Below, in pieces: positions 1-64,000 of a stretch of DNA of 64,000 nucleotides. The DNA is from Marinobacter sp. S6332 (GTDB lineage Bacteria > Pseudomonadota > Gammaproteobacteria > Pseudomonadales > Oleiphilaceae), in the NCBI RefSeq assembly GCF_023016045.1, contig NZ_JALKAP010000009.1:62001-126000 (forward strand), given 5' to 3'. Within the stretch, counting starts at the first letter, position 1. The number at the start of each line of letters is the position of its first letter. The notes beneath the pieces are model-generated. The model saw only the letters and a list, made by a program, of their open reading frames with translations. It was not told the DNA's origin and searched no databases. The position numbers and the translations under genes are program-made.

Positions 1-592
1 CCAATTCTATGTAGCTATAACGCAAGTAACGGTGGCCCTGAAGATCTTCGAGATGTTTGGGCGTGCCATTTTGCTTCAAGTAGTCCGGTGAAGCGCACAC
101 CGCCATTCTGATTGGGGCAATTCGTTTGGCAATCAGTGAGGAGCTTTTCAAGTGGCCGATACGCAGCACTACATCGAATCCCTCTTCAACCACATCCACT
201 TTGCGGTCATTCAATTGCAAGTCGATGCCTACCCCCGGGTGAGCCTTTTGATACTCGCTCAGCATGGGCGCCATGTGGCGAATTGCGAAGGACACAGGCG
301 CGCTGATTCTTAGCAGGCCGCGAGCTTCGGTTTGCAGGTCGCCAATCTGGCATTCCATATCTTCAATGTCGTGTAGCACCTGCTGTGCTCGCTGGTGATA
401 GCTGGCGCCTGCCTCAGTCAGATGAATCTGCCGTGTGGTGCGGTTGAGCAGGCGCACCCCCAAGTGTTCTTCGAGCTGGGAAACATACTTGCTGACCAAC
501 TGTGGCGACATGTCCAGCCGGTCTGCGGCTCGGGTAAAGGCACCTTCACTCACCACCGTAACAAAGGCGCGCATGGCATCGAGGCGGTCCAT
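1..592 (-). CDS. LysR-family transcriptional regulator (3' end outside the window)
   Basis: The minus strand reads from an ATG at 592 (MDRLDAMRAF) to the window edge, so the C-terminus is missing. The first 60 or so residues are a typical LysR winged helix-turn-helix (GAFTRAADRL, SPQLVSKYVSQLE, LLNRTTR). The start of the periplasmic-binding-protein-like effector domain follows (GLLRISAPVSF). An in-frame read from the window edge shows no stop. It is divergent from the DoxX, oxidoreductase, pirin and WrbA genes, and a T-N11-A dyad lies between them. By family habit it probably regulates itself and that neighbouring set in response to a small electrophile or quinone. The ligand cannot be read from sequence. 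Confidence 0.9.
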   Translation of the reverse strand, partial: MDRLDAMRAFVTVVSEGAFTRAADRLDMSPQLVSKYVSQLEEHLGVRLLNRTTRQIHLTEAGASYHQRAQQVLHDIEDMECQIGDLQTEARGLLRISAPVSFAIRHMAPMLSEYQKAHPGVGIDLQLNDRKVDVVEEGFDVVLRIGHLKSSSLIAKRIAPIRMAVCASPDYLKQNGTPKHLEDLQGHRYLRYSYIEL

Positions 593-624
593 TGGCTCAT
601 CCTGATTCTGCGGTTTTCATTGAT

Positions 625-643
625 TATCAACGCTGTGTTGATA
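625..643. promoter_or_regulatory. Probable LysR operator
   Basis: A perfect 7-bp inverted repeat (TATCAAC, 5-bp spacer, GTTGATA) lies 33 bp upstream of the LysR start codon and 112 bp upstream of doxX. It fits the T-N11-A pattern of LysR-type binding sites. Its role in controlling both divergent units is inferred from position. Confidence 0.55.
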
Positions 644-754
644 GTAACTCAATAGTAGCCCGCTTATTCTTTCGATTTGGCGATAGTAAAGTGGTTCCAT
701 CATCTGGAGCGAGGCTTCAGGAGCAACCAACAAACTACCAAGTGAGGACTTACC

Positions 755-1213
755 ATGGGCTCCAAACTTTCACAAGCACTGTTCAACTCCAACGGCGGAT
801 ACGCTGCGCTGATTCTGCGGGTACCGGTTGGTCTGATTCTGGCAGCACATGGTGCTCAGAAACTCTTCGGTTGGTTCGGCGGCTATGGACTTGAAGGAAC
901 CGGTCAGTGGATGGCCAGTATCGGGCTGGAGCCGGGCTACTTGATGGCTTTGATGGCCGGTAGTGTCGAGTTCTTCGGCGGGCTGGCAATGGTTCTGGGC
1001 GTGCTGACACGGCCTGCCGCGCTGGCTTCGGCCTTTGCCATGCTGATCGCTGTGTTCGCCGTACATATCGGTAACGGTCTGTTCATGGAAAACAATGGTT
1101 ATGAGTTCGCACTCACGTTAGTTGTAGTCTCTCTGGCTCTTGTTGTTCAGGGCGGCGGGCGCTTTGCAATGGATAATGTGCTTTTGGAACGTTTCGGTGG
1201 AACTAGCCGGTAA
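755..1213 (+). CDS. DoxX family membrane protein
   Basis: The 152-aa product has four hydrophobic segments and the DoxX/SURF4 N-terminal pattern (LILRVPVGLILAAHGAQKLFGWFGG). DoxX-type proteins are small inner-membrane proteins linked to quinone or thiol redox metabolism, often next to oxidoreductases and pirins. It starts at an ATG and is the first gene of a co-directional set with the oxidoreductase, pirin and wrbA. The divergent LysR gene is the likely regulator. The exact reaction is unknown. Confidence 0.85.
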   Translation: MGSKLSQALFNSNGGYAALILRVPVGLILAAHGAQKLFGWFGGYGLEGTGQWMASIGLEPGYLMALMAGSVEFFGGLAMVLGVLTRPAALASAFAMLIAVFAVHIGNGLFMENNGYEFALTLVVVSLALVVQGGGRFAMDNVLLERFGGTSR

Positions 1214-1274
1214 GGCTTCGCAGTAACGGTTCACGGATAAAGTAAAACTCTAAACCTAATTATCGAGGTCGATT

Positions 1275-2234
1275 ATGCAAGCCTTACAGTTTTCAGCAAC
1301 CGGCTCACTCGATTCGCTGCAAATTAACGATATACCCAAGCCGGTGCCGGGTGTTGGCGAGGTTTTGGTAGAGGTTCGCGCTGCAGGCCTGAACCCCAGC
1401 GATTTGAAAAACGTGCTGGGGCTTTTTCCCTACACCACAACGCCGCGTATTCCCGGTAGGGATTTCTCTGGTGTAGTTGCAGACGGGCCAGCAGAGCTTA
1501 TAGGCAAGGCAGTTTGGGGCGGCACAGGTAAAGGCTTTAGCTTCACTCAAGATGGCTGTCATGCGCAGTATGTGGTTGTGCCCGCGAATGCCGTGGCGCC
1601 CAAACCGGAATCGCTTACCTTTGCCCAGGCAGCCACGTTTGGCGTTCCGTACATTACAGCTTGGGATGCCTTGGAACGGACCCAAGTTGCGGAGGGTACC
1701 CGGTTTTTGATCATCGGTGCTGGAGCTGTAGCCAAGGCAGCGCAGGCGCTGGCTAAAACCAGAGGCGCCAATGTTGTACTGGGTGTTCGCCGTGCCGAGG
1801 TTGCGCAAGAGTTGGAAGCACAGGGTATTAGTGCGTTTCAACTACCAGAAACCGAGAAGCTGCCGCAGCAGGCACAAACTCGCTTTCAGGGGCAGTCGCC
1901 GGAGGTCATTTTCGATACCACTGGCCACTGGCTACCAGCTGCGGTGAAGGCGCTCGGGCCCTTCGGGCGCATAGCGGTTATTGCTGCACCGGCAGACGGG
2001 CTGATTAGCATGCCCATTCTTGACCTTTACCGCCGTGGCGGCTCGGTCATCGGGGTTAACTCGCTGCTATACAGCTTGGAAGATTGCGCAAAGATGTTTG
2101 AGCGAATCAGTGCAGCGTTTGATGGCGACTTGCCTATTCCTGACAGCTTTACCGAGATGCCGCTCTCGGAAGCTATTGCGGCTTACAGCAAGGTACATAA
2201 GGGTGGGTCTGAAAAGATCGTTTTAATCCCTTAA
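1275..2234 (+). CDS. MDR-family zinc-independent NAD(P)H:quinone oxidoreductase-like protein
   Basis: The 319-aa product has the GroES-like N-terminal fold (VLVEVRAAGLNPSDLKNVLG, PGRDFSGVV). A Rossmann NAD(P)H-binding region follows (FLIIGAGAVAKAAQALAKT). The cysteine-rich structural zinc loop of alcohol dehydrogenases is absent, as in quinone reductases of this superfamily. It likely reduces quinones or enones with NADPH in the cytoplasm. It lies 61 bp after doxX and 49 bp before pirin in the same direction, so it is probably in one redox-stress unit. The substrate is not determinable. Confidence 0.85.
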   Translation: MQALQFSATGSLDSLQINDIPKPVPGVGEVLVEVRAAGLNPSDLKNVLGLFPYTTTPRIPGRDFSGVVADGPAELIGKAVWGGTGKGFSFTQDGCHAQYVVVPANAVAPKPESLTFAQAATFGVPYITAWDALERTQVAEGTRFLIIGAGAVAKAAQALAKTRGANVVLGVRRAEVAQELEAQGISAFQLPETEKLPQQAQTRFQGQSPEVIFDTTGHWLPAAVKALGPFGRIAVIAAPADGLISMPILDLYRRGGSVIGVNSLLYSLEDCAKMFERISAAFDGDLPIPDSFTEMPLSEAIAAYSKVHKGGSEKIVLIP

Positions 2235-2283
2235 AGCAACATGATTTGACCGTCATGATTTACACGAAACAGGAGATCACACA

Positions 2284-2982
2284 ATGATTGAACTTAGACC
2301 CCACAGTGAACTCGGCGGTGCCCATCACGGTTGGTTGGATACTCGCCACCACTTTTCATTCGCAGAATATTACGACCCGAATCGCATGCACTGGGGAAAT
2401 CTCAGAGTATGGAATGACGATACTATCGCTCCGCGCTCTGGCTTTCCCCGCCACCCGCACCGCGACATGGAAATCATTACCTATGTCCGCAAGGGAGCCA
2501 TAACGCACCAAGACAGCCTTGGCAACAAAGGCCGTACCGAGGCCGGTGATGTGCAGGTGATGAGCGCGGGAACAGGCATTGCCCACAGCGAGATGAATGA
2601 AGAAGATGAAACCACGCAGATCTTCCAGATCTGGATTATGCCTAATGAAGCGGGCCTGCCGCCCACCTGGGGCACTAAGCCATTTCCCAAGGGTGAGCGC
2701 AGTGGATCATTCGTTACTCTCGCCAGCGGTATTCCCGGCGATGACGATGCTTTGCCTATACGAACGGATGCCCGGATGGTGGCGGCAACGATTGAGGCAG
2801 GTAAGAGCACTGAATACCGTATTGCCGCTGGGCGCAAAGTCTACTTGGTGCCTGCAACCGGCAAGATAGATGTTAACGGAGTCGTCGCTTCTGCGGGCGA
2901 TGGCGTTGCGATCAGTGACGAGGAATTGCTGAATGTGAGTGCTCTGGAAGACAGCGAAATTGTGCTGGTAGATGTTGCGTAA
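2284..2982 (+). CDS. Pirin family protein (YhhW-like)
   Basis: The 232-aa bicupin shows the pirin metal-binding pattern: HPHRDMEIIT, then H94-type residues in AITHQDS, and GIAHSEMNEE. YhhW-type pirins bind a divalent metal through three His and one Glu, and can oxidise flavonols such as quercetin in vitro. The physiological substrate is usually unknown. An AGGAG ribosome site sits just before the ATG. The position between a quinone reductase-like gene and wrbA supports a role in detoxifying quinones or polyphenols. Confidence 0.9.
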   Translation: MIELRPHSELGGAHHGWLDTRHHFSFAEYYDPNRMHWGNLRVWNDDTIAPRSGFPRHPHRDMEIITYVRKGAITHQDSLGNKGRTEAGDVQVMSAGTGIAHSEMNEEDETTQIFQIWIMPNEAGLPPTWGTKPFPKGERSGSFVTLASGIPGDDDALPIRTDARMVAATIEAGKSTEYRIAAGRKVYLVPATGKIDVNGVVASAGDGVAISDEELLNVSALEDSEIVLVDVA

Positions 2983-3098
2983 GAAGCCAGCTTGGCTTGT
3001 TGGAAGCGGGCTGCACTACTACATTGAGTTGGAGTGTTGCCCGCCTCTGTCCTGAAAACATGTACACGTTTAAACCAAAACAGAAAAGGGATATATAA

Positions 3099-3698
3099 AT
3101 GACGAAGATTCTGGTTCTTTACTACTCCATGTACGGCCATATCGAAACCATGGCAAACGAAGTGGCTGAAGGGGCCCGCAGCGTGGCGGGTGTGGAAGTT
3201 ACCCTGAAGCGTATACCAGAAACCATGGATGCCGAAGCTTTCAAAGGCGCGGGCGGCAAGGTTGATCAAGCGGCACCTGTTGCTTCACCCACCGAATTGG
3301 GTGACTACGACGCCATTATCGTTGGTACACCGACCCGTTTCGGTAACATGGCGGGACAGGTACGTACCTTCTTCGACCAAACCGGCGGTCTCTGGGCGAA
3401 AGGTGCTCTGGCAGGCAAGGTGGCGAGTGTGTTCACTTCGACAGGCACCGGTGGTGGTCAGGAAATGACGATCACGTCGACCTGGACCACTCTGGCACAT
3501 CATGGCATGGTTATCGTTCCAATCGGCTACACCACGCCAGCGTTGTTTGATGTTTCGCAAGTAGGTGGTGGCACGCCGTATGGCGCATCCACAATTGCCG
3601 GTGGCGACGGCTCACGCCAGCCAGACGAACGTGAGCTAGGCATTGCCCGCCATCAGGGTGAGCATGTCGCAAAAATTGCAGCCAAGCTTAAAGGCTGA
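3099..3698 (+). CDS. wrbA: NAD(P)H:quinone oxidoreductase WrbA
   Basis: The 199-aa flavodoxin-fold protein has the usual WrbA length. The N-terminal FMN phosphate loop ([15 protein letters not shown]) and the [12 protein letters not shown] and [11 protein letters not shown] segments are all present. WrbA is a tetrameric FMN enzyme that reduces quinones by two electrons and avoids semiquinone radicals. It closes the LysR-linked redox set. The 116-bp gap before it may contain its own promoter. Confidence 0.95.
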
Positions 3699-3724
3699 TC
3701 CGGCTGCCATAGCGAGATCCAGAG

Positions 3725-3753
3725 CCGTTGGGCAGATAGATTATGCCCAGCGG
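3725..3753. terminator. Possible terminator hairpin after wrbA
   Basis: A 10-bp stem with one G-T pair (CCGTTGGGCA / TGCCCAGCGG) and a 9-nt loop lies 27 bp after the wrbA stop. No clear T-run follows, so it may be weak or only an mRNA-stabilising stem. Confidence 0.4.
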
Positions 3754-3852
3754 CGCTGAGCGATGTTTGAACCAGCTCCATAGCTTTGTCCGGAAACTAA
3801 TCCCTGTATACTGCGGGTATCAAGAACGACCTGCCGTTACGGGGAAATCAGT

Positions 3853-6800
3853 TTGTCTGGCGAGACTGTTAGCTACGGACTAGAAAGCATCATCCTGCAT
3901 CACTCCTTCAAGCAAGTGAAGGGGCGAACCATCAAAATCGACTGCCACGAACGTACGCACCTGGGTGGCGTGAACGGGGCCGGTAAAACCTCTATCTTGG
4001 CGTTGATACCGGCATTTTTTGGCGAAGAGCCTGAGCGCATCGTTACCAAGGCATCGGGCAAACTGTCCTTTCTGGACTACTACCTGCCCACCTTCCAAAG
4101 CCTGATCATATTTGAGTACCGACGAAGCACAGGGCTGCACTGTGCGGTGATGTATCGCCATGCACAGGGGAAGCCTTGCTACAGGTTTGTGGCTGGCTCT
4201 GCTGAGGAGACCTTTTTCTCGCCAGAGGTGAAGCCGTTGCTTCAAGCCGGGGCCAGTGCAGATGACGTGTTTGCCGCGCTACGTAGCCGGGGTGTTAACC
4301 CTTCGAAAATGATCGATACCATTACCAGCTACCGGGCCATTATTCAGCGGAATCAAAAGTTGCTGAAGCGGTTGCCTGCGGATGCACGGGCCCTCCGCGC
4401 TATGGCTGCCGAGCATGGCCTGGGTGACAGCGACACCCAGATGACCAACATTGAACGGCTTACCCACGTGGTGTTGAACAAACACCGGCTCCTAAGCAGC
4501 TTCAAGACCATGATCTGCGAAACCCAGTTTGAGAATATCCATCAGCATGCCAAGCCTCGCGCCATTGATCGCAAAGATCTGATAGAGGATATACGCAGCC
4601 TTTCTGCCTTTGCAGGTGAAGAAGCAAAAATTCGTGAATGCTTGAGAAAGGATGCTGAGCGCAGGGCAATTCATGAACAGGCGGATAAATCAGTAGCCAA
4701 CTTGCACGCATCTGTTGATGAAGCCCGAGAGAAGGTCAGCGAACTGGGGGAGCAGAAAGAGCGGCTTGAGGCGGATAGAAGCAATCGAAGAGCGGAGTTT
4801 GAAGACAGCGATCGCCAGCTGGCCCGCGAGGTTACGGATCATAATGCCGAGTTTGAATCCCTGGATGGGCAAGTTGCAGCTTTACACAAGCAGAACGATA
4901 GATATGAAGAGGATGGGCTCTCAGAGTTGGCCCAGAGTTTCGATAATCTTGCCGACTACCGCCAGCGTTTGGCAACAGCGCAAGCAGATTACGACAGCCT
5001 GACGGGTAAGGCCTCTGAGATAGAAGGTGAGTATGAGCAAGAAAAGCTGAATATCCAGCGCGAGCACGAAAAGCAACAGGCCCAACGCCAGCAGCGTTTA
5101 AGGGAAGCCACTGACGCGCTTACTTCAGCAAAGCATGCCTATGACCTGAAACTGAATACCATCAAAACAAACCAGGTTGCTGCGGTATCCGAGTACAAAG
5201 GTGGTCGCTCAGAGGAGCGCTCGGAGCTAACGAGTGAGCAGGCTCGCCTGTTAGCACTGAGGGAGAATCCTGGCCAAACGGAAGCTGAGCAGCAGGAAAT
5301 TGCAATTGCGGAGCAGGCCGCAGAAGAAGCGTCGGATCAGGTGTCCCAAGCCCATGAAAATCGCTTGGAAGCTGGGCGTAAAAGAGATCAGGCAGACCGG
5401 GACTGGAAAACAGCACAGGATCAGGTTCAGCAAATGGATGACAAGGTCCAGGTGCTGGAAGACAGGTTCAACGAACTGCAGCGACAGATTGCTCCTGAAG
5501 ACGGCACCTGGTTATCAAGTCTTCGCGCCCAGGACCCTGAGTGGGGCAACCACCTGGCGAAGGTCGTCAATCCCGACCTGCTGCACAGAAAACACCTTGC
5601 GCCTACCCGCGATCATGAGGCGAATAGCACGGCTGTTATGGGTTGGCAGCTTGCGCTGGATGCCTTGCCCATTCCGGATTTTGCCGCCTCTGAAGAAGCC
5701 TTGCAGGAAAGCAGCCGGAGCATAGATGCAGAGCGCCAGGCAGCGTTCAAACAACGGACGGAAACCGAGCGTGAGGCTCAGCGCAGGCATGAAACCTACA
5801 AGGAGCGAGCCGCCGCTGCCGATCGTCTGGAAACCGAGTTCTCGCTGTTCAAACGTGCCCGCGATAACGCGCAGAATAAACTGGCTAACGTGCGCCAGCG
5901 TGTCAAAGAAGCGCAGGCTGCCCGGATCGCAAAGATCACCAACGAGCTTGAGGCCGTCCAGAGGAAACTTCAGGCCTTTGATGAGCAAACGGGCGAAGGT
6001 GTGCGAGAGGTTGAATCCGGATTCCAGCAACAAGTGTTGGACATGCGGGCTCATTGGGCGGAGAAAGAGTCTGAGCTGCAATCCAGCATAGACCACCAAA
6101 GCGAGCTAATTGCGACCGCAGAATCCGACCACAAAGCCCGGCTCAAGAGCAAACGCCAGATATACGATCAGCGCCTTTCGGAGGAGGGCATTGATCCAAA
6201 AGAAGTTCAGAAGGCTCGCGAGGCGTTAGCCAAGCTTAAAGACACCGTCGAAACCATTGTGGCGTCTGAAGACCTTGTTCGTGGCTATCGCAAATGGCGC
6301 GAGCAGGAGTGGTGCAAGGTTGAAGTGCTTACCGAGCAAGCCAATCAGGCCAAAGCCAAGTGTGAGGCTGCCGCGCGTACCCGAGAGCAAGCAGAGCGCG
6401 CGTGGAAGGAGCAGGACAACAAGCTGAAGGTATCTATTGCCGAGCATCAAGCGGCAATCAAGAACCTGAGGAATCAAACGGAAGCGGCCGATGCCGTGCT
6501 CAAGCATTTTCAGGCGAATACCTTCTCCGAAGGTTTTCCGGGCAATATGGCCGATCTTACCCAGGAGCTTCAGGGTGCTTACCAAAAACTGGAGCAGCTG
6601 CGCAGGGAGGTCGTGGGCACGTTCGATCAGGCAACAGCAATCCTGAACCGATACGACAACACCCAAATCCAGCAGGCGTGGCAGAAGCTGTCAGCCTATC
6701 GGCGCGGACAGATGACGGGCGAGGTGTTGGACCATGAGGAAAGCTTCAAGCTGGCGCGGGTTCCGGATTTGCGAGAGTTATTGGATACCGATATACCCCA

Positions 6801-7578
6801 GCTTCGCGATGCACTGATTGACCAGTTTGTATCGGAAGCCGGCAGCCTGGTGAAGTATTTCGACAGCCTGGAAGTCATGGCTAGAGAAGTGAAGGCGGTT
6901 TCCAGCCTTCTGAAAAGAAAAATTAATACCGATCAGCAGATAGAAAGCCTGAGCGATATACAGGTTGTGCTCGAACCCAGAATTTACGAGGACGAAACCT
7001 GGCAGCCGTTGAAGGAGTTTGTGGATCAATGGCAAAACTGGATTCAAATGAACCGGCGCTCTTTGCCCAGTGATGCCATTCTGCGGCGCTTTAAACTGGT
7101 CACAGACACACTCAGTGATGCCAAGGTAAAAGACAGCGTTGAATCGATGATAGACATGCGTCTGGAAATGAAAGAAAACGATCGTCAGGTGGTCATCCGC
7201 ACCGATGCGGACTTCCTGTCAGCCAGTTCCACTGGCCTGACCTATCTGGCCATCATGACCGTGTTCATGGGGCTCACCCGTTACCTGTGCCCGGATTTGA
7301 ACACGCGTATCACCTGGCCCATTGATGAACTGGGCACACTCAGCCCCAACAACATCTCTCATCTTGCAGATATGCTGGAAGCCAACAATCTGACGATGAT
7401 TTCTGCCTGCCCTAAGCTCGACAGAAGCTTGAGGAAGTTCTTTGAGAACAAGATCTCCCTCAAACAGGGACGGATTCACACCTACGAATCCTCCGGGATT
7501 GAAGGAAAACACGCGGAGCTATTCTCCAGCGTGAGCCAGGATGATAACTCAACAGCAGAGGAGGCAAACCATGAGTAG
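3853..7578 (+). CDS. Wadjet/Mks-type SMC ATPase (JetC-like)
   Basis: The 1241-aa product has an N-terminal Walker A (GVNGAGKT, about residues 39-46). A very long Glu/Gln/Arg-rich coiled coil runs from about 230 to 1000, with a hinge-like middle. The C-terminal ATPase half has a degenerate signature (SSTG, near 1126) and Walker B (WPIDE, D1158-E1159). This is the plan of the JetC/MksB motor that loops plasmid DNA. The start is a TTG at 3853 behind a GGGGAA ribosome site; no better start is visible. It overlaps the next gene by 8 bp. MukB is longer and its locus differs; JetC/MksB-like is the better call. Confidence 0.85.
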   Translation: MSGETVSYGLESIILHHSFKQVKGRTIKIDCHERTHLGGVNGAGKTSILALIPAFFGEEPERIVTKASGKLSFLDYYLPTFQSLIIFEYRRSTGLHCAVMYRHAQGKPCYRFVAGSAEETFFSPEVKPLLQAGASADDVFAALRSRGVNPSKMIDTITSYRAIIQRNQKLLKRLPADARALRAMAAEHGLGDSDTQMTNIERLTHVVLNKHRLLSSFKTMICETQFENIHQHAKPRAIDRKDLIEDIRSLSAFAGEEAKIRECLRKDAERRAIHEQADKSVANLHASVDEAREKVSELGEQKERLEADRSNRRAEFEDSDRQLAREVTDHNAEFESLDGQVAALHKQNDRYEEDGLSELAQSFDNLADYRQRLATAQADYDSLTGKASEIEGEYEQEKLNIQREHEKQQAQRQQRLREATDALTSAKHAYDLKLNTIKTNQVAAVSEYKGGRSEERSELTSEQARLLALRENPGQTEAEQQEIAIAEQAAEEASDQVSQAHENRLEAGRKRDQADRDWKTAQDQVQQMDDKVQVLEDRFNELQRQIAPEDGTWLSSLRAQDPEWGNHLAKVVNPDLLHRKHLAPTRDHEANSTAVMGWQLALDALPIPDFAASEEALQESSRSIDAERQAAFKQRTETEREAQRRHETYKERAAAADRLETEFSLFKRARDNAQNKLANVRQRVKEAQAARIAKITNELEAVQRKLQAFDEQTGEGVREVESGFQQQVLDMRAHWAEKESELQSSIDHQSELIATAESDHKARLKSKRQIYDQRLSEEGIDPKEVQKAREALAKLKDTVETIVASEDLVRGYRKWREQEWCKVEVLTEQANQAKAKCEAAARTREQAERAWKEQDNKLKVSIAEHQAAIKNLRNQTEAADAVLKHFQANTFSEGFPGNMADLTQELQGAYQKLEQLRREVVGTFDQATAILNRYDNTQIQQAWQKLSAYRRGQMTGEVLDHEESFKLARVPDLRELLDTDIPQLRDALIDQFVSEAGSLVKYFDSLEVMAREVKAVSSLLKRKINTDQQIESLSDIQVVLEPRIYEDETWQPLKEFVDQWQNWIQMNRRSLPSDAILRRFKLVTDTLSDAKVKDSVESMIDMRLEMKENDRQVVIRTDADFLSASSTGLTYLAIMTVFMGLTRYLCPDLNTRITWPIDELGTLSPNNISHLADMLEANNLTMISACPKLDRSLRKFFENKISLKQGRIHTYESSGIEGKHAELFSSVSQDDNSTAEEANHE

Positions 7579-8206
7579 TCCGTTGTTCGAGCGAACCGTA
7601 ACGGCCTTGCTGCAGGAGCGGGTTATCTGTGAAGTCAGTGATGATGAGCTCTACAACTACCTGCTGATGCCCGCCAATCAGGACTCTGTGAATCGCTTTC
7701 TGGGGCAGATAAACCGAACGCTTCGTCAGACCAGCGCTCACGATGCCTTCGTTTGTGCGTATCTGGATACTTCAGACGCAGACACCAAAGATGCGATTCG
7801 GCACCAGTTCCGGGACGTTGCCAACAACCTTGAAGCCTTTGTGCAGTTCCTGCGACTTGTGATGATGCTGGAAGCAAATGATCGGCCGATACTGCCCGGC
7901 GACAAGCTGTCTGAAGGTGCCATACTGGATCGCATTGCGGCAGCGCCAGCACTGGAGTCGAAACTGAGATCGTTGGCGGAGAAAAGGGTATTTCACACCA
8001 AGCGAGCAGATTCTGCCGGCCAGATTCGTGCGGTGCTTTCCAGCCTGGAAAAGATGGGCTACTTGAAGGCCGTAGGTACCAGCGGCAGCCTTTTCAGAGC
8101 CACCGGCCGTTGGAGTTGGCTGTACGACGCCATGACATTCATAAAGACCCACGAAGGCATTCAGGGCTCTGACGATACAGATTCCGAGCAAATGAGGCTG
8201 CACTGA
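7571..8206 (+). CDS. KITE-type condensin subunit (JetB/MksE-like, DUF4194)
   Basis: The 211-aa acidic protein is predicted to contain tandem winged helices typical of KITE subunits (e.g. LRSLAEKRVFHTKR and VLSSLEKMGYLKAVG). I chose the ATG at 7571 because a strong GAGGAGG sits just upstream. This start overlaps the end of the SMC gene by 8 bp, implying translational coupling. KITE dimers bind the kleisin and regulate the SMC ATPase. The gene order SMC-KITE-kleisin-Toprim supports the assignment more than any single motif. Confidence 0.75.
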   Translation: MSSPLFERTVTALLQERVICEVSDDELYNYLLMPANQDSVNRFLGQINRTLRQTSAHDAFVCAYLDTSDADTKDAIRHQFRDVANNLEAFVQFLRLVMMLEANDRPILPGDKLSEGAILDRIAAAPALESKLRSLAEKRVFHTKRADSAGQIRAVLSSLEKMGYLKAVGTSGSLFRATGRWSWLYDAMTFIKTHEGIQGSDDTDSEQMRLH

Positions 8207-9450
8207 TGGCGCGCGCTCATGATGCCCACGGAACCCTTCGTGCGCTTGCCAAGTATGGCGAAGCCATTCTGGAGGCGCACCTGCGTAACGGTAACCGGGT
8301 GCCGGATTCCGATGACAACCTTGGCCTGATCGAAACCCTTGAGCACCACCGCCTGGTTTGGCGGATTGGTGACAACGAAGATCTGCAGCTGAAGAAGGTG
8401 CTGGTTCAGTTTCTGGATCACATCACCGAGTCTGAGCGGCGCCGATACGCCAATGCCCAGGTGGATATTCTTTGGCAGCAACTCAGTGAACTGTTTCTGG
8501 AATATAAAGAAGCTAAAAAGCGATCGGCTCTGAGCGATATTGATCGGCTGGAAGGGGAAATCAAAGAATGCCTGGCGGACGTCATTGAGGACATCCGAAA
8601 CGCCACTGAGGCGTTTGCCACCTACATTAATACCGGCTTTGCCTACATCACCGATCTGCAACTGCGCTTTCGTGAAAACGAGCGAGTCATCGAACGGGCG
8701 GGTCGCCTCATCACCTTGTTTGAAAGTTTCCGTATTCGCGAGTTGGCGGAGCAGGCGGGTTCCGATGCCTTCCTGAAACGATTGTTATTGCGGCATTTGC
8801 CAGCGACTTTGGAATCCTCACAGAAGAACCTTTCCTATGCCCTTAACCAGCTGCGAAAAATGCTGGTGCGCATGCGTGAGGACCAGCGGCTGAGCCGAAT
8901 GGTGGGTGCCTTCGAGGCGCACTTTATTAACAACCGCGGATTTGAACCCTCCATAGATCACCTGGACTTGAGATATGTTCCAGAGTTTTTGAATACGGTA
9001 GAGCCGTTCCAGATAAAGGGCTTTGGCGATATTTACGATTCGTCTGACGATCTGGAGTTGATAGAGATTGCCGCAAAGGCGCGCACCATCGCTATAGAAC
9101 TGGAAGATAAGCCTGTTCCAGACGGCGTCGCCACAGTCAACTTCGACGTTGAGGGTGAAATTGAAATTGAGGAAGACGACCCGGTGGAAGAAGCTATCGA
9201 AGAGCTGATTCAGTTGGTGGTTGATGGTGCACTTGGTGAACGGAGTATTCTTGCCTCAGAAGCCCTGGCCAGCACGGGACTGGAGATAGATAAGGCCGAT
9301 TGGCTGCAGGCCATTGTTTCAGAAATTGAATCCTTGTCGGATGGCGATCAGCAGTATATCGAGGTGGTCTACCATCAGATGCCACACCGGACTTTTCCAG
9401 ACAATGTGATGGTTTCTGATCTCACCCTAAGGCACAACAATGCTGGCTGA
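8206..9450 (+). CDS. Kleisin-type condensin subunit (JetA/MksF-like)
   Basis: The 414-aa mostly helical protein starts at an ATG sharing one base with the JetB stop (TGATG). It has long amphipathic helices (about 60-260) and a very acidic segment near 300-330 (EGEIEIEEDDPVEEAIEEL). The C-terminal winged-helix-like end ends in DLTLRHNN. Kleisins bridge the two SMC heads. JetA/DUF3375-type proteins have this size and position. No catalytic motif is expected or seen. The assignment relies mainly on operon context. Confidence 0.75.
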   Translation: MARAHDAHGTLRALAKYGEAILEAHLRNGNRVPDSDDNLGLIETLEHHRLVWRIGDNEDLQLKKVLVQFLDHITESERRRYANAQVDILWQQLSELFLEYKEAKKRSALSDIDRLEGEIKECLADVIEDIRNATEAFATYINTGFAYITDLQLRFRENERVIERAGRLITLFESFRIRELAEQAGSDAFLKRLLLRHLPATLESSQKNLSYALNQLRKMLVRMREDQRLSRMVGAFEAHFINNRGFEPSIDHLDLRYVPEFLNTVEPFQIKGFGDIYDSSDDLELIEIAAKARTIAIELEDKPVPDGVATVNFDVEGEIEIEEDDPVEEAIEELIQLVVDGALGERSILASEALASTGLEIDKADWLQAIVSEIESLSDGDQQYIEVVYHQMPHRTFPDNVMVSDLTLRHNNAG

Positions 9451-10288
9451 AATCGCAGCGATTGAGCGTCTGCTAAGGACTGGAAAAGCCAACGTTAGAC
9501 GCGGCAAAGTCTGGGATCAGATATGCGCAGAGACGGGTGTAGGGCAGGTTATTGGCAAGGAAATTCACTTCACCCCGGAAGAGCGGCAGAGGTTGCGAGA
9601 ATACGCCAAAGCCGAGCATGGGTTAGACCCGCAATATGATTCCCGCGCTGGCGGCCGCATGGCGATGGCCCACCACGACGCCAGCGAAAAGCTCAGCCCG
9701 GATTCGGTCTTCGGTGAGCTGCTTGTATTGGCGACCGCCGGTGCTGCGATTGTAAAGGTGAACGGCAAAAATGCCTCAACTCCTTCGGGTAGTGTGCTCA
9801 GCGTGCGACCGCACTGCCTGGACCTTAAACACCTTCAAACTCAGAATTTGGTCATCATAGAAAATGGTGGTTTGATGCCTTACTGGGCGGATATCAAGCT
9901 TCCGGATTCCCTTGCCAACGCAATCATTCTGTATCGTGGGCACCGGGAAAATGTTCGCTCTGTTGCGGAGATAGTCAGCCATCAGCCCGCAGACAAACTG
10001 GCGTGGTTTTTCGATTTTGATCCTGCGGGGCAATGCCTTGCATTCGATCAGGCAAAAGGCAGTACGCTCGTACCTTCTGGCTGGCGTAAACTTGGTAGGC
10101 ACACGCCTTTTAACCAATCGAAAGTGCACCATAAGCAATGTATAGCGCTACAAAGGCTCAGAAGCCGGGCCACTGGAGAGCTTCTCTCCATTGCTGACCA
10201 CATGGCGAGCGAAGAGCTCGCCTTGATGCAGGAGCATTTGGTTTTACGCTCTGTGCAAATGTCGAAGGTACTTCTAACGGGTTACTAA
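9440..10288 (+). CDS. Wadjet nuclease subunit, Toprim-like (JetD-like)
   Basis: The 282-aa product overlaps the kleisin gene by 11 bp. Its C-terminal half has a Toprim-like pattern: Glu141 in LVIIENGG, then Asp192 and Asp194 in WFFDFDPAG. In Wadjet systems JetD is a topoisomerase VI/Spo11-like Toprim nuclease that cleaves the extruded plasmid loop. The N-terminal part (about 1-70) is helical and would fit a DNA-binding arm. It is shorter than type I JetD, so this is probably a divergent Wadjet subtype. The exact subtype cannot be fixed by eye. Confidence 0.75.
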   Translation: MLAEIAAIERLLRTGKANVRRGKVWDQICAETGVGQVIGKEIHFTPEERQRLREYAKAEHGLDPQYDSRAGGRMAMAHHDASEKLSPDSVFGELLVLATAGAAIVKVNGKNASTPSGSVLSVRPHCLDLKHLQTQNLVIIENGGLMPYWADIKLPDSLANAIILYRGHRENVRSVAEIVSHQPADKLAWFFDFDPAGQCLAFDQAKGSTLVPSGWRKLGRHTPFNQSKVHHKQCIALQRLRSRATGELLSIADHMASEELALMQEHLVLRSVQMSKVLLTGY

Positions 10289-10616
10289 TTTTCAGCCAAA
10301 GCTCAAAGCCTGTCTTTGTATTTTTCAGGCCGCTGCATCGGTTTAGCAGCTTGAATGCATAAGCCAAATAAAATATCACCAAGTTTTACATTGCTCCCCT
10401 TTATCTGCCATTGGTATTGGCTCATCATTACATCGAATTAAATACGTCCCCCGCCAAAGGCGACAATGGATGTCGGTCACGTAAATATCCCCCCAGTCAC
10501 TAAAAGATCGTTACCGCTTTCTGAGTTACGTAGTGTCGACCCTGTGTGTCCAAAGTTTCCCATGAGTGAGTGGTGGATTTTAAAACGGATAACCCATAAC
10601 TAGCGAGAGATCAGTA
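10289..10616. other. Non-coding gap
   Basis: This 328-bp spacer separates the Wadjet operon from the outer-membrane protein gene. It is AT-richer than its flanks. I see no ORF with a ribosome site, no tRNA and no strong hairpin. It presumably holds the Wadjet terminator and the next promoter, but neither is clear. Confidence 0.5.
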
Positions 10617-11165
10617 ATGTTCAAGAAAGCGATTTGTATGGCCGTCTTAGCCACAGCTAGCGCGCAGACAGTTGCGGCAGAACCTGTTGAAGAAAAGCAC
10701 TTTTCTTTAGGTATTGCTTCGTTTGCAACAATTATTAGCGTTGAAATTCCGTATTATGGCACTGAAAGAGACGATTTTTCTGGATTTGGTCTTTTTGGTA
10801 CAGGTGCTGTCAACGATAACCTAGGTTTCCGTTTGTCATATGCGAAGCAAAGTCTTGATGACAACTCAGATCTAAAGCTTGATGTAGTTGAAGGTAGTCT
10901 ACTAGCGGGCACGGGGTTGGCCACGACCGGCTTCAAAGCTTATGGCTCTTTCGGATTTTACAGTGAAACACTCAAAGCGAATGGTGCAAGTGAGGAGCTT
11001 GATTTTAGTGGCGCTATGTTTGGTGGAGGTGTTGGCTATAACTGGAACCCAGTTTCATTGGAGTTCTGGATCAATTTCCGAAGTACTAGTGATTATGAAG
11101 ATCTTTCTGGCGGAGCTGATGTAACTGCTGCATCTGGAGGCTTGGGCTTGTCCGCTCGTTTTTAA
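10617..11165 (+). CDS. YfaZ-like outer membrane beta-barrel protein
   Basis: The 182-aa product has a signal peptide cleaved after about residue 21 (VAAEP). Alternating hydrophobic beta-strands follow, and the protein ends in a terminal aromatic (LGLSARF), a BAM recognition hallmark. The repeated GxGxxxxN pattern (GTGAVNDNLGFRL, GGGVGYNWN) fits small YfaZ/OmpW-size porins. A GCGAGAG ribosome site precedes the ATG. It is monocistronic, with a hairpin just after the stop. The substrate is unknown. Confidence 0.75.
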   Translation: MFKKAICMAVLATASAQTVAAEPVEEKHFSLGIASFATIISVEIPYYGTERDDFSGFGLFGTGAVNDNLGFRLSYAKQSLDDNSDLKLDVVEGSLLAGTGLATTGFKAYGSFGFYSETLKANGASEELDFSGAMFGGGVGYNWNPVSLEFWINFRSTSDYEDLSGGADVTAASGGLGLSARF

Positions 11166-11191
11166 GGTAAATGTGCTCTAATTGCAAAAAA

Positions 11192-11223
11192 ACTTGAATC
11201 CTTAGGAAATCACGGATTCAAGT
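11192..11223. terminator. Terminator hairpin after the YfaZ-like gene
   Basis: A perfect 10-bp stem (ACTTGAATCC / GGATTCAAGT) with a 12-nt loop starts 27 bp after the stop. It is preceded by a run of seven A, which acts as a T-run on the other strand, so it may be bidirectional or better suited to the minus strand. Confidence 0.55.
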
Positions 11224-11384
11224 GTCTATAAAAACGACGCTGGCCCAGAAGCCCGGGCCTGTGTCATTTCTGCCATGCACGATGCTTTTTGGCGTTGCTA
11301 CAGTTTTGCGCCGACCGGGATAGACGTTTTGTCTCGTAGTGGTTGGGCTGGGTTAAACCAACAACTACAAAAAGGGACTGAATC

Positions 11385-12596
11385 GTGAGACCAATCAGAG
11401 TTTCTCTCTTACTACTCATTACGTTGTCATTCAATGTGTTTGCCGGTACTGAGGGCAATGCCCGTGAGGCAGTATTTGTCGGCAATAACTGGGAAGGCAT
11501 GATCGATGTTATTGATGCCGAAACCTATGAAAAGATCAGCCGTATAAATGGCATTCCTGACCGAAGAAAGCGCCTGCGGGAAATAATCTGGCGCCCGGAT
11601 AAGCTATTTTTCTTCCAGATTGTGCGTCATCTGATCGGTGAGGGTAACGACCAATACGTGGATGACATGTACAGCACCCGTGACGGAAAATTGCTTATCG
11701 TCTCCCGCCCCAGCTTTGCGGATGTGGTTGCTATAGACATTGCAACCAACAGGGTTGTCTGGCGCTTTGAGGTTGAGGGGTATCGTTCGGATCATATGGC
11801 TTTGTCGCCTGATGGAACCGAAGTTGCCGTATCTGCTTCCACTGGCAAAGTTGTACATATACTAGACGTTCTTACCGGCAAAGAGCGGGGGCGGTTTCCT
11901 ACAGGAGATTCACCCCACGAAAACGTTTACTCCAAAGATGGCAATAAAATCTATCACGCCAGTATTGGCCACGTATTCACATTGGCCGATAGGGGTGCGC
12001 TCAGGGATATCAAGGGGAATCGTATTTTCAAGGTTGTGAATGCCGATACGCTTGAGGAAATCAAAAGCTTTGATATCAGTGACAAGCTGGCAGAGGCGGG
12101 CTACCCCGGTATGAGCCCGGCGATTCGTCCGATGGCGCACACCGAAGATGAGAAGTTCTTCTATTTTCAGCTTTCATTTTTTCACGGGTTCGTGGAATAC
12201 GATATGGAGAATGACCAAATCACCCGCGTAGCCAACTTGCCTAATTTGGTTCCAAACATGCCTGTTGAGCGCTATGTGAATGATTCTGCCCACCACGGCA
12301 TTTCTATGGGCGGCAACGATGAAAAGCTTTGTGTTGCGGGCACCATGAGCGATTACGTGGCGATTGTTGATCGTGAGAGTTTCGAGTACGAAATTCTGGA
12401 AGGTCTTGGGGAGAAGCCTTACTGGATCACCCGCGATAAATCCGGAGAAAACTGCTTCGTATCCTGGAGTGGCACTGACCAGATATCTGTGATCAACATA
12501 GATCGCGCTGAAGAAGTCGCCCGAATAGATGTTGGTGACCACCCTCAGCGGATTCGTGAAGGTTCGGTTCCGCAAGGCTGGGCCACTGGTTATTAA
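11385..12596 (+). CDS. Secreted YncE/YVTN-type beta-propeller protein
   Basis: The 403-aa product has a signal peptide (LLLLITLSFNVFAG). Repeated propeller blades include IDVIDAETYEKISR, VVAIDIATNRVVWRF, VVHILDVLTGKERGRF and ISVINIDRAEEVARIDVG. YVTN/YncE-like seven-bladed propellers are periplasmic. Some act in amine dehydrogenase or quinoprotein chemistry, and others bind DNA or peptides. No quinone cofactor or heme motif is visible here. It is flanked by hairpins on both sides, so it is probably transcribed alone. Confidence 0.75.
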   Translation: MRPIRVSLLLLITLSFNVFAGTEGNAREAVFVGNNWEGMIDVIDAETYEKISRINGIPDRRKRLREIIWRPDKLFFFQIVRHLIGEGNDQYVDDMYSTRDGKLLIVSRPSFADVVAIDIATNRVVWRFEVEGYRSDHMALSPDGTEVAVSASTGKVVHILDVLTGKERGRFPTGDSPHENVYSKDGNKIYHASIGHVFTLADRGALRDIKGNRIFKVVNADTLEEIKSFDISDKLAEAGYPGMSPAIRPMAHTEDEKFFYFQLSFFHGFVEYDMENDQITRVANLPNLVPNMPVERYVNDSAHHGISMGGNDEKLCVAGTMSDYVAIVDRESFEYEILEGLGEKPYWITRDKSGENCFVSWSGTDQISVINIDRAEEVARIDVGDHPQRIREGSVPQGWATGY

Positions 12597-12610
12597 TTAC
12601 TGAGTTCAGT

Positions 12611-12640
12611 TGCATGGCCTCTTCCATGAGAGGTCATGCA
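12611..12640. terminator. Terminator-like hairpin after the beta-propeller gene
   Basis: Two 12-nt arms (TGCATGGCCTCT / AGAGGTCATGCA) pair with one G-T mismatch around a 6-nt loop, 14 bp after the stop. There is no long T-run. Confidence 0.5.
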
Positions 12641-12774
12641 ATATGCCGCAGCTTGTGGCCATCCTGATATTCTAATCGCAATAAGCTCTTACTAATCTCC
12701 CCGTTTTTATATCGATCCATGCCTGCATTTTGTACAATTTACCAATTGCGACGATATATTGGTGGAATCATGCT

Positions 12775-13173
12775 ATGGAGCGCGTTATCAAACTGTCACA
12801 GGCATGGATTGCCACATTTGCACTGGGAATATTGCTGACAGGCTGTGGCGGTTCTTCTGATCCCACCTATTCAGGTTTGAACTCCCTTGATAGACAAAAA
12901 ACGGCAGTACTGAGCTGGAGTGCCCCAAGGAGCCGGGTAAACGGTGAAGGCATAAGGATGGCCGAGCTGGATAAGTACATCATTCGCTACGGTACAAATG
13001 CCAGCGCTTTGGATAAGGAGATCATTATTGCGGATGCCCAGAAAGACGCGGACATGGTGTACGTGGTGCGCGGTTTAGATGCCGGGGTTTGGTATTTTAC
13101 GATTCTGGTTCAGGACACTGGTGGTTTGCTTAGCGCGCCTTCCGAAATGGTTAGTAAAGGAATTGAATTCTAG
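12775..13173 (+). CDS. Lipoprotein with a fibronectin type III-like domain
   Basis: I chose the ATG at 12775 because it gives a clean lipoprotein signal (MERVIK, hydrophobic stretch, lipobox LLTGC) behind a GGTGG. An upstream in-frame TTG at 12730 would spoil the signal. The mature 100-odd residues look like one Fn3-type beta sandwich (AVLSWSAPRSR, LDKYIIRYG, VRGLDAGVWYFTI). Asp or Gly after the lipobox Cys is the outer-membrane sorting position; here it is Gly, so the outer membrane is likely. The function is unknown, possibly surface binding or scaffold. Confidence 0.7.
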   Translation: MERVIKLSQAWIATFALGILLTGCGGSSDPTYSGLNSLDRQKTAVLSWSAPRSRVNGEGIRMAELDKYIIRYGTNASALDKEIIIADAQKDADMVYVVRGLDAGVWYFTILVQDTGGLLSAPSEMVSKGIEF

Positions 13174-13179
13174 AAAGCC

Positions 13180-13193
13180 TCGGCATCCGCCGA
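13180..13193 (-). terminator. Weak terminator at the end of the CHASE2 operon
   Basis: Read on the minus strand, a 5-bp stem (TCGGC / GCCGA) with a 4-nt loop is followed by GGCTTTCT. It sits between the convergent lipoprotein and histidine kinase genes. Confidence 0.35.
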
Positions 13194-13219
13194 TTGGTTA
13201 CTGTTGCCGCTACTACCGG

Positions 13220-15787
13220 CTAAGGTAAGGGTTCGGCGATCGGAAGTTTAAGCGTGAACGATGCCCCTTCTCCCGGGCGGGAAACAACGTATATCTCGCC
13301 TCGGTGCTTCTCCACCACTGTTTTCACGAACGAAAGCCCCAACCCGGTTCCATGAACGCCCGCCAGCTCACTGCTTTTTTGGCGCCGATATCGGTCAAAT
13401 AGGTAAGGCAGTTCTTCCGGGTCAATCCCCGCACCATCGTCAACAATGGTCAGGCAAGCCTGATGTCCGGCACGAAATACTTGAATACTCACCGCTGAGC
13501 CGGCCGGGCTGTACTGTACGGCGTTGGTTAGCAGGTTGATAACGGCTCTTTCGAGCAGTTCTGCATTTCCCCTTAACCACAAATCCTCTGTACCTTGCAG
13601 TTGTAGGGCAATGTGCTTCTCTACTGCTTGCTCGCTAACGCTGTCACGGGCATTTTCAACAATGGCTAAAAACTCGCATTCGTAAAAGCGGGTTTCGGTG
13701 AGCTGCTCTGCACGGGCCAGCTGCACAAACTCTTCAGCTAGATGGTAGCTTCGTCTGGCTAACCGCCCAAGTTGCTCCAATTGGCTTCGGTCAATGTGAG
13801 TGGGGTCGCGTTTCAGTTGCTCAATAAGTGCCAGTTGAGACACCAGAGGAGAGCGCACATCGTGGGAAATAAAGTCAATCGCCTCCCGGTGCTGGCGCTG
13901 CTGTTCTCTCAGCTCGGATATATCCGAAATATTGGCAATGATGCCGTATTGCACGCTATCGGGGAGGGCGAAGGGGGCAAAATGGATGAGAAAATCCTTA
14001 TCCCGTATTTTTAGATCCACTGTGCGGCTTTGCAGCATCGTAAGCGTTTCAGAAACGGTCTCGTACCAGGGTGGTGTTTCGCGTGGGTCGTGACCCTCTA
14101 AAAGCCGGGTTAGGGGGAGCCCGCCAAGGCTGGGCATGGGTTCGCCAAACCACTCTTCAATGTGGCCGTTGGCGAACCGTATGATGCCAAGTTCATCGGT
14201 CACAATGATGCCATCCGGCATACGCTCGAAACTGCGCCGGATAAATTCCTGCATGTGGTTTAAGCGCTCTGTAGCTACTTTAACCCGTTCAATACGAGCT
14301 GAAATATTCTCGCTGGGGCCAAGCCTTTTTTCGAAGGCTTCTGTGCTTGAGAGCTTAAGGCGCCGCAGGTAGCGTTGCATTGCTTCTAGGTTCAAATTGT
14401 TGGGTAGGATAAGCCCTAAGGTGTAGCAAACGTTGCCACGGTCGAGCCGGATCCAGCTTTGGTTGCCGCTGTGATGCCATAGCCCCGCCTTCAGATTGGC
14501 GGGGACATCCGTCAGGTTCAGGTTTTGGTTCGATAGAATGTCGGCAGCTTCCGTCAGCAGCCAGCCTTGCGGCTGAAACAGTGCTTGGAAGTGTTCAAGG
14601 AGCTGGCTCGCTGGGTGCTTTGCCGGCTCGGGTAGCGCTACTCTGGGGGTGCGCACCAGTTCGTCCAGCTGGCGGTTCAGAAAGTGGTTGGTCATCGCTA
14701 GGCGCATGCCGCTGGCAACAGGAAAGGCGACCAGAGGCATGATCAAAGCGTGAGCCACAGGAAGCCATATATTGAGTGTGTGCAGCAATACTAAATACAG
14801 ACTTAGAATGGCGCCGCCAGCGGTGATGCATGCCAAGAGCGTGCGCGCCGGGCGCACTCGGGGTACCAAGGTAGCCAGAGCCACAAGTGTGATCAAGGCG
14901 AGGGCTATGCCCGTCCATTTCGGGGCTGGGCTGATTAGGCGCTGCTGTTGAATGGCTGAAAGCGTATTGGCGTGGAACTCCACACCAGACATGGGTTGGC
15001 TGAGGCCAGAAAAGGGCGTTGGCAAGATGTCTCCCAACCCGGCTGCCGTGGCGCCAACAAAGACCGTTTTCCCGTGAAAGGCATCGGGTGCCGGTGCCGC
15101 GTTAAGCACATCGCTATAGGAGTAGGTGAATAACGTGCCCGCCCTGCCTGCGAGCGGCACAACCCGGTAATCGTCTCGTACATTTATAAATGCCGGTAAC
15201 CCTTGTGTATCGGGTTCTCGGGGGCTGGCGCCCGAGGCCGCAAGTGCGAGGCTAGGCCATAGTTGGCGCTCCATGCCATTAAATAGGTAAAGCCCTCTGG
15301 CAATGCCATCATAATCCAGCTCAACGTGTGCATGGCCTAGGCGTGACGCTGCTGATATCAAGTTACCGGGAGGTAGCTGCTCGCTTAGCTGCAAACGCGG
15401 GTTTGAGGGTGCCAGATGAATTGGCAGCACTACATCCCCGTGGGCCTGCATAGCGCTTGCGAGCTTGGGATCATCCGTGGAGGGTTCGGTGAACAGAACA
15501 TCGAACACAATGGTTTTTGCGCCAGCTTGATGCAGTTTATGTATCAAGCTTGCGTGGGTTTCGCGAGGCCATGGCCAGCGGCCCTGGCGGGCTAGGCTGA
15601 GATCATCAATAGCCACAATTGCGATGTTCGGAGAGGCAGCAGTGGGGTTGGCTAGTAGGGCAGAATCCAGAAGCCAGTAATCAATTCGCTGCGGTAAGTC
15701 TGTTGTTTCGGCGAGCAAAAATAGGAATAAAAGTGCAAGACCGAGTGTCCATGGGGTCGTTTTTATTGGCAACCAATCCCGGTTCAT
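13220..15787 (-). CDS. CHASE2 domain sensor histidine kinase with PAS
   Basis: The 855-aa product has an N-terminal transmembrane segment (about 14-27) and a periplasmic CHASE2 domain (about 30-285; IAIVAIDDLSLARQGRWPWPR). Three transmembrane helices follow (about 290-375). A PAS domain (about 515-620), a HisKA phosphoacceptor (FISHDVRSPL, H642) and a HATPase_c domain with N, G1 and G2 boxes (NLLTNAVQYS, DDGAGIDP, GTGLGLSFV) complete the kinase. It is the last gene of a three-gene minus-strand unit after the response regulator and FecR/LysM protein. It most likely phosphorylates that regulator. The stimulus is unknown and probably envelope-related. Confidence 0.9.
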   Translation of the reverse strand: MNRDWLPIKTTPWTLGLALLFLFLLAETTDLPQRIDYWLLDSALLANPTAASPNIAIVAIDDLSLARQGRWPWPRETHASLIHKLHQAGAKTIVFDVLFTEPSTDDPKLASAMQAHGDVVLPIHLAPSNPRLQLSEQLPPGNLISAASRLGHAHVELDYDGIARGLYLFNGMERQLWPSLALAASGASPREPDTQGLPAFINVRDDYRVVPLAGRAGTLFTYSYSDVLNAAPAPDAFHGKTVFVGATAAGLGDILPTPFSGLSQPMSGVEFHANTLSAIQQQRLISPAPKWTGIALALITLVALATLVPRVRPARTLLACITAGGAILSLYLVLLHTLNIWLPVAHALIMPLVAFPVASGMRLAMTNHFLNRQLDELVRTPRVALPEPAKHPASQLLEHFQALFQPQGWLLTEAADILSNQNLNLTDVPANLKAGLWHHSGNQSWIRLDRGNVCYTLGLILPNNLNLEAMQRYLRRLKLSSTEAFEKRLGPSENISARIERVKVATERLNHMQEFIRRSFERMPDGIIVTDELGIIRFANGHIEEWFGEPMPSLGGLPLTRLLEGHDPRETPPWYETVSETLTMLQSRTVDLKIRDKDFLIHFAPFALPDSVQYGIIANISDISELREQQRQHREAIDFISHDVRSPLVSQLALIEQLKRDPTHIDRSQLEQLGRLARRSYHLAEEFVQLARAEQLTETRFYECEFLAIVENARDSVSEQAVEKHIALQLQGTEDLWLRGNAELLERAVINLLTNAVQYSPAGSAVSIQVFRAGHQACLTIVDDGAGIDPEELPYLFDRYRRQKSSELAGVHGTGLGLSFVKTVVEKHRGEIYVVSRPGEGASFTLKLPIAEPLP

Positions 15788-15817
15788 GAGTCCTACTTGT
15801 GCGTCAGTTGTTCGATA

Positions 15818-17455
15818 CTATTCTAGATACAGCTCCCTCCCTGGGCCCCAGCGGCTTTCCAGTGGGCCATCGGAAAGCGCTTTCAGGCGCACAAAATACC
15901 GCCTTCCGGGAATAAGACGCAAGGCCGCTGTTGTGTCTGGTAGCGTAGCTTCCTTAATTATATCGTTGAAACTAGGCTCTTCGGAGAGTTGCATGCGGTA
16001 ATTTGCGGCGGTATCAACTTTCTCCCAAAACACCCGAACCTGACTGTCTATGTAGTTAATACTGATAATGCGCACCGGCGGGAGCGTGCCATTTACAACC
16101 AGTTTTCTGGGTTGAGTCGTTGCTACAGAGTTTCCGCCAGCTTCTGTCACTACACGCCAATAGTACTGGCCGGGGCTTAGGGGGCGGGAGGGTAAAGCGG
16201 TGGTTCCTGGCGCCCACTCGCTGGTTGCAACCAAGTCCCTGAAGGCTTCATCTTCCGCAATTTCAACTCGCGCTACTTCGTTCTCGCCCTTGAGCTCCCA
16301 GCGGAATTCCGGCATGTCATCATTCACACTGCCACCATTTTCCGGGGTTAGCAGTTTGGCGGTTCGTGCTTGTAGGTCAACTTCTATGGGCAGTATGCCG
16401 GGCATTCCTGTCATGCCTTGTTGATCGAACGCGGCCAAATGTATCTCATACTGGCCGTTGTCCAAACGGCTTATGTCAAAGCGGTTACCGCTGACTTCGC
16501 GGCTTTCAATCCAACGTCCACTTTCTGTCTCAAAAATATCCAAGCGGTAGGCGCTTGCCGGGCTTGATTTCCAAGTTAGCTCCGCCGGCAGTTGCGAAAG
16601 TACCGGTGGGAGAGGATTTAGCTCGGGCGCCGGCGGCATCTTGCGAATGCTTAGCTTGTTCCCGTTATTGCTGGCAACAGTCGCGCTGTAACCAGCAGGA
16701 ATACGATGGATTTGCTTAGGAGAGCCGAAATCGACAACGCCTTCGGTGACCTGCAGGTGCGTGCCTTCTGGCCCGGCGTGTAATGAAAAAGCTGTACCGC
16801 GCACAGCAGCTACCGCAGATGGGGTCTCGATTTCAAAACGAGCGCCTCCTTCAATCACTGGCTTAACACGAGTGTGTACCTCCCCGCGGTCAAGCCTCAG
16901 GCGCGTATCGACCATGCCGGATTTACCGTACTGGGTTAGTCGATTGAAGATCAATCTGGAATTTGGAGACACGCGCACTTCCGATCCATCAGCCAGCATA
17001 ATAGTCGCGGCGCCAGCAGCTGAGAGCACCTCATCGCCCACTCTTATGAGCGCTTCTTCTGTTAGGATTCTTTTCCGGCCATCAATACCGGATATCAGTT
17101 GAACACTGCCCGAAACCGAGGTGACGCGAGCAGGGTTGGGCTGCCGTTTTAGCCAGGACAATGGAATGCGAATACGGTCGCCTTCCCCAAGAATAGCGGC
17201 GTTTCCAATAGTGTTATATCGCAGGAGTTGAGCTGGGCTGTGCTGTCTAACCAGAAGGTCATTGGCCACTTCCGCAAAGCTCTCGCCGCGTTTCAGAGTA
17301 TAGATCCACTCAGGCACGGTTTCGCCAGCGGAGCTTGCGACGGTTGTTGCTGAGCCGCGGGTAATGGAAAGCTCTGCACCCGCGGGCATGCCCAATGCTA
17401 ACAGCGCTAGCATTAGACACGCTTTGGTAATCGAGGACAAAGAGGGTACTGTCAT
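15818..17455 (-). CDS. Periplasmic LysM-FecR domain protein
   Basis: The 545-aa product has a signal peptide (ALLALGMPAGAE). A LysM-type module follows (about 50-105; YTLKRGESFAEVANDLL). Next is a FecR domain (about 115-250; ADGSEVRVSPNSRLIF, SAVAAVRGTAFSLH). The C-terminal half is Fn3-like repeats (about 280-545; FRWELKGENEVARVEIAED and a second copy). Here the FecR domain is periplasmic rather than the anti-sigma arrangement. The gene overlaps the response regulator by 4 bp and precedes the CHASE2 kinase by 30 bp. The set could sense peptidoglycan, with this protein feeding the kinase. Confidence 0.85.
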   Translation of the reverse strand: MTVPSLSSITKACLMLALLALGMPAGAELSITRGSATTVASSAGETVPEWIYTLKRGESFAEVANDLLVRQHSPAQLLRYNTIGNAAILGEGDRIRIPLSWLKRQPNPARVTSVSGSVQLISGIDGRKRILTEEALIRVGDEVLSAAGAATIMLADGSEVRVSPNSRLIFNRLTQYGKSGMVDTRLRLDRGEVHTRVKPVIEGGARFEIETPSAVAAVRGTAFSLHAGPEGTHLQVTEGVVDFGSPKQIHRIPAGYSATVASNNGNKLSIRKMPPAPELNPLPPVLSQLPAELTWKSSPASAYRLDIFETESGRWIESREVSGNRFDISRLDNGQYEIHLAAFDQQGMTGMPGILPIEVDLQARTAKLLTPENGGSVNDDMPEFRWELKGENEVARVEIAEDEAFRDLVATSEWAPGTTALPSRPLSPGQYYWRVVTEAGGNSVATTQPRKLVVNGTLPPVRIISINYIDSQVRVFWEKVDTAANYRMQLSEEPSFNDIIKEATLPDTTAALRLIPGRRYFVRLKALSDGPLESRWGPGRELYLE

Positions 17456-18156
17456 TCTGTAACTGTTGCCTCGGCTTTCATGGCTTCAAGGCGATATCCG
17501 CGCTGGTAGATTGTCTTTATGCGGAAGCCATTTTCCGGGTTTAGGCCTAATCGACGCCGCAACCGGCTCATATGAGTGTCTACAGTTCGGGTATTGATAT
17601 CTTTTGCCATTCCCCACACTCGCTCCAGAAGCACGTCACGAGTGAGTAACCGGCCCTGATTCTGAAACAGGAATAGCGTTAAATCGAAGTCTTTGTCTGT
17701 CAGCGAGAGTGCTTCACCATGAAGAGTTATGGTTCTTTGCTGCGTATTGACTTCGAAAGGCCCATATTTAAGGACTTCTTTTTCGTTATCCGGGTTAGCG
17801 CGGCGAGCCAGAGCGTTTATACGTGCAACCAGTTCTGCTGCACGGGCAGGCTTTGCAATAAAGTCGTCTGCGCCTGCGTCTAGCGCCTCAACAATGTCGG
17901 CTTCACTGTCTCGCTGGGTGAGGAATACCACAGGAATAGGCCAGTTAATTTGTGCTCTTACGCTCTTTAGCACGTCAATACCGGTCATGTCGGGGATCTG
18001 CCAGTCAAGAATCATCAGGTCGTAACTGCGGTGCAGTGCGGCGCTGATAAAGCTCTGACCCGTAGGAAAGCTGTCGCAGTCGTGCCCACGCTCAGACAAA
18101 ATAGACTGAATGTGCTGCGCCTGTTCCTGTTGGTCTTCAAGCAGAGCAATACGCAT
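17452..18156 (-). CDS. OmpR-family response regulator
   Basis: The 234-aa product has a receiver domain with the acidic pocket E7/D8, phosphoacceptor D51 (MILDWQIPD), T80 and K102 (IAKPA). A C-terminal OmpR winged helix follows (LTDKDFDLTLFLF, RTVDTHMSRLRRRL, TIYQRGYRL). It starts the three-gene minus-strand unit with the FecR/LysM protein and the CHASE2 kinase, its probable cognate kinase. topB lies 113 bp upstream on the same strand, so some read-through is possible. Confidence 0.92.
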   Translation of the reverse strand: MRIALLEDQQEQAQHIQSILSERGHDCDSFPTGQSFISAALHRSYDLMILDWQIPDMTGIDVLKSVRAQINWPIPVVFLTQRDSEADIVEALDAGADDFIAKPARAAELVARINALARRANPDNEKEVLKYGPFEVNTQQRTITLHGEALSLTDKDFDLTLFLFQNQGRLLTRDVLLERVWGMAKDINTRTVDTHMSRLRRRLGLNPENGFRIKTIYQRGYRLEAMKAEATVTE

Positions 18157-18269
18157 TGCGCCTCTCCCGGATTAGATGACTCGTTGCGATTCGGTTTCGC
18201 TGTGTGTGATACAGGATAACCTGCCATATCATGTAATTATCACAAATTGCTCTGCTATATTCAGTGTTG

Positions 18270-20432
18270 TTATGTAGCCTTGCGTAAGCGAACTGCAGGT
18301 TTTCCGTTGTCGTCATCTAAGGTTTGTCGGCAGGAGGGATAATTACTGCAGCCCCAGAACCAGCCTTTCTTGCCTTTTCTGCGCACTAGGGGCGAAAAGC
18401 AGTGCGGGCAGGGCACTGGTTTTTCGCCGGTGCCATCCTTCGGTGCTGAATCTTCAATTGGTCGGGTTCCTCGGCACTCGGGGTATCTGGTGCAGGCGAA
18501 AAATCGGCCGAATTTGCCATCCCTTTCGGTCATTAGCGCGCGGCACTTGGGGCAGTTTGGTGCCTTGCTTTGAGGCTCTGAAACCCGCGTTCCCACATTA
18601 GGGCCAATAAACAGCCTTATTTCTGCTTTTAATGTTTCCAGAAATTTACGCGGGTCGTCTTCACCTCTGCGAATGCTCTCAAGGGTCGCCTCCCAAACTG
18701 CCGTTCTGTCCGGCGTACTAACCGATTCCGGCAGTGCACCGATCAGGGTTTTGCCCTTGTCGGTCGCGCGAATATGTTTGCTGTCACGGTATAAATAGTC
18801 GCGCTTGAAAAGCGTGTCGATAATGCTCGCGCGGGTTGCCTCCGTGCCTAAGCCATCAGTCTCACGCAGGGTTTTTCTAAGCTCGGGGTCAGTTACAAAT
18901 CGGGCGATGTTGGTCATTGCCGAAAGCAGCGTTGCATCAGTGAAGTGCTGGGGTGGCTGAGTTTTGCGCTCGTTTACACTGCTATCTTCGCAGAGTACCG
19001 GTTCGCCTTTACTCAGGCGTGGCAGTGGTGGCTTCTCTGCCTCTCTACTCGTTTCACGCAGTTTTAACTCCAGTTTTTTCCAACCTGGCGTGAGTACCGC
19101 TGTCTCTGTAGCTCGAAACTTATGCTCTGCAACCCGCACGGTCAATCGGCCTTCGCGGTGAATGGCATCCGCAAAAAACTGCATGAGGTAGTAGCGGCTG
19201 ATTAAATTATAGATTTTTTGTTCAGCGTCGCTGAGTTTTCCGTTCGGTGCCGTTCGGCTAGTTGGAATAATGGCATGGTGCGCATCGACTTTTTTATCGT
19301 TCCAAGCCGCGGTTCTGCGGCTCAAGTCTGCACTGCTACAGGCGTTTGAAAGGTCTGCTGAGACTCGTGCAATCGCGCCCACAACCTGCTCGCGCTGGGC
19401 AAAGTGGCCTTCTGGCAGGTATCGAGAATCGGAACGGGGGTAGGTGATGAGTTGGTGGCGTTCGTAAAGATTCTGGGCTGTGTCGAGTACGTCTTTGGCA
19501 CCCATGCGAAAAAGACGACCCGCTTCAATTTGCAGAGCCGACAGAGATAAGGGCAAAGGCGGCGCTTCTGGTCGGTCGCGAAAGCGGGATTCGACGATTG
19601 AACCGGGTCGGCTATGAATGCTGGCGGCAATTTGCTCGGCGGTGGCTCGGTCTAGCAAGCAGTTTTCTTCGTCCAGATAGTCCTGAAACTGCTCATCCGG
19701 CAGCCATCGCGCCGTGAACACTTGCTGGTCGGCTTCTTCTTCCTGTGCTTTGAAGCGGGCTTCAATGCGGAAGTAGGGTTTGGGCTCAAAATTCTCAATG
19801 GTGTTATCGCGCTCAACCACCAGTCCCAGTACCGGGGTTTGTACTCGCCCCACGGAGTAGACGCCTTTTTGCCCTTGCTGTTGGTAGTTCAACGTGTAGA
19901 AGCGGGTTAGGTTGATGCCATAAAGCCAGTCGGCGCGTTGTCGGGCGAGGGCTGAGTGGGACAGCCGCCTGAATTCCTGGTTATCTCTGGGCTGTTGTAT
20001 GGCTTTGGCGACTGCTGCAGGCGTCAGGTCGTTAATAAGTATGCGTTTTACCGGCGCTCTGGTTCCGAAGTAGCGTATTACCTCGTCTACTAGCAACTGG
20101 CCTTCCCGGTCTGGATCGCCTGCATGAACGATGGTCGTTGCCTTCCGGATTAGGGCCTCCAAGGCATTCAGCTGTTGGCGTACGCTGTCTTTAGGAGTTA
20201 GCTGCCATTTGTCCGGATACATGGGTAGGTCGTGCTGACGCCATGTTTTCCATGCCGGGTTGTAGCTGGCGGGTTCTGCTGGTTCTAGCAGGTGGCCAAT
20301 ACACCAGCTTACGGTGGCCGCTTCGCTGCCTTGGCCACAACGAATCCAGCCCTGACCTTTTTGGTAGGGGCCGGGGAGTGCGGCGGCAATGGCCCTGCCA
20401 AGGCTGGGTTTTTCGGCGATATAGAGGAGCAT
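18270..20432 (-). CDS. topB: DNA topoisomerase III
   Basis: The 720-aa type IA topoisomerase has an N-terminal Toprim domain (LYIAEKPSLGRAIA, VHAGDPDREGQLL). The active-site tyrosine lies in LITYPRSDSRYLP. Two C-terminal zinc ribbons are seen (CPKCRALMTER with CTRYPECRG, and CPHCFSPLVRRKG with CSNYPSCRQ), making it longer than E. coli TopB (653 aa). It decatenates DNA and resolves recombination or replication intermediates. A large inverted repeat separates its start from bolA. Confidence 0.95.
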   Translation of the reverse strand: MLLYIAEKPSLGRAIAAALPGPYQKGQGWIRCGQGSEAATVSWCIGHLLEPAEPASYNPAWKTWRQHDLPMYPDKWQLTPKDSVRQQLNALEALIRKATTIVHAGDPDREGQLLVDEVIRYFGTRAPVKRILINDLTPAAVAKAIQQPRDNQEFRRLSHSALARQRADWLYGINLTRFYTLNYQQQGQKGVYSVGRVQTPVLGLVVERDNTIENFEPKPYFRIEARFKAQEEEADQQVFTARWLPDEQFQDYLDEENCLLDRATAEQIAASIHSRPGSIVESRFRDRPEAPPLPLSLSALQIEAGRLFRMGAKDVLDTAQNLYERHQLITYPRSDSRYLPEGHFAQREQVVGAIARVSADLSNACSSADLSRRTAAWNDKKVDAHHAIIPTSRTAPNGKLSDAEQKIYNLISRYYLMQFFADAIHREGRLTVRVAEHKFRATETAVLTPGWKKLELKLRETSREAEKPPLPRLSKGEPVLCEDSSVNERKTQPPQHFTDATLLSAMTNIARFVTDPELRKTLRETDGLGTEATRASIIDTLFKRDYLYRDSKHIRATDKGKTLIGALPESVSTPDRTAVWEATLESIRRGEDDPRKFLETLKAEIRLFIGPNVGTRVSEPQSKAPNCPKCRALMTERDGKFGRFFACTRYPECRGTRPIEDSAPKDGTGEKPVPCPHCFSPLVRRKGKKGWFWGCSNYPSCRQTLDDDNGKPAVRLRKAT

Positions 20433-20544
20433 GTTTGGGTATGGCTGTGTCTGGTTTTGGGGTGGTGGGGAATGTGGCGGTTTGGGTGTGGGGTGTCAAG
20501 GTTCGGGGGCTGCTTGTTCTGTAGTAGACTGTTGTTTTGGAGTT

Positions 20545-20655
20545 AGTGGACGTGGGGCTGGCCTTTCCAAAACACGCCGTGAACCCGTCCGTGGGGGCTT
20601 GGTGTTGCCATCCTTGGCAACACACAGTTTTGGAAAGGCCAGCCCCACGCCCACT
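20545..20655. repeat. Large inverted repeat with a nested hairpin
   Basis: Arms at 20545-20573 and 20627-20655 pair over 29 bp with one mismatch; the inner 23 bp (20551-20573 with 20627-20649) are perfect. The 53-nt loop holds a further hairpin, GTGTTGCCA / TGGCAACAC (20602-20623). There is no ORF in it. It lies between the divergent topB and bolA genes, so it is not a normal terminator position. It looks like a dispersed intergenic palindromic (REP/MITE-like) element, but other copies must be searched. Confidence 0.75.
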
Positions 20656-20710
20656 TCATACTCCGGAGTATCGTCATTTATTTCAGAACGAATGTTGAGA
20701 GTTGATTCTT

Positions 20711-21037
20711 ATGAAAATGCAGAACGCAATTGAAGCCAAGCTGAATGACGCGTTTAGCGCCAGCATTCTTCAGGTAGAGAACGAGAGCCATAAGCACAGT
20801 GTGCCGCCTAACTCCGAAACGCATTTCAAGGTGACCATGGTGTCACCAGCGTTTGCAGGGCAGATGAAGGTTAGGCGGCATCAAGCTATTTACAAGGTGC
20901 TTTCTGAGGAGTTGGAGATGGCTGGTGGCGTGCATGCGTTGGCGTTGCATCTATACTCTCCAGAGGAGTGGGAGGCGTCTGGGCAGGTTGCGCCTTCTTC
21001 GCCGAATTGTATGGGTGGTTCCAAGGCTGATGCTTAA
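20711..21037 (+). CDS. bolA: BolA family protein
   Basis: The 108-aa product has the BolA signature: a His in the ENESHKHSVPPNSETHFKV stretch, VSPAFAGQMKVRRHQ and the C-terminal HALALHLYSPEEW. BolA works with a monothiol glutaredoxin in iron-sulfur cluster handling and shapes cell morphology and biofilm responses. I prefer the ATG at 20711 to the in-frame TTG at 20702. It is divergent from topB and followed by yciO after 42 bp. Confidence 0.9.
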   Translation: MKMQNAIEAKLNDAFSASILQVENESHKHSVPPNSETHFKVTMVSPAFAGQMKVRRHQAIYKVLSEELEMAGGVHALALHLYSPEEWEASGQVAPSSPNCMGGSKADA

Positions 21038-21079
21038 TAAGCGGCTTCAGGCGGTTAAAAAACAAAATGGAGGGCTTTT

Positions 21080-21700
21080 ATGAGCCAGTTTTTTCAGATT
21101 CATCCGGAAAATCCTCAAAAGCGGTTGATCAAGCAGGCTGTTGAGATTCTTCGTGGTGGCGGTGTGATTGTGTATCCCACTGACTCCGGGTATGCCCTTG
21201 GGTGCCATTTGGGTGAGAAGCCGGCTGCGGACAAGATAAAGCGTATTCGAAAGCTGGATGATAAGCATAACTTCACACTCGTGTGCCGGGACCTCTCGGA
21301 TATCGGCGTTTATGCCAAGGTAGATAACACTCAGTACCGGCTACTGAAAACCTTCACGCCGGGGCCGTATACCTTTATTCTGGATGCAACGAGTGAAGTG
21401 CCAAGACGTTTGCTGAACCCGAAGCGGCGCACGATTGGCGTGCGGGTTCCTGATAATGCGATAGTCCGCGATCTGTTGGGTGAGCTTGGCGAGCCTATTA
21501 TGAGCAGCACGCTGATTTTACCGGGTGAGTCGGACCCTATGACGGACCCTTACGATATCCGAGATACGCTGCAGCATGAGCTTGATCTGATTATCGATGG
21601 TGGGTTTTGTGGCATGGAGCCAACCACAGTGGTGAACTTCACTGGCGATTTGCCGGAGGTTACCCGAGTGGGCAAGGGTGATCCTGCACCCTTTGAGTGA
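21080..21700 (+). CDS. yciO: YciO-type L-threonylcarbamoyladenylate synthase homologue
   Basis: The 206-aa Sua5/YciO/YrdC protein matches E. coli YciO in length and start (MSQFFQIHPENPQ), and through VIVYPTDSGYALGC, PGPYTFIL, KRRTIGVRVP and SSTLILPGE. The family makes the threonylcarbamoyl-AMP intermediate for tRNA t6A37. YciO itself is a paralogue with weak or uncertain t6A activity. A GGAG site precedes the ATG. It is co-directional with bolA. Confidence 0.92.
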   Translation: MSQFFQIHPENPQKRLIKQAVEILRGGGVIVYPTDSGYALGCHLGEKPAADKIKRIRKLDDKHNFTLVCRDLSDIGVYAKVDNTQYRLLKTFTPGPYTFILDATSEVPRRLLNPKRRTIGVRVPDNAIVRDLLGELGEPIMSSTLILPGESDPMTDPYDIRDTLQHELDLIIDGGFCGMEPTTVVNFTGDLPEVTRVGKGDPAPFE

Positions 21701-21706
21701 GTTTGC

Positions 21707-22372
21707 TTAGGCCCGAGTATTTAGGTTGAAAGCGTAGTTACCCCGGTTCGCGGCGGCTTCAAACTGGTCTGTTGGGGCAGAACGGCGCAGGGTGTCGTAG
21801 CGGTGTACGAGATCCTGCAGGCCGTTAAATTGCTGATTTTCACTGACCAGTGTATCGAGCAGTGAATTATTTACCCCATAGGCCTGATTGAGCTTTAGGG
21901 CGTTGTCCATAAAGTGCAATGTGGGTTCGTTGACGCTCAGGCGGCTGAAGGCATCCTCAAAATTCTTGTTCACGTTTAAGTCGTTTTCGATTCGGGTGCG
22001 GGTTTCTTCCGCCAAATTTCCACCCACTTCAATTTTACCGTTTTCGTTTTTGTTGACACTTATCGCCGAGTTGGGATTTAAGTTGTACTCGGCAAGTTTG
22101 TGCCGCAGCGTTTCCCGTATGAAGGCAAGATCCTGCCCCACCGTTTGCTTATAGTCAGCCAGAGGCAGCTTCTGTGATTTCAGCCTGCTAGCATCACCTA
22201 GCGATGCCCCGGATGGTGTAAAACGGTCGTCCCCCGGGCCTGCAGGTTGAAGCGGGTCTGCGCCGCCCATGCCTTTAGCTTTCTGGCCCTCCGCATCACT
22301 TATCGCCGAGCGCTTCTCCAAGCTCTGCTGGAAGCGGGTGCTTGCCTGTATAAGAGATGTCAGCAACGACAT
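21707..22372 (-). CDS. Hypothetical protein
   Basis: The 221-aa soluble protein has no recognised domain. It is helical and Asn/Gln-rich (NVNKNFEDAF, LVSENQQFNGLQ), with a Gly/Pro-rich linker near 35-60 (GMGGADPLQPAGPGDD). It has no signal peptide or membrane segment. The LTSLIQASTRFQQSLEKRSA start resembles small export or flagellar-associated chaperone-like proteins only loosely. It converges with yciO with a 6-bp gap. I do not assign a function. Confidence 0.6.
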   Translation of the reverse strand: MSLLTSLIQASTRFQQSLEKRSAISDAEGQKAKGMGGADPLQPAGPGDDRFTPSGASLGDASRLKSQKLPLADYKQTVGQDLAFIRETLRHKLAEYNLNPNSAISVNKNENGKIEVGGNLAEETRTRIENDLNVNKNFEDAFSRLSVNEPTLHFMDNALKLNQAYGVNNSLLDTLVSENQQFNGLQDLVHRYDTLRRSAPTDQFEAAANRGNYAFNLNTRA

Positions 22373-22472
22373 AGCGTGTATTCCTCCACCGGCCCGCAGA
22401 AGCGCGCCAGAAAATTATCGTCTATGATCTAGTGGAAGCACATTCCGGGCCAGTCGATGATAATCCCGGTTT

Positions 22473-22486
22473 CTGATCTAAATCAG
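22473..22486. promoter_or_regulatory. FNR/CRP-like dyad upstream of the chemoreceptor
   Basis: CTGAT-CTAA-ATCAG is a perfect 5-bp-arm dyad with 4-bp spacing, close to the FNR/Anr layout TTGAT-N4-ATCAA. It lies 113 bp upstream of the heme-motif chemoreceptor gene, which would fit oxygen or redox control. The outer bases deviate from consensus, so this is tentative. Confidence 0.35.
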
Positions 22487-22598
22487 TAAATATTTGACGC
22501 ATATCTATAAAGTTAAACGTCGTTTTGCCGTCAACCACTTAGGATGCTCTAAATTGCCGGGTTGAGCTGGCGTTCATTGTTCTTGTGACCGGGTCGCT

Positions 22599-24221
22599 AT
22601 GAAAAAACAATATTCCATTCGCTTTTTGCTGCTCGCTGCACTGGCAGCGGCATTCTCTCTTATTCTGGTTTTCACCATACTGTTTAGCGCGAGTGCGCAG
22701 CGCGATCACATGGAGGAGTTCAGCCATAAGTACGTGGATGGCCTAGCCAAATCCTATTTTGATGGCCTGAACACCATGATGGTTACTGGCACTATCAGCA
22801 ACCGCGATGTACTTCGGGACAAAGTAATGGCCCCGGCAGACGTGCTAGACGTGAGAGTAATCCGCAGCGATCAGCTGAACCGCATGTTTGGCAGCGGCAC
22901 CGCAGCAGAGAAAACCCGTGATTCTGATGACAGAAAAGCGCTGGCTGGCCAGCGAATTGAGCGCTACTCAAATAACGAGGATGGGCGTGTTTATACGTTG
23001 ATTGACCCGGTTATCGCCCGAGAAGATTACCAGGGTGTAAATTGCTTGGGTTGCCATCAGGCACAAGAGGGCGATGTGCTTGGTGCGATACGTGTGGACT
23101 ACTCTCTTGCTGAAAGCGATGACGCCTTGCACCAGCAATTATTCGCCAGTGGTGGAATTCAAATAGCTATCTTTGTTGCGGTGTTTTTCCTGACCGGGTT
23201 GGTTTTGAATCGATTGGTTTTCTCCCGGTTGCGTCGGCTTCAGCGGAGTATGGATGAGATTTCCCAAAACTCCGATCTCACCATTGAGCTGGATGTCTCT
23301 CGCAATGACGAAATCGGCTCCGTCTCTCTGGCATTTAATCGCATGATGGCGAAAATCCGTGAAAGCATGCATACGGTTATGGATAACGCTGCAAAGGTTG
23401 AGCAGGCAGCGCGCAGTATCGCTGCAAAAGCTGAAACCACGGGCCGTGAAGTTATGGCTCAGAAAGACAACACCGATCAGGTTGCCAGCGCCACCACCGA
23501 AATGGCCGCATCGGCTGTGCAGGTGCGTGAAAACGCCATTCATACAACTCGCAAGTCGTCTGAAACTGCTGAGTCTGCGAACAGTGGCGAGCAACTTGCG
23601 CGCGCCGCCGTTGAGGGCATTGAAGCATTGAATACAGAGGTTGAAGGCGGCGCTAAGAGAATCGAAGATCTCAATCAGCGCACAGGCCAGATGGCGAGCA
23701 TGTTGGAAGAGATTTCCAATATTGCCGAACAAACCAACTTACTGGCGCTGAATGCAGCTATCGAGGCCGCCAGAGCTGGGGAGCAGGGGCGTGGTTTCTC
23801 GGTTGTAGCGGACGAGGTTCGGGCTTTGGCATCGCGTACTCAGGTTTCCACAGAGGAAATCCGGAAAACCATTAACGATCTTAAAAGTGAAGTGGTGGAC
23901 TGTGTTGCAACTATGAGCCATGCGTCTGATATGGCGGGGCAACAGGTAGAAGCTATCTTGAAAGTAGAATCCGAGTTGCAGGACATTGCAGCTGCAGTTC
24001 GCGAGATTGCATCGCTCAATCTGGAAATGGAAAGCGCGGCGAATGAGCAAAGTGATGTGTCGGAAGCCATCAATCAGAATGTTATTGAAATCAGCCGTTC
24101 GGCAGAGCAGGCATCCACAGATGCTCAGGAAACGGCGAATATAGCGGGGGATTTGTTGGTTATGGCGGAAACGCTCAGGGAGACCATCGAGCAATTTCGC
24201 TTGGCCGAAAAGAACCGCTAA
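22599..24221 (+). CDS. Methyl-accepting chemotaxis protein with a periplasmic c-type heme motif
   Basis: The 540-aa chemoreceptor has TM1 at about 9-31 and a periplasmic sensor domain of about 150 residues. The sensor carries a CxxCH motif (CLGCH, 149-153). TM2 follows (about 183-207), then HAMP (about 205-260) and a classic MCP signalling domain (hairpin EQTNLLALNAAIEAARAGEQGRGFSVVADEVR). The CxxCH suggests a covalently bound heme c, as in DUF3365-type redox or gas sensors. It would couple to CheA/CheW at the poles. A Rho-independent hairpin follows the stop. Confidence 0.92.
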   Translation: MKKQYSIRFLLLAALAAAFSLILVFTILFSASAQRDHMEEFSHKYVDGLAKSYFDGLNTMMVTGTISNRDVLRDKVMAPADVLDVRVIRSDQLNRMFGSGTAAEKTRDSDDRKALAGQRIERYSNNEDGRVYTLIDPVIAREDYQGVNCLGCHQAQEGDVLGAIRVDYSLAESDDALHQQLFASGGIQIAIFVAVFFLTGLVLNRLVFSRLRRLQRSMDEISQNSDLTIELDVSRNDEIGSVSLAFNRMMAKIRESMHTVMDNAAKVEQAARSIAAKAETTGREVMAQKDNTDQVASATTEMAASAVQVRENAIHTTRKSSETAESANSGEQLARAAVEGIEALNTEVEGGAKRIEDLNQRTGQMASMLEEISNIAEQTNLLALNAAIEAARAGEQGRGFSVVADEVRALASRTQVSTEEIRKTINDLKSEVVDCVATMSHASDMAGQQVEAILKVESELQDIAAAVREIASLNLEMESAANEQSDVSEAINQNVIEISRSAEQASTDAQETANIAGDLLVMAETLRETIEQFRLAEKNR

Positions 24222-24250
24222 CCGGGCGCCCCTTTTGGGGCAGCTCCGGT
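24221..24250 (+). terminator. Terminator of the chemoreceptor gene
   Basis: Nested palindromes follow the stop directly: GCCCC-TTTT-GGGGC (24228-24241) inside ACCGG ... CCGGT. The unit lies between the convergent mcp and rnk genes and could stop both. Confidence 0.65.
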
Positions 24251-24266
24251 AAGCCTTGCCCGTGGG

Positions 24267-24650
24267 CTAGCCCTCTCGGGTAACTTCAATGATCTTGAGA
24301 TGGATATTGTTGCGGCCACGGATTGGCCATTCGATAGAGTCACCTACCGCAAGCCCTAGCAAAGCGGAGCCCGCAGGGGCCAGAATCGAAATCTTGCCTT
24401 CGCCGGTGCCCACTTCATGGGGGTAAACCAGCGTCAGTTCCTGTTCCTGGCCGCTGTCTTCATTTTGAAAGCGAACCTTTGAATTCATAGTTACTACGTG
24501 CGCGGGCATATCTGCCAGCGGTACCAGTGTGGCGCGGCTCAGCTCATCATCCAGTCCGTCTACCACATCTGAGTCACCCTGTTTTTCAATCAGGGTAGTC
24601 AGCCGATTAAAGTCTTCTTCAGCAACCAAAACTTCCGGCATATCTGCCAT
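24267..24650 (-). CDS. rnk: Rnk-type regulator of nucleoside diphosphate kinase
   Basis: The 127-aa product is a GreA/GreB-family C-terminal-domain protein with a short N-terminal coiled coil (LVAEEDFNRLTTLIEK) and the FKBP-like domain (TLVYPHEVGTGEGKISILAPAGSALLGL). Rnk binds RNA polymerase near the secondary channel, without the long GreA coiled coil. I chose the ATG at 24650 with GGAGAT upstream rather than the in-frame TTG at 24662. It converges on the chemoreceptor gene. Confidence 0.9.
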   Translation of the reverse strand: MADMPEVLVAEEDFNRLTTLIEKQGDSDVVDGLDDELSRATLVPLADMPAHVVTMNSKVRFQNEDSGQEQELTLVYPHEVGTGEGKISILAPAGSALLGLAVGDSIEWPIRGRNNIHLKIIEVTREG

Positions 24651-24662
24651 AGTAATCTCCAA

Positions 24663-25025
24663 AAATAAAATGAGTATTTGAAACTTAAGGGTTCAGGCGC
24701 CGAACCCGACATGTAAAAACGGATTCAGCGAGAAAAGAGGAACGCAGGCAACACACCGGCAGTGCCTGCCTGATGGCGGGCACTTAAATAGTAGAAAGGA
24801 ATGATCTCTGAGAAAAACGTTCTCACAGCTTCACCTAGTGCGTTGTCTGGATAAATAAAGGAAAAGCGGCAACTTGGCCGCTCTGGTTAATTTATAAGCT
24901 TTTGTCGGGTTCCACAAGTGGGCTTATGGAAAACGTAAGAAATAAAGCGCATAACGCCATATTTGTTAGACTGACACCTTAGACGATTCATTCATAAACT
25001 GCATCAGGCAAGGAATTTCTTACCC
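24663..25025. other. Non-coding gap between rnk and the aminotransferase gene
   Basis: This 363-bp spacer must hold both divergent promoters. I see a small 6-bp stem (AGCGGC / GCCGCT, 24865-24882) and an AGGAA ribosome site before the aminotransferase ATG. No ORF with a ribosome site, tRNA or longer repeat is visible. Confidence 0.5.
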
Positions 25026-26156
25026 ATGTCCAAATTGTTTCCTTCTGTTGACCCAGACGGGTTGCTGGAATACTCCGTGGTTTTCAACGACCGCTCGCTA
25101 AATCACATGTCTGCACCGTTTCAGCAAGTTATGCGAGATATCTCGTCAACGCTCCGACAGGTGTACAACGCTAAGGGCGCCGTAATTGTACCCGGTGGCG
25201 GTAGTTTTGGGATGGAGGCTGTAGCCCGCCAGTTCGCGAACGGCGAGCGGTGTCTAATTGTTCGCAACGGCTGGTTCAGCTATCGCTGGACACAGATACT
25301 TGAAGCAGGGCGAATCACTGACAACATCACTGTGCTTCAGGCGCAGGCTTCGGATAACACCGCCAAAGCGGCTTACGCTCCGGTGCCGGCAGAACAGGTT
25401 GCAGAGCGCATCAGAGCCGAAAAGCCTGCAGTGGTATTTGTTCCCCATGTTGAGACCGCTTCCGGGATTGTGCTACCAGACGATTATCTAAAAACCGTTG
25501 GCGATGCAGTAAAAGACGTCAACGGTCTGTTTGTGCTGGACTGTGTTGCTTCCGGTGCTCTTTGGGTTGATACCAAAGCCTGTGGTGTGGATGTGCTGAT
25601 CACGGCGCCGCAAAAAGGTTGGAGCGCCTCACCCTGTGCTGCACTGATCACACTGAGCGAGCGTGCCATTGCACGCATGAATGAAACAACGAGCACCAGT
25701 TTTGCGGCAGACCTGCGCAAATGGTCTCAAATCATGCAGGCTTATGAGTCTGGCAATCACGCCTACCATGCAACCATGCCGACTGACACTTTAGTTGTTC
25801 TCCGCGATGCCATGCTCGAAACGGTAAAAGCTGGTCCGGACCAGCTTTATCAGCGGCAAGAAGAGCTTGGCAAACAGGTGCGTGAGCTGTTTTACAGTGC
25901 CGGCTTCCAAAGCGTTGCCGGGAAAGGTTTCGAATCGTCCAGTGTTGTGGTTTTACACACCGACGATATCAACATTCATAACACCAGCTTATTCCGTGAG
26001 CAGGGCTTGCAGGTAGCCGCCGGTGTACCTCTGATGTGTGGAGAATCGGAGAACTTTCGTACCTTCCGCATGGGGCTGTTTGGTTTGGAAAAACTGAACA
26101 ATCTGGATAGAACGGTTGAGAACCTGAGAGTGGCTTTGGAGGCGATACAAGGCTGA
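25026..26156 (+). CDS. Class V PLP aminotransferase, alanine-glyoxylate/serine-pyruvate type
   Basis: The 376-aa fold type I PLP enzyme has the phosphate-binding loop VPGGGSFGMEA (55-65). The pyridine-binding Asp lies in FVLDCVAS (D172), and the Schiff-base Lys is K197 in APQKGWS. The family transfers amino groups between alanine or serine and glyoxylate or similar 2-oxoacids. It sits 129 bp upstream of an osmolyte-type ABC importer, so serine/glycine or betaine-related metabolism is possible. The exact substrate pair is not readable. Confidence 0.85.
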   Translation: MSKLFPSVDPDGLLEYSVVFNDRSLNHMSAPFQQVMRDISSTLRQVYNAKGAVIVPGGGSFGMEAVARQFANGERCLIVRNGWFSYRWTQILEAGRITDNITVLQAQASDNTAKAAYAPVPAEQVAERIRAEKPAVVFVPHVETASGIVLPDDYLKTVGDAVKDVNGLFVLDCVASGALWVDTKACGVDVLITAPQKGWSASPCAALITLSERAIARMNETTSTSFAADLRKWSQIMQAYESGNHAYHATMPTDTLVVLRDAMLETVKAGPDQLYQRQEELGKQVRELFYSAGFQSVAGKGFESSSVVVLHTDDINIHNTSLFREQGLQVAAGVPLMCGESENFRTFRMGLFGLEKLNNLDRTVENLRVALEAIQG

Positions 26157-26285
26157 TTTCAGGCCGGTAATGGCGCTGGCATGGCAGAGCCATTAGGATT
26201 TCGTGTCGTTCGTTGTAGTAATTTCGTTAAACTCACTGAACTCTGGGCTGCGTAAAGCGGCCCAATGACCAAGAGAGGAATACCT

Positions 26286-27290
26286 GTGACCCTCGTAAAT
26301 ATCAAAGCTCGTCTAGCACGTCTACCCCATGAAGCTCTGGCCCATGGAAATCTGGCCTTAAACAGGGTGCATCGGCGCATATCGCGATCGCTGGTTCGGT
26401 GTGTGGCATTTGCATTGATGTGTGTAACGGGCGCAGTTTCAGCGCAGGGCTCGGTGGTCGTTTCTTCAAAGATCGACACGGAGGGTGGTGTGCTTGGTCA
26501 GATGATTCTGCAGCGTTTGGAGAGCGGCGGTATTCCCGTAGAAAACCGGTTACAGCTTGGCAGCACCAGCATAGTGCGCAGCGCAATTAAAGCGGGTGAA
26601 ATTGACCTGTACCCTGAATATACCGGCAATGCTGCATTCTTTTACGACAAGGCAGATAGCCCAGTTTGGAAGGATGCTGCAAAGGCATACGACATGGCAG
26701 CGGAGCTTGACAGCACCGCTGAAAACATTGTCTGGCTAACGCCTGCGAACGCCAACAATACCTGGGCCATGAGTGTGCGCGGCGATTTGGCGCAGAAGAA
26801 TAACCTAAAAACACTGGAAGATTTGGCCGACTATATCAATGCTGGCAAGCCGTTTAAATTTGCCGCAAGCGCTGAGTTTGTGGAGTCTGCCAGTGCCTTG
26901 CCTGCGTTCCAGAAGGCTTACGGGTTCGAGCTAACATCTGATCAGCTTCTGATCCTCTCCGGTGGTAATACCGCAGCGACCCTAAGGGCAGCGGCCATTA
27001 ACTCCAATGACGTAAATGGCGCTATGGCTTATGGCACCGACGGCGGCCTCAACGCTTTGGGCCTGAAGGTGATGCAAGACACCAAAGGCGTACAGCCGGT
27101 TTATCAACCAACACCCATAATCAGAGCAAGCGTATTGAAGGAATACCCCAACATACGCCCGCTATTAAAGCCGGTGTTTGAATCGCTTGATCTGGAAACC
27201 CTGCAAGCATTGAATGCAAAAGTAGCCGTTGAAGGCGCCCCTGCAGCTGCGGTGGCGAAGGACTATCTGGAAAGCCTTAACCTGGACTAA
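26286..27290 (+). CDS. osmF: Osmoprotectant/betaine ABC transporter substrate-binding protein (YehZ/OsmF-like)
   Basis: The substrate-binding protein belongs to the OpuAC/ProX-like family (SSKIDTEGGVLGQMIL, IDLYPEYTGNAAFF, DTKGVQPVYQPTPIIR). A signal peptide ends near VSAQG after an unusually long basic N-terminus. I prefer the GTG at 26286, which has AGAGGAA upstream, over the ATG at 26265, which has none. It is the first gene of a Z-Y-X-W unit with the same order as E. coli yehZYXW, a low-affinity glycine betaine importer. The ligand is inferred. Confidence 0.88.
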   Translation: MTLVNIKARLARLPHEALAHGNLALNRVHRRISRSLVRCVAFALMCVTGAVSAQGSVVVSSKIDTEGGVLGQMILQRLESGGIPVENRLQLGSTSIVRSAIKAGEIDLYPEYTGNAAFFYDKADSPVWKDAAKAYDMAAELDSTAENIVWLTPANANNTWAMSVRGDLAQKNNLKTLEDLADYINAGKPFKFAASAEFVESASALPAFQKAYGFELTSDQLLILSGGNTAATLRAAAINSNDVNGAMAYGTDGGLNALGLKVMQDTKGVQPVYQPTPIIRASVLKEYPNIRPLLKPVFESLDLETLQALNAKVAVEGAPAAAVAKDYLESLNLD

Positions 27291-27293
27291 TCA

Positions 27294-28454
27294 GTGCCTT
27301 CATCGACTGGGCTACCGAACCGCGTAATACCTGTATTAGCGCTTGCTGCGTTCGTTTTGGTGTGGCTGCTGAATCTGGGTGTGGTTCAGCCTAATCGCAT
27401 TGTGGCTGGTGCGGGCTACGGGCTTTTTGGTGCCACAGGCTGGCTCGGGGCTGGCATTGTTTCGTCCCTGCTATTTGTTGCGGTTGTGCTCGCGACAAAG
27501 CCTATCCGTAACCGTTTCTGGGTGCTGTCGTTTTTGCTGACGGCTGCACTCATGAGCCTGCCCCTGCTGCTTGAAGTGTTTGCGCTGCGCAAGCTACCAG
27601 CGGATTCCGCTTACGCTCGAATCGGCATAGGTGCCGGGTTTTGGTGTTTGGCTTTTTTTCTCGCTCTAATGCTCTTAGAAACCTTAAGTCAGCTCAAAGC
27701 TTCCCGTCGCCTTCAGTTATCAGTAGTGCTGTTGGTTGCTGCCGGTTGGTGGCTTTGCGCCGCCCGTGAAGGGCTTTCTAGCCTATCGCTGATCCGCGAA
27801 TACGCTAACCGGGCAGACCAATTCTCACAAGCTCTAACCGTACATTTGTCTCTGTCATTAGGCGCTGTTGCCATTAGCGCGGTACTGGCTTTTGGCTTGG
27901 CGCTGGCCATGGTGAGGCGGGAGCGGCTGCGTCGCCCCCTACTGGGGCTGGTGAGTTTCATGCAAACCATTCCCAGTCTGGCGCTTTTCGGGCTGTTGAT
28001 TGCGCCTTTGGGGGCATTGTCGGCAGCCTTTCCCGCTCTGCAGGCCTTGGGAATACGAGGCATCGGTTGGGCGCCCGCTTTGCTCGCGTTGATTGCCTAT
28101 AGCCTGTTACCAATGGTGCGCAACACCTACGTTGCCCTGATGGAAGTGCCCGAGCCGGTAGTAGACGCTGGCCGAGGTATGGGGATGAGCGAGCGGCAGG
28201 TTTTTCTGCAAGTGAAGCTTCCTCTCGCTTTGCCGGTCATTATTGAAGGTGTGCGAATTACTACCATCCAAGCGATCGGCCTAACCGCCGTCGCGGCACT
28301 GATTGGCGCTGGGGGCTTTGGCACGTTTATTTTTCAGGGGTTAGGCCAAGCCGCTATGGACCTTGTGCTGCTGGGCGCCTTGCCCACCGTCTTTTTGGCA
28401 TTGGCGGCGGATGCCATCCTGTCTGCATTGAAATTTCAGGAGACACCAAGGTGA
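27294..28454 (+). CDS. yehY: YehY-like ABC permease
   Basis: The 386-aa inner-membrane protein starts at a GTG 3 bp after the osmF stop. About eight or nine hydrophobic segments are seen. The C-terminal half has the BPD-transport permease fold with the EAA-type loop (VVDAGRGMGMSERQVFLQVKL). The extra N-terminal membrane block (about 1-150) is a YehY feature. It overlaps yehX by 4 bp. It pairs with YehW to form the channel. Confidence 0.88.
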   Translation: MPSSTGLPNRVIPVLALAAFVLVWLLNLGVVQPNRIVAGAGYGLFGATGWLGAGIVSSLLFVAVVLATKPIRNRFWVLSFLLTAALMSLPLLLEVFALRKLPADSAYARIGIGAGFWCLAFFLALMLLETLSQLKASRRLQLSVVLLVAAGWWLCAAREGLSSLSLIREYANRADQFSQALTVHLSLSLGAVAISAVLAFGLALAMVRRERLRRPLLGLVSFMQTIPSLALFGLLIAPLGALSAAFPALQALGIRGIGWAPALLALIAYSLLPMVRNTYVALMEVPEPVVDAGRGMGMSERQVFLQVKLPLALPVIIEGVRITTIQAIGLTAVAALIGAGGFGTFIFQGLGQAAMDLVLLGALPTVFLALAADAILSALKFQETPR

Positions 28455-29398
28455 TTGAGCTGAAAGGCGTCACTCGACGGTTCGGTGAAGCTGTGGCTGT
28501 TGATAATATTGACCTGACCATCGAAACCGGTGAAGTCTGCGTGCTCGTGGGCAGTTCCGGATGCGGGAAATCCACCACGCTTCGGATGATCAATCGTCTT
28601 TTGCCTCGCACCAGCGGCGAAATTCTTGTGGATGGCGAGGATATCAACAAAGCGGATCCTGAGGCGCTGCGGTTGAATATGGGCTACGCCATACAAAGCA
28701 CCGGCTTGTTCCCCCACTGGACGGTCGCTCGCAATATCGGCGTGGTGCCCACCCTGCTTAAATGGCCTGCTCAAAAACGTGATGAACGGGTAACCGAACT
28801 CTTGGCTCTTTTGGGGCTGGACCCGGAAACCGATGCTAGAAAATACCCCCATCAGCTTTCCGGTGGTCAGGCCCAGCGCGTGGGTGTGGCGCGGGCACTG
28901 GCGGGCGATCCGAATATTCTTTTGATGGACGAGCCATTTGGAGCACTGGATGCCATCACCCGAGAAAACCTGCAGCAGGAAATGCTGCGAATCCAACGGC
29001 AGCTGAATAAAACCACGGTGTTTGTCACCCACGATATCGATGAGGCGCTGAAGCTGGCCTCACGTATTGCCGTGATGGACCAAGGGCGGATTATTCAACA
29101 CGACACGCCCGAAGCAATTCTTCGGCGGCCGGCATCCGCCTTTGTGGAGAACCTGATCGGGAAGGGCGATCGTGGGTTGAAGCTTCTGGCTTTGCGCACC
29201 GTAAGCGACCTGATGGAGCGGCATCCTGAGCCCCGATATTCCGAACCCGGTTCCGATAGCCTGAATGAATCAGACAGCCTGCGCATTGCATTATCTATGA
29301 TGCTCTGGACCAACACAGAAAGACTCGCGGTTCTAGATGCGACAGGGGCAGAGGTGGGCATAGTAAACCGAGAGCAACTGCTGAAGGTGGGCGCCTGA
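28451..29398 (+). CDS. yehX: YehX-like ABC transporter ATP-binding protein
   Basis: The 315-aa ABC ATPase has Walker A (GSSGCGKST, 33-41), signature LSGGQ, Walker B (LLMDEPFGALD) and an H-loop (TVFVTHDIDEA). The C-terminal regulatory extension (about 240-315) resembles the OpuAA/YehX group. The start is a GTG overlapping yehY by 4 bp. It energises uptake with YehY and YehW. Confidence 0.92.
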   Translation: MIELKGVTRRFGEAVAVDNIDLTIETGEVCVLVGSSGCGKSTTLRMINRLLPRTSGEILVDGEDINKADPEALRLNMGYAIQSTGLFPHWTVARNIGVVPTLLKWPAQKRDERVTELLALLGLDPETDARKYPHQLSGGQAQRVGVARALAGDPNILLMDEPFGALDAITRENLQQEMLRIQRQLNKTTVFVTHDIDEALKLASRIAVMDQGRIIQHDTPEAILRRPASAFVENLIGKGDRGLKLLALRTVSDLMERHPEPRYSEPGSDSLNESDSLRIALSMMLWTNTERLAVLDATGAEVGIVNREQLLKVGA

Positions 29399-30144
29399 TG
29401 CGCTTGTGGCTCACTCCGGTTATCTGGGTTGCATTCTTGTGCGCTCTAGCAGCGTTGCTCCCCGCAATGGCGCCACTATTTTCATGGGTGGAAGGCGGCA
29501 CAGACAATCTGATTTATACCAGAAACAGCTTTTACACCTTACTACAAAGCCACATTTGGCTTGTGTTGGCGTCTGCCACCATGGGCACCTTGGTGGCAGT
29601 ATCTGCAGGCATTTTCGTGACACGCCCAGCAGGCTGCGACTTTATGCCGTTGGTCAGCCAAATGGCCTCAATTGGTCAAACCGTGCCGCCGGTGGCGGTT
29701 TTGGCTCTGGCAGTACCCGCGATGGGTTTTGGTGAAAAGCCTACACTGTTTGCATTGATACTATATGGTTTACTGCCGATACTAAGGAATACTCTGGCAG
29801 GGCTGGGTGGTATTAACCCTGCGGTGCTCGATTCCGCTAAAGGGATGGGCATGTCTTCCGTGCAAGTGCTGTTTAAGGTTGAGCTTCCTCTGGCTGGGCG
29901 AGTGATACTGGCGGGGATCCGTACGTCCGTTACCATCAACATTGCCACTGCAGCGATAGGGTCCACCATCGGCGCCCGCACACTTGGCGACCCGGTGATT
30001 GCGGGATTGGTTAACGGCAATACTGCCTACGTACTGCAAGGCGCTATCCTGATCGGCTTGCTGGCACTGGCGACTGATAGTTTGTTCGAAGCGTTAGAGC
30101 GGACATGGGCCAGAGCATTTTCTGCAAGGGCGCACAAAGCATAG
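29398..30144 (+). CDS. yehW: YehW-like ABC permease
   Basis: The 248-aa protein has five or six membrane segments and the permease EAA loop (VLDSAKGMGMSSVQVLFKVEL). Its ATG shares one base with the yehX stop (TGATG). It completes the four-gene importer. A bidirectional terminator lies about 100 bp downstream. Confidence 0.9.
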   Translation: MRLWLTPVIWVAFLCALAALLPAMAPLFSWVEGGTDNLIYTRNSFYTLLQSHIWLVLASATMGTLVAVSAGIFVTRPAGCDFMPLVSQMASIGQTVPPVAVLALAVPAMGFGEKPTLFALILYGLLPILRNTLAGLGGINPAVLDSAKGMGMSSVQVLFKVELPLAGRVILAGIRTSVTINIATAAIGSTIGARTLGDPVIAGLVNGNTAYVLQGAILIGLLALATDSLFEALERTWARAFSARAHKA

Positions 30145-30247
30145 GGCGGACTGACGATGAGACCATAGTCCCCAAATGTTCCGCTCAGTGAGTCGTATTG
30201 ATGGGCAATCCAGCAGGAGCTCTCGATACCACTCTGATACGAAAAAA

Positions 30248-30270
30248 GGCAGCGAACGCTGCCCTTTTCA
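30248..30270. terminator. Bidirectional terminator between yehW and the PEP-CTERM gene
   Basis: A 7-bp perfect stem (GGCAGCG-AA-CGCTGCC, 30248-30263) is preceded by AAAAAA and followed by CTTTTC. It can act on both the plus-strand importer and the convergent minus-strand gene. Confidence 0.8.
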
Positions 30271-30292
30271 AAGTGTACTTAAGGTATTGCAA

Positions 30293-30922
30293 TCAAGCGC
30301 GACGGCGACGGGCGGCTATCAAGCCGAGAAGGCCAGCGCCAAGTAGGCCAAGGGTGCCCGGCTCAGGTACTGTTGCGGTCACTCTTACGTCATCCAGAAA
30401 GTTGCCAACAGTGCCAGTCAAAGGATTCACAGAGGTGAACATGATAGTGGTTGTTGTATCTGCAGCTACGAAAGAGCTCGAAAATATGCTCCAACCATTT
30501 GTTGTGTGGTCGTCTAGCAGCCAGTCCAAGGTATTTGTGCCGGAAATGATATCGAAAGAGAACTCTTCTTGGTTGTTAGCCCGTGCCCGATAGGCAAAGC
30601 TAATGTCGTAGGACTGGTTGGTAACGGTCGCAAACTCCTGAAAGATGCTGAACGCAGTACCTGAGCCAGGATGGGCATTCAGTTCGGCAAATTGGTTGCC
30701 TTCGGCGGCGGTTACGCCGTTATAGTTGTTCCATATTTCGAATCGTTCATTATTGGCGTTGGCTTCCCATCCGGCTATGTCAGAGAACGATTGCCAGCTA
30801 TTTCCAGGTATAACGTCATCTTCAAAACTGCCATTCTGAATAAGGTTGGCGTTGGCAGGAGCTGCAATGGCAAGCGAGAGGCTTAGAGCACTGAAAGCGG
30901 CTATGCGGTTGAGTAAGGCCAT
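30293..30922 (-). CDS. PEP-CTERM exported protein
   Basis: The 209-aa product has a signal peptide (LSLSLAIAAPANA) and a jelly-roll-like body (NLIQNGSFEDD, WSIFSSSFVAAD). A textbook PEP-CTERM tail closes it: VPEPGTLGLL, a hydrophobic helix, then ARRRR. Such proteins are cut by an exosortase (XrtA/EpsH), and the body often resembles carbohydrate-binding DUF642 modules. I chose the ATG at 30922 behind AAGGAA, not the in-frame GTG at 30937. An exosortase must lie elsewhere in the genome. Confidence 0.85.
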   Translation of the reverse strand: MALLNRIAAFSALSLSLAIAAPANANLIQNGSFEDDVIPGNSWQSFSDIAGWEANANNERFEIWNNYNGVTAAEGNQFAELNAHPGSGTAFSIFQEFATVTNQSYDISFAYRARANNQEEFSFDIISGTNTLDWLLDDHTTNGWSIFSSSFVAADTTTTIMFTSVNPLTGTVGNFLDDVRVTATVPEPGTLGLLGAGLLGLIAARRRRA

Positions 30923-31065
30923 GAGATTTTCCTTCACTGTGTTATTTGCTAGATTACTTAAATCTAAGCAAAATAAATGCCAGCAAAGTTTTGTTGTTTT
31001 ATTTCAATGCGCTGAAAGATTTGCTCGTGAGTTAATGGAGACGAGTGTAAATTTATCCGACATAT

Positions 31066-31440
31066 CTACTGATGTTGTAAATCTTGCGCCTTAGCACTGC
31101 GTTCCAGTTGTTGCTGCTCTTCGGTTAGCAGTAGCCTGAGCGCCTCCAATTCTGCAATTTTCGCGTCTACAACTGCACGTTTTTGTGCCATCAACACAGC
31201 GCCTTGTGCACAATCCATAGTGTCTTTACGAAGCGCGTCTAGCACATCAAAGATTTCCCTGAGAGAAAATCCCAGATCTTTCAGTTGTCGCACCATGTTG
31301 ACCCGCTTAACTGCCTGCTCTGGGTAGTCTCTGTAGTTGTTGCCTTGCCGACTTACCTCCAGCAACAAACCCTGTTTTTCGTAGTAACGCAACGTATGAC
31401 GGCTAACGCCGGTGCGTTGCTCAAGCTCGGAAATTTTCAT
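31066..31440 (-). CDS. MerR-family transcriptional regulator
   Basis: The 124-aa product has the MerR winged helix (MKISELEQRTGVSRHTLRYYEKQGLL) and the long dimerisation helix. Only one Cys is seen (MDCAQG), so a metal site is unlikely; this fits regulators of SDR or stress genes. The start ATG is at 31440; a longer in-frame start at 31509 would run through the promoter. It is divergent from the SDR gene with a MerR-type promoter between them. Confidence 0.88.
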   Translation of the reverse strand: MKISELEQRTGVSRHTLRYYEKQGLLLEVSRQGNNYRDYPEQAVKRVNMVRQLKDLGFSLREIFDVLDALRKDTMDCAQGAVLMAQKRAVVDAKIAELEALRLLLTEEQQQLERSAKAQDLQHQ

Positions 31441-31459
31441 AATTAAGTCGTCCTGACTC

Positions 31460-31491
31460 TTGACCTTCGAGTTCACTCTATACCTTAGAGT
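31460..31491 (+). promoter_or_regulatory. MerR-type promoter of the SDR gene
   Basis: A -35 TTGACC (31460-31465) is followed by a 19-20 bp spacer and a TTAGAG/TAGAGT -10-like box (31485-31491). The spacer contains a GAGT-TC-ACTC dyad (31469-31478), and ACTCTA-TACCT-TAGAGT overlaps the -10. Long spacers with a central dyad are the MerR activation hallmark. Confidence 0.6.
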
Positions 31492-31521
31492 TATCGCGAA
31501 CTCAATCAAATGGAGCTTAAT

Positions 31522-32592
31522 ATGAATCTGTTAATCACTGGCGCGACAGGCTTTATTGGCCGTCATCTATGTGCTCACCTGACCGCTCAACACCATACCG
31601 TTGTTGCGCTGATGCGCCGGCCTCATGAACTCCCAAACCTTCAGGCAAACGTAAATAGCCTAGGCGGAAGAGGAACGTTAATAAAAGCGATATCTGGAGA
31701 TTTGGCGAAGCCCAAGTTAGGCATTACTGAATCATTAGCTGACGTGGATGCCGTCATTCATCTTGGTGCTCGTTTTGCCTGGCAACTTGAGTATAAAAGC
31801 GCCTACACAACTAACGTAGAAGGTAGCCTAGCCATTGCAGAACTGGCTAAGGACCTTGGTTGCCGGCTGGTATTTATTAGCGGGTTTATGCTTGAAAATT
31901 TGCAGCATTTGAATCAATTGGGCATTGACCCTGCCCAACCAGACAGGACGAACTGGCGGAAGGTGTACCGGCATGCTGGCGCCTATGAAGCTAGCAAGCT
32001 AGAAGCTGCGTTGAAGGTTCGATCATTTGCTGCAAACACAGCGCTTGATATGGTGGAAGTTCAGCCCGCGACAGTTGCAGGCCACAGCCAAACCGGTGAG
32101 TTGGACGCTGCACAACCGCTCTTCCAACTAATCGACAACTTGTCCCGAGGTCGCCTTGCACTGGTTCCCGGTACGAGTGAACATTGGCTACCACTTACCA
32201 CTGTGGATCATCTGGTTGCTTTGATCACCGCAGCCGCGATAGCGAAGAATGTGCCGGAGCGATTGTTGTGCTTGGACTCAGATACACCGACACTTCAGCA
32301 AATGCTAGCGTTGGTTGGTGGTTCGATAGGCGTTAAGCCGCCACGTCGGTATGTTCCAATACCGGTGCTGCGAGCGCTGTTGTCTATTCCCGGAATCCCT
32401 AAACTCATGAATACCTATCCCGAAGCGTTGAATTTCATTCAAACAAAGCGCTTCGATACCTCTATTACGGATCAATTTCTTGAACACCAGAGGTTACTCC
32501 GGCCCGAGATAGGGTTGGCTATTGAGGCGAGTGCTCGGTGGTATCTACAAAGTGCACTTGAACAGCGCAGAGTCGGAGAGGTTGTGGAATAG
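31522..32592 (+). CDS. NAD(P)-dependent epimerase/SDR family protein
   Basis: The 356-aa product is an extended SDR: nucleotide-binding TGATGFIGRHL, Ser near VFISGF and the catalytic YEASK (Tyr-x3-Lys). I chose the ATG at 31522 with GGAG seven bases upstream, not the ATG at 31510. It is divergent from merR. Its stop lies 30 bp before the left island attachment repeat, so before island insertion its downstream neighbour was the tRNA-Arg gene. Confidence 0.85.
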   Translation: MNLLITGATGFIGRHLCAHLTAQHHTVVALMRRPHELPNLQANVNSLGGRGTLIKAISGDLAKPKLGITESLADVDAVIHLGARFAWQLEYKSAYTTNVEGSLAIAELAKDLGCRLVFISGFMLENLQHLNQLGIDPAQPDRTNWRKVYRHAGAYEASKLEAALKVRSFAANTALDMVEVQPATVAGHSQTGELDAAQPLFQLIDNLSRGRLALVPGTSEHWLPLTTVDHLVALITAAAIAKNVPERLLCLDSDTPTLQQMLALVGGSIGVKPPRRYVPIPVLRALLSIPGIPKLMNTYPEALNFIQTKRFDTSITDQFLEHQRLLRPEIGLAIEASARWYLQSALEQRRVGEVVE

Positions 32593-32622
32593 CGTATTGA
32601 AACTTGAATTTGGAAGGGTATT

Positions 32623-32638
32623 TGGTACCCCCGGCAGG
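32623..32638 (+). repeat. attL: left copy of a 16-bp direct repeat
   Basis: TGGTACCCCCGGCAGG is identical to the 3' end of the tRNA-Arg(CCT) gene at 57787-57802 and in the same orientation. Bases on either side differ. It marks the left edge of the island. Confidence 0.85.
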
Positions 32639-32819
32639 TTCCACACTAATGTCCCAGTTAGTCTCAGAATGTCCCATATGGTAACTAACGAACTGATTTT
32701 AAAATAAATTAATTGTGCGATTTGATTTTGATGGTATCGTTGAGTAACAAGTATGCCCATCTAACGACAGGTGTTTTGGGGGGTAGGATGATGGGTAGAT
32801 AGAAAGGTGGAGCTAGACG

Positions 32820-34175
32820 ATGCCAAAAAAAGTGCCTGAAATGAGCCCCGCTCAAGTTCGCAACCTACGCCATGGGGTGGTGAAAAAGGACAGTAAAACG
32901 CGAAAAGCTGGAGAGCCTTGTGTTGCTTATCACAGGGTGGGTGGGGTAGACGGTCTAGTTTTGCAATGTCGTCCGCCAGCGGCTGGACAGGAAATCGGCT
33001 CACGCTCTTGGCTTCTGGTCACGACGGTGGGCCTACGTCGTCGCGAGATTGGCCTGGGAGGCTATCCCGATGTGAGCCTAGGGGAGGCGCGAGAGCAGGC
33101 CCGCCAGAAAAAGGAGGAAATCCGTAATGGCGTAGATCCTGTTGAACAGAATCAAGAGCGAAAGGCCAGAGATCGTGAGCGTCAGCGGAAACAAGTCACC
33201 TTCGGAGAGCTCGCGGAGGAATATTACAAGATTAAAGAGGTGACTTTTCGCGGCAAGAACCCGCAGCGGCAGCGAAACCGCTTACGGAAGTCGATTGATC
33301 GCTGTCTAGGGGAGATTGGTGATACCCAAATCGGCGACCTCAGCGTTGAGGACGTTGTACGAGTTCTGAATCCGCTATGGACCACCCAAACACCAACGGC
33401 CACCAGAATCCGTCAGACTATTGCCCAAGTCTGGAAGCTGGCGGTATCTCGCAACTTGGTTTCCGGGAAGAATCCTGCAGATTGGGACGACAATTTGGAT
33501 GGCTGGCTGCCACCGGCAAAGCGTATCCATCACACTAAGCATAAACCTGCGATGCGGCATCATGACTTGCCTGAGTTTATGAAATTCCTGCTGGAGCGAG
33601 ACACGACACCCGCCCGCGCACTGGAGTTTCAAATACTGACTATCGCCAGACCCACAGAGGTTCAGTTTGCTGAATGGCCGGAAATCAATCTTGAGGAGGG
33701 AACTTGGACGATCCCAGGCTCGAAAATGAAGAACAGAAATCCGAATGAGCTCCACGTGGTGCCTTTGGTGCCGCGGGCAATAGAAATTCTACGGAGTATG
33801 CCTCAGTCGGGCCGTTACGTATTTCCGGGTTATCAAGGAAAAGAGCAGATTAGCGAGAACGCGTTGAACAACACGGTGAAGGCAATTCATCAAGAGTCTC
33901 TGAAGTCTGGCGGCAAAGGATTTATGGACCCTCGGTATAACAAGATCGCGTGCGCCCATGGAATGAGAAGCTGCTTCAAAAATTTTGCTGCAGCTAGGAC
34001 AGATTTTGATGATGTGGTCTCCGAGCTCAGTTTGGCGCACCTGGACAGCGATGAGACCCGCGCAGCTTATCTGAGCGAGCAGATCTTGGATCGTCGCCTG
34101 CAACTGCTCAACGCCTACTCCAGGTACGCATACACAGGAAAATTGCCACGGAAACGCCAGCGCAAGGATTATTAA
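32820..34175 (+). CDS. P4-type tyrosine integrase of the island
   Basis: The 451-aa product has an N-terminal DUF4102-like arm-binding domain (SRSWLLVTTVGLRRREIGLGGYPDVSLGEA). The core-binding region and a complete catalytic domain follow: R277 (IARPTE), H380-x-x-R383 (AHGMRS), H407 (LAHLD) and nucleophile Y417 (RAAYL). An AGGTGG site precedes the ATG. It lies 180 bp inside attL and is the likely enzyme for integration at tRNA-Arg(CCT). Confidence 0.92.
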   Translation: MPKKVPEMSPAQVRNLRHGVVKKDSKTRKAGEPCVAYHRVGGVDGLVLQCRPPAAGQEIGSRSWLLVTTVGLRRREIGLGGYPDVSLGEAREQARQKKEEIRNGVDPVEQNQERKARDRERQRKQVTFGELAEEYYKIKEVTFRGKNPQRQRNRLRKSIDRCLGEIGDTQIGDLSVEDVVRVLNPLWTTQTPTATRIRQTIAQVWKLAVSRNLVSGKNPADWDDNLDGWLPPAKRIHHTKHKPAMRHHDLPEFMKFLLERDTTPARALEFQILTIARPTEVQFAEWPEINLEEGTWTIPGSKMKNRNPNELHVVPLVPRAIEILRSMPQSGRYVFPGYQGKEQISENALNNTVKAIHQESLKSGGKGFMDPRYNKIACAHGMRSCFKNFAAARTDFDDVVSELSLAHLDSDETRAAYLSEQILDRRLQLLNAYSRYAYTGKLPRKRQRKDY

Positions 34176-34233
34176 CCAAAAATCCGGAGTTTCTGCACTT
34201 TTCTGGCAATTACACGCGCCAACCAGTCCTTGT

Positions 34234-34268
34234 TTCCGATTAACCTATTGAGTACCAATTAATCGGAA
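34234..34268. promoter_or_regulatory. Perfect inverted repeat upstream of the AlpA-like gene
   Basis: TTCCGATTAA and TTAATCGGAA form 10-bp arms around a 15-nt spacer, ending 13 bp before the alpA-like start codon. It could be an operator, or a leader hairpin covering the ribosome site. Confidence 0.55.
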
Positions 34269-34281
34269 TGAGGTACATAAC

Positions 34282-34449
34282 GTGTTCTACAGCATTAAAG
34301 AAGTCAGCGAGCGTTACGGGGTTGCTCCCAAGTCCATTTGGCGTTGGATTCGCGAAGGACGTTTTCCGAAACCGCTCAAACTTTCACCTAAAACCGCTCG
34401 TTGGCGCGAGGCCGACTTGCAAGCTTATGAGGAGGGCCTCAAAAAGTAG
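34282..34449 (+). CDS. AlpA-family excisionase/regulator
   Basis: The 55-aa protein starts at a GTG (VFYSIKEVSERYG). It has the AlpA helix-turn-helix (YGVAPKSIWRWIREGRFPKPLKLSP, then WREADLQAYEE). AlpA-type proteins act as transcription regulators and recombination directionality factors for P4-type integrases. It lies 106 bp after the integrase gene and behind a 10-bp inverted repeat. The combination supports a working int/xis module. Confidence 0.85.
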   Translation: MFYSIKEVSERYGVAPKSIWRWIREGRFPKPLKLSPKTARWREADLQAYEEGLKK

Positions 34450-34481
34450 CGGTCTGAAAATCTCGATTGGCCATAACAATG

Positions 34482-34835
34482 CTAATGGCGGGTTCTGTTC
34501 GTTTCGAACCCGCCACACAGTACCGCTCTTTTCATCGCATCATGATTTTTCCGGCCTCCGGTGGCCCTGCTATTCCGGAACAGCGGGTGTGTTGGCGGGA
34601 AGCAAGCACGCTGTTTCCTCTCCCTCTCAGTTCGACGCTGTAGTGCCAGTTTCTCTCGTTGAATCTCGTCCTGATGTAATTGCTGCTTGAGTTGGCGTAA
34701 TACCGCTTTGGCGTTCGATGCGTTGCGAAGCTGGCGGGCCAGTCTCCTGCATGCCCCCACGTTGCCTGCTCGGGCACCCCGGGCGAGCGCCAGAAGGTGA
34801 GGGAGGTTCTTGGGTTCCAATATGCCGGTTTTCAT
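34482..34835 (-). CDS. Small basic hypothetical protein
   Basis: The 117-aa product is strongly basic and helical (CRRLARQLRNASNAKAVLRQLKQQLHQ). A TGAGGA ribosome site stands nine bases before the ATG. No domain is recognised. The charge suggests nucleic-acid binding. An overlapping ORF in another minus-strand frame looks like a shadow. It is convergent with the AlpA-like gene. Confidence 0.5.
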   Translation of the reverse strand: MKTGILEPKNLPHLLALARGARAGNVGACRRLARQLRNASNAKAVLRQLKQQLHQDEIQREKLALQRRTERERKQRACFPPTHPLFRNSRATGGRKNHDAMKRAVLCGGFETNRTRH

Positions 34836-34997
34836 GCGTTCGTTCCTCAGGTTTTATTGTTGGTTGACCTTCAGCAACATTGATTTATCGACGCTTCAAA
34901 GCCTAGTGGAGGATGATGGCCATAAACCTTTTGAAATGTGATCAAATGTGGCGGCGTCTGAATTCCAGGGTTTTGTCGCCACTGTATCGAGGAGCAT

Positions 34998-36251
34998 ATG
35001 AAGAACAGAATCAGAGTTACACTTCCGCCACTCGATGTGTTCTTCCTGCCGCACGTGTCTGATTTTCTGCGAATCGCGCTCGGCGACTCAGGTTCGTTTC
35101 CCCGGTTGGTAAAGACAATGGCGAATGCTGCCGGGGTTGAGGCACCGCATCCGAACACGTTAAAGAAAGCTGAGCAGCAGCCAGTAACACCCAGCACCGC
35201 GATGAAAATTAAACGCGTCTGGCGCGCAAGTTTTCCCGACAAGCAATTCCTGGAATCGATCGAAGCTGCAGTGGAGCCCTGGAACGGCCTCCAACTTAAG
35301 AACAATGGCTCCTCGTGGGTAGCTGCACTGGCGGGTGCTGACAAGTCGAAAATTGGCTCGGCCCTCAAAGGATCCAGAGTTGCCAGCTTCCTTGAGAAGC
35401 GGATGGCTCAAGAGAAGGCTTTTCTCGACTGGGTCAAACAGGAGACCAGCCGACAGCCGAATAAACAGCATGAGCCCGCCGTCTGGATTCGACGGGGTCA
35501 AGAGTTCTTGAGGGAGCACACCCTGGTGGATCCGGAACTCATCTCCCTGATCGCTGAGATCGACCACACAGCCAGAAATCCAGAGGGCGCAGAGTGGCTC
35601 AAGGGAAAGAGCATACTGCACTTGGTTAACCACCAACTGCGAGTTGATTTCTACTACACGCTGCTCTGTGAGTTAGCTTTGGATGTGGCCGATTATCTTG
35701 TTGCGCATGGGGCATATGAAACGCACAAACAACAGTTGGTCGATCAGGGATTTGTGGGAGATATTGCTCCCCGATCATCGGCTCAGGAAGCTCTCTCTGA
35801 AAAGGACAGGCCCTTAATTCGGCTATTTGAGGTATGGAAGTATCGATTGTCTGCGCTCAATGATTGTGACGTTAGCTATAGGCGAATGGCCAGCTATTTG
35901 CCTTTGCCCGGAGACTGCTCTGAGGACGAGTTTGCTTCTCGTGCATTTGAAACCCCTGCGGATCATAAGTACGGAAAGCTGAAGCGCTGGCGCAAAGGCA
36001 CGATTCCCGATTTATCCGATTTTGAAATATTCATTGCCAGACTCTGTGCTGGCCACGACTCAGACCATTATCTGGCGTGGATGAAAGCCCAGGCTGCACT
36101 GGCATGGGGGCGATTGATCGATGAGGAAGAAGAGGCCCTTGCCTCAATTTTCACTACGCATCCAGATCTTCAATGTTTCAATGCCATTGGGTCCTACAGC
36201 ACATACTGGAACCGTTATCACAAAAAGGCCGCCGACATTGCAGCGGCCTGA
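34998..36251 (+). CDS. Hypothetical island protein, 417 aa
   Basis: The product has no domain I recognise. The N-terminal 85 residues (SFPRLVKTMANAAG, HPNTLKKAEQQPVTPSTAMKIKRVW) look like a degenerate helix-turn-helix able to bind DNA. The rest is a long helical region with many Trp, including a short basic patch (YGKLKRWRKGTIPD). There is no signal peptide. The last bases overlap a minus-strand terminator. It may be a regulator of the island. Confidence 0.7.
   Translation: MKNRIRVTLPPLDVFFLPHVSDFLRIALGDSGSFPRLVKTMANAAGVEAPHPNTLKKAEQQPVTPSTAMKIKRVWRASFPDKQFLESIEAAVEPWNGLQLKNNGSSWVAALAGADKSKIGSALKGSRVASFLEKRMAQEKAFLDWVKQETSRQPNKQHEPAVWIRRGQEFLREHTLVDPELISLIAEIDHTARNPEGAEWLKGKSILHLVNHQLRVDFYYTLLCELALDVADYLVAHGAYETHKQQLVDQGFVGDIAPRSSAQEALSEKDRPLIRLFEVWKYRLSALNDCDVSYRRMASYLPLPGDCSEDEFASRAFETPADHKYGKLKRWRKGTIPDLSDFEIFIARLCAGHDSDHYLAWMKAQAALAWGRLIDEEEEALASIFTTHPDLQCFNAIGSYSTYWNRYHKKAADIAAA
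36221..36249 (-). terminator. Terminator for the small minus-strand gene
   Basis: Read on the minus strand, AGGCCGC / GCGGCCT arms surround a 10-nt loop and are followed by TTTTTG. It lies 12 bp after the stop of the 39-aa gene and inside the 3' end of the convergent 417-aa gene. Confidence 0.7.
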
Positions 36252-36261
36252 TCTTGCATCG

Positions 36262-36381
36262 CTATTTACCCTTGGAGGGGGCGTTCCCTCGGCCTCCTCC
36301 GGATGGCCGGCCGGTTGTGCTTGGCCAGTTGCCACCCGGATGGCCGTTGGAGGGACGAGTGCTACCCTTATCTTTTGACAT
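36262..36381 (-). CDS. Very small Gly/Pro/Ser-rich protein
   Basis: The 39-aa ORF begins MSKDKGSTRPSNG and ends GNAPSKGK, with repeated HPGGNWPSTTG/RPSGGG segments. A GGAG ribosome site (in GAACTGGAGTA) and a strong terminator flank it, so it is a real transcription unit candidate. It is basic and disordered, without a signal peptide. The function is unknown. Confidence 0.6.
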   Translation of the reverse strand: MSKDKGSTRPSNGHPGGNWPSTTGRPSGGGRGNAPSKGK

Positions 36382-36433
36382 AGGAATCTACTCCAGTTCT
36401 TGAGTGTGTTTTAAGGGGTTGCATCGTGAGGCA

Positions 36434-36787
36434 CTATTGTTTGGTCAGATGCCAACCCGTTTGGTAGGGGCATTCATATACCCGCAAATGAATGTGGTTT
36501 TCGCAACCAATGATCTTTGCCCGAGCCTCTGCTCCCGCCTTAGTTGAATACAGCTCCTTGGTTTCTCCGTCGCTATCGGTGCAGAACTCGCAGGGTTTAC
36601 TGGGTGTGTATCGCTCCTTGGGGGTTAAATGCCAATGTTGGCATTGAGGACACCGGTAATATGTGAAATCTTGACCGTAGAACAGGCTCGCGTGGTCGGA
36701 AGCGCTCCAAGCCTCATATTCACAGTCGTAGGCTGCCAGTGGTTTGCCTGTTCGTTTGCTGACGCAACTGTCGAATGTGTGTCTCAT
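36434..36787 (-). CDS. Small zinc-ribbon protein
   Basis: The 117-aa product has CxxC pairs (CPQC at YYRCPQCQHWHLT and CEFC) that could form a zinc ribbon. The C-terminal segment YECPYQTGWHLT mirrors the first ribbon half. The leader GAACTGGAGTA before the ATG is repeated in front of the 39-aa gene downstream. Function is unknown; it probably binds nucleic acid or protein. Confidence 0.65.
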   Translation of the reverse strand: MRHTFDSCVSKRTGKPLAAYDCEYEAWSASDHASLFYGQDFTYYRCPQCQHWHLTPKERYTPSKPCEFCTDSDGETKELYSTKAGAEARAKIIGCENHIHLRVYECPYQTGWHLTKQ

Positions 36788-36940
36788 CGGGTACTCCAGT
36801 TCAGATTGTGGGTTTGCGTTTTACAAGTGATGAGCTCTCTCATCACCTAAAGCGATCATCGGGAATCTGAACTGGCGTGGGGAGGGGGCTCGGCCTGTGA
36901 AATTTTCCAAAGAACCCCACCCGAACAGTCGGACGATCGT

Positions 36941-37327
36941 TTATCGACGATTTCGGGACCTCGTTTTCGTTACTCGTGAAACCACTCTCCGCCCTCCGCG
37001 TGTGGGGTCCTGGACCAGGCCCAGGTGACCGAACCAATGCCGTTCTTTCCCCAGAGCCTTAATCATGAGCCGCATGGCACGGGTGTAATCAGCCATGGTT
37101 GACGGAGCGAAACCCTCATTGTCGAACCAGGCTTCCTTGAGGTATTTCATGTGTTTCAGCTTAATTTGGTTGCAGTATCGAACGCTTGGAAACTGGGCCT
37201 CAATAGCATCTGCCATCGTTTGAATGCGCTTAATCGTACGATATTTGGTCGCATCAGAAGTACCCTTCGGCGACTCGGGAGTCCCCTCTTGCCATTTAAT
37301 GCGCTGCGTAATGTCCCGGATATTCAT
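36941..37327 (-). CDS. Companion protein of the second tyrosine recombinase
   Basis: The 128-aa basic product (IKWQEGTPESPKGTSD, KALGKERHWFGHLGLVQDPTRGGRR) starts at an ATG overlapping the recombinase stop (TGATG). The helical SAM-like pattern (IQTMADAIEAQFPSVR, SMADYTRAMRLMIKALG) resembles a recombinase core-binding domain without a catalytic domain. Translation coupling suggests it works with the 329-aa recombinase. Function is inferred from context. Confidence 0.6.
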   Translation of the reverse strand: MNIRDITQRIKWQEGTPESPKGTSDATKYRTIKRIQTMADAIEAQFPSVRYCNQIKLKHMKYLKEAWFDNEGFAPSTMADYTRAMRLMIKALGKERHWFGHLGLVQDPTRGGRRVVSRVTKTRSRNRR

Positions 37328-38316
37328 CAGTAGCCTCCGATGTAAGAGGAAGCCACCTGGGGACGACCATGCCCCAGCAAGCGCGCAACGGTCTGACGGG
37401 CAACGCGATCCAGTACCCGATCCCCAATAGGGCCGCGGAGTGGGCTGGGTCCACGGACGATTTCCTCGTACACATCCTGTGCAAACCCGCTGCGCAGTTC
37501 ACGGAAGGACGGAATTCCGCATTTTTTCAGGATTCTCCTGCAGCGACCGAGCTCCCGACGGTAGAAGGTGATCGCGCTGTCTGCTTCCAACAGCAGGCAC
37601 TTGGAACCAGCAGGCCGAACCGAGAGAGCGAATTCAAGAGCTTCGCGCTGAAACTCACCAGCGCTGATTGTCCGGGACCGGCACCTCCTGCCGCCTTTTG
37701 TGCCCTCCAGAATTGCGGCAGAGCCTGTTGCAGCTACCTCTCGCATCATACGCTCCAGGTCCTGAAGATAAGCTTCTTCCGTTCGCATTCCCCAGGCGCG
37801 CGTTAGCAGGACTACGGCAGCTCCAAGCTCATTGCCAGAGGCGATCATGCGATCTGCTGCGGATTTTGTATCCGCCATGTCTGCATGAATCTGGGTTTTT
37901 CGTACGTTGGATCTGGCCACGCCCAGTGCTTTGCGAGCGGAAAGGTGCAGCTTCTCATCCCGACGTAGTGCGTACATACATGTGTTAACCGTCGAGATCA
38001 GATTATGTGCATACGACGCGGCAACAGTGTTGTCTCGTCTCCCATCGGCCCACTCGTAGGCGTGATGCAGCCGGTGACGCAGATAATTTCCGTACGCTTC
38101 CACGAGCTCCAGATCAATATCGCGGGCATCCCGAATGCCATGCCGCTGGCAGAATTCGACGAAAACCCTGATCCGAATGCGGTGCGTCCGCCGAGTCCCA
38201 AAATGGTCTTGCTGACCAAGGAGGGCGTTCAAGGCCATAGAAAAGGCATACAGCAACTGCTTGCCGTAGCCATAATTGCGCTTTTCGCTGCGCGGCGTTT
38301 TCTGTTTCCGTTTCAT
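37327..38316 (-). CDS. Second tyrosine recombinase (phage integrase family)
   Basis: The 329-aa product has an N-terminal core-binding domain (KRNYGYGKQLLYAFSMALNAL). The catalytic region has a first Arg in WGMRTEEAYL and a beta-hairpin Lys (GTKGGRRCR). Box II is modified to FRELRSGFA, with no His at the usual place. LLGHGRPQVASSYIGGY supplies the C-terminal His and Tyr. I chose the ATG at 38316 behind AGGTGA; the in-frame ATG at 38448 has a stronger AGAGGAG site and would add 44 non-conserved residues. Activity with the altered box II needs testing. Confidence 0.75.
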   Translation of the reverse strand: MKRKQKTPRSEKRNYGYGKQLLYAFSMALNALLGQQDHFGTRRTHRIRIRVFVEFCQRHGIRDARDIDLELVEAYGNYLRHRLHHAYEWADGRRDNTVAASYAHNLISTVNTCMYALRRDEKLHLSARKALGVARSNVRKTQIHADMADTKSAADRMIASGNELGAAVVLLTRAWGMRTEEAYLQDLERMMREVAATGSAAILEGTKGGRRCRSRTISAGEFQREALEFALSVRPAGSKCLLLEADSAITFYRRELGRCRRILKKCGIPSFRELRSGFAQDVYEEIVRGPSPLRGPIGDRVLDRVARQTVARLLGHGRPQVASSYIGGY

Positions 38317-38448
38317 TGGTAAATCACCTGTCTCTAGAAAGTTGAAATCGAGTGCAGCTGATGCGAGGCAAACCCTGCGGCTTTTGGGGCAGAGCCTGGT
38401 TCCCTCGCTGACACCCCGCCCCATCACCGCAGTCAGATACGTAACCAT

Positions 38449-39284
38449 GAGAAATCTCCTCTGATCGTTGGGGGTGTCGTTCGTGCCGCCGCAGGCACAG
38501 TTTGGTCCGTTGCAAGCCGTAGTTAACAAATCAGCTAATGCTGTTTGTTGGGGTAGCGGAGTTGTCACACGGTCAGCGTGACGATGCAAAAGAGGGGCGC
38601 CTGAAGCTTGGCTCAGGCTTAAGGGCGAACAGATCGAATCGAGCATGCCGGTGGTGACGCACCGGGGGAGCGAATCCGCACGAATCTGGTTTTAGTCAGG
38701 GTTTTCGACCAGTTCTAGTCCGTTGAACGGCTTGAAAGCATTGGAATTGCTGGGTTCCCAGCTCCAGGTCAGGTCATCTCTCTAACGTTCGGTTTTCGAT
38801 CGTAGAGGTGACGAATGCCCAGAAGGGCGATTGGGTTAGCGAACTTGACGTCCGCTTCGGCTATTTTTAGCAGTTTGGGTCGGGCCATGCCCGGCGGGAT
38901 ACCAGTCGATAATCGACGGTGAGACACATGCTGTTTATTCTACCAAGCCAGCTACCTGGCCGAGTGATTCCACCCGATTGAGCCTTCATTATCAGAACCT
39001 AGAGTGGTCTTGTCCACTCGTTAAAACGCAGAATTTCTGTAATAAGACCAATGTGATACATGTCACCACGCTGCACTATGTGGACCGCGGATGCAGTCCT
39101 GGGTTGGTTTGTGGCCTCCAAGTGGACTCTAAATGGACTTTTTGCTAGCTATCCGTGTGAAGCAGCGAGCACATTTGCCAGTTAAGTCCACTGCAGGTCG
39201 ACTTGGAGGACACTACGGTACGACTGGGGAGAGTTTGACAGCGATCAGCTTGGTTTATGCAGGGAAAGTGGTGAACGAAAATCT
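38449..39284. other. Non-coding spacer with repeated GTGGAC/GTCCAC hexamers
   Basis: This gap of about 840 bp has no ORF that I trust. It contains GTCCAC at 39012 and 39186 and GTGGAC at 39080 and 39122. A dyad GAGTGG-N6-CCACTC lies at 39002-39019. These could be binding sites for a recombinase or regulator. No tRNA or strong terminator is seen. Confidence 0.4.
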
Positions 39285-39503
39285 CTACGTCCAAACACCA
39301 TGCTCAAATCGATTGATGATGCCGAGTAAGTGCTTTGCCCGTTCAGGCGAGTCCATGTAGTTGTATGGAGTTTCGTTACCGATTATCGGCACTGGGCTCG
39401 AAAGCCAGCTCTCAGCCATTTGCCTGTCTCCCTCAAAAAGCTCCACCGCAGCGGATTTTACCTGAGCCTGCAGCGTTTCAAGCTCAGTCTGTTGGTCAGT
39501 CAT
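39285..39503 (-). CDS. Xre/MbcA/ParS toxin-binding-domain antitoxin-like protein (orphan)
   Basis: The 72-aa product (MTDQQTELETLQAQ...) has the DUF2384 C-terminal pattern: AESWLSSPVPIIGNETPYNYM, then LLGIINRFEHGVW. In complete RES-Xre modules this domain binds a RES-domain NAD-consuming toxin. No RES toxin gene is adjacent, and the N-terminal Xre DNA-binding domain is also missing. I chose the ATG at 39503 with GGGAGA upstream. It may be a stand-alone antitoxin or regulator. Confidence 0.7.
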   Translation of the reverse strand: MTDQQTELETLQAQVKSAAVELFEGDRQMAESWLSSPVPIIGNETPYNYMDSPERAKHLLGIINRFEHGVWT

Positions 39504-39757
39504 AGGAATTGTCTCCCTGATGAAAGTGCGTGCGGCTGTTTTCTCAGTTAACACTAGATAGTAAAGCACGGCCGTCAGGAACACGCATCAAAGCTGACTC
39601 TCCTGGTTCGCCCGGCACAAGGATTATCCGCGTCTATTGGAAAACTTCATCAGTTCAAGCAATATTGAGGGGCCGACCAACGTTTGCAGGCTAACTATTG
39701 TTCGGCAAAATTTTGGCGCAGTTGCTTAATAGATGGTTCAGCGCTTCAGGAGGTCAA

Positions 39758-40240
39758 ATGATCGAGCTCGTGGAATCATGGATTGATGAGTTAAACGAGG
39801 CGTACAAGCCTTATCGCCAATCCTGCTCAGTTTTTCAGCATCAGTTTGACGGCTTCTATGGCCCGGAGCTGCTCCGCTCATCCTATTTCGTGGTCGTGAA
39901 GGCTCTCCCCATGCCAAAGATGCCGGAGCTCAGAGAAGCAGGGTTGGGTGACTTCCTGGATAATGGTGATCAGCTCGGCGGCATCACCTACAAAAACACT
40001 TACTACCTTGTACCAAATGGGGCAAAGGACCTTGGCATCCACTTTCACGAACTAGTCCACGTGATTCAGTGGCGCAGTTTGGGCCCCCGACGGTTTATCC
40101 AAAGATATATCAACGAAATGCAAAAATTCGGATACAGCGAAAAGGCACCACTTGAGAGCATGGCTTACGGTCTACAGGAAAGATTCGAGAATGCATTCAG
40201 GCCCTTCGATGTGGAGAAAGAGGTAGTCGCGACCCTCTGA
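39758..40240 (+). CDS. Predicted zinc metallopeptidase (HExxH)
   Basis: The 160-aa product has HFHELVHVIQW, a gluzincin-type zinc motif (H-E-x-x-H), with a candidate downstream Glu in KAPLESMAYGLQERFE. A perfect AGGAGG sits six bases before the ATG at 39758; the longer TTG start at 39698 is not needed. There is no signal peptide, so it is cytoplasmic. It is first in a co-directional block with the 406-aa, PLD, helicase, methylase and Res genes. Its role in defence, if any, is unknown. Confidence 0.7.
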   Translation: MIELVESWIDELNEAYKPYRQSCSVFQHQFDGFYGPELLRSSYFVVVKALPMPKMPELREAGLGDFLDNGDQLGGITYKNTYYLVPNGAKDLGIHFHELVHVIQWRSLGPRRFIQRYINEMQKFGYSEKAPLESMAYGLQERFENAFRPFDVEKEVVATL

Positions 40241-40287
40241 CGAAAAGCGGGGGTTCCAGAATAATAAACAGATGGATCTGAAACGAT

Positions 40288-41508
40288 ATGCCTTTCCTTT
40301 CACTCCTTGATGACCGAGCCAAACCCAAAGGATCGCGAGACCCGCTTGGCTTCGAATTAGTGTGGACCCATTTCGGCCGAAAAGTAGTTGGCAACCTGAC
40401 CACCATCACCAGTTCCGTCGAAAACTTTACCGTTGCGTTGCTCGGTTTCTATTGGGCACACCAGATTCATGGGAATGCCGACAAAGACAGTCGCGAGCGG
40501 CTAATTAGGGAGACGTTCCTCCGCTACGAGCAGCTTGCCGCCTACCTCCGGCACCAGTCCGGTAGCAAAGAAATCATGGGTATTACCCGCGTCCACAAAA
40601 ATATGACTGCTCAGGCGGAGTCGTTAGCTATTAGCTTGAAAGCGCAGATTCTGAGCAATCAGGCAAGCTATGGATTGTGGGGCCTGTACAGTTCGGCCCT
40701 GAAAGATTCCGGGCTTGCGGAAGGGAGCGATCGAAAGCTGACAGCTGAAGGGATGGAGCTTGCTGAGACAATCGCGAGGGATCTGAACTCCAATGAATTC
40801 ATTCAGCTGTTCAGAGTCGACGGTCAGCTTTCCAGAGATGAATGCGAACGCTTGGCCCCCCAATTTTGGCAGGCAATTCGTAAGGAGGTTGTCCGACAAA
40901 AACTCACTCATGTACTACTTCGTGGGCACCAGAATCAGAATGCCTCGGTACAAGAGGGTCTTTTCGCCGCGACCGAGAAGCTCGTGAGAGCGGGCAAGCT
41001 AACCGGTGAGTTTTCCCAGAATTTGAATCACGTTCAAAACGCCGGGTCGCCTGATTTGCAGAAGTGTCTGGACGAAATCCAGCGAGTAGAGCGTGTGCTG
41101 GTCGCTGCTAACAACGTTTTCTATTACCTGCTCACACAGGATCATCAACCGGTCTCTTCAGTTGTGGAGCAGATTGAAAGCCAGACTTATGACTATGAGC
41201 ACCTACCAGAGACTTTGCCCCAAGGGATGACGCGACGGAACGCGCTTTGTGAGATCAACGACAATCTGAGAGCTGGCAACCATTGGGGAGCAGTGAAAGC
41301 CGTCACTAAGTTAAATGCGGACGTGATGAAAGCGAGGGGTGGTGCTCCCTGGGTAACCTGTGACGGCGACATTCTCAACGTCAAAGTGAAGTCAGAAACG
41401 GCCGTTCTTCGGTCTAGGCAGGCTCTCCTGGAGGACTGGGATTACGATTACTTCCTGGGCTCCTATTTTCGCATTGCCAAAGCGAATCTGGAGGAGCGTA
41501 ATGGATAA
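40288..41508 (+). CDS. Hypothetical protein of the defence block
   Basis: The 406-aa soluble protein is mostly helical (QAESLAISLKAQILSNQ, ATEKLVRAGKLTGEF, EINDNLRAGNHWGAVKAV). An RDPLGFELVWTHFGRKV start is followed by an alpha-rich body. I recognise no catalytic motif. It overlaps the PLD gene by 8 bp, which strongly links the two. It could be an adaptor or sensor subunit. Confidence 0.7.
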   Translation: MPFLSLLDDRAKPKGSRDPLGFELVWTHFGRKVVGNLTTITSSVENFTVALLGFYWAHQIHGNADKDSRERLIRETFLRYEQLAAYLRHQSGSKEIMGITRVHKNMTAQAESLAISLKAQILSNQASYGLWGLYSSALKDSGLAEGSDRKLTAEGMELAETIARDLNSNEFIQLFRVDGQLSRDECERLAPQFWQAIRKEVVRQKLTHVLLRGHQNQNASVQEGLFAATEKLVRAGKLTGEFSQNLNHVQNAGSPDLQKCLDEIQRVERVLVAANNVFYYLLTQDHQPVSSVVEQIESQTYDYEHLPETLPQGMTRRNALCEINDNLRAGNHWGAVKAVTKLNADVMKARGGAPWVTCDGDILNVKVKSETAVLRSRQALLEDWDYDYFLGSYFRIAKANLEERNG

Positions 41509-43537
41509 TGCGCAGATATCCCAATACCTTGAAGAACGCCTGGGAGGGCGCCCGGTTAAAGCCGCTGTCTTTACCAGTTACACCTTCGATCCCGCATTTT
41601 TTGAGCTGGAAGTTGTTCCTCTTCTGTTATCAGAAAACAGCTCTTTCTCGATCGATGAGCGGGTGAAACAGTTCCAGGTGCGAGAATCCCTCAGGGAAGC
41701 CGAACTGCCGATTGATGTCTTTTACGATCAGAACATTTTCCGTATTCAGGGTGAAAGCTCACCTGGAATGGAATACGGCTGCCACGGTGTTTCTGAAGGA
41801 AATCGTGCTTTCCACCCGAAGCTATCGTTTCTGCTTGTAGGTAACGGCGCTGGGGAAAGTGACTCCTTACTGATATCCGCCGGTTCTAATAACCTCACTA
41901 AGGCTGGTTGGTGGGATAACATTGAATGCCAGCACTGGGAGGAGATTGGCCAACGCGGTGGTGACGGCGAGTTTCTGCGAGTACTGAAACGCGATCTGGA
42001 CTACCTGCAAAAGAAGCGGATAGTCCAGTCGGAGAATAGTGCTGTTTTTGAAATTCAGAGATTTTTGGCTAAGTGCGTAGCAGATCCTGCAGCACCACCA
42101 ACCCTCTACTTCGGATTATCCAGTACAACGCGGTTTCTGGATTTTCTATCGGCAGAGACCAGCCAGCTTAAAAAGCCCGTTGAACTGGAGATTATCTCGC
42201 CATTTTTCGCCGACGACTCCAGGAATAATCTGCATGAGGCATTTCAAGATTTGGGCGTAAGTAATGTGCGCCTAATGTTGCCGCGCGATGACAAGCAAGA
42301 AGCGCTCTGTAACCTCGATTATTTAGCTCACATTGATAGTTTGGAGAACGTCTCCTGGTCTGATTGGGTGAAAACAACATCGGACCCATTGGGAGTAGGG
42401 AAAGAGCCTCATAGGGAACTGCACGCCAAGATTTTCAATCTCATTGGCGCTGATCGGGCTCTAACCTTTGTTGGGTCAGTGAATTTCACGTACAAAGCGC
42501 TCAATGAGAATGTCGAAGCCGGTTTTCTAGTAGCTACAGATCCGGAGTCGTTGTTGAAAACTATCTCCGAAGATCTGCCGGAAGTTAGCCAAAGATCTCT
42601 CGACCTGGCACCCGGCGAAGTGGACCACGAAGCTCAGGGCAGCATGCCCCAGATTTCCCTCACGTTTGATTGGCTGACCAAAACCCTGAGCGGGAGAGTG
42701 GAATCTGAAAGCCAGATCGAAATTGATCTAATCGGCCCGGACGGGGTAGATAGCACGGCAGTGAAGGGCTGGCGTCTCGGCAACTGTTTGAGCGACTACA
42801 CTGGCGACACTGAAGCTTTGGAGAAGGCGCTAGCCAACGGCTCCCTGATCCTAGTTTCTGGGCGAGTTTGTGATTCCGATGAATTAGTCGCCCCGCACCG
42901 TGTTTTACTTCAGCAAACGCACTGGTCGCATAAACCGCAACCCGATCTCGCCACACTGTCTCCTCAGCAGATCCTGGCGATCTATGCCGGAATGTCTCCG
43001 GAACGCCGTCAGCTGCTGCTGACGGACGCACGGGTTAAACGGCTTTTCGAACTGGGCGAGCGAGGGGAGACCAGCCTGATCGAAGAGGCGCCTATGGAGA
43101 ACGAGTTCTTTTCCGAGTATGCCGAACTGTTCCACGCATTTCGCATGCTGAGGCGAGACCTCAGCAACGAGCAATCCACACCGAAAAAGCAGGATTACTA
43201 TCTCACCGGTACCGGCGTGGATAGCTTACCAACATTAGTTGGCCGAGCTGCGGCTGTACTCGAACCCACTGAGGAGAGTGATCAGCCGTTGCATCCTGTC
43301 AGTGCGTATCTTTTATTGCTCAGTGCCAAGGAAGTCTATCGATCAGCCGAATTTGCAGATCGGCCTCATGTCGCAGAGCAATTGGAGTTTATTGAAACGC
43401 TTCTTCAGCAAATACGTGAGAGCAAATTAATCAAGCTATCCAGTGAACGCGAAGCCGATCGAGACAACTTTTTCGATTGGTTTGAGGCTCAATTCCTGGA
43501 GCAGTACCGGATCGAAAGAGCGGTGGGTAGCGCATGA
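41501..43537 (+). CDS. Phospholipase D-like domain protein
   Basis: The 678-aa product has two HxK motifs in the first half: H105-P-K107 (FHPKLSF, with SAGSNNL at about 126-132) and H308-A-K310 (LHAKIFN, with VGSVNFT at 324-330). Two HKD-like half-sites suggest a complete phosphodiesterase active site within one chain. The C-terminal half (about 380-678) is unassigned. PLD proteins partner helicases in defence systems such as DISARM (DrmC), but this one is far longer. The ATG follows GAGGAG and overlaps its neighbours on both sides. Confidence 0.82.
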   Translation: MDNAQISQYLEERLGGRPVKAAVFTSYTFDPAFFELEVVPLLLSENSSFSIDERVKQFQVRESLREAELPIDVFYDQNIFRIQGESSPGMEYGCHGVSEGNRAFHPKLSFLLVGNGAGESDSLLISAGSNNLTKAGWWDNIECQHWEEIGQRGGDGEFLRVLKRDLDYLQKKRIVQSENSAVFEIQRFLAKCVADPAAPPTLYFGLSSTTRFLDFLSAETSQLKKPVELEIISPFFADDSRNNLHEAFQDLGVSNVRLMLPRDDKQEALCNLDYLAHIDSLENVSWSDWVKTTSDPLGVGKEPHRELHAKIFNLIGADRALTFVGSVNFTYKALNENVEAGFLVATDPESLLKTISEDLPEVSQRSLDLAPGEVDHEAQGSMPQISLTFDWLTKTLSGRVESESQIEIDLIGPDGVDSTAVKGWRLGNCLSDYTGDTEALEKALANGSLILVSGRVCDSDELVAPHRVLLQQTHWSHKPQPDLATLSPQQILAIYAGMSPERRQLLLTDARVKRLFELGERGETSLIEEAPMENEFFSEYAELFHAFRMLRRDLSNEQSTPKKQDYYLTGTGVDSLPTLVGRAAAVLEPTEESDQPLHPVSAYLLLLSAKEVYRSAEFADRPHVAEQLEFIETLLQQIRESKLIKLSSEREADRDNFFDWFEAQFLEQYRIERAVGSA

Positions 43538-46500
43538 AACCTTACCCTATTCTCGACCTGGACTCTGCACGCCATATTCTTGATTTCAGTGGTGGTAGGG
43601 ATGAGCTCAAATCGCTCGGCGAGGTACAGCTCCGTGGCGCGGTTGCCCTCTACAATATGATCAACACCGAGAGTATTGGGTTAGGTTATCTCGCTGATGA
43701 AGTAGGAATGGGAAAAACCTACATAGCGCTGGGAGTCGTTGCGCTGATGAGGTATTTCAATCCAGCTCTGCGGGTTCTCTATATATGCCCGAGTGCCAAT
43801 GTTCAGGATAAATGGCTACGTGAGCACGCCAGTTTTATTGACCGAAACGTCTGTACCGCCAGCTATCGTGTGCGGACTCCAGAGGGTAAGCCTGCTGCCC
43901 CAGTAACTAAATGCGATAGCCTGGAAGACCTTATCCGCACAGCAGCCTCCGGCTTCTATGCTGAATTTTTCGTTCGCAATGGGAGTTTTAGCTTTGGCTT
44001 GAAAAAAGCCTCTGATGACCATGATGAGGAAGCGATCAGGAGCTGGAACGAGCAGCGTAAAAAACTGCAGAAGATGTTACCGGCATTTTCGGTCCCAAGT
44101 GGCGACCCCACTCATCGTGGAGTAAAAGACGAGTTCGCTCTGGCATTAAATTACGTGCTGCCGACCTTTGATCTGGTGTGTATCGACGAGAGCCACAACT
44201 TCAAACACAACTTCGAGAGCAGTGACCGAAACCGTGTCCTTTCTCAGGTATTGGGGTTCTATCAAAGCGGAAGCGCTGATGACAGGCCCTATCAGCGTCG
44301 TGTACGTAATGCTCTGCTACTCTCAGCTACACCTTATGATCGCAATCTCGAACAGCTAAGAAACCAGCTTGCTTTGGTAGGGAAAGAAGATTTACTGAGT
44401 CGCGCCCAGTCCGTAACGGACAAGGAAGAGATCGCCAAATTTATGGTGCGTCGCCTCAACCGGCTGAGAATAGGCAATCGGGAATACACTCGTAATATGT
44501 ATCGTACAGAGCTGCGCGATGGTCCAAAGGCTGCGATTGAACTGGAAACGGATGAGCAAAAGCTGGTCACGGCCCTGGTTCAAAAGAAAGTTGGCGATGC
44601 ACTTGGTCACAAGCATGGCTCTCCGTCCTTCCAGATGGGGATGCTCGCATCTTTTGAGAGCTATGGTGAAACCACTCGGTCGCCCCGAGTGGAGTTCGAT
44701 AGCGAAGACCCAGATGACAGAGGGCGTGATGCACAGGACCGGAACGTAGTTGGCGCTATTGTCGACAGCTATGTAAATGCAAACCTCGGTCGGTCACTGC
44801 CACACCCCAAAATGGATACGGTTGCAAAGCAGCTGGCCAATGCAGTGTTTCAGGAGAACCGTAAGCAGCTTGTATTTGTGCGCAGGGTAAAAAGTGTCAA
44901 AGAGCTGAAGCAGAAACTTGATGAATGCTATGACGATTGGCTGATCAATTACCTGAACTTCCGCCTGCAAGGTCGCACAAAAGCACTAAGGCCTATGCAA
45001 GGTGTGATCGGCGAATACCGTGATATCAGCCGATTCAGGGACGAACGCATAGATGAAGGCCTCGCAGAGGAAGGCAAGGCTGGAGAGGCCGAACTCCGGC
45101 AACCACCCAAAAACGACAATCTCTTCAACTGGTTCTTTCGAGGCGATGCACCAAAGCCTCAAAAACAGAAGAATTGGGGAGATCTTTTAACTCCGGATCA
45201 GGTAAGGCAAAGCCTGTCCCAATCCACGCGCCTTGCTAGCCCGCTGTTAGAAGTGAATTGGGCACAGCTCATTTGCTTTTTCAGCGGCGTGGACCTACGC
45301 CAAACTATCGAGCAATGCCTGACCGCAGCAACCGAAACGTCCCTTGCTGAACTTGGAAAGGTTCAGCCGCAGGAGTACCTCCGGAAATTCAGGCTGTCGC
45401 AATTGGTCTTTCTGGATGCCTGGGTCAACCAGCTCGGCCACAGTGCTTATAAGCCACTTCTCGATCATTTGCAGGCTTCTCTCAGCGAGCAGAAATTGCA
45501 GGAAGACGGAGCCATCATCACCCGGCAGGACGTTCGAGAGCAGCTCCGCTTACCAACATTGTTTTCTGAACTGGAAGCCAGTGATGAGATAAGGGGGCAA
45601 ATCCTGCCAAGTTTAGGAAAGCTGCTTAGTCAGCTGACTGAAACGCCCGATTGCACTAACCCTGATGACATACAAGTGCTGCTGAGAACAGTGGATATAC
45701 ACGCGGCAATTGTATCGACATTGCTACGCACGGGGCACGGCATGATTGATCTGTACGTGTCGCGTCTGAGGCAGGGAGAGGGAGATCTCAGTAGTGGCGT
45801 TCTCGCTGGCTGGATTACTGATTTTGTCGCAGAGCTGTCTCGACAATCCCAGGCTCCAGGGTTTTCCACCTATCTTGAGTTAAAAGGGCTGGCGGATGAG
45901 CTGCCGGCAATATTGAAAGCTAACCTTCCAGGCATTTTTGACTTGGGTACCAATGAATATCGTCGCTATCTGAGTAACCAGCTAAACCCGATCGCTCCGA
46001 TTATTGGTGCCACAGGCGATACAAATGCGCCGGGACAACGCTCAGCCCAAGCCCGCAAATTTCGTATGCCGGGGTATCCATTGGTACTGGTAAGCACGAA
46101 CGTGTTCCAGGAGGGCGAAGACCTGCATCTGTTCTGTGACAGCGTTGTCCACTACGGCGTTTCGGGCTCGCCAGTGAGCATCGAGCAGAAGAACGGCCGA
46201 GTGGACCGTGTTGGCTCACTGGCACAGCGGCGGCTCACTCGTGAAGGCTTAAGTGATCCGGAAGAGGATGACTTAATACAGGTGAGCTTCCCCCACGTGA
46301 AGGAAAGCATTGAGCGGGTTCAGATTCGCCGACTCTCGGAAAACATCAATCGCTACATGGCCTCACTCCATGAGATCGGAAACTCCGTCGCTTCAGACAG
46401 GGAGGAGATCGCCGAATCCGAAATCGCCGATCGCACCCGAATAGAGCCCCAGATAAGAGATTTCCTAGAAAGTCCTTTTGATCCCGCAGATCCAAGATCG

Positions 46501-47427
46501 GATCTGGAACACTTGAGTTCACTTAAGCAGCAGATAAGGGAAACTCAGGAGCAAGTGCTGGCAAACGTCAGTCAAGCGAAGCAGCTGATTGCCTCGGCGC
46601 TCGGTGTTAGTGAGGGCGTTCGTTGGCCACTGAGCGTTAACCTGAAGGTCAGCGACCTGGTTGGACAGGTATCGGATATAGCTGAAGTCCGGCTGACGAC
46701 AGCCAGAGCCTCTGGAGAAATCCTTGCCCGAGTCGTGGTCGATCACCAGGACGGTCGTGGAACTCAAGTCCAGATAGGATCCCACGCTGAACTGGCGACG
46801 TTGATGCACCAGCAGTCCTGGACCACGCTCCATAGAACCTTTGCCTTTCAAACCGCCAAGAATGTTTGGCGACTGGCCTACGATGCGGAAATGCTGGTAG
46901 GGGATGAGAACGTAACGGTTGAGAGGGATATGGCGGCGCTACTTGATCGGTTTCATGAAAAACACGATCCGCAGGAATACCGCTCCCCAGGCTCTGTCGT
47001 CTTTCGACATCTGGAACGACTTCGGCAAGAACAAGAAGTTCAAGTAGGTCAACAGACCCTGAAGGTCGATGTGATCGATTCAGGGGCGACTGTCGGTTTC
47101 CGGTTTTGGTTCAAAGAGGGAGAGCTGCGTCGATCTCAAACAGTTTTCCTGTCGGAGTCCGACGGGCAGTGTGTATTTATCAGTCCTGCCGTGCCCTCAA
47201 ACGTCGCTAGCGCAATGCTTGTTGAGAAAATTGTAGAGTTAACCTGGGAACGGAATCGATATACCGATGTGGTTGAGTTCATGCTTAATGACGAACAGGA
47301 GATCGTTGGCCGCTGCGTGCATCCGATTGATAGCCTGCATTGGCGAGAGTTCGTCTACTGCGCTCACGTGCTGGCGGTGGAGAGTGACCGGCTGGAATAC
47401 CTGATCTGTGAGGAAGACCAGTTTTGA
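43534..47427 (+). CDS. Large SNF2/DEAD-type helicase
   Basis: The 1297-aa SF2 protein has Walker A (ADEVGMGKT, 54-62), the DExH box (CIDESHNF, D218), motif III (LLLSATPYDRN) and a C-terminal helicase lobe ending in motif VI (EQKNGRVDRVGS, near 890). A 300-residue insertion between the lobes (about 500-800) is typical of DrmD/SNF2-related defence helicases. The C-terminal 350 residues are unassigned. It starts with ATGA overlapping the PLD stop. It may move along phage DNA and present it to the PLD partner. Confidence 0.85.
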   Translation: MKPYPILDLDSARHILDFSGGRDELKSLGEVQLRGAVALYNMINTESIGLGYLADEVGMGKTYIALGVVALMRYFNPALRVLYICPSANVQDKWLREHASFIDRNVCTASYRVRTPEGKPAAPVTKCDSLEDLIRTAASGFYAEFFVRNGSFSFGLKKASDDHDEEAIRSWNEQRKKLQKMLPAFSVPSGDPTHRGVKDEFALALNYVLPTFDLVCIDESHNFKHNFESSDRNRVLSQVLGFYQSGSADDRPYQRRVRNALLLSATPYDRNLEQLRNQLALVGKEDLLSRAQSVTDKEEIAKFMVRRLNRLRIGNREYTRNMYRTELRDGPKAAIELETDEQKLVTALVQKKVGDALGHKHGSPSFQMGMLASFESYGETTRSPRVEFDSEDPDDRGRDAQDRNVVGAIVDSYVNANLGRSLPHPKMDTVAKQLANAVFQENRKQLVFVRRVKSVKELKQKLDECYDDWLINYLNFRLQGRTKALRPMQGVIGEYRDISRFRDERIDEGLAEEGKAGEAELRQPPKNDNLFNWFFRGDAPKPQKQKNWGDLLTPDQVRQSLSQSTRLASPLLEVNWAQLICFFSGVDLRQTIEQCLTAATETSLAELGKVQPQEYLRKFRLSQLVFLDAWVNQLGHSAYKPLLDHLQASLSEQKLQEDGAIITRQDVREQLRLPTLFSELEASDEIRGQILPSLGKLLSQLTETPDCTNPDDIQVLLRTVDIHAAIVSTLLRTGHGMIDLYVSRLRQGEGDLSSGVLAGWITDFVAELSRQSQAPGFSTYLELKGLADELPAILKANLPGIFDLGTNEYRRYLSNQLNPIAPIIGATGDTNAPGQRSAQARKFRMPGYPLVLVSTNVFQEGEDLHLFCDSVVHYGVSGSPVSIEQKNGRVDRVGSLAQRRLTREGLSDPEEDDLIQVSFPHVKESIERVQIRRLSENINRYMASLHEIGNSVASDREEIAESEIADRTRIEPQIRDFLESPFDPADPRSDLEHLSSLKQQIRETQEQVLANVSQAKQLIASALGVSEGVRWPLSVNLKVSDLVGQVSDIAEVRLTTARASGEILARVVVDHQDGRGTQVQIGSHAELATLMHQQSWTTLHRTFAFQTAKNVWRLAYDAEMLVGDENVTVERDMAALLDRFHEKHDPQEYRSPGSVVFRHLERLRQEQEVQVGQQTLKVDVIDSGATVGFRFWFKEGELRRSQTVFLSESDGQCVFISPAVPSNVASAMLVEKIVELTWERNRYTDVVEFMLNDEQEIVGRCVHPIDSLHWREFVYCAHVLAVESDRLEYLICEEDQF

Positions 47428-47642
47428 TCCTTGTCTCTGAAACGCAAACAAAATGCTAAATAGCACTCCGATGACGAGAACTAGATGAGATAAGCAACTG
47501 ATATTTATGTCTCTTTCTGCTACTTTTAGCGACTGACAATATTAGAGAGCGTGGCCGAAGCTTGAGCCAATCAACCTGGCCACTTGGCAGCCCTGTCGCA
47601 ACGATAGGGCGGATGGAACCCAGTATTCGCAGCGAGTATTCC

Positions 47643-50600
47643 ATGAACACCAATATCGAGCAGATCAAGTCCCTGTTGCTTTCCTTGCTACCCAAGGATG
47701 GATCAACCGTTGGCAACATGAGCCTCAAAGACCAGATTCGCAACGACCATCAACTTGCTATCAGCGACGAGGATTTTGATGCGGCTCGAAACCAGCTCCT
47801 CGATGAGGGGGGCATTGGGAAAGGGCGTGGACGCGGTGGTGCAACCTATCTAAGCCAGCCTGCGGCAGGCGAGCAAGCTATGCATGATGGTTTTGAGCTG
47901 CAAGCCCAGCAAGCGCCTTCACAGGAAGATCTCGTCTATTCCAGTCAGAAGCCAGCCTCTCCGAAAGCGCCTCGCCAGCTGGGAAAGAAAAAGGGAGAGC
48001 ACAGTCAGGTGTTGTCGTACCGATACGACGAGAAACGGAAGAACAACCCGCATGTGGGCATGGTGGATACCCATTCTGACGGTGAGGAGCAAAAAACGAC
48101 CTGGCAGTATGATCCGCACCTCGCGCCGGAGCTGCAATTCGATTCAACCAGGTCGCAAGTCGAAGACCTGATTGAGGATGCGCTTCACGCCCGAGAGGTC
48201 GAAGCAAAACAGGCGAAAGATGACCTGTTAATGTGGCTGGATCATGCCCTGGCCGCTGACAATGAGTCTGCTATCCGAGAAGTGGTAACCAATCTTCGCA
48301 AGAGAGTAGCTGATAAGGAATTTCTGGAGCGGGAGCGAGGCGATCTGTCTGAGCTTAAGCGTATGCAGGCTCCCTACCTTAATTGGACTGGAAAAGCTGA
48401 GCGCACCAGTTTTGACGTGGATACCGTTTCGCTTCATGTGCATGAGCGGATTGATCCGGCAACCATTTTGGCGGCAGTTCAGAAGCGAATTAAAGATGCA
48501 AAGGGAAAGTCCTCCCCAGCTCTTCAGCCTGACTTGTTTCATGCTCCGTTCGAGAACTTACCGCTGAGGGACGCAATAGATTTTTACAAACATGAGCGGG
48601 ACTGGGCCAACCGCATGATTGCGGGGGATTCTCTCCTCGTTATGAACTCGCTTCTCCAAAAAGAAGGGATGTCGGGCCAAGTACAAATGATCTTTCTCGA
48701 TCCACCATATGGAATCAAGTATGGATCTAACTTTCAACCATTTGTGAATAAAAAGGATGTTAAAGACCGGCGTGATGAGGATCTTACTCAGGAACCCGAA
48801 ATGATAAAGGCCTTTAGAGATACTTGGGAATTGGGTATCCATTCGTACCTGGCTTATCTTAGAGACCGATTGTTACTTTGTCAGGAATTGCTCCATGAGT
48901 CTGGTAGTATTTTTGTGCAAATTTCAGATGAAAATGAGCATTACATTAGAATGCTTATGGAAGAAGTTTTTGGAAAGGAATGCTTTGTCGCAATAGTGCC
49001 TTTTAGAAAAAAGCTAATGCCTTTAGGGGCTAAGACGCTGGAGCAAATGTCTGATTTTCTCATCTGGTTCTGCAAGGACTTTAGTAAACTAAAGTATCGT
49101 CACCTTTATAGAGAAACTCAGCCAGATTCAAAAGGACGCTGGACAGGGTTGATTGATGAAAATAAGAACCTCAGACGTTTGTCCAAGGATGATAGGGCTG
49201 CTCTGAAGAAAGGTATTGCTCCGGACAATATCTTCGGAACTATATCCCAGTGGGCGCCATCCTTCTCACCGGAAGGTGTTTTTGATTATGAGTTTCAGGG
49301 TCATAATTTTCAGCCATCATCGGGTCAGTGTTGGGTTTCGTCTAAGCCTAAAATGAATAGGTTGAATTATGCGAATCGCCTCTTTGTAGAAAAAGACAGT
49401 CCAAGGTTCGTGAGTCCCCATAGTGATTTTCCGTATGCCAAGATAACAAGCCCTTGGCACGATACTGCGCCTGCATCAGACAAAAGCTACGTAGTTCAGA
49501 CCAATGAAAATGTTATCGAGCGCTGCATGGCTATGACTACTGATCCCGGGGACTTAATTTTGGACCCCACATGTGGATCTGGAACAACTGCATTAGTGTC
49601 AGAAAAGTTGGGCCGCAGGTGGATTACGTGTGATACATCCCGAATAGCAATAGCTTTGGCTAAGCAGAGACTTGTGACAGCAAGCTTTGACTATTACGAG
49701 CTTAAGTATCCTCAGGAAGGGCTTAACGGTGGTTTCGTCTATAAGACAGCTCCTCACATAACTGCAAAATCGATTGCCAATAATCCGGAGATCGATGAAA
49801 TATATAATAGTTTTCATCCGTCAATAAAATCTGCTTTAGAAAAGCTGAATAATGAATTGCGAAATTACGGATGCCAATTTCATGTGAAGGTTGGTGCGAG
49901 AAGCGGAAGTGAAATTAAATTTCGCAAAGGCAGCGGAGAAAAAATAACGCTACCTTCAGGGGAAGCTGTTTTCAACAATGAGTTGACCGAATGGGAAGTC
50001 CCACCATCATTCCCAGATGATTGGCCTTCAGTCATTGAACCCGCTTTCGAGCATTTTCAGGCCCTGCGGCGTGAAATGCACGAGCGCATGGATTCTTCAA
50101 TTCAAAATCATGCAATTCAAGAGGTGCTTTACGATCAGCCTTTTGTTAGTAAAAACAAGCTGAGGATAACGGGGCCTTTTACTGTTGAGGCTGTACCTTT
50201 CGCTACAGTTCTGGGATTGGAGGAGTTTCAGAAGCCTGCCGAAGCCGACATAACTGTAGCTAGAGCCGGAGCGACATCTCGGCATAGCCAATGGCGAGAG
50301 GAACTTCTGAAGGTTGGTATTCGAGGAAAGGGGGGGCAACATCTTAAATTGCTGGACTTAGAGACACTGCCTGATTCGCGTTATTTACACGCGGTTGGAA
50401 CATTGGCAGAAAGCGGGGATCGAGTCGCAATCAGCTTCGGACCTGAGCATACCGCGTTGGAACAACGACAGGTCGAGATTGCGAAGAGTGATGCTGGAGA
50501 TCTTTTCCCACTCCCCAAAATGCTTGTGTTTTGTGCTTTCAATTTTGACCCCGAAGCGGCTAAGGATATCGATAACATAAAAGGTATTCAGGCGCTCAAA

Positions 50601-51050
50601 GTGCACATGAATACAGACTTGCTTACTGAAGACCTGAAAAAAGGACGGTCGAGCAACCAGTCTTTCTGGCTCATGGGGCAGCCAGATATCGAGGTGCATG
50701 AACTCAAGGGCGGCAAACTGCAGGTCGAGGTTCATGGCTTCGACTATTTCGACACCAAAACCGGTGAGCTGAAATCTGGCGGCAAGAAGAATATCGCCAT
50801 GTGGCAGCTTGATACGGATTACGACAACCGTTCACTATATGCCCGTCAGGTTTTCTTCCCCATGGCTGGCAAGAAGGATGGTTGGTACAAGCTCAAGAAA
50901 GATATTCGTGCCGAACTCAATGAAGACCTGTTGGACAAGTTCCACGGGACGAAATCTATACCCTTTGAACCAGGTGACAATCGCTGTATTGCCGTCAAGA
51001 TTGTCGACGATCGAGGTATCGAGTCACTGAAAGTCATCAGGCTGGATTGA
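47643..51050 (+). CDS. Type III-like (Mod) adenine DNA methyltransferase
   Basis: The 1135-aa beta-class N6-adenine methylase has motif IV DPPYG (353-357) before motif I DPTCGSGTT (641-649). The region between would include the target-recognition domain. An N-terminal winged helix (about 1-70) and a long C-terminal domain make it much longer than ordinary Mod. Roughly 48.6-50.2 kb is visibly AT-rich relative to its ends. I chose the ATG at 47643 over an upstream TTG. It sits 10 bp before the Res gene. Confidence 0.85.
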   Translation: MNTNIEQIKSLLLSLLPKDGSTVGNMSLKDQIRNDHQLAISDEDFDAARNQLLDEGGIGKGRGRGGATYLSQPAAGEQAMHDGFELQAQQAPSQEDLVYSSQKPASPKAPRQLGKKKGEHSQVLSYRYDEKRKNNPHVGMVDTHSDGEEQKTTWQYDPHLAPELQFDSTRSQVEDLIEDALHAREVEAKQAKDDLLMWLDHALAADNESAIREVVTNLRKRVADKEFLERERGDLSELKRMQAPYLNWTGKAERTSFDVDTVSLHVHERIDPATILAAVQKRIKDAKGKSSPALQPDLFHAPFENLPLRDAIDFYKHERDWANRMIAGDSLLVMNSLLQKEGMSGQVQMIFLDPPYGIKYGSNFQPFVNKKDVKDRRDEDLTQEPEMIKAFRDTWELGIHSYLAYLRDRLLLCQELLHESGSIFVQISDENEHYIRMLMEEVFGKECFVAIVPFRKKLMPLGAKTLEQMSDFLIWFCKDFSKLKYRHLYRETQPDSKGRWTGLIDENKNLRRLSKDDRAALKKGIAPDNIFGTISQWAPSFSPEGVFDYEFQGHNFQPSSGQCWVSSKPKMNRLNYANRLFVEKDSPRFVSPHSDFPYAKITSPWHDTAPASDKSYVVQTNENVIERCMAMTTDPGDLILDPTCGSGTTALVSEKLGRRWITCDTSRIAIALAKQRLVTASFDYYELKYPQEGLNGGFVYKTAPHITAKSIANNPEIDEIYNSFHPSIKSALEKLNNELRNYGCQFHVKVGARSGSEIKFRKGSGEKITLPSGEAVFNNELTEWEVPPSFPDDWPSVIEPAFEHFQALRREMHERMDSSIQNHAIQEVLYDQPFVSKNKLRITGPFTVEAVPFATVLGLEEFQKPAEADITVARAGATSRHSQWREELLKVGIRGKGGQHLKLLDLETLPDSRYLHAVGTLAESGDRVAISFGPEHTALEQRQVEIAKSDAGDLFPLPKMLVFCAFNFDPEAAKDIDNIKGIQALKVHMNTDLLTEDLKKGRSSNQSFWLMGQPDIEVHELKGGKLQVEVHGFDYFDTKTGELKSGGKKNIAMWQLDTDYDNRSLYARQVFFPMAGKKDGWYKLKKDIRAELNEDLLDKFHGTKSIPFEPGDNRCIAVKIVDDRGIESLKVIRLD

Positions 51051-51060
51051 GGAGGGGATC

Positions 51061-53922
51061 ATGGCTGATAAACCGAATTCCCTGGTGATCAATTCACCTT
51101 ATGACAAGCCCAACCAATACTGGTCTCAGGACGACAATGGCCGGGTTGCTGGGGTAGTTGATGGGCGAAGACCTGCCGCCTACGAGCTTTACGACCCTCG
51201 TAACAACACCAGACGGGTAGAGGAACTGGAAACGGTCAACCGGATCCGCCAGCGCGTTGATGAGTGGCGCGATGCCGGTTGGCCAGGCGTAACTAGCGTA
51301 TCCCGAGAGTTGCTCAACCACTGGTATTCCAGAGGTGAGTGGGATCCCGACTCAAAACGCTGGAACGGTGGTCCGAGACCATACCCGTTTTACTATTGTC
51401 AGCTTGAAGCCATCGAGTCCTTGATCTGGTGGTTGGAGGCTCCGGAGGAATTCCGACAAGGTATCTTTTTCCAAGGTGATGGCGGTCCGTGGGAGCGTAT
51501 CTGCAACAAGATGGCTACCGGGTCTGGTAAAACTTCCTTGATGGCGCTGATTATCACCTGGCAAACCCTCAACGCAATCACCTATCCGAAAGACAAGCGG
51601 TACTCCAAAGCCGTTTTCGTGGTGGCCCCTGGTCTGACGGTGAAAAGCCGACTTCAGGTTCTGCACCCAGGCAATGAAAACAACGTTTACGACGAGTTTG
51701 TCTTATGCCCTAACGAAGCAATGCGTCAAAAGCTGAACCAGGTAGCGTTGGTGATAGAGAACTGGCATAGCCTCATGCCGTTGAAGGAACAAACTCGCTC
51801 TGTAGTGAAAAAGGGCAAGGAAAGCGATGAAGCTTTCACCCGTCGGGTACTTGGCAAGCTGGCTTCCTTTAAAGACATCCTGGTCATCAACGATGAAGCC
51901 CATCACGCATACCGCCAGAAAGCTGAAGTGAAGGTCAGTAAGAAAGAAGCGGAGGAAATGGGGATCGATCTGGAGGAAGCGACTCGATGGATTGAGGGGC
52001 TGGATCGCATTCATAAAACCCGCCGCATTCGTCGCTGCTTCGATGTGACGGCGACGCCGTTTTCTCCGACCGGCAAAAAGAACACTGAGAAAGGGCTCTT
52101 TGAGTGGATCATCTCGGACTTTGGGTTGAACGATGCGATTGAGGCGGGGTTGGTCAAAACGCCTCGAATCGTGGTTCGGGATGATGCATTGCCTGATGCG
52201 AAGACCTATGCTAGCAAGCTTTACCACATTTATCGCGATGACGGTGTCAAGCAGGACTTGGCCAGGAGAGCTCAGCCCACCGATCCACTTCCGGATCTGG
52301 TCCAGAAAGCCTATGCGATCCTTGCCTATGACTGGCGGGAGACGGCAAAGAGCTGGGAAGAAAATGGCCATACCATCCCGCCCGTACTGCTTACTGTCTG
52401 TAACAGGACGGAAACTGCTTCCCGTATCGAACATTTTTTCAACAGCGGTGATTGCCTGATTTCTGGCACCCAGAACCCAAAGGCCACCTTACGCGTGGAT
52501 TCAAAGGTTCTGGAAAAAGCAGAGCGTGGTGAGAGCATCACGAAGGATAAAGATTACGTTGCTCGGCTTGAGGAAATTATAGAGGCATCCGGTTTGCCCG
52601 CTGATAAGAAAGAGGCCCTGCTGAAGGAGAAACAAGAGGTTCAGCTACGAGCATTGGTCGATACAGTAGGTAAGCGTGGTAAGCCGGGACAGAATCTTCA
52701 GAACGTGGTTTCGGTAGCCATGCTTTCAGAAGGCTGGGATGCAGCTAACGTAACTCACATCATGGGCCTAAGAGCATTCAGCAGCCAGCTGCTTTGTGAG
52801 CAGGTGATTGGTCGTGGTCTACGCCGTGTCGCTCACGACATGGACGAGAGTGGTAAGTTTATTCCTGAGTATGTAAATGTGTTCGGCGTGCCGCTTTCGA
52901 TATTTCAGGAGGTCGGTGAGGGTGGCGAAACACCTCCGCCACCGAAACCGAGTGTGCGTGTTGAAGTGGAGCCAGGCAGAAACCACTTCGAAATACGCTG
53001 GCCAAATATTGACCGCGTTCAGACCGTTCTGAAACCTGAACTGAAGATGGATTGGAGCGCAGTGGAGCCTTTAACCCTGGATCCTGCTCAGACACCGCTC
53101 AACGCCGAGATTGCCCCTGCGTTGACTGGTATTCCAAATCTTGCGCAGGTTTCTCAGATCGACCTTGAGAAGGCAGTAGAAGACTTCCGCTTGCAACACC
53201 TGATCTTTCGGGCCGCACGAAAGCTTTTCCTGACTAGTAGCGACGGTTTTGAAGGAGATAAGCAGTATCTGGCGGTGCAGCTGATTCGAATTGTTGAGCA
53301 ATTCCTGGAGTCAGACAAACTCGATATCCCAAGCCTCTGGCACCAGGACCCGGTGCGTCGCAGATTGTTGTTTGCTCTGAACATGGACAACGTGGTTACC
53401 CATGTAAACCGCTTCGTGAGCAAGCAGAACGTCGAGCGCCTGGAGGCATTGTTTGACGAGCACCAACCGATTGGCGCGACCTCACAAATGCGTCCATGGC
53501 TGACTACCAAACCCTGCCGGCCGACCGAGCGTTCACAGATCAGCCATGTAGTGTATGACAGTACCTGGGAAAAACCGGTAGCGGACATCTGTGAGAAGGA
53601 TGAGTCGATTCAAACTTGGGCTAAAAATGACCATCTTGGCTTTAAAGTTCGATATCTCTGGAATGGCTCGTCCCGTAACTTTGTGCCCGACTATCTGATT
53701 CGACTTAAGAACGGACAGACTCTGGTTCTTGAAGTAAAGGGCCAGGATTCAGAGCAGAACCGGGCCAAGCGTGCAGCGATGGATACATGGATCAAGGCGG
53801 TTAACGAGCAGGGAGGGTTCGGTTCCTGGTGCTTTGATACCGTGTTCGATCCTAGCCAGATTCGGGATGTTATTGGTGCGCATGCGAGAAAGGGGGCGAA
53901 AAGTATTATGGCATCTAAGTAG
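51061..53922 (+). CDS. Type III-like restriction helicase-nuclease (Res, BPTD_3080-like)
   Basis: The 953-aa SF2 protein has Walker A (MATGSGKT, 151-158), the DEAH box (NDEAHH, 278-281), TATPF and motif VI (QVIGRGLRR). A C-terminal PD-(D/E)xK nuclease follows: D877 (FVPDYL), E891 and K893 (LEVKG). It matches what I remember of the BPTD_3080-type Res proteins that partner large Mod methylases. It would translocate from unmethylated sites and cut. It immediately follows mod. Confidence 0.85.
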   Translation: MADKPNSLVINSPYDKPNQYWSQDDNGRVAGVVDGRRPAAYELYDPRNNTRRVEELETVNRIRQRVDEWRDAGWPGVTSVSRELLNHWYSRGEWDPDSKRWNGGPRPYPFYYCQLEAIESLIWWLEAPEEFRQGIFFQGDGGPWERICNKMATGSGKTSLMALIITWQTLNAITYPKDKRYSKAVFVVAPGLTVKSRLQVLHPGNENNVYDEFVLCPNEAMRQKLNQVALVIENWHSLMPLKEQTRSVVKKGKESDEAFTRRVLGKLASFKDILVINDEAHHAYRQKAEVKVSKKEAEEMGIDLEEATRWIEGLDRIHKTRRIRRCFDVTATPFSPTGKKNTEKGLFEWIISDFGLNDAIEAGLVKTPRIVVRDDALPDAKTYASKLYHIYRDDGVKQDLARRAQPTDPLPDLVQKAYAILAYDWRETAKSWEENGHTIPPVLLTVCNRTETASRIEHFFNSGDCLISGTQNPKATLRVDSKVLEKAERGESITKDKDYVARLEEIIEASGLPADKKEALLKEKQEVQLRALVDTVGKRGKPGQNLQNVVSVAMLSEGWDAANVTHIMGLRAFSSQLLCEQVIGRGLRRVAHDMDESGKFIPEYVNVFGVPLSIFQEVGEGGETPPPPKPSVRVEVEPGRNHFEIRWPNIDRVQTVLKPELKMDWSAVEPLTLDPAQTPLNAEIAPALTGIPNLAQVSQIDLEKAVEDFRLQHLIFRAARKLFLTSSDGFEGDKQYLAVQLIRIVEQFLESDKLDIPSLWHQDPVRRRLLFALNMDNVVTHVNRFVSKQNVERLEALFDEHQPIGATSQMRPWLTTKPCRPTERSQISHVVYDSTWEKPVADICEKDESIQTWAKNDHLGFKVRYLWNGSSRNFVPDYLIRLKNGQTLVLEVKGQDSEQNRAKRAAMDTWIKAVNEQGGFGSWCFDTVFDPSQIRDVIGAHARKGAKSIMASK

Positions 53923-53950
53923 ATGGAAACGGGCACTCAATTTTGCCTGT

Positions 53951-55924
53951 ATGAAAATAACAAAGGATAAGGAATCTTGTGTTGTGGCTGTAGTCTATCC
54001 TGATTTTGAAAATATCCAAAGATTGAAAGTTAAGCCGACTGATGGGGAATTAGCGCTCGTTAGTTTTTTAAAAGATAACCTAGACGATACTTATGAAGTG
54101 TTTTTTAACCCCTACCTAGATGGGGATCGTCCAGATGTAATTATCCTTAAAAAGGGTGTTGCTGTCTTTGTTGTAGAGATTAAGGATTGGGATCTTGATT
54201 CTTACAGTATCGATAAAAGTAACTCTTGGAAAGTTTTTGATGGAAAAAAATACAATAGGATAGGATCTCCGCATGCGCAAGCATTTAGGTACAAGAAAAA
54301 CTTATATGATTTGCACATTCCCGTGGTTGGGCTCGCTTCTTTGAGGAATAAGAATTTTTTCAATCTAGTTGATTGTTTTGTATATTTTCATAAATCTAAA
54401 AATATTGATGTTGACCTGATTTACGATAAGGCGGAATCGGAAATAAACGAAGAAAAAGATATAAAAAACAGAGAGTTTTTAGAAAAAATAATAAGCTTTG
54501 AAGTTTATAGCAAGTCAAGAGATTTTCTCGATAGAAAGTCAAAGCAAATAAAGAGGGATAGGTTTATTTCTATAGGGTGTGACCAGTTGGAATCCCTCAT
54601 CAAAAAGATAAAAAGTAAATCAACACATGTTCTTTTTGATGACGATGTCTACTTTGACTTTAAGAGAAGGCTTGCTCCGCCCAAGCACACCCTGAGTCAG
54701 GGTTTGAAAATAGATTTTGATAAAAATCAATATCCAATTACTCTTAGTGGACCTAGGATGGAGAAGGTTAAGGGCGTCGCAGGTTGTGGGAAAACAACTG
54801 TTATGGCTCAACGAGCGATAAATGCAGCTGAGCGGCATATTTCACCAGTGCTTCTTCTAACCTTTAATATAACTCTCAAAAATTACATAAAGGATAAAAT
54901 AAGCGATTTAAAGGGGTGTCGGGATTTTGAATTTCTTGAAATTACAAACTACCATCAGTTCTTTAATTCTCAGATAAACAACACTGGCCAAGATATGGCG
55001 ATGTTAATTGATGAGCATGGTTTAGCTGGTTTGTATTCTCAGGATGTTTTTTCGGGACTTTTAACCATTAAATATAAAACTATTGTCCTGGATGAGGTTC
55101 AGGACTACATGCCCGAGTGGGTTAAAATTATCAGGGACAATTTTCTGGAAGAAGACGGCGAAATGGTTCTTTTTGGGGATGAGGCCCAAGACATATATCA
55201 TCGCCACTCTGACCGGGCTCGGGTTATTGCTCAGGGTTTTGGGAAATGGATTAAGTTGAATAGATCATACAGAATTGATTCCAATTCACCCCTGAATAGT
55301 TTGTTTAGAGATTTTCAATCTAAATTTTTAATAGAAAAATACGCTGACTCTGAGTTATACGACTCTGAAATGTCTCAAGTTGGGTTAAGTTACGGCCTTT
55401 TGAAATACGTTCCCATATCTAAGGAAGGTTGGTACGATGACGTGTTTGAGTCGGTTCAAAACTATATGTCTGAATATGATCTACACCCAAATGATGTTGT
55501 AATTTTGAGCTCCCATGTCCACGTCATTCGAGATCTTAATGATTACTGGGAGCGGCGTGAAAGAACGCATTGTATGTTTGAGGACTATGAAGAGCTTGAG
55601 TCAGCTGTAGATGTTCCGAAACAAAGGTTGAAGTCTATGGCAGAGTCTGATTTGGAAAAAATTATAAACGATAACAAGTCTAAAATTGAGCGGATAAGGC
55701 GTGTTAAGAAAAACTTTTTTTATTCTAACAGTGGTCTTATAAAGTTTTCTACTATTCATAGCTTTAAAGGACTGGAGTCGAAAGCTGTTTTTTACGTTAT
55801 GTTGAAAGATGATGATCCGGAGGTTGTTTATACTTCGATAACTCGTTCCGCAGAAGATCTAGTTGTTTATGATGTTGGAAGAATGAATGCTTGTTCTGAT
55901 TTCTTAGAGAAGGCTATGCTGTAA
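53951..55924 (+). CDS. NERD-domain nuclease fused to a UvrD-like helicase
   Basis: The 657-aa product has an N-terminal NERD nuclease-like domain (D62, E76, K78 in DVIIL..VVEIKDW). An SF1 helicase follows: Walker A GVAGCGKT (275-282), DEVQDY and a C-terminal VYTSITRSAEDLVVYD. It starts 28 bp after the Res stop; in-frame upstream codons overlap Res in another frame and are not used. The gene is strikingly AT-rich, unlike its neighbours, so it may have joined the cluster separately. NERD-helicase proteins recur in defence islands. Confidence 0.82.
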   Translation: MKITKDKESCVVAVVYPDFENIQRLKVKPTDGELALVSFLKDNLDDTYEVFFNPYLDGDRPDVIILKKGVAVFVVEIKDWDLDSYSIDKSNSWKVFDGKKYNRIGSPHAQAFRYKKNLYDLHIPVVGLASLRNKNFFNLVDCFVYFHKSKNIDVDLIYDKAESEINEEKDIKNREFLEKIISFEVYSKSRDFLDRKSKQIKRDRFISIGCDQLESLIKKIKSKSTHVLFDDDVYFDFKRRLAPPKHTLSQGLKIDFDKNQYPITLSGPRMEKVKGVAGCGKTTVMAQRAINAAERHISPVLLLTFNITLKNYIKDKISDLKGCRDFEFLEITNYHQFFNSQINNTGQDMAMLIDEHGLAGLYSQDVFSGLLTIKYKTIVLDEVQDYMPEWVKIIRDNFLEEDGEMVLFGDEAQDIYHRHSDRARVIAQGFGKWIKLNRSYRIDSNSPLNSLFRDFQSKFLIEKYADSELYDSEMSQVGLSYGLLKYVPISKEGWYDDVFESVQNYMSEYDLHPNDVVILSSHVHVIRDLNDYWERRERTHCMFEDYEELESAVDVPKQRLKSMAESDLEKIINDNKSKIERIRRVKKNFFYSNSGLIKFSTIHSFKGLESKAVFYVMLKDDDPEVVYTSITRSAEDLVVYDVGRMNACSDFLEKAML

Positions 55925-56002
55925 GGAGAGGGGTCAACTATAGAGTGATTCAGTCTAAATGGCCTTAGTATTCTAGTGGAGGAGCACTTCGGCCATGTAA
56001 GC

Positions 56003-56530
56003 TTATCTTTCTGAATCTATATTGAACCATGGCTGCCAGGTGCCAATTAAAAGGTCCTCTTGGAAAAAACGTTCTGCAACGTCGTTCTCTCCGAAATCAG
56101 TGCGGTAAGAGAATCCAACGGAATTCTCAATAATCTCTAGTGGCTCGTCCGTTTCTGGAAATATATGTTCGATGCCCCAGCGGACTTGGCAGGATGTTGT
56201 CTTGGGAGGTGTTTTGTGGTTCTCAGGATAGTAATCGTGCAGCCGCCCGCTACAGCCTCGTTTTAGGTGGAGTAAGAATCTTTTTCAGATGTTGGTGGTT
56301 TTTCCCACGTACAGGCAAGGATAGGCTAGCTCAGCCGGCCACCAGTCTCCGTAACTGACATTGACCAAACGTCCTCCTGGTCCTTTGAGTATGATGGATC
56401 GGTTTGAGCTCAGTAGCGTGTCGCGCTCCCCAATCCACCAAAAGGCATAGAGGCCAGCCTTATGTGGTAGGTCTATCTTGCGGCCAGAGCAAATGTCTTT
56501 GATCGACGGGATTTCAGTAATTGCCTTCAT
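56003..56530 (-). pseudogene. GIY-YIG nuclease-like gene with an in-frame stop
   Basis: Read on the minus strand from an ATG at 56530, the product has a GIY element (KAGLYAFWWIG) and a YIG element (CLYVGKTTNI). A TGA stop at 56286-56284 breaks it right there. In the same frame the sequence continues plausibly (KRFLLHLKRG ... WGIEHIFPETDEP ... GTWQPWFNIDSER) to TAA at 56003. The expected Arg of NI-x-KR lies just after the stop. This is best read as a nonsense-mutated nuclease gene; a start at 56668 is also possible. Confidence 0.65.
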
Positions 56531-56655
56531 CGGGGAATATATGTGGGTGGGGTGTCTAACATGGCTTTCTAATTCTATCGTGCAGGGTACTTTGGGGCCC
56601 TGACAGGCAGCATCTCGCATTGAGAAGATGACTGCCAGGATGGGGGTAGCGCTGT

Positions 56656-56811
56656 TTAGCCGTCCCATCCACCATCGCTGGTTGTTGGGGGCAGAGGTGC
56701 CGTGTCACCTGGGCCGCCATCACTTGATGTTGGTCCTGGGAGCTCGCCGGGTTCAAGAGCATACACCGAAGGTGAAATAAGAAGTAGAGCAGCCATTATC
56801 AGTTTGATCAT
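56656..56811 (-). CDS. Small secreted Pro/Gly/Asp-rich peptide
   Basis: The 51-aa product has a signal peptide (MIKLIMAALLLISPSVYA). A mature tail of about 33 residues is rich in Pro, Gly, Asp and Ser (PGPTSSDGGPGDTAPLPP, TSDGGWDG). An AAGGA site lies upstream. The repeated TSDGG motif resembles small exported peptides of unknown role. Confidence 0.5.
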   Translation of the reverse strand: MIKLIMAALLLISPSVYALEPGELPGPTSSDGGPGDTAPLPPTTSDGGWDG

Positions 56812-56958
56812 CGGGAGATCCTTTTTACACATTGTTATCATGCTCAATGCTAGCATGTGTGGCCCTGTCCGAGAAGAAATGACTTTAAATCAAAAAGATC
56901 AGGCGCACCGGGGCTGGGTTCTTGAGCCAGTGCTCACTCCTTGCGATTCAGAAATTGT

Positions 56959-56996
56959 GCCCATCCTCACATGATTCAGTTCTGAAGAGGATGGGC
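56959..56996 (-). terminator. Terminator hairpin of the two small minus-strand genes
   Basis: Perfect 10-bp arms (GCCCATCCTC / GAGGATGGGC) with an 18-nt loop lie 7 bp after the stop of the 71-aa gene. The T-run is short. Confidence 0.55.
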
Positions 56997-57003
56997 TTGA
57001 GAG

Positions 57004-57219
57004 TTAGTGAACGGTTCTGCCCACACCGCCCAGGAACTGCTGACTGCAAGAGTAGTCAACGGTTGCGTAGAACCTATTCGGCTCTTCAGAATTCTGGAAG
57101 AGATCGAGCGTAATCCAATCTTCTCCCCGTCGCATCTGGACGTTGAGATTGATCTCTTCGCAATTGAACTCTTTGGTGAGCGTGGCGGCCAGGTTCTGGG
57201 TCTTTTTCATGAAATCCAT
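57004..57219 (-). CDS. Small hypothetical protein, 71 aa
   Basis: The product (MDFMKKTQNLAATLTKEF...) has a strong GGAGGG site before the ATG and is followed by a 10-bp hairpin. It has one Cys in NCEEINLNVQ and another in DYSCSQQF. It is a likely cytoplasmic small protein without a known domain. It lies 15 bp after the 85-aa gene and is probably co-transcribed with it. Confidence 0.6.
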   Translation of the reverse strand: MDFMKKTQNLAATLTKEFNCEEINLNVQMRRGEDWITLDLFQNSEEPNRFYATVDYSCSQQFLGGVGRTVH

Positions 57220-57234
57220 GTTGAATCCCTCCGC

Positions 57235-57492
57235 TCAGAACCATACGTTCTTTTTGATAGTGCCCAGCTGGTTCGCCGCCCTGGCGGTCGCTGGAGTCAG
57301 CTTTGACAGAGAGCTGTCACCGGTAGTGCCATCGCTGTAGTTCTGGAGATTGTCGCCGATCACAAGGCTGGTGCCGTCCGTGCACGACACCCGCACTTCT
57401 GCTTTGCTCAGCTCGAAGTTTTCGAGAGTCTCCGCCAGAGCGTTGGCCTGTTTGAGCAGGTCGGTAATCTGTTCAATCAAGTGTTTCATCAT
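57235..57492 (-). CDS. Small hypothetical protein, 85 aa
   Basis: The product (MMKHLIEQITDLLKQAN...) has an N-terminal helix and a short beta domain (VRVSCTDGTSLVIGDNLQNY). An AGAGGA site precedes the start codon. It is the first gene of a two-gene minus-strand unit. There is no recognised domain or signal peptide. Confidence 0.6.
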   Translation of the reverse strand: MMKHLIEQITDLLKQANALAETLENFELSKAEVRVSCTDGTSLVIGDNLQNYSDGTTGDSSLSKLTPATARAANQLGTIKKNVWF

Positions 57493-57786
57493 TTTGGAGT
57501 ATCCTCTGCTTGCTCATTGAATTGGTCACGACATTCGAGACCTATTTCGACGTTACCCCATTTCGTCGTTCTAGCAAGCAAATAGATTTTTGCCGGACCG
57601 TGTGCTTGAATATCTGCCAAAACAGAGAGATATCGCCCCTATTGAAAAACGGCGGTCGCCAAGTCATAAAATTTATGTGGCTGGGGGTGAAAGGTTTTGG
57701 CTAAAAATTGATCGTTTTTGGGTTGAGGGGTAGGTTGGTGGGCTTGCTGTGTTTTTATCTTTAACTATTTGATTTTAATGATGTGG

Positions 57787-57802
57787 TGGTACCCCCGGCA
57801 GG
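57787..57802 (+). repeat. attR: right copy of a 16-bp direct repeat
   Basis: TGGTACCCCCGGCAGG here is the 3' end of the tRNA-Arg gene (acceptor stem, discriminator and CCA) and matches attL at 32623-32638. Confidence 0.85.
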
Positions 57803-57863
57803 ACTCGAACCTGCTACCTTCCCCTTAGGAGGGGGACGCTCTATCCAGATGAGCTACGGAGGC
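57787..57863 (-). tRNA. tRNA-Arg (anticodon CCT)
   Basis: The 77-nt minus-strand gene folds as a cloverleaf: acceptor GCCTCCG / CGGGGGT (two G-U pairs), anticodon loop CTCCTAA with anticodon CCT, T-arm GCAGG / CCTGC with TTCGAGT, and an encoded CCA. It is the island target; its 3' end serves as attR. Confidence 0.95.
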
Positions 57864-57949
57864 GCTTCTTTTAGAAGGTCGGTATGATAACGGCCTGAAG
57901 CTTGTGGCTCAAGGTGTTGCCGTGTTTTCTGTTAGTTTGGGAGTGGCGT

Positions 57950-58669
57950 TTGTCTGAACTCTTTTCGTTAAGCGTCATAGTACCTGTCTGGATGGAGTCA
58001 GCCAGCATTGTGGCAACGCTTGAAGCGCTGCAGCCGTTACGTGCTGCTGGCCATGAGCTTATTGTTGTGGATGCTGGCAGCACCGATGGCACGGCCAAAC
58101 TGGCCCAGCCTCTTGCGGATAGGGTGGTTCAATCGGAGAAAGGTAGGGCCGTTCAGATGAATGCTGGCGCGTCTGTTGTGAAGCCAGATGCGAAAAATAA
58201 CGTGTTGTTGTTTTTGCACGCGGATACCCGGCTTCCCTCAAGTGCATTGAGCGAGCTGAGTAAGTTTGTTCACAGCGACAAAGCATGGGGGCGCTTTGAT
58301 GTGCGCCTGAGCGGCCGGGGTGTGATGTTCCGTGTGATTGCCTGGTTTATGAACCAGCGTTCGCGGTTAACGGGCATTTGCACGGGCGATCAAGCGCTGT
58401 TTGTGCGCATAGAAGTGTTTGAGGCTTTGGGCGGGTTTGAGCCTTTGCCTATTATGGAAGATATTGAATTTACTCGTAAGCTCGGGTTGGTGTCCCGCCC
58501 CTTTTGCAGTCGAGAACCGGTTACAACGGATAGCCGCCGTTGGGAGCAGGGCGGCGTTTGGCGCACCATCTTTTTAATGTGGCGTTTGCGCTGGCGCTAT
58601 TGGCGCGGTGAATCACCAGAAAAACTCGCCCACGCTTACCGTTCGGATATTCGCAATGGCAAAGATTAA
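57950..58669 (+). CDS. TIGR04283-type family 2 glycosyltransferase
   Basis: The product of about 239 aa starts SLSVIVPVWMESASI and has VVDAGSTDG and a DxD-type FLHADT. The CTGDQALFVR and MEDIEF segments follow, typical of the family named after arsenosugar clusters. I prefer the TTG at 57950 behind GGGAG to the upstream ATG at 57902. It overlaps the next gene by 14 bp. Confidence 0.8.
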   Translation: MSELFSLSVIVPVWMESASIVATLEALQPLRAAGHELIVVDAGSTDGTAKLAQPLADRVVQSEKGRAVQMNAGASVVKPDAKNNVLLFLHADTRLPSSALSELSKFVHSDKAWGRFDVRLSGRGVMFRVIAWFMNQRSRLTGICTGDQALFVRIEVFEALGGFEPLPIMEDIEFTRKLGLVSRPFCSREPVTTDSRRWEQGGVWRTIFLMWRLRWRYWRGESPEKLAHAYRSDIRNGKD

Positions 58670-59291
58670 AGCTGCTAATGCAGTGGTGATGCAATTCGCC
58701 AAATGGCCGGAAGCTGGTCGAGTAAAAACCCGCCTTATCCCTGCGCTTGGTGTTTCAGGCGCTCTGAATGCGCACGTGGCGCTCACGCTTGCAGTGCTGG
58801 AAAACTTGAACGATTCTGGTCTTACTGTGCAATTCTGGTGGGACAGAGAGTTGGAGCCCGTTCCGGAAGTTGCACAAGAGGTTGTGCAGGCCATTGAACA
58901 GCGAGACATAGAGCAACGAACTCAGGAAGGTGTGAATTTGGGTGATCGCATGCTCAATGCCCTTGCAGCTGGGTTGGAGTCACACCGTTTGGCACTGATT
59001 GTAGGCAGTGATTGCCCCTCCGTTGATCCGGGCTATGTTCTGCAGGCCGTGGTTTGTCTGGAAGACTATGATGTGGTGTTGGGCCCGTCAGACGACGGCG
59101 GTTATGTGCTCATCGGCGCTCGCCGGGTGGTTCCGCACATGCTCGATGGTGTTGCATGGGGTACCGATAGCGCTCTGGAACAAACCTGCGAGCAAATCAA
59201 AAAAATGGGGCTCAGCGTTGGTTTGCTGGAGCCCCGTTGGGATGTGGATGAGCCGCAGGATTGGGCGCGTTTTCAGCTTACCTTGCAGTAA
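58656..59291 (+). CDS. TIGR04282-type nucleotidyltransferase-like glycosyltransferase (DUF2064)
   Basis: The 211-aa protein has the CofC/MobA-like start (VVMQFAKWPEAGRVKTRLIPALG) and the DUF2064 core (IVGSDCPSVDPGYV, VLGPSDDGGYVLIG). It overlaps the preceding glycosyltransferase and pairs with it in many genomes. Its 3' end overlaps the convergent M16 gene by 14 bp. Confidence 0.8.
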   Translation: MAKIKAANAVVMQFAKWPEAGRVKTRLIPALGVSGALNAHVALTLAVLENLNDSGLTVQFWWDRELEPVPEVAQEVVQAIEQRDIEQRTQEGVNLGDRMLNALAAGLESHRLALIVGSDCPSVDPGYVLQAVVCLEDYDVVLGPSDDGGYVLIGARRVVPHMLDGVAWGTDSALEQTCEQIKKMGLSVGLLEPRWDVDEPQDWARFQLTLQ

Positions 59292-62130
59292 CGGGGGGCT
59301 GCTGGAGGATTAGGGCGCGAGCTTCATCAGCACTCAACCCATCGCCTCCGGTTACTACGCGCAGTGCTCTATCTCTGTTTAATACAGCGCCTTCAAAGGT
59401 GGTTTTTAGTTCTTCCAAACTGACGGCTTTAACAGCTTTTGCGAGTTGCTCGCGGGAATCAAAGTTATCAGAGCCACGGTCGATCTCGCGCCAGTAGCGC
59501 CCTGATATCTCGCCCAACTGGCGGTCTTGCTCCAAAATTTTGCTGATTACGGCCTGTTTTTCACGATTTAACCGTTTTTCGCCTAGGGTACTGAGGGTTT
59601 TATCGAAACCCTCTGAGAACTCGCGAACTGCTTGGTCAATGTCGCTCTGGCTTGCGGTCGGTGATTGAACTACAAAGCCCAATGCCGGAGTCTCCAGTAC
59701 TTCAAACGGTGTGGCGTAAACAATGTAGCCAAGCTGGCGGGTGGTTCTGATTTCCTCGTAAAACGGGCTACTTATTATTTGGGCCAGTAGGCGGAAGCGG
59801 GCGCGCTCTTCAAAGCCGGTGTCTTTACCCTGAGTGTAAAGCGTGTAACCGGTATCCGGGTGCTCTACATCCAAGGATACCAGCGTCTCGTTGGCTGGTA
59901 GCTTCCGCATGCGGCTGCGTTCAACCTCTACAAGCTCACTCTTACCCAATACGATTGCGTCAACTTGTTGGGCAAGATTGAGGGCGTAAGCTTCTGTAAT
60001 ATTGCCGTGGGCCAACAGCACCGGGTCTACTTCTGAAAGCAGCGCATCCGCAAAAGACATAAGCTCATCGAAGGTCACTTCTTTGGCTGCTTGAAGCTTT
60101 TCTTCGGTACTCCAGGTGTCTTCCAACAAGGCCGACTGAATGAATTCCGAGGTCTGAGCCACTGGGCGATCTTTTGCTTTGTTTTGCAGGCTGTCTATAA
60201 GATTCTGCCGAGCAATATCAAACCGCTGCCGGGTAACCTCCGGCGTTGCTACCTGCATAAGAATACGGTTCATCAGTGTGTGGAGTTTGTCGCTGTATCC
60301 GCCTACACGCACGGTAATGCCACGCAGGTGTGGATAAATGCTGTAATCCAACCCCGCAAGGCGGGCGGAATAAGCCCATGCATTCAGGTTGTTGTTGATG
60401 TTATCCACCAGTAGACGTGTGAGCACGTGGCTGCGGGCAGAAACGCGGACGGCTGGGGTGCGCAGGCTGAAAAATACGTTGGCCTTGGGCGTGTTAAAGC
60501 GGGTATCCCGGGCAAACCAAATCGCAATGCCGTCTTGGTTGCCCAAGCGCTCGGGTTTGCTCATGGTTTTGCCTGAAACCATGGCAAGGTTTTCAGGTAC
60601 AAACGGGTTTGGCAAGGGAAGCCGAAGCGCTTCACTCAATGCGCTGGGTGCATTGTTTTGGAGTAGCTCGGCGTTCAAGGGTTCAAGTTGCCAGGGCGTT
60701 TCATACCATTGAGTATATTCTGGATTTGTCAGTTCAGGCTGAGGCGCCAGCAAGTAGGCCATTAAATTATCCGGCGTTAACCGGGAAAGAATGGCCTTGT
60801 ACTGTTCTGGCGCATAGCGCTCCATCAACCAAGGCGCGCTGAGAATATCGTCAGCAGGATAATCCTGAAGCTGGCTCGATAGTCGCATGGCCTCGTGCAT
60901 GGGTTCACTTTGCTCACGAAAACGAAAGTCAATTTGCGCCAACTGCTGCATTTCTTTAAAGCGCTGTTGGCTGATGCCCTGTTCACGGATAATGTCGATG
61001 TATTGGAACACCAGAGGCAGGATCTCCTCATGCCTGTCGAGGCCCTCTGGGGTGAGCGCAATGCTGATGTCCAATGTGGCGTTTTCGCCGGTATCCATTC
61101 CAAGGCCTGCAGAGAGGCTATCAGCCAAACCGTTTCTTTTGAGCACATCGAATAGGCTTCCCGGCCCTTCATGACCAAGCAGGTTGGCAAGGTAGCTGGC
61201 AGGTTTCGTGCGGTAGTTTTCCTTTTGGGATGGAATGGGAAATGACAGTGACAAACTGCGAACATCTTTGATGGCTTCAGCCGTTACCTTTGCGGGCAGT
61301 TTATGGTCTTCAAGTAGGCTCGCGCTGTGAACCCTGGGTTTTAGGTTACGGTTCTCTATGGCCTCAAAGCGCGCGCGTACCATCGATTCAAGTGTGTTCA
61401 GCGGCTGGGGGCCATAAACGGCTAGCGTCATCAGGTTGGCGGAATAATGGGTTTTCCAGAACTCGATCAGGTCGGGCCGAAGTGGGTTCGCTTCGGTATT
61501 TTCCAGTGTCGTGAGGTTGCCTACAGCAAACTGATGAAATGCGTGTTCAGGGTTGCTGGTGGCTTTTTTGACTGAATAAAAACGACGGCCATCCTCTTTT
61601 TGTTTAGCACTGAACTCTGAATGAACAGCATTACGTTCCCGGTCTACCAGTTCGGCGGTAAACAGTGGTGCGGCAAACTGCTGGGCAAAGCGGTCCAGCG
61701 CTGCTTCGAGATAGTTAGCCTGAATATCAAAGAAGTAGTTAGTGTTTCGAAACGCTGTGAAGGCATTGTGGCTGCCGCCGTGGCTTTTGATGAACTGTTG
61801 GTACTCGCCGGGTTCAGGATACTTTTCAGTGCCCAAAAACAACATGTGTTCCAGAAAGTGCGAGATGCCTTCTCGCTCTTTCGGGTCATCACCACTGCCA
61901 ACGGCCACATTCATGGAAGCCGCAGCTTTGTCCGCGCTTTTATCTGATACCAGAATAGCTCGCAAGCCATTGTCCAGTTCTATGAACCTGTATTCGTTGT
62001 TGTCGTTCGGGCTCTTGTCTGGTGTTTGTGCCGCCATGGAAAGAGTGCTGGCGAGGAACAATACCAGCAGCGCGAGCGCTTTTGCGGCTAGCGAATGCGT
62101 AAAAAGGTTCTTGGGCGAACTTATGGACAT
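59278..62130 (-). CDS. Pitrilysin-like M16 zinc metallopeptidase
   Basis: The 950-aa secreted protease has a signal peptide (ALALLVLFLASTLSMAAQ). The inverted zinc motif HFLEH (H91, E94, H95) is present, with a distal Glu in ELVDRERNAVHSEF. Length and two-half architecture (an inactive second half near 510-940) match the insulinase/pitrilysin group. It is likely periplasmic and degrades small peptides. Confidence 0.9.
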   Translation of the reverse strand: MSISSPKNLFTHSLAAKALALLVLFLASTLSMAAQTPDKSPNDNNEYRFIELDNGLRAILVSDKSADKAAASMNVAVGSGDDPKEREGISHFLEHMLFLGTEKYPEPGEYQQFIKSHGGSHNAFTAFRNTNYFFDIQANYLEAALDRFAQQFAAPLFTAELVDRERNAVHSEFSAKQKEDGRRFYSVKKATSNPEHAFHQFAVGNLTTLENTEANPLRPDLIEFWKTHYSANLMTLAVYGPQPLNTLESMVRARFEAIENRNLKPRVHSASLLEDHKLPAKVTAEAIKDVRSLSLSFPIPSQKENYRTKPASYLANLLGHEGPGSLFDVLKRNGLADSLSAGLGMDTGENATLDISIALTPEGLDRHEEILPLVFQYIDIIREQGISQQRFKEMQQLAQIDFRFREQSEPMHEAMRLSSQLQDYPADDILSAPWLMERYAPEQYKAILSRLTPDNLMAYLLAPQPELTNPEYTQWYETPWQLEPLNAELLQNNAPSALSEALRLPLPNPFVPENLAMVSGKTMSKPERLGNQDGIAIWFARDTRFNTPKANVFFSLRTPAVRVSARSHVLTRLLVDNINNNLNAWAYSARLAGLDYSIYPHLRGITVRVGGYSDKLHTLMNRILMQVATPEVTRQRFDIARQNLIDSLQNKAKDRPVAQTSEFIQSALLEDTWSTEEKLQAAKEVTFDELMSFADALLSEVDPVLLAHGNITEAYALNLAQQVDAIVLGKSELVEVERSRMRKLPANETLVSLDVEHPDTGYTLYTQGKDTGFEERARFRLLAQIISSPFYEEIRTTRQLGYIVYATPFEVLETPALGFVVQSPTASQSDIDQAVREFSEGFDKTLSTLGEKRLNREKQAVISKILEQDRQLGEISGRYWREIDRGSDNFDSREQLAKAVKAVSLEELKTTFEGAVLNRDRALRVVTGGDGLSADEARALILQQPPVTAR

Positions 62131-62188
62131 AGGGCCTCTCGTATCCGTTTGGGAGCCTGAAAAGTTAATGTGCGATACAGATTAATGC

Positions 62189-62488
62189 TCAGTGCATCTT
62201 TGAGTCGCGCGTGCTTTTCGGCTGTTGATCAAGGGTTTTACGGGCGAGATCTGACGCTTTTTCAGCATCCAGTTCGCCAGAGGCAATGCGCTCAAGTACA
62301 GACGCCATAATAGCGACAGACTGGCGGTAATCCGCAAACTCAGCCTGAAAGGCACTGTCTATGGCTTGATAAACCGCTTGAATTTTTTGCTCCCTGCTTC
62401 CGGAATCTGATGCTGTGTCGTTGATAGCTTTCAGGCAGGCGCGGGCAATGGTGATATAGCGATCAGTGTTCGGGTTATCTTTTTGCAT
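62189..62488 (-). CDS. Small hypothetical protein, 99 aa
   Basis: The helical acidic product (YITIARACLKAINDTASD, IQAVYQAIDSAFQAEF, ASVLERIASGELDAEKASDLARK) has no signal peptide and no recognised domain. It starts 57 bp upstream of the M16 gene on the same strand and may be co-transcribed with it. Confidence 0.6.
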   Translation of the reverse strand: MQKDNPNTDRYITIARACLKAINDTASDSGSREQKIQAVYQAIDSAFQAEFADYRQSVAIMASVLERIASGELDAEKASDLARKTLDQQPKSTRDSKMH

Positions 62489-62861
62489 TCTAGTTTTTCC
62501 GGGTATTGTTTGGTCTTGATGAAGTGTTGACGCCTGAATGGGCTACAAGTTCCGGATTATCGCATTGCTCGCAGGTTGTTTCATTGCTTTGCCGTAATTC
62601 ACCGTTGGGGTGAGGCACGGGCGAATTACTGTGCTAGTCTAAATTGCGTTGTGTCGGGTAAAAATACAGTCGTCCAAAATAGTTTTAGAGTAATAGCTCT
62701 AACAAAAACAAAGGGTTGCAGAGTAAAAGCTCTAAATAATTCCGATACATGAAAGTTGCAATTAAGTACAATGCCGTCCTTTATGGGTTGCCGTAAGACT
62801 TTGGTCTAAGATGGTCGGCATGGATAGACAACAATAGAGCAACAAGCAGGGTGGATTATCA
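62489..62861. other. Promoter region between the small gene and the fatty acyl reductase gene
   Basis: This 373-bp AT-rich spacer divides the two divergent genes. It carries the duplicated palindrome listed next and an AGGGTGG ribosome site before the reductase ATG. No ORF or tRNA is seen. Confidence 0.5.
62685..62735. promoter_or_regulatory. Tandem copies of an AGAGTAAWAGCTCTAA palindrome
   Basis: Copies at 62685-62702 (TTAGAG-TAATAG-CTCTAA) and 62720-62735 (AGAG-TAAAAG-CTCTAA) are 34 bp apart centre to centre, about three helical turns. They fit a pair of operators for a dimeric regulator of the reductase gene. The regulator is not identified; they differ from FadR and PsrA boxes as I remember them. 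Confidence 0.5.
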
Positions 62862-64000
62862 ATGAATTATTTCCTGACCGGTGGTACTGGTTTTATTGGT
62901 CGTTTTCTAGTGGAAAAACTGTTGGCGCGTGGCGGTACCGTGCATCTGCTCGTAAGAGAGCAGTCTCAAGGTAAGCTTGATGCGCTAAGAGAAAGTTGGG
63001 GTGTCGATGAGTCTCGTGTAAAGGCTGTTGTTGGTGATCTCACGAGTAAGAATCTGGGTATTGATGCCAAAACGCTAAAAGCCTTGGCAGGAAAGGTAGA
63101 TCACTTTTTCCATCTCGCGGCTGTCTACGACATGGGCGCCGATGAAGAAGCACAGCAGGCCACGAACATCGAAGGCACCCGGTCAGCAGTAAATGCTGCT
63201 GCAGCCATGAAGGCAAAGCACTTTCACCATGTTTCTTCTATCGCTGCAGCTGGCCTGTTCAAGGGTATTTTCCGCGAAGATATGTTTGAAGAAGCGGAGA
63301 AACTGGATCACCCCTACCTGATGACCAAGCATGAATCCGAGAAGGTCGTGCGTGAAGAATGCAAGGTGCCCTTCCGCATTTATCGGCCGGGGATGGTGAT
63401 TGGCCATTCAGAAACCGGAGAAATGGACAAGATTGATGGTCCTTACTATTTCTTCAAAATGATCCAGAAGATTCGTCGTACTCTGCCTCAGTGGGTGCCA
63501 ACAATTGGTGTTGAAGGCGGTCGGCTGAACGTTGTTCCTGTCGACTTTGTGGTGAATGCAATGGATCACATTGCCCACCTTGAAGGCGAGGACGGAAATT
63601 GCTTCCACCTTGTGGATACCGACCCCTATAAAGTGGGTGAGATTCTCAATATTTTCTGCGAGGCGGGTCACGCTCCCAAGATGGGTATGCGTATTGATTC
63701 CCGCATGTTCGGGTTTATTCCGCCATTCATCCGCCAGAGCCTGAAGAACCTCCCTCCGGTTAAGCAGATCACAAGCGCAGTGCTGGATGATTTGGGAATT
63801 CCTCGCTCTGTGCTGTCTTTCATTAATTACCCCACACGCTTTGATGCCCGTGAAACCGAGAGAGCACTCAAGGGAACGGGGATTGAAGTGCCCCGTCTTG
63901 AGGACTATGCGCCGGTAATCTGGGATTTCTGGGAGCGCAACCTCGACCCCGACCTGTTCAAAGATCGCACGTTGAAGGGCACGGTTAGTGGCAAGGTGTG
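62862..64000 (+). CDS. Bifunctional fatty acyl-CoA/aldehyde reductase (3' end outside the window)
   Basis: At least 379 residues are seen and no stop occurs before the edge. The N-terminal extended SDR reductase has GGTGFIGRFL, the YLMTK active site (Tyr-x3-Lys), and a male-sterility-type extension (FINYPTRFD, YAPVIWDFWERNLDPDLF). It closely matches what I recall of the Marinobacter VT8 fatty acyl reductase of about 660 aa. That enzyme makes fatty alcohols for wax ester storage and has a second SDR domain beyond this edge. Confidence 0.9.
   Translation, partial: MNYFLTGGTGFIGRFLVEKLLARGGTVHLLVREQSQGKLDALRESWGVDESRVKAVVGDLTSKNLGIDAKTLKALAGKVDHFFHLAAVYDMGADEEAQQATNIEGTRSAVNAAAAMKAKHFHHVSSIAAAGLFKGIFREDMFEEAEKLDHPYLMTKHESEKVVREECKVPFRIYRPGMVIGHSETGEMDKIDGPYYFFKMIQKIRRTLPQWVPTIGVEGGRLNVVPVDFVVNAMDHIAHLEGEDGNCFHLVDTDPYKVGEILNIFCEAGHAPKMGMRIDSRMFGFIPPFIRQSLKNLPPVKQITSAVLDDLGIPRSVLSFINYPTRFDARETERALKGTGIEVPRLEDYAPVIWDFWERNLDPDLFKDRTLKGTVSGKV

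What the first reader, a model, noticed from the sequence alone, without database searches (positions are those of the whole stretch)
39758..55924. Composite seven-gene defence block: HExxH peptidase, unknown, PLD, SNF2 helicase, Mod, Res, NERD-helicase
Seven co-directional genes sit in one tRNA-borne island, four of them overlapping or nearly so. The Mod/Res pair is a type III-like core, but a long PLD protein and a 1297-aa helicase precede it, reminiscent of DISARM (DrmC/DrmD) without DUF1998 proteins. I do not recall this gene set, with the peptidase and the 406-aa protein, as a named system.
Basis: partly seen in the sequence, partly recalled or inferred. Interest (0 to 1): 0.75.

Follow-up and report, generated by a model that had tools for sequence, protein, structure and literature searches.

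The report
Three-gene defence module beside restriction genes
A mobile DNA island in a marine bacterium carries what looks like one seven-gene defence system, but comparison with other genomes shows a three-gene core that travels on its own, probably to find and cut foreign DNA, with separate restriction and helicase genes placed next to it.

Summary
The seven co-directional genes are real and lie in a 25.2-kb element bounded by a 16-bp repeat of the tRNA-Arg 3' end. They are not one system. The 406-aa protein (A), the PLD protein and the helicase form a core: A was found at 33 loci in an 84,980-species collection, and 30 of them hold A-PLD-helicase in that order, in at least seven phyla. The peptidase joins the core only in Marinobacter (2 of 33). 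Window/Marinobacter DNA identity stops at the helicase stop codon; beyond it lie Mod/Res (window), type I genes (HL-58), or a SNF2 helicase and a different Res/Mod pair (M. daqiaonensis).

The core is a clade without a name that I could find, sister to PADLOC candidate PDC-M27. It is not DISARM (no DUF1998) and only partly resembles Zac.

Most likely mechanism (inferred): A binds DNA (predicted winged helix, weak evidence), the SNF2/RapA-like helicase translocates, and the PLD protein, with two intact BfiI-type half-sites, cuts DNA. Mod/Res and NERD-UvrD look like separate cassettes. Restriction genes and UvrD helicases recur beside such cores, so cooperation is possible but unproven. No activity was tested.

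The parts
32623..32638 (+). attL: 16-bp direct repeat of the tRNA-Arg 3' end
32820..34175 (+). tyrosine integrase of the element
   Evidence: Phage_integrase, Phage_int_M and Arm-DNA-bind_3
39758..40240 (+). HExxH (HELVH) putative metallopeptidase, 160 aa; accessory, linked to the core only in Marinobacter
   Evidence: no Pfam match
40288..41508 (+). core gene A, 406 aa; relative of PDC-M27A; predicted winged-helix DNA-binding protein
   Evidence: PDC-M27A 5.5e-15; hhalign 98.8% over 388 columns; model pLDDT 88.9; folds
41501..43537 (+). core gene PLD, 678 aa (or 687 aa from TTG 41474); two HxK..N..E half-sites
   Evidence: PLDc_2; ZacB 5e-22, PDC-M27B 4.2e-13; BfiI 1.9e-5; invariant catalytic columns in 29 rows
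43534..47427 (+). core gene HEL, 1297 aa, SNF2/RapA-like SF2 translocase
   Evidence: PDC-M27C 1e-71; Helicase_C, ResIII; invariant DEVGMGKT, DExH, SATP and GRVDR residues
47562..51050 (+). Mod: type III-like N6/N4 adenine MTase (start 47562 or 47643); separate cassette
   Evidence: N6_N4_Mtase 6.1e-29; MTase_III PDLC03632 2.7e-145; 51-54% homologues beside Res on plasmids without the core
51061..53922 (+). Res: BPTD_3080-family restriction endonuclease, partner of Mod
   Evidence: NF046055 1156 bits, cut-off 800; Mod near Res in 15 of 18 fetched Res loci
53951..55924 (+). NERD nuclease-UvrD helicase, about 657 aa; probably a separate, A+T-rich cassette
   Evidence: C3a187 NERD+UvrD 1.6e-45; NERD 1.3e-10; 36.4% G+C
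57787..57802 (+). attR within the 3' end of tRNA-Arg(CCT) 57787-57863 (minus strand)

Best explanation
The block is a stack of cassettes in a tRNA-Arg integrative element. Its conserved unit is a three-gene DNA-targeting defence module, A-PLD-HEL, probably made as a translationally coupled unit. A is the DNA-binding or sensing subunit (winged helix), HEL is an ATP-driven dsDNA translocase, and PLD is a BfiI-like nuclease whose two half-sites form one active site in a single chain and should cut DNA without divalent metal. The module would recognise some feature of incoming DNA, translocate and cut. Shown: gene order, recurrence, cassette boundary, intact catalytic motifs. Inferred: defence function, complex formation, DNA binding by A, order of events. 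Mod/Res is a self-standing type III-like restriction-modification pair, and NERD-UvrD and the peptidase are accessory genes.
For: A-PLD-HEL in order on one strand in 30 of 33 loci (the contig ends before HEL in L045 and L065; L068 lacks it), in at least seven phyla. Window/L042 and window/L043 DNA homology both run 39729-47428, i.e. to the HEL stop at 47427. Different neighbours to the right of HEL: HsdM/HsdS in HL-58, SNF2 helicase-Res-Mod-Dsr1 in M. daqiaonensis. BfiI is the only PDB sequence matched by the PLD profile at E<=0.1 (1.9e-5); H105/K107/N131/E142 and H308/K310/N328/E339 are invariant in 29 rows, and the second half-site has BfiI's H105/K107/N125/E136 spacing exactly (that these are BfiI's catalytic residues is recalled). 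A's N-terminal domain aligns to DtxR/MntR-type winged-helix repressors in the first 15 of 36 rows (Z 8.0-5.8, 92-97 residues), with MarR-type proteins lower; for the whole A model PaqCI leads (Z 6.0, rmsd 6.7, 201 aligned) and FokI is fifth (Z 4.3, rmsd 15.7). Mod is found near Res in 15 of 18 Res loci, none with A/PLD/HEL.
Against: No phage or DNA-cleavage test exists. Foldseek found no significant fold match for A (0 at E<=0.001), and Z of 8 or below can be a mere common arrangement. A may act through contacts other than DNA. The full HEL was not folded. Mod/Res or related restriction genes do lie near several cores, which is compatible with cooperation.
Confidence: 0.6

Rival explanations
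1. One composite system: Mod methylates the host, and A-PLD-HEL plus Res are alternative effectors acting on unmethylated DNA, a DISARM-like or expanded type III system.
For: All genes are co-directional and close together. Zac modules, which have the same layout, are directly followed by a homologous Mod-Res pair in Shinella and Agrobacterium F2 and by Res and Mod in genome G985. Two of the 33 core loci have a homologous Res/Mod pair near by (L050; L043).
Against: None of the other 30 complete cores has Mod/Res directly behind HEL. DNA homology ends at the HEL stop. Mod-Res pairs are mostly found without such cores. The 134-215 nt gap before Mod contrasts with the overlaps inside the core. 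Defence genes cluster in islands anyway.
Confidence: 0.15
2. The core works with a UvrD-family helicase-nuclease (AddAB-like pair or NERD-UvrD) that finishes degradation of the cut DNA.
For: AddA-like UvrD-nucleases lie near 6 of 33 cores (L044, L046, L047, L048, L055, L066), other UvrD-type helicases are directly upstream in L050 and L057, and AddAB-like pairs lie upstream of 4 of 9 Zac loci examined.
Against: At least as many loci lack it as have it; 0 of 7 PDC-M27 loci have an AddAB-like match. In the window the NERD-UvrD gene is beyond Mod/Res and differs in G+C.
Confidence: 0.15
3. The core is not anti-phage but controls plasmids or other mobile DNA, or transfer of the element itself.
For: It sits in an integrative element, and relatives lie on plasmids.
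Against: Neighbours are typical defence genes; presence is sporadic (1 of 398 genomes with A by direct search).
Confidence: 0.1

Closest known systems
PDC-M27 (PADLOC-DB candidate, genes A, B, C)
   Same: Same three functions in the same order; A is a full-length homologue by profile comparison; HEL trees place the two as sister clades (support 93). Seen in Rhodoferax and Vibrio plasmids and in G066, G587, G598, G599, G620.
   Different: Very diverged (HEL about 25-29% local identity, A about 20-25%); PADLOC profile matches are partial (M27A positions 298-448 of 460); this clade is separate (25 rows, support 97).
Zac (PADLOC-DB ZacA/ZacB/ZacC; ZacA is annotated DUF6361)
   Same: Layout of a ~400-aa protein, PLD protein, SNF2-type helicase; PLD matches ZacB (5e-22) and HEL matches ZacC (1.5e-30).
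   Different: A is not detectably related to ZacA (hhalign probability 0.3); Zac helicases fall outside the clade joining this one and PDC-M27.
DISARM (DrmC, DrmD)
   Same: A PLD protein plus a SNF2-like helicase near a methyltransferase.
   Different: No DrmB/DUF1998 in the genome; PLD scores 37.8 bits against DrmC cut-off 133 and HEL 72.5 against DrmD cut-off 610.
BfiI (PLD-superfamily restriction endonuclease, PDB 2c1l)
   Same: HxK..N..E half-site with the same spacing.
   Different: Two half-sites in one longer chain and separate helicase and A partners; BfiI as a homodimer with its own recognition domain is recalled, not from a call.
Type III-like Mod/Res with BPTD_3080-family Res
   Same: Window Mod and Res belong here.
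   Different: Not part of the core; pair found independently of it.

Membership tests
PDC-M27 | homologues of A, B and C adjacent in that order | tested here: met
   PADLOC matches are partial and weak for A and B
PDC-M27 | helicase falls inside the M27C clade | tested here: not met
   separate sister clade (quick tree, SH-aLRT only, long-branch warnings)
PDC-M27 | passes PADLOC's own system rules and coverage cut-offs | not testable with these tools
   only the profiles, not the PADLOC program, were available
Zac | ZacB- and ZacC-type PLD and helicase | tested here: met
   5e-22 and 1.5e-30, local matches
Zac | ZacA (DUF6361) subunit | tested here: not met
   A against one ZacA sequence, probability 0.3; the ZacA profile search of the genome found nothing, but its controls found nothing either
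DISARM | DrmB / DUF1998 (MZB) protein | tested here: not met
   0 matches in the whole genome, control positive in 8 of 14 genomes
DISARM | PLD and helicase over the DrmC and DrmD cut-offs | tested here: not met
   37.8 of 133 bits; 72.5 of 610 bits
Type III-like restriction-modification (Mod/Res) | Mod methyltransferase beside a Res helicase-nuclease | tested here: met
   Res domains ResIII over cut-off, RE_endonuc under cut-off (0.031)
Type III-like restriction-modification (Mod/Res) | Mod-dependent, ATP-dependent cleavage of unmethylated sites | not testable with these tools
   no assay
Winged-helix DNA-binding proteins | winged-helix fold in A residues about 40-200 | tested here: inconclusive
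   MntR/DtxR-type rows lead at Z 8.0-5.8, but Foldseek gives nothing at E<=0.001
BfiI-type PLD nucleases | conserved HxK..N..E catalytic residues | tested here: met
   two half-sites invariant in 29 rows; profile match to 2c1l
Integrative element in a tRNA gene | integrase and direct repeats of the tRNA 3' end | tested here: met

The most novel reading that the evidence does not exclude
A-PLD-HEL modules (this clade and, separately, Zac) are exchangeable DNA-cutting add-ons that dock beside restriction-modification systems of any type and use the neighbour's methylation mark for self/non-self discrimination, with a UvrD-type helicase-nuclease to finish degradation. The window, Shinella/Agrobacterium F2 and Wenzhouxiangella would be three separate assemblies of the same four functions. 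Counts behind it: adenine MTase genes near 6 of 33 cores (L042, L043, L050, L051, L069, L074), a homologous Res/Mod pair near 2 of 33, UvrD-type helicases near at least 8 of 33. General clustering of defence genes is not excluded as the cause, and no clustering control was run.
Probability: 0.15. Interest if true: 0.75.

Novelty: new variant of a known kind. Interest (0 to 1): 0.5.

Why it matters
It turns a list of seven odd genes into a testable three-gene unit with a specific chemistry: a wide-ranging, uncatalogued sister clade of a PADLOC candidate for which I found no paper. If right, bacteria build BfiI-like metal-independent nucleases into translocase-driven defence complexes. The cassette boundary at the HEL stop, with three different right-hand neighbours in Marinobacter, also gives a natural experiment on whether such modules need restriction-modification partners.

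Tried and rejected
Rejected: (1) one seven-gene system; (2) DISARM, and the cut-offs; (3) Zac membership; (4) peptidase as core: its family is found in 11 of 389 other genomes of the order (one hit broken by stops), and of these only G480 had the core, on another contig; the one plasmid hit (49% identity) is beside arsenic-resistance genes.

Led nowhere: plasmid search with A, no match; viral-contig scans with HEL and A, no relative; direct A search found only the window in 398 genomes of the phylum; Foldseek with A, its N-terminal domain, and against viral proteins, nothing at E<=0.001; PDB sequence searches with the HEL profile (nothing at 1e-5) and the A profile (best 0.69). The promoter and terminator scans were no more frequent than in shuffles. 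Families not listed by VIA-align are not thereby excluded. Paper searches: PDC-M27 0, BPTD_3080 0, DUF6361 0; ZacA/B/C gave 504 papers, the 20 listed being unrelated; the two broader searches listed 11 and 4 papers, of which I looked only at passages of PMC12839542, PMC12458937 and PMC9142583, none of which described this gene set. The library holds open-licence papers only.

Rows left out before counts: HEL tree 24 of 30 HEL-bearing loci (six split or truncated left out); A alignment 27 of 33; PLD alignment 28 of 32; neighbour scan 107 of 126 listed proteins; Res neighbourhoods fetched for 18 of the places listed, of which L120 and L121 showed no Mod and L117 could not be judged because my ORF caller hid Res. 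Several of the 33 contigs are short, so neighbour counts are lower bounds, and many loci are from metagenome-assembled genomes.
Full report
Observation. The seven genes are present on the + strand at the stated coordinates. Better starts are likely for PLD (ATG 41501) and NERD-UvrD (ATG 53951) and possible for Mod (47643). A 16-bp repeat at 32623-32638 and 57787-57802, the second being the 3' end of tRNA-Arg(CCT), bounds a 25.2-kb element with its own integrase. The same repeat occurs in Marinobacter sp. HL-58 at the left of its island (L042:2726) and at a tRNA-Arg(CCT) on its right (L139), so HL-58 has an island at the corresponding site.

What the proteins are. PADLOC profiles match A to PDC-M27A (5.5e-15), PLD to ZacB (5e-22) and PDC-M27B (4.2e-13), HEL to PDC-M27C (1e-71) and ZacC (1.5e-30), Mod to MTase_III (2.7e-145) and the last gene to NERD+UvrD (1.6e-45); the peptidase matched nothing. 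Res is a BPTD_3080-family endonuclease over the NCBIfam cut-off (1156 against 800 bits).

Recurrence. The HEL protein matched 11 of 390 genomes of the order at E<=1e-12, the window's own included. In the neighbourhoods of G590, G434, G480, G514, G750 and G627, A, PLD and HEL homologues lie in the same order, with no peptidase, Mod or Res match (in G514 HEL is spread over two contigs). G587, G598, G599 and G620 carry PDC-M27-type modules instead. A scan of the 84,980-species collection with an alignment of A found 33 loci. By tblastn, A-PLD-HEL is in order on one strand in 30 of 33; L045 and L065 end before HEL, and L068 lacks it though its contig goes on. By record title the 30 include Pseudomonadota, Desulfuromonas, Planctomycetes, Blastocatellia, Verrucomicrobia, Eisenbacteria and Bacteroidetes, and one Parcubacteria-group record. 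Five of the six named G loci are the same contigs as some of the 33; G480 is an additional case.

Boundaries. The peptidase is beside A in 2 of 33 loci, both Marinobacter, and intact in both. Window DNA matches L042 and L043 (86-87%) over 39729-47428, ending at the HEL stop. To the right of HEL, HL-58 has HsdM and HsdS, and M. daqiaonensis has a 569-aa protein, a SNF2-type helicase, Res, Mod and Dsr1; that Res/Mod pair is only 30% and 34% identical to the window's and in the opposite order. So the Marinobacter cassette is peptidase-A-PLD-HEL, and the conserved core is A-PLD-HEL.

Mod/Res. BPTD_3080-type Res is in 28 of 369 genomes of the class at E<=1e-50, 23 over the cut-off. In 18 fetched neighbourhoods Mod was seen in 15, A/PLD/HEL in none and Zac in one (L106). 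On plasmids it occurs without such modules in Sphingobium, Rhizorhabdus, Agrobacterium pusense and Planktothrix and directly behind ZacABC in Shinella and Agrobacterium F2. Against a clean separation: L050 (Wenzhouxiangella) has Res, NYN, Mod, an AAA ATPase, an IetS-like protease and a UvrD helicase directly upstream of A, all on the + strand, and L043 has Res/Mod about 5 kb beyond HEL.

Other neighbours. AddA-like UvrD-nucleases lie near 6 of 33 cores and 4 of 9 Zac loci, and 0 of 7 PDC-M27 loci. UvrD-type (GajB-profile) helicases are the most frequent PADLOC-matching neighbours in the first set (6 of 68); in the second, SNF2/DrmD-type and UvrD-type each match 2 of 39. A motif scan plus profiles found adenine MTases near 6 of 33 cores and a type IV enzyme near L060. 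No control for general island clustering was run.

Relation to named systems. A HEL tree gives this clade (25 rows, support 97), PDC-M27 (7 rows, 100) and Zac (8 rows, 100) as separate groups, with this clade and PDC-M27 together at 93; it was a quick tree with warnings on long branches. A and M27A are full-length homologues (98.8%); A and ZacA are not detectably related. DISARM is excluded by absence of DUF1998 and by scores far under the DrmC and DrmD cut-offs. PMC9142583 (passages only) describes DrmA and DrmB as the DISARM core and DrmC as dispensable.

Mechanism. The PLD profile matches one PDB sequence, the restriction endonuclease 2c1l (BfiI by recall; 1.9e-5). Both half-sites, H105/K107/N131/E142 and H308/K310/N328/E339, are invariant in 29 sequences; the second has the spacing of H105/K107/N125/E136 in 2c1l. 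That these are the catalytic residues of BfiI, and that BfiI cuts without metal, is recalled. The A model is confident (pLDDT 88.9). Its N-terminal domain, folded alone (pLDDT 85.5), aligns best to MntR/DtxR-type winged-helix repressors (Z 8.0-5.8), and the whole model to PaqCI (Z 6.0), Hel308 (5.6), ORC2 (5.1), DarTG (5.0) and FokI (4.3); Foldseek alone gives nothing significant, so this is a weak hint. HEL has intact ATPase and helicase motifs. The inferred mechanism is recognition by A, translocation by HEL and cutting by PLD.

Verdict. What is new is a wide-ranging clade of a three-gene module, a variant of a catalogued candidate, with a concrete mechanism to test.

Noticed in passing
L010 1-17406; L130 5840-24019: Shinella WSD5-1 and Agrobacterium F2 plasmids carry a PD-(D/E)XK/UvrD pair, ZacABC, Mod and Res in one co-directional run, a parallel to the window's set of functions.
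   Followed up: partly
L128 6510-20134: Haliscomenobacter plasmid: ZacABC lies between the methyltransferase/specificity genes and the R gene of a type I restriction system (annotation).
   Followed up: no
L046, L048, L056, L058-L060, L062, L064, L069, L073: The last 94-233 residues of HEL are a separate small ORF behind the main helicase gene in these loci; gene split or sequencing error not resolved.
   Followed up: no
L123 1332-3668; L124 1287-3626: A multiubiquitin / ThiF-type adenylyltransferase / DUF6527 gene set sits upstream of the UvrD pair and Zac genes in Agrobacterium fabrum and Mesorhizobium plasmids.
   Followed up: no
window 36941-38646: A minus-strand pair (439-aa Integrase_1-like protein, just under cut-off, and 128-aa protein) lies in stretches conserved in both Marinobacter relatives.
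   Followed up: no
window 34998-36251: 417-aa protein without PADLOC, Pfam or NCBIfam match, 92% identical in Marinobacter HL-58.
   Followed up: no
L008 6770-25951: Sphingobium plasmid: Mod/Res follows a RecB-like nuclease, an exonuclease and an AAA ATPase and precedes a DUF3320 protein (annotation).
   Followed up: no
L036 3986-11036: A genome of the window's own genus (G599) carries a PDC-M27-type module instead of this one.
   Followed up: no
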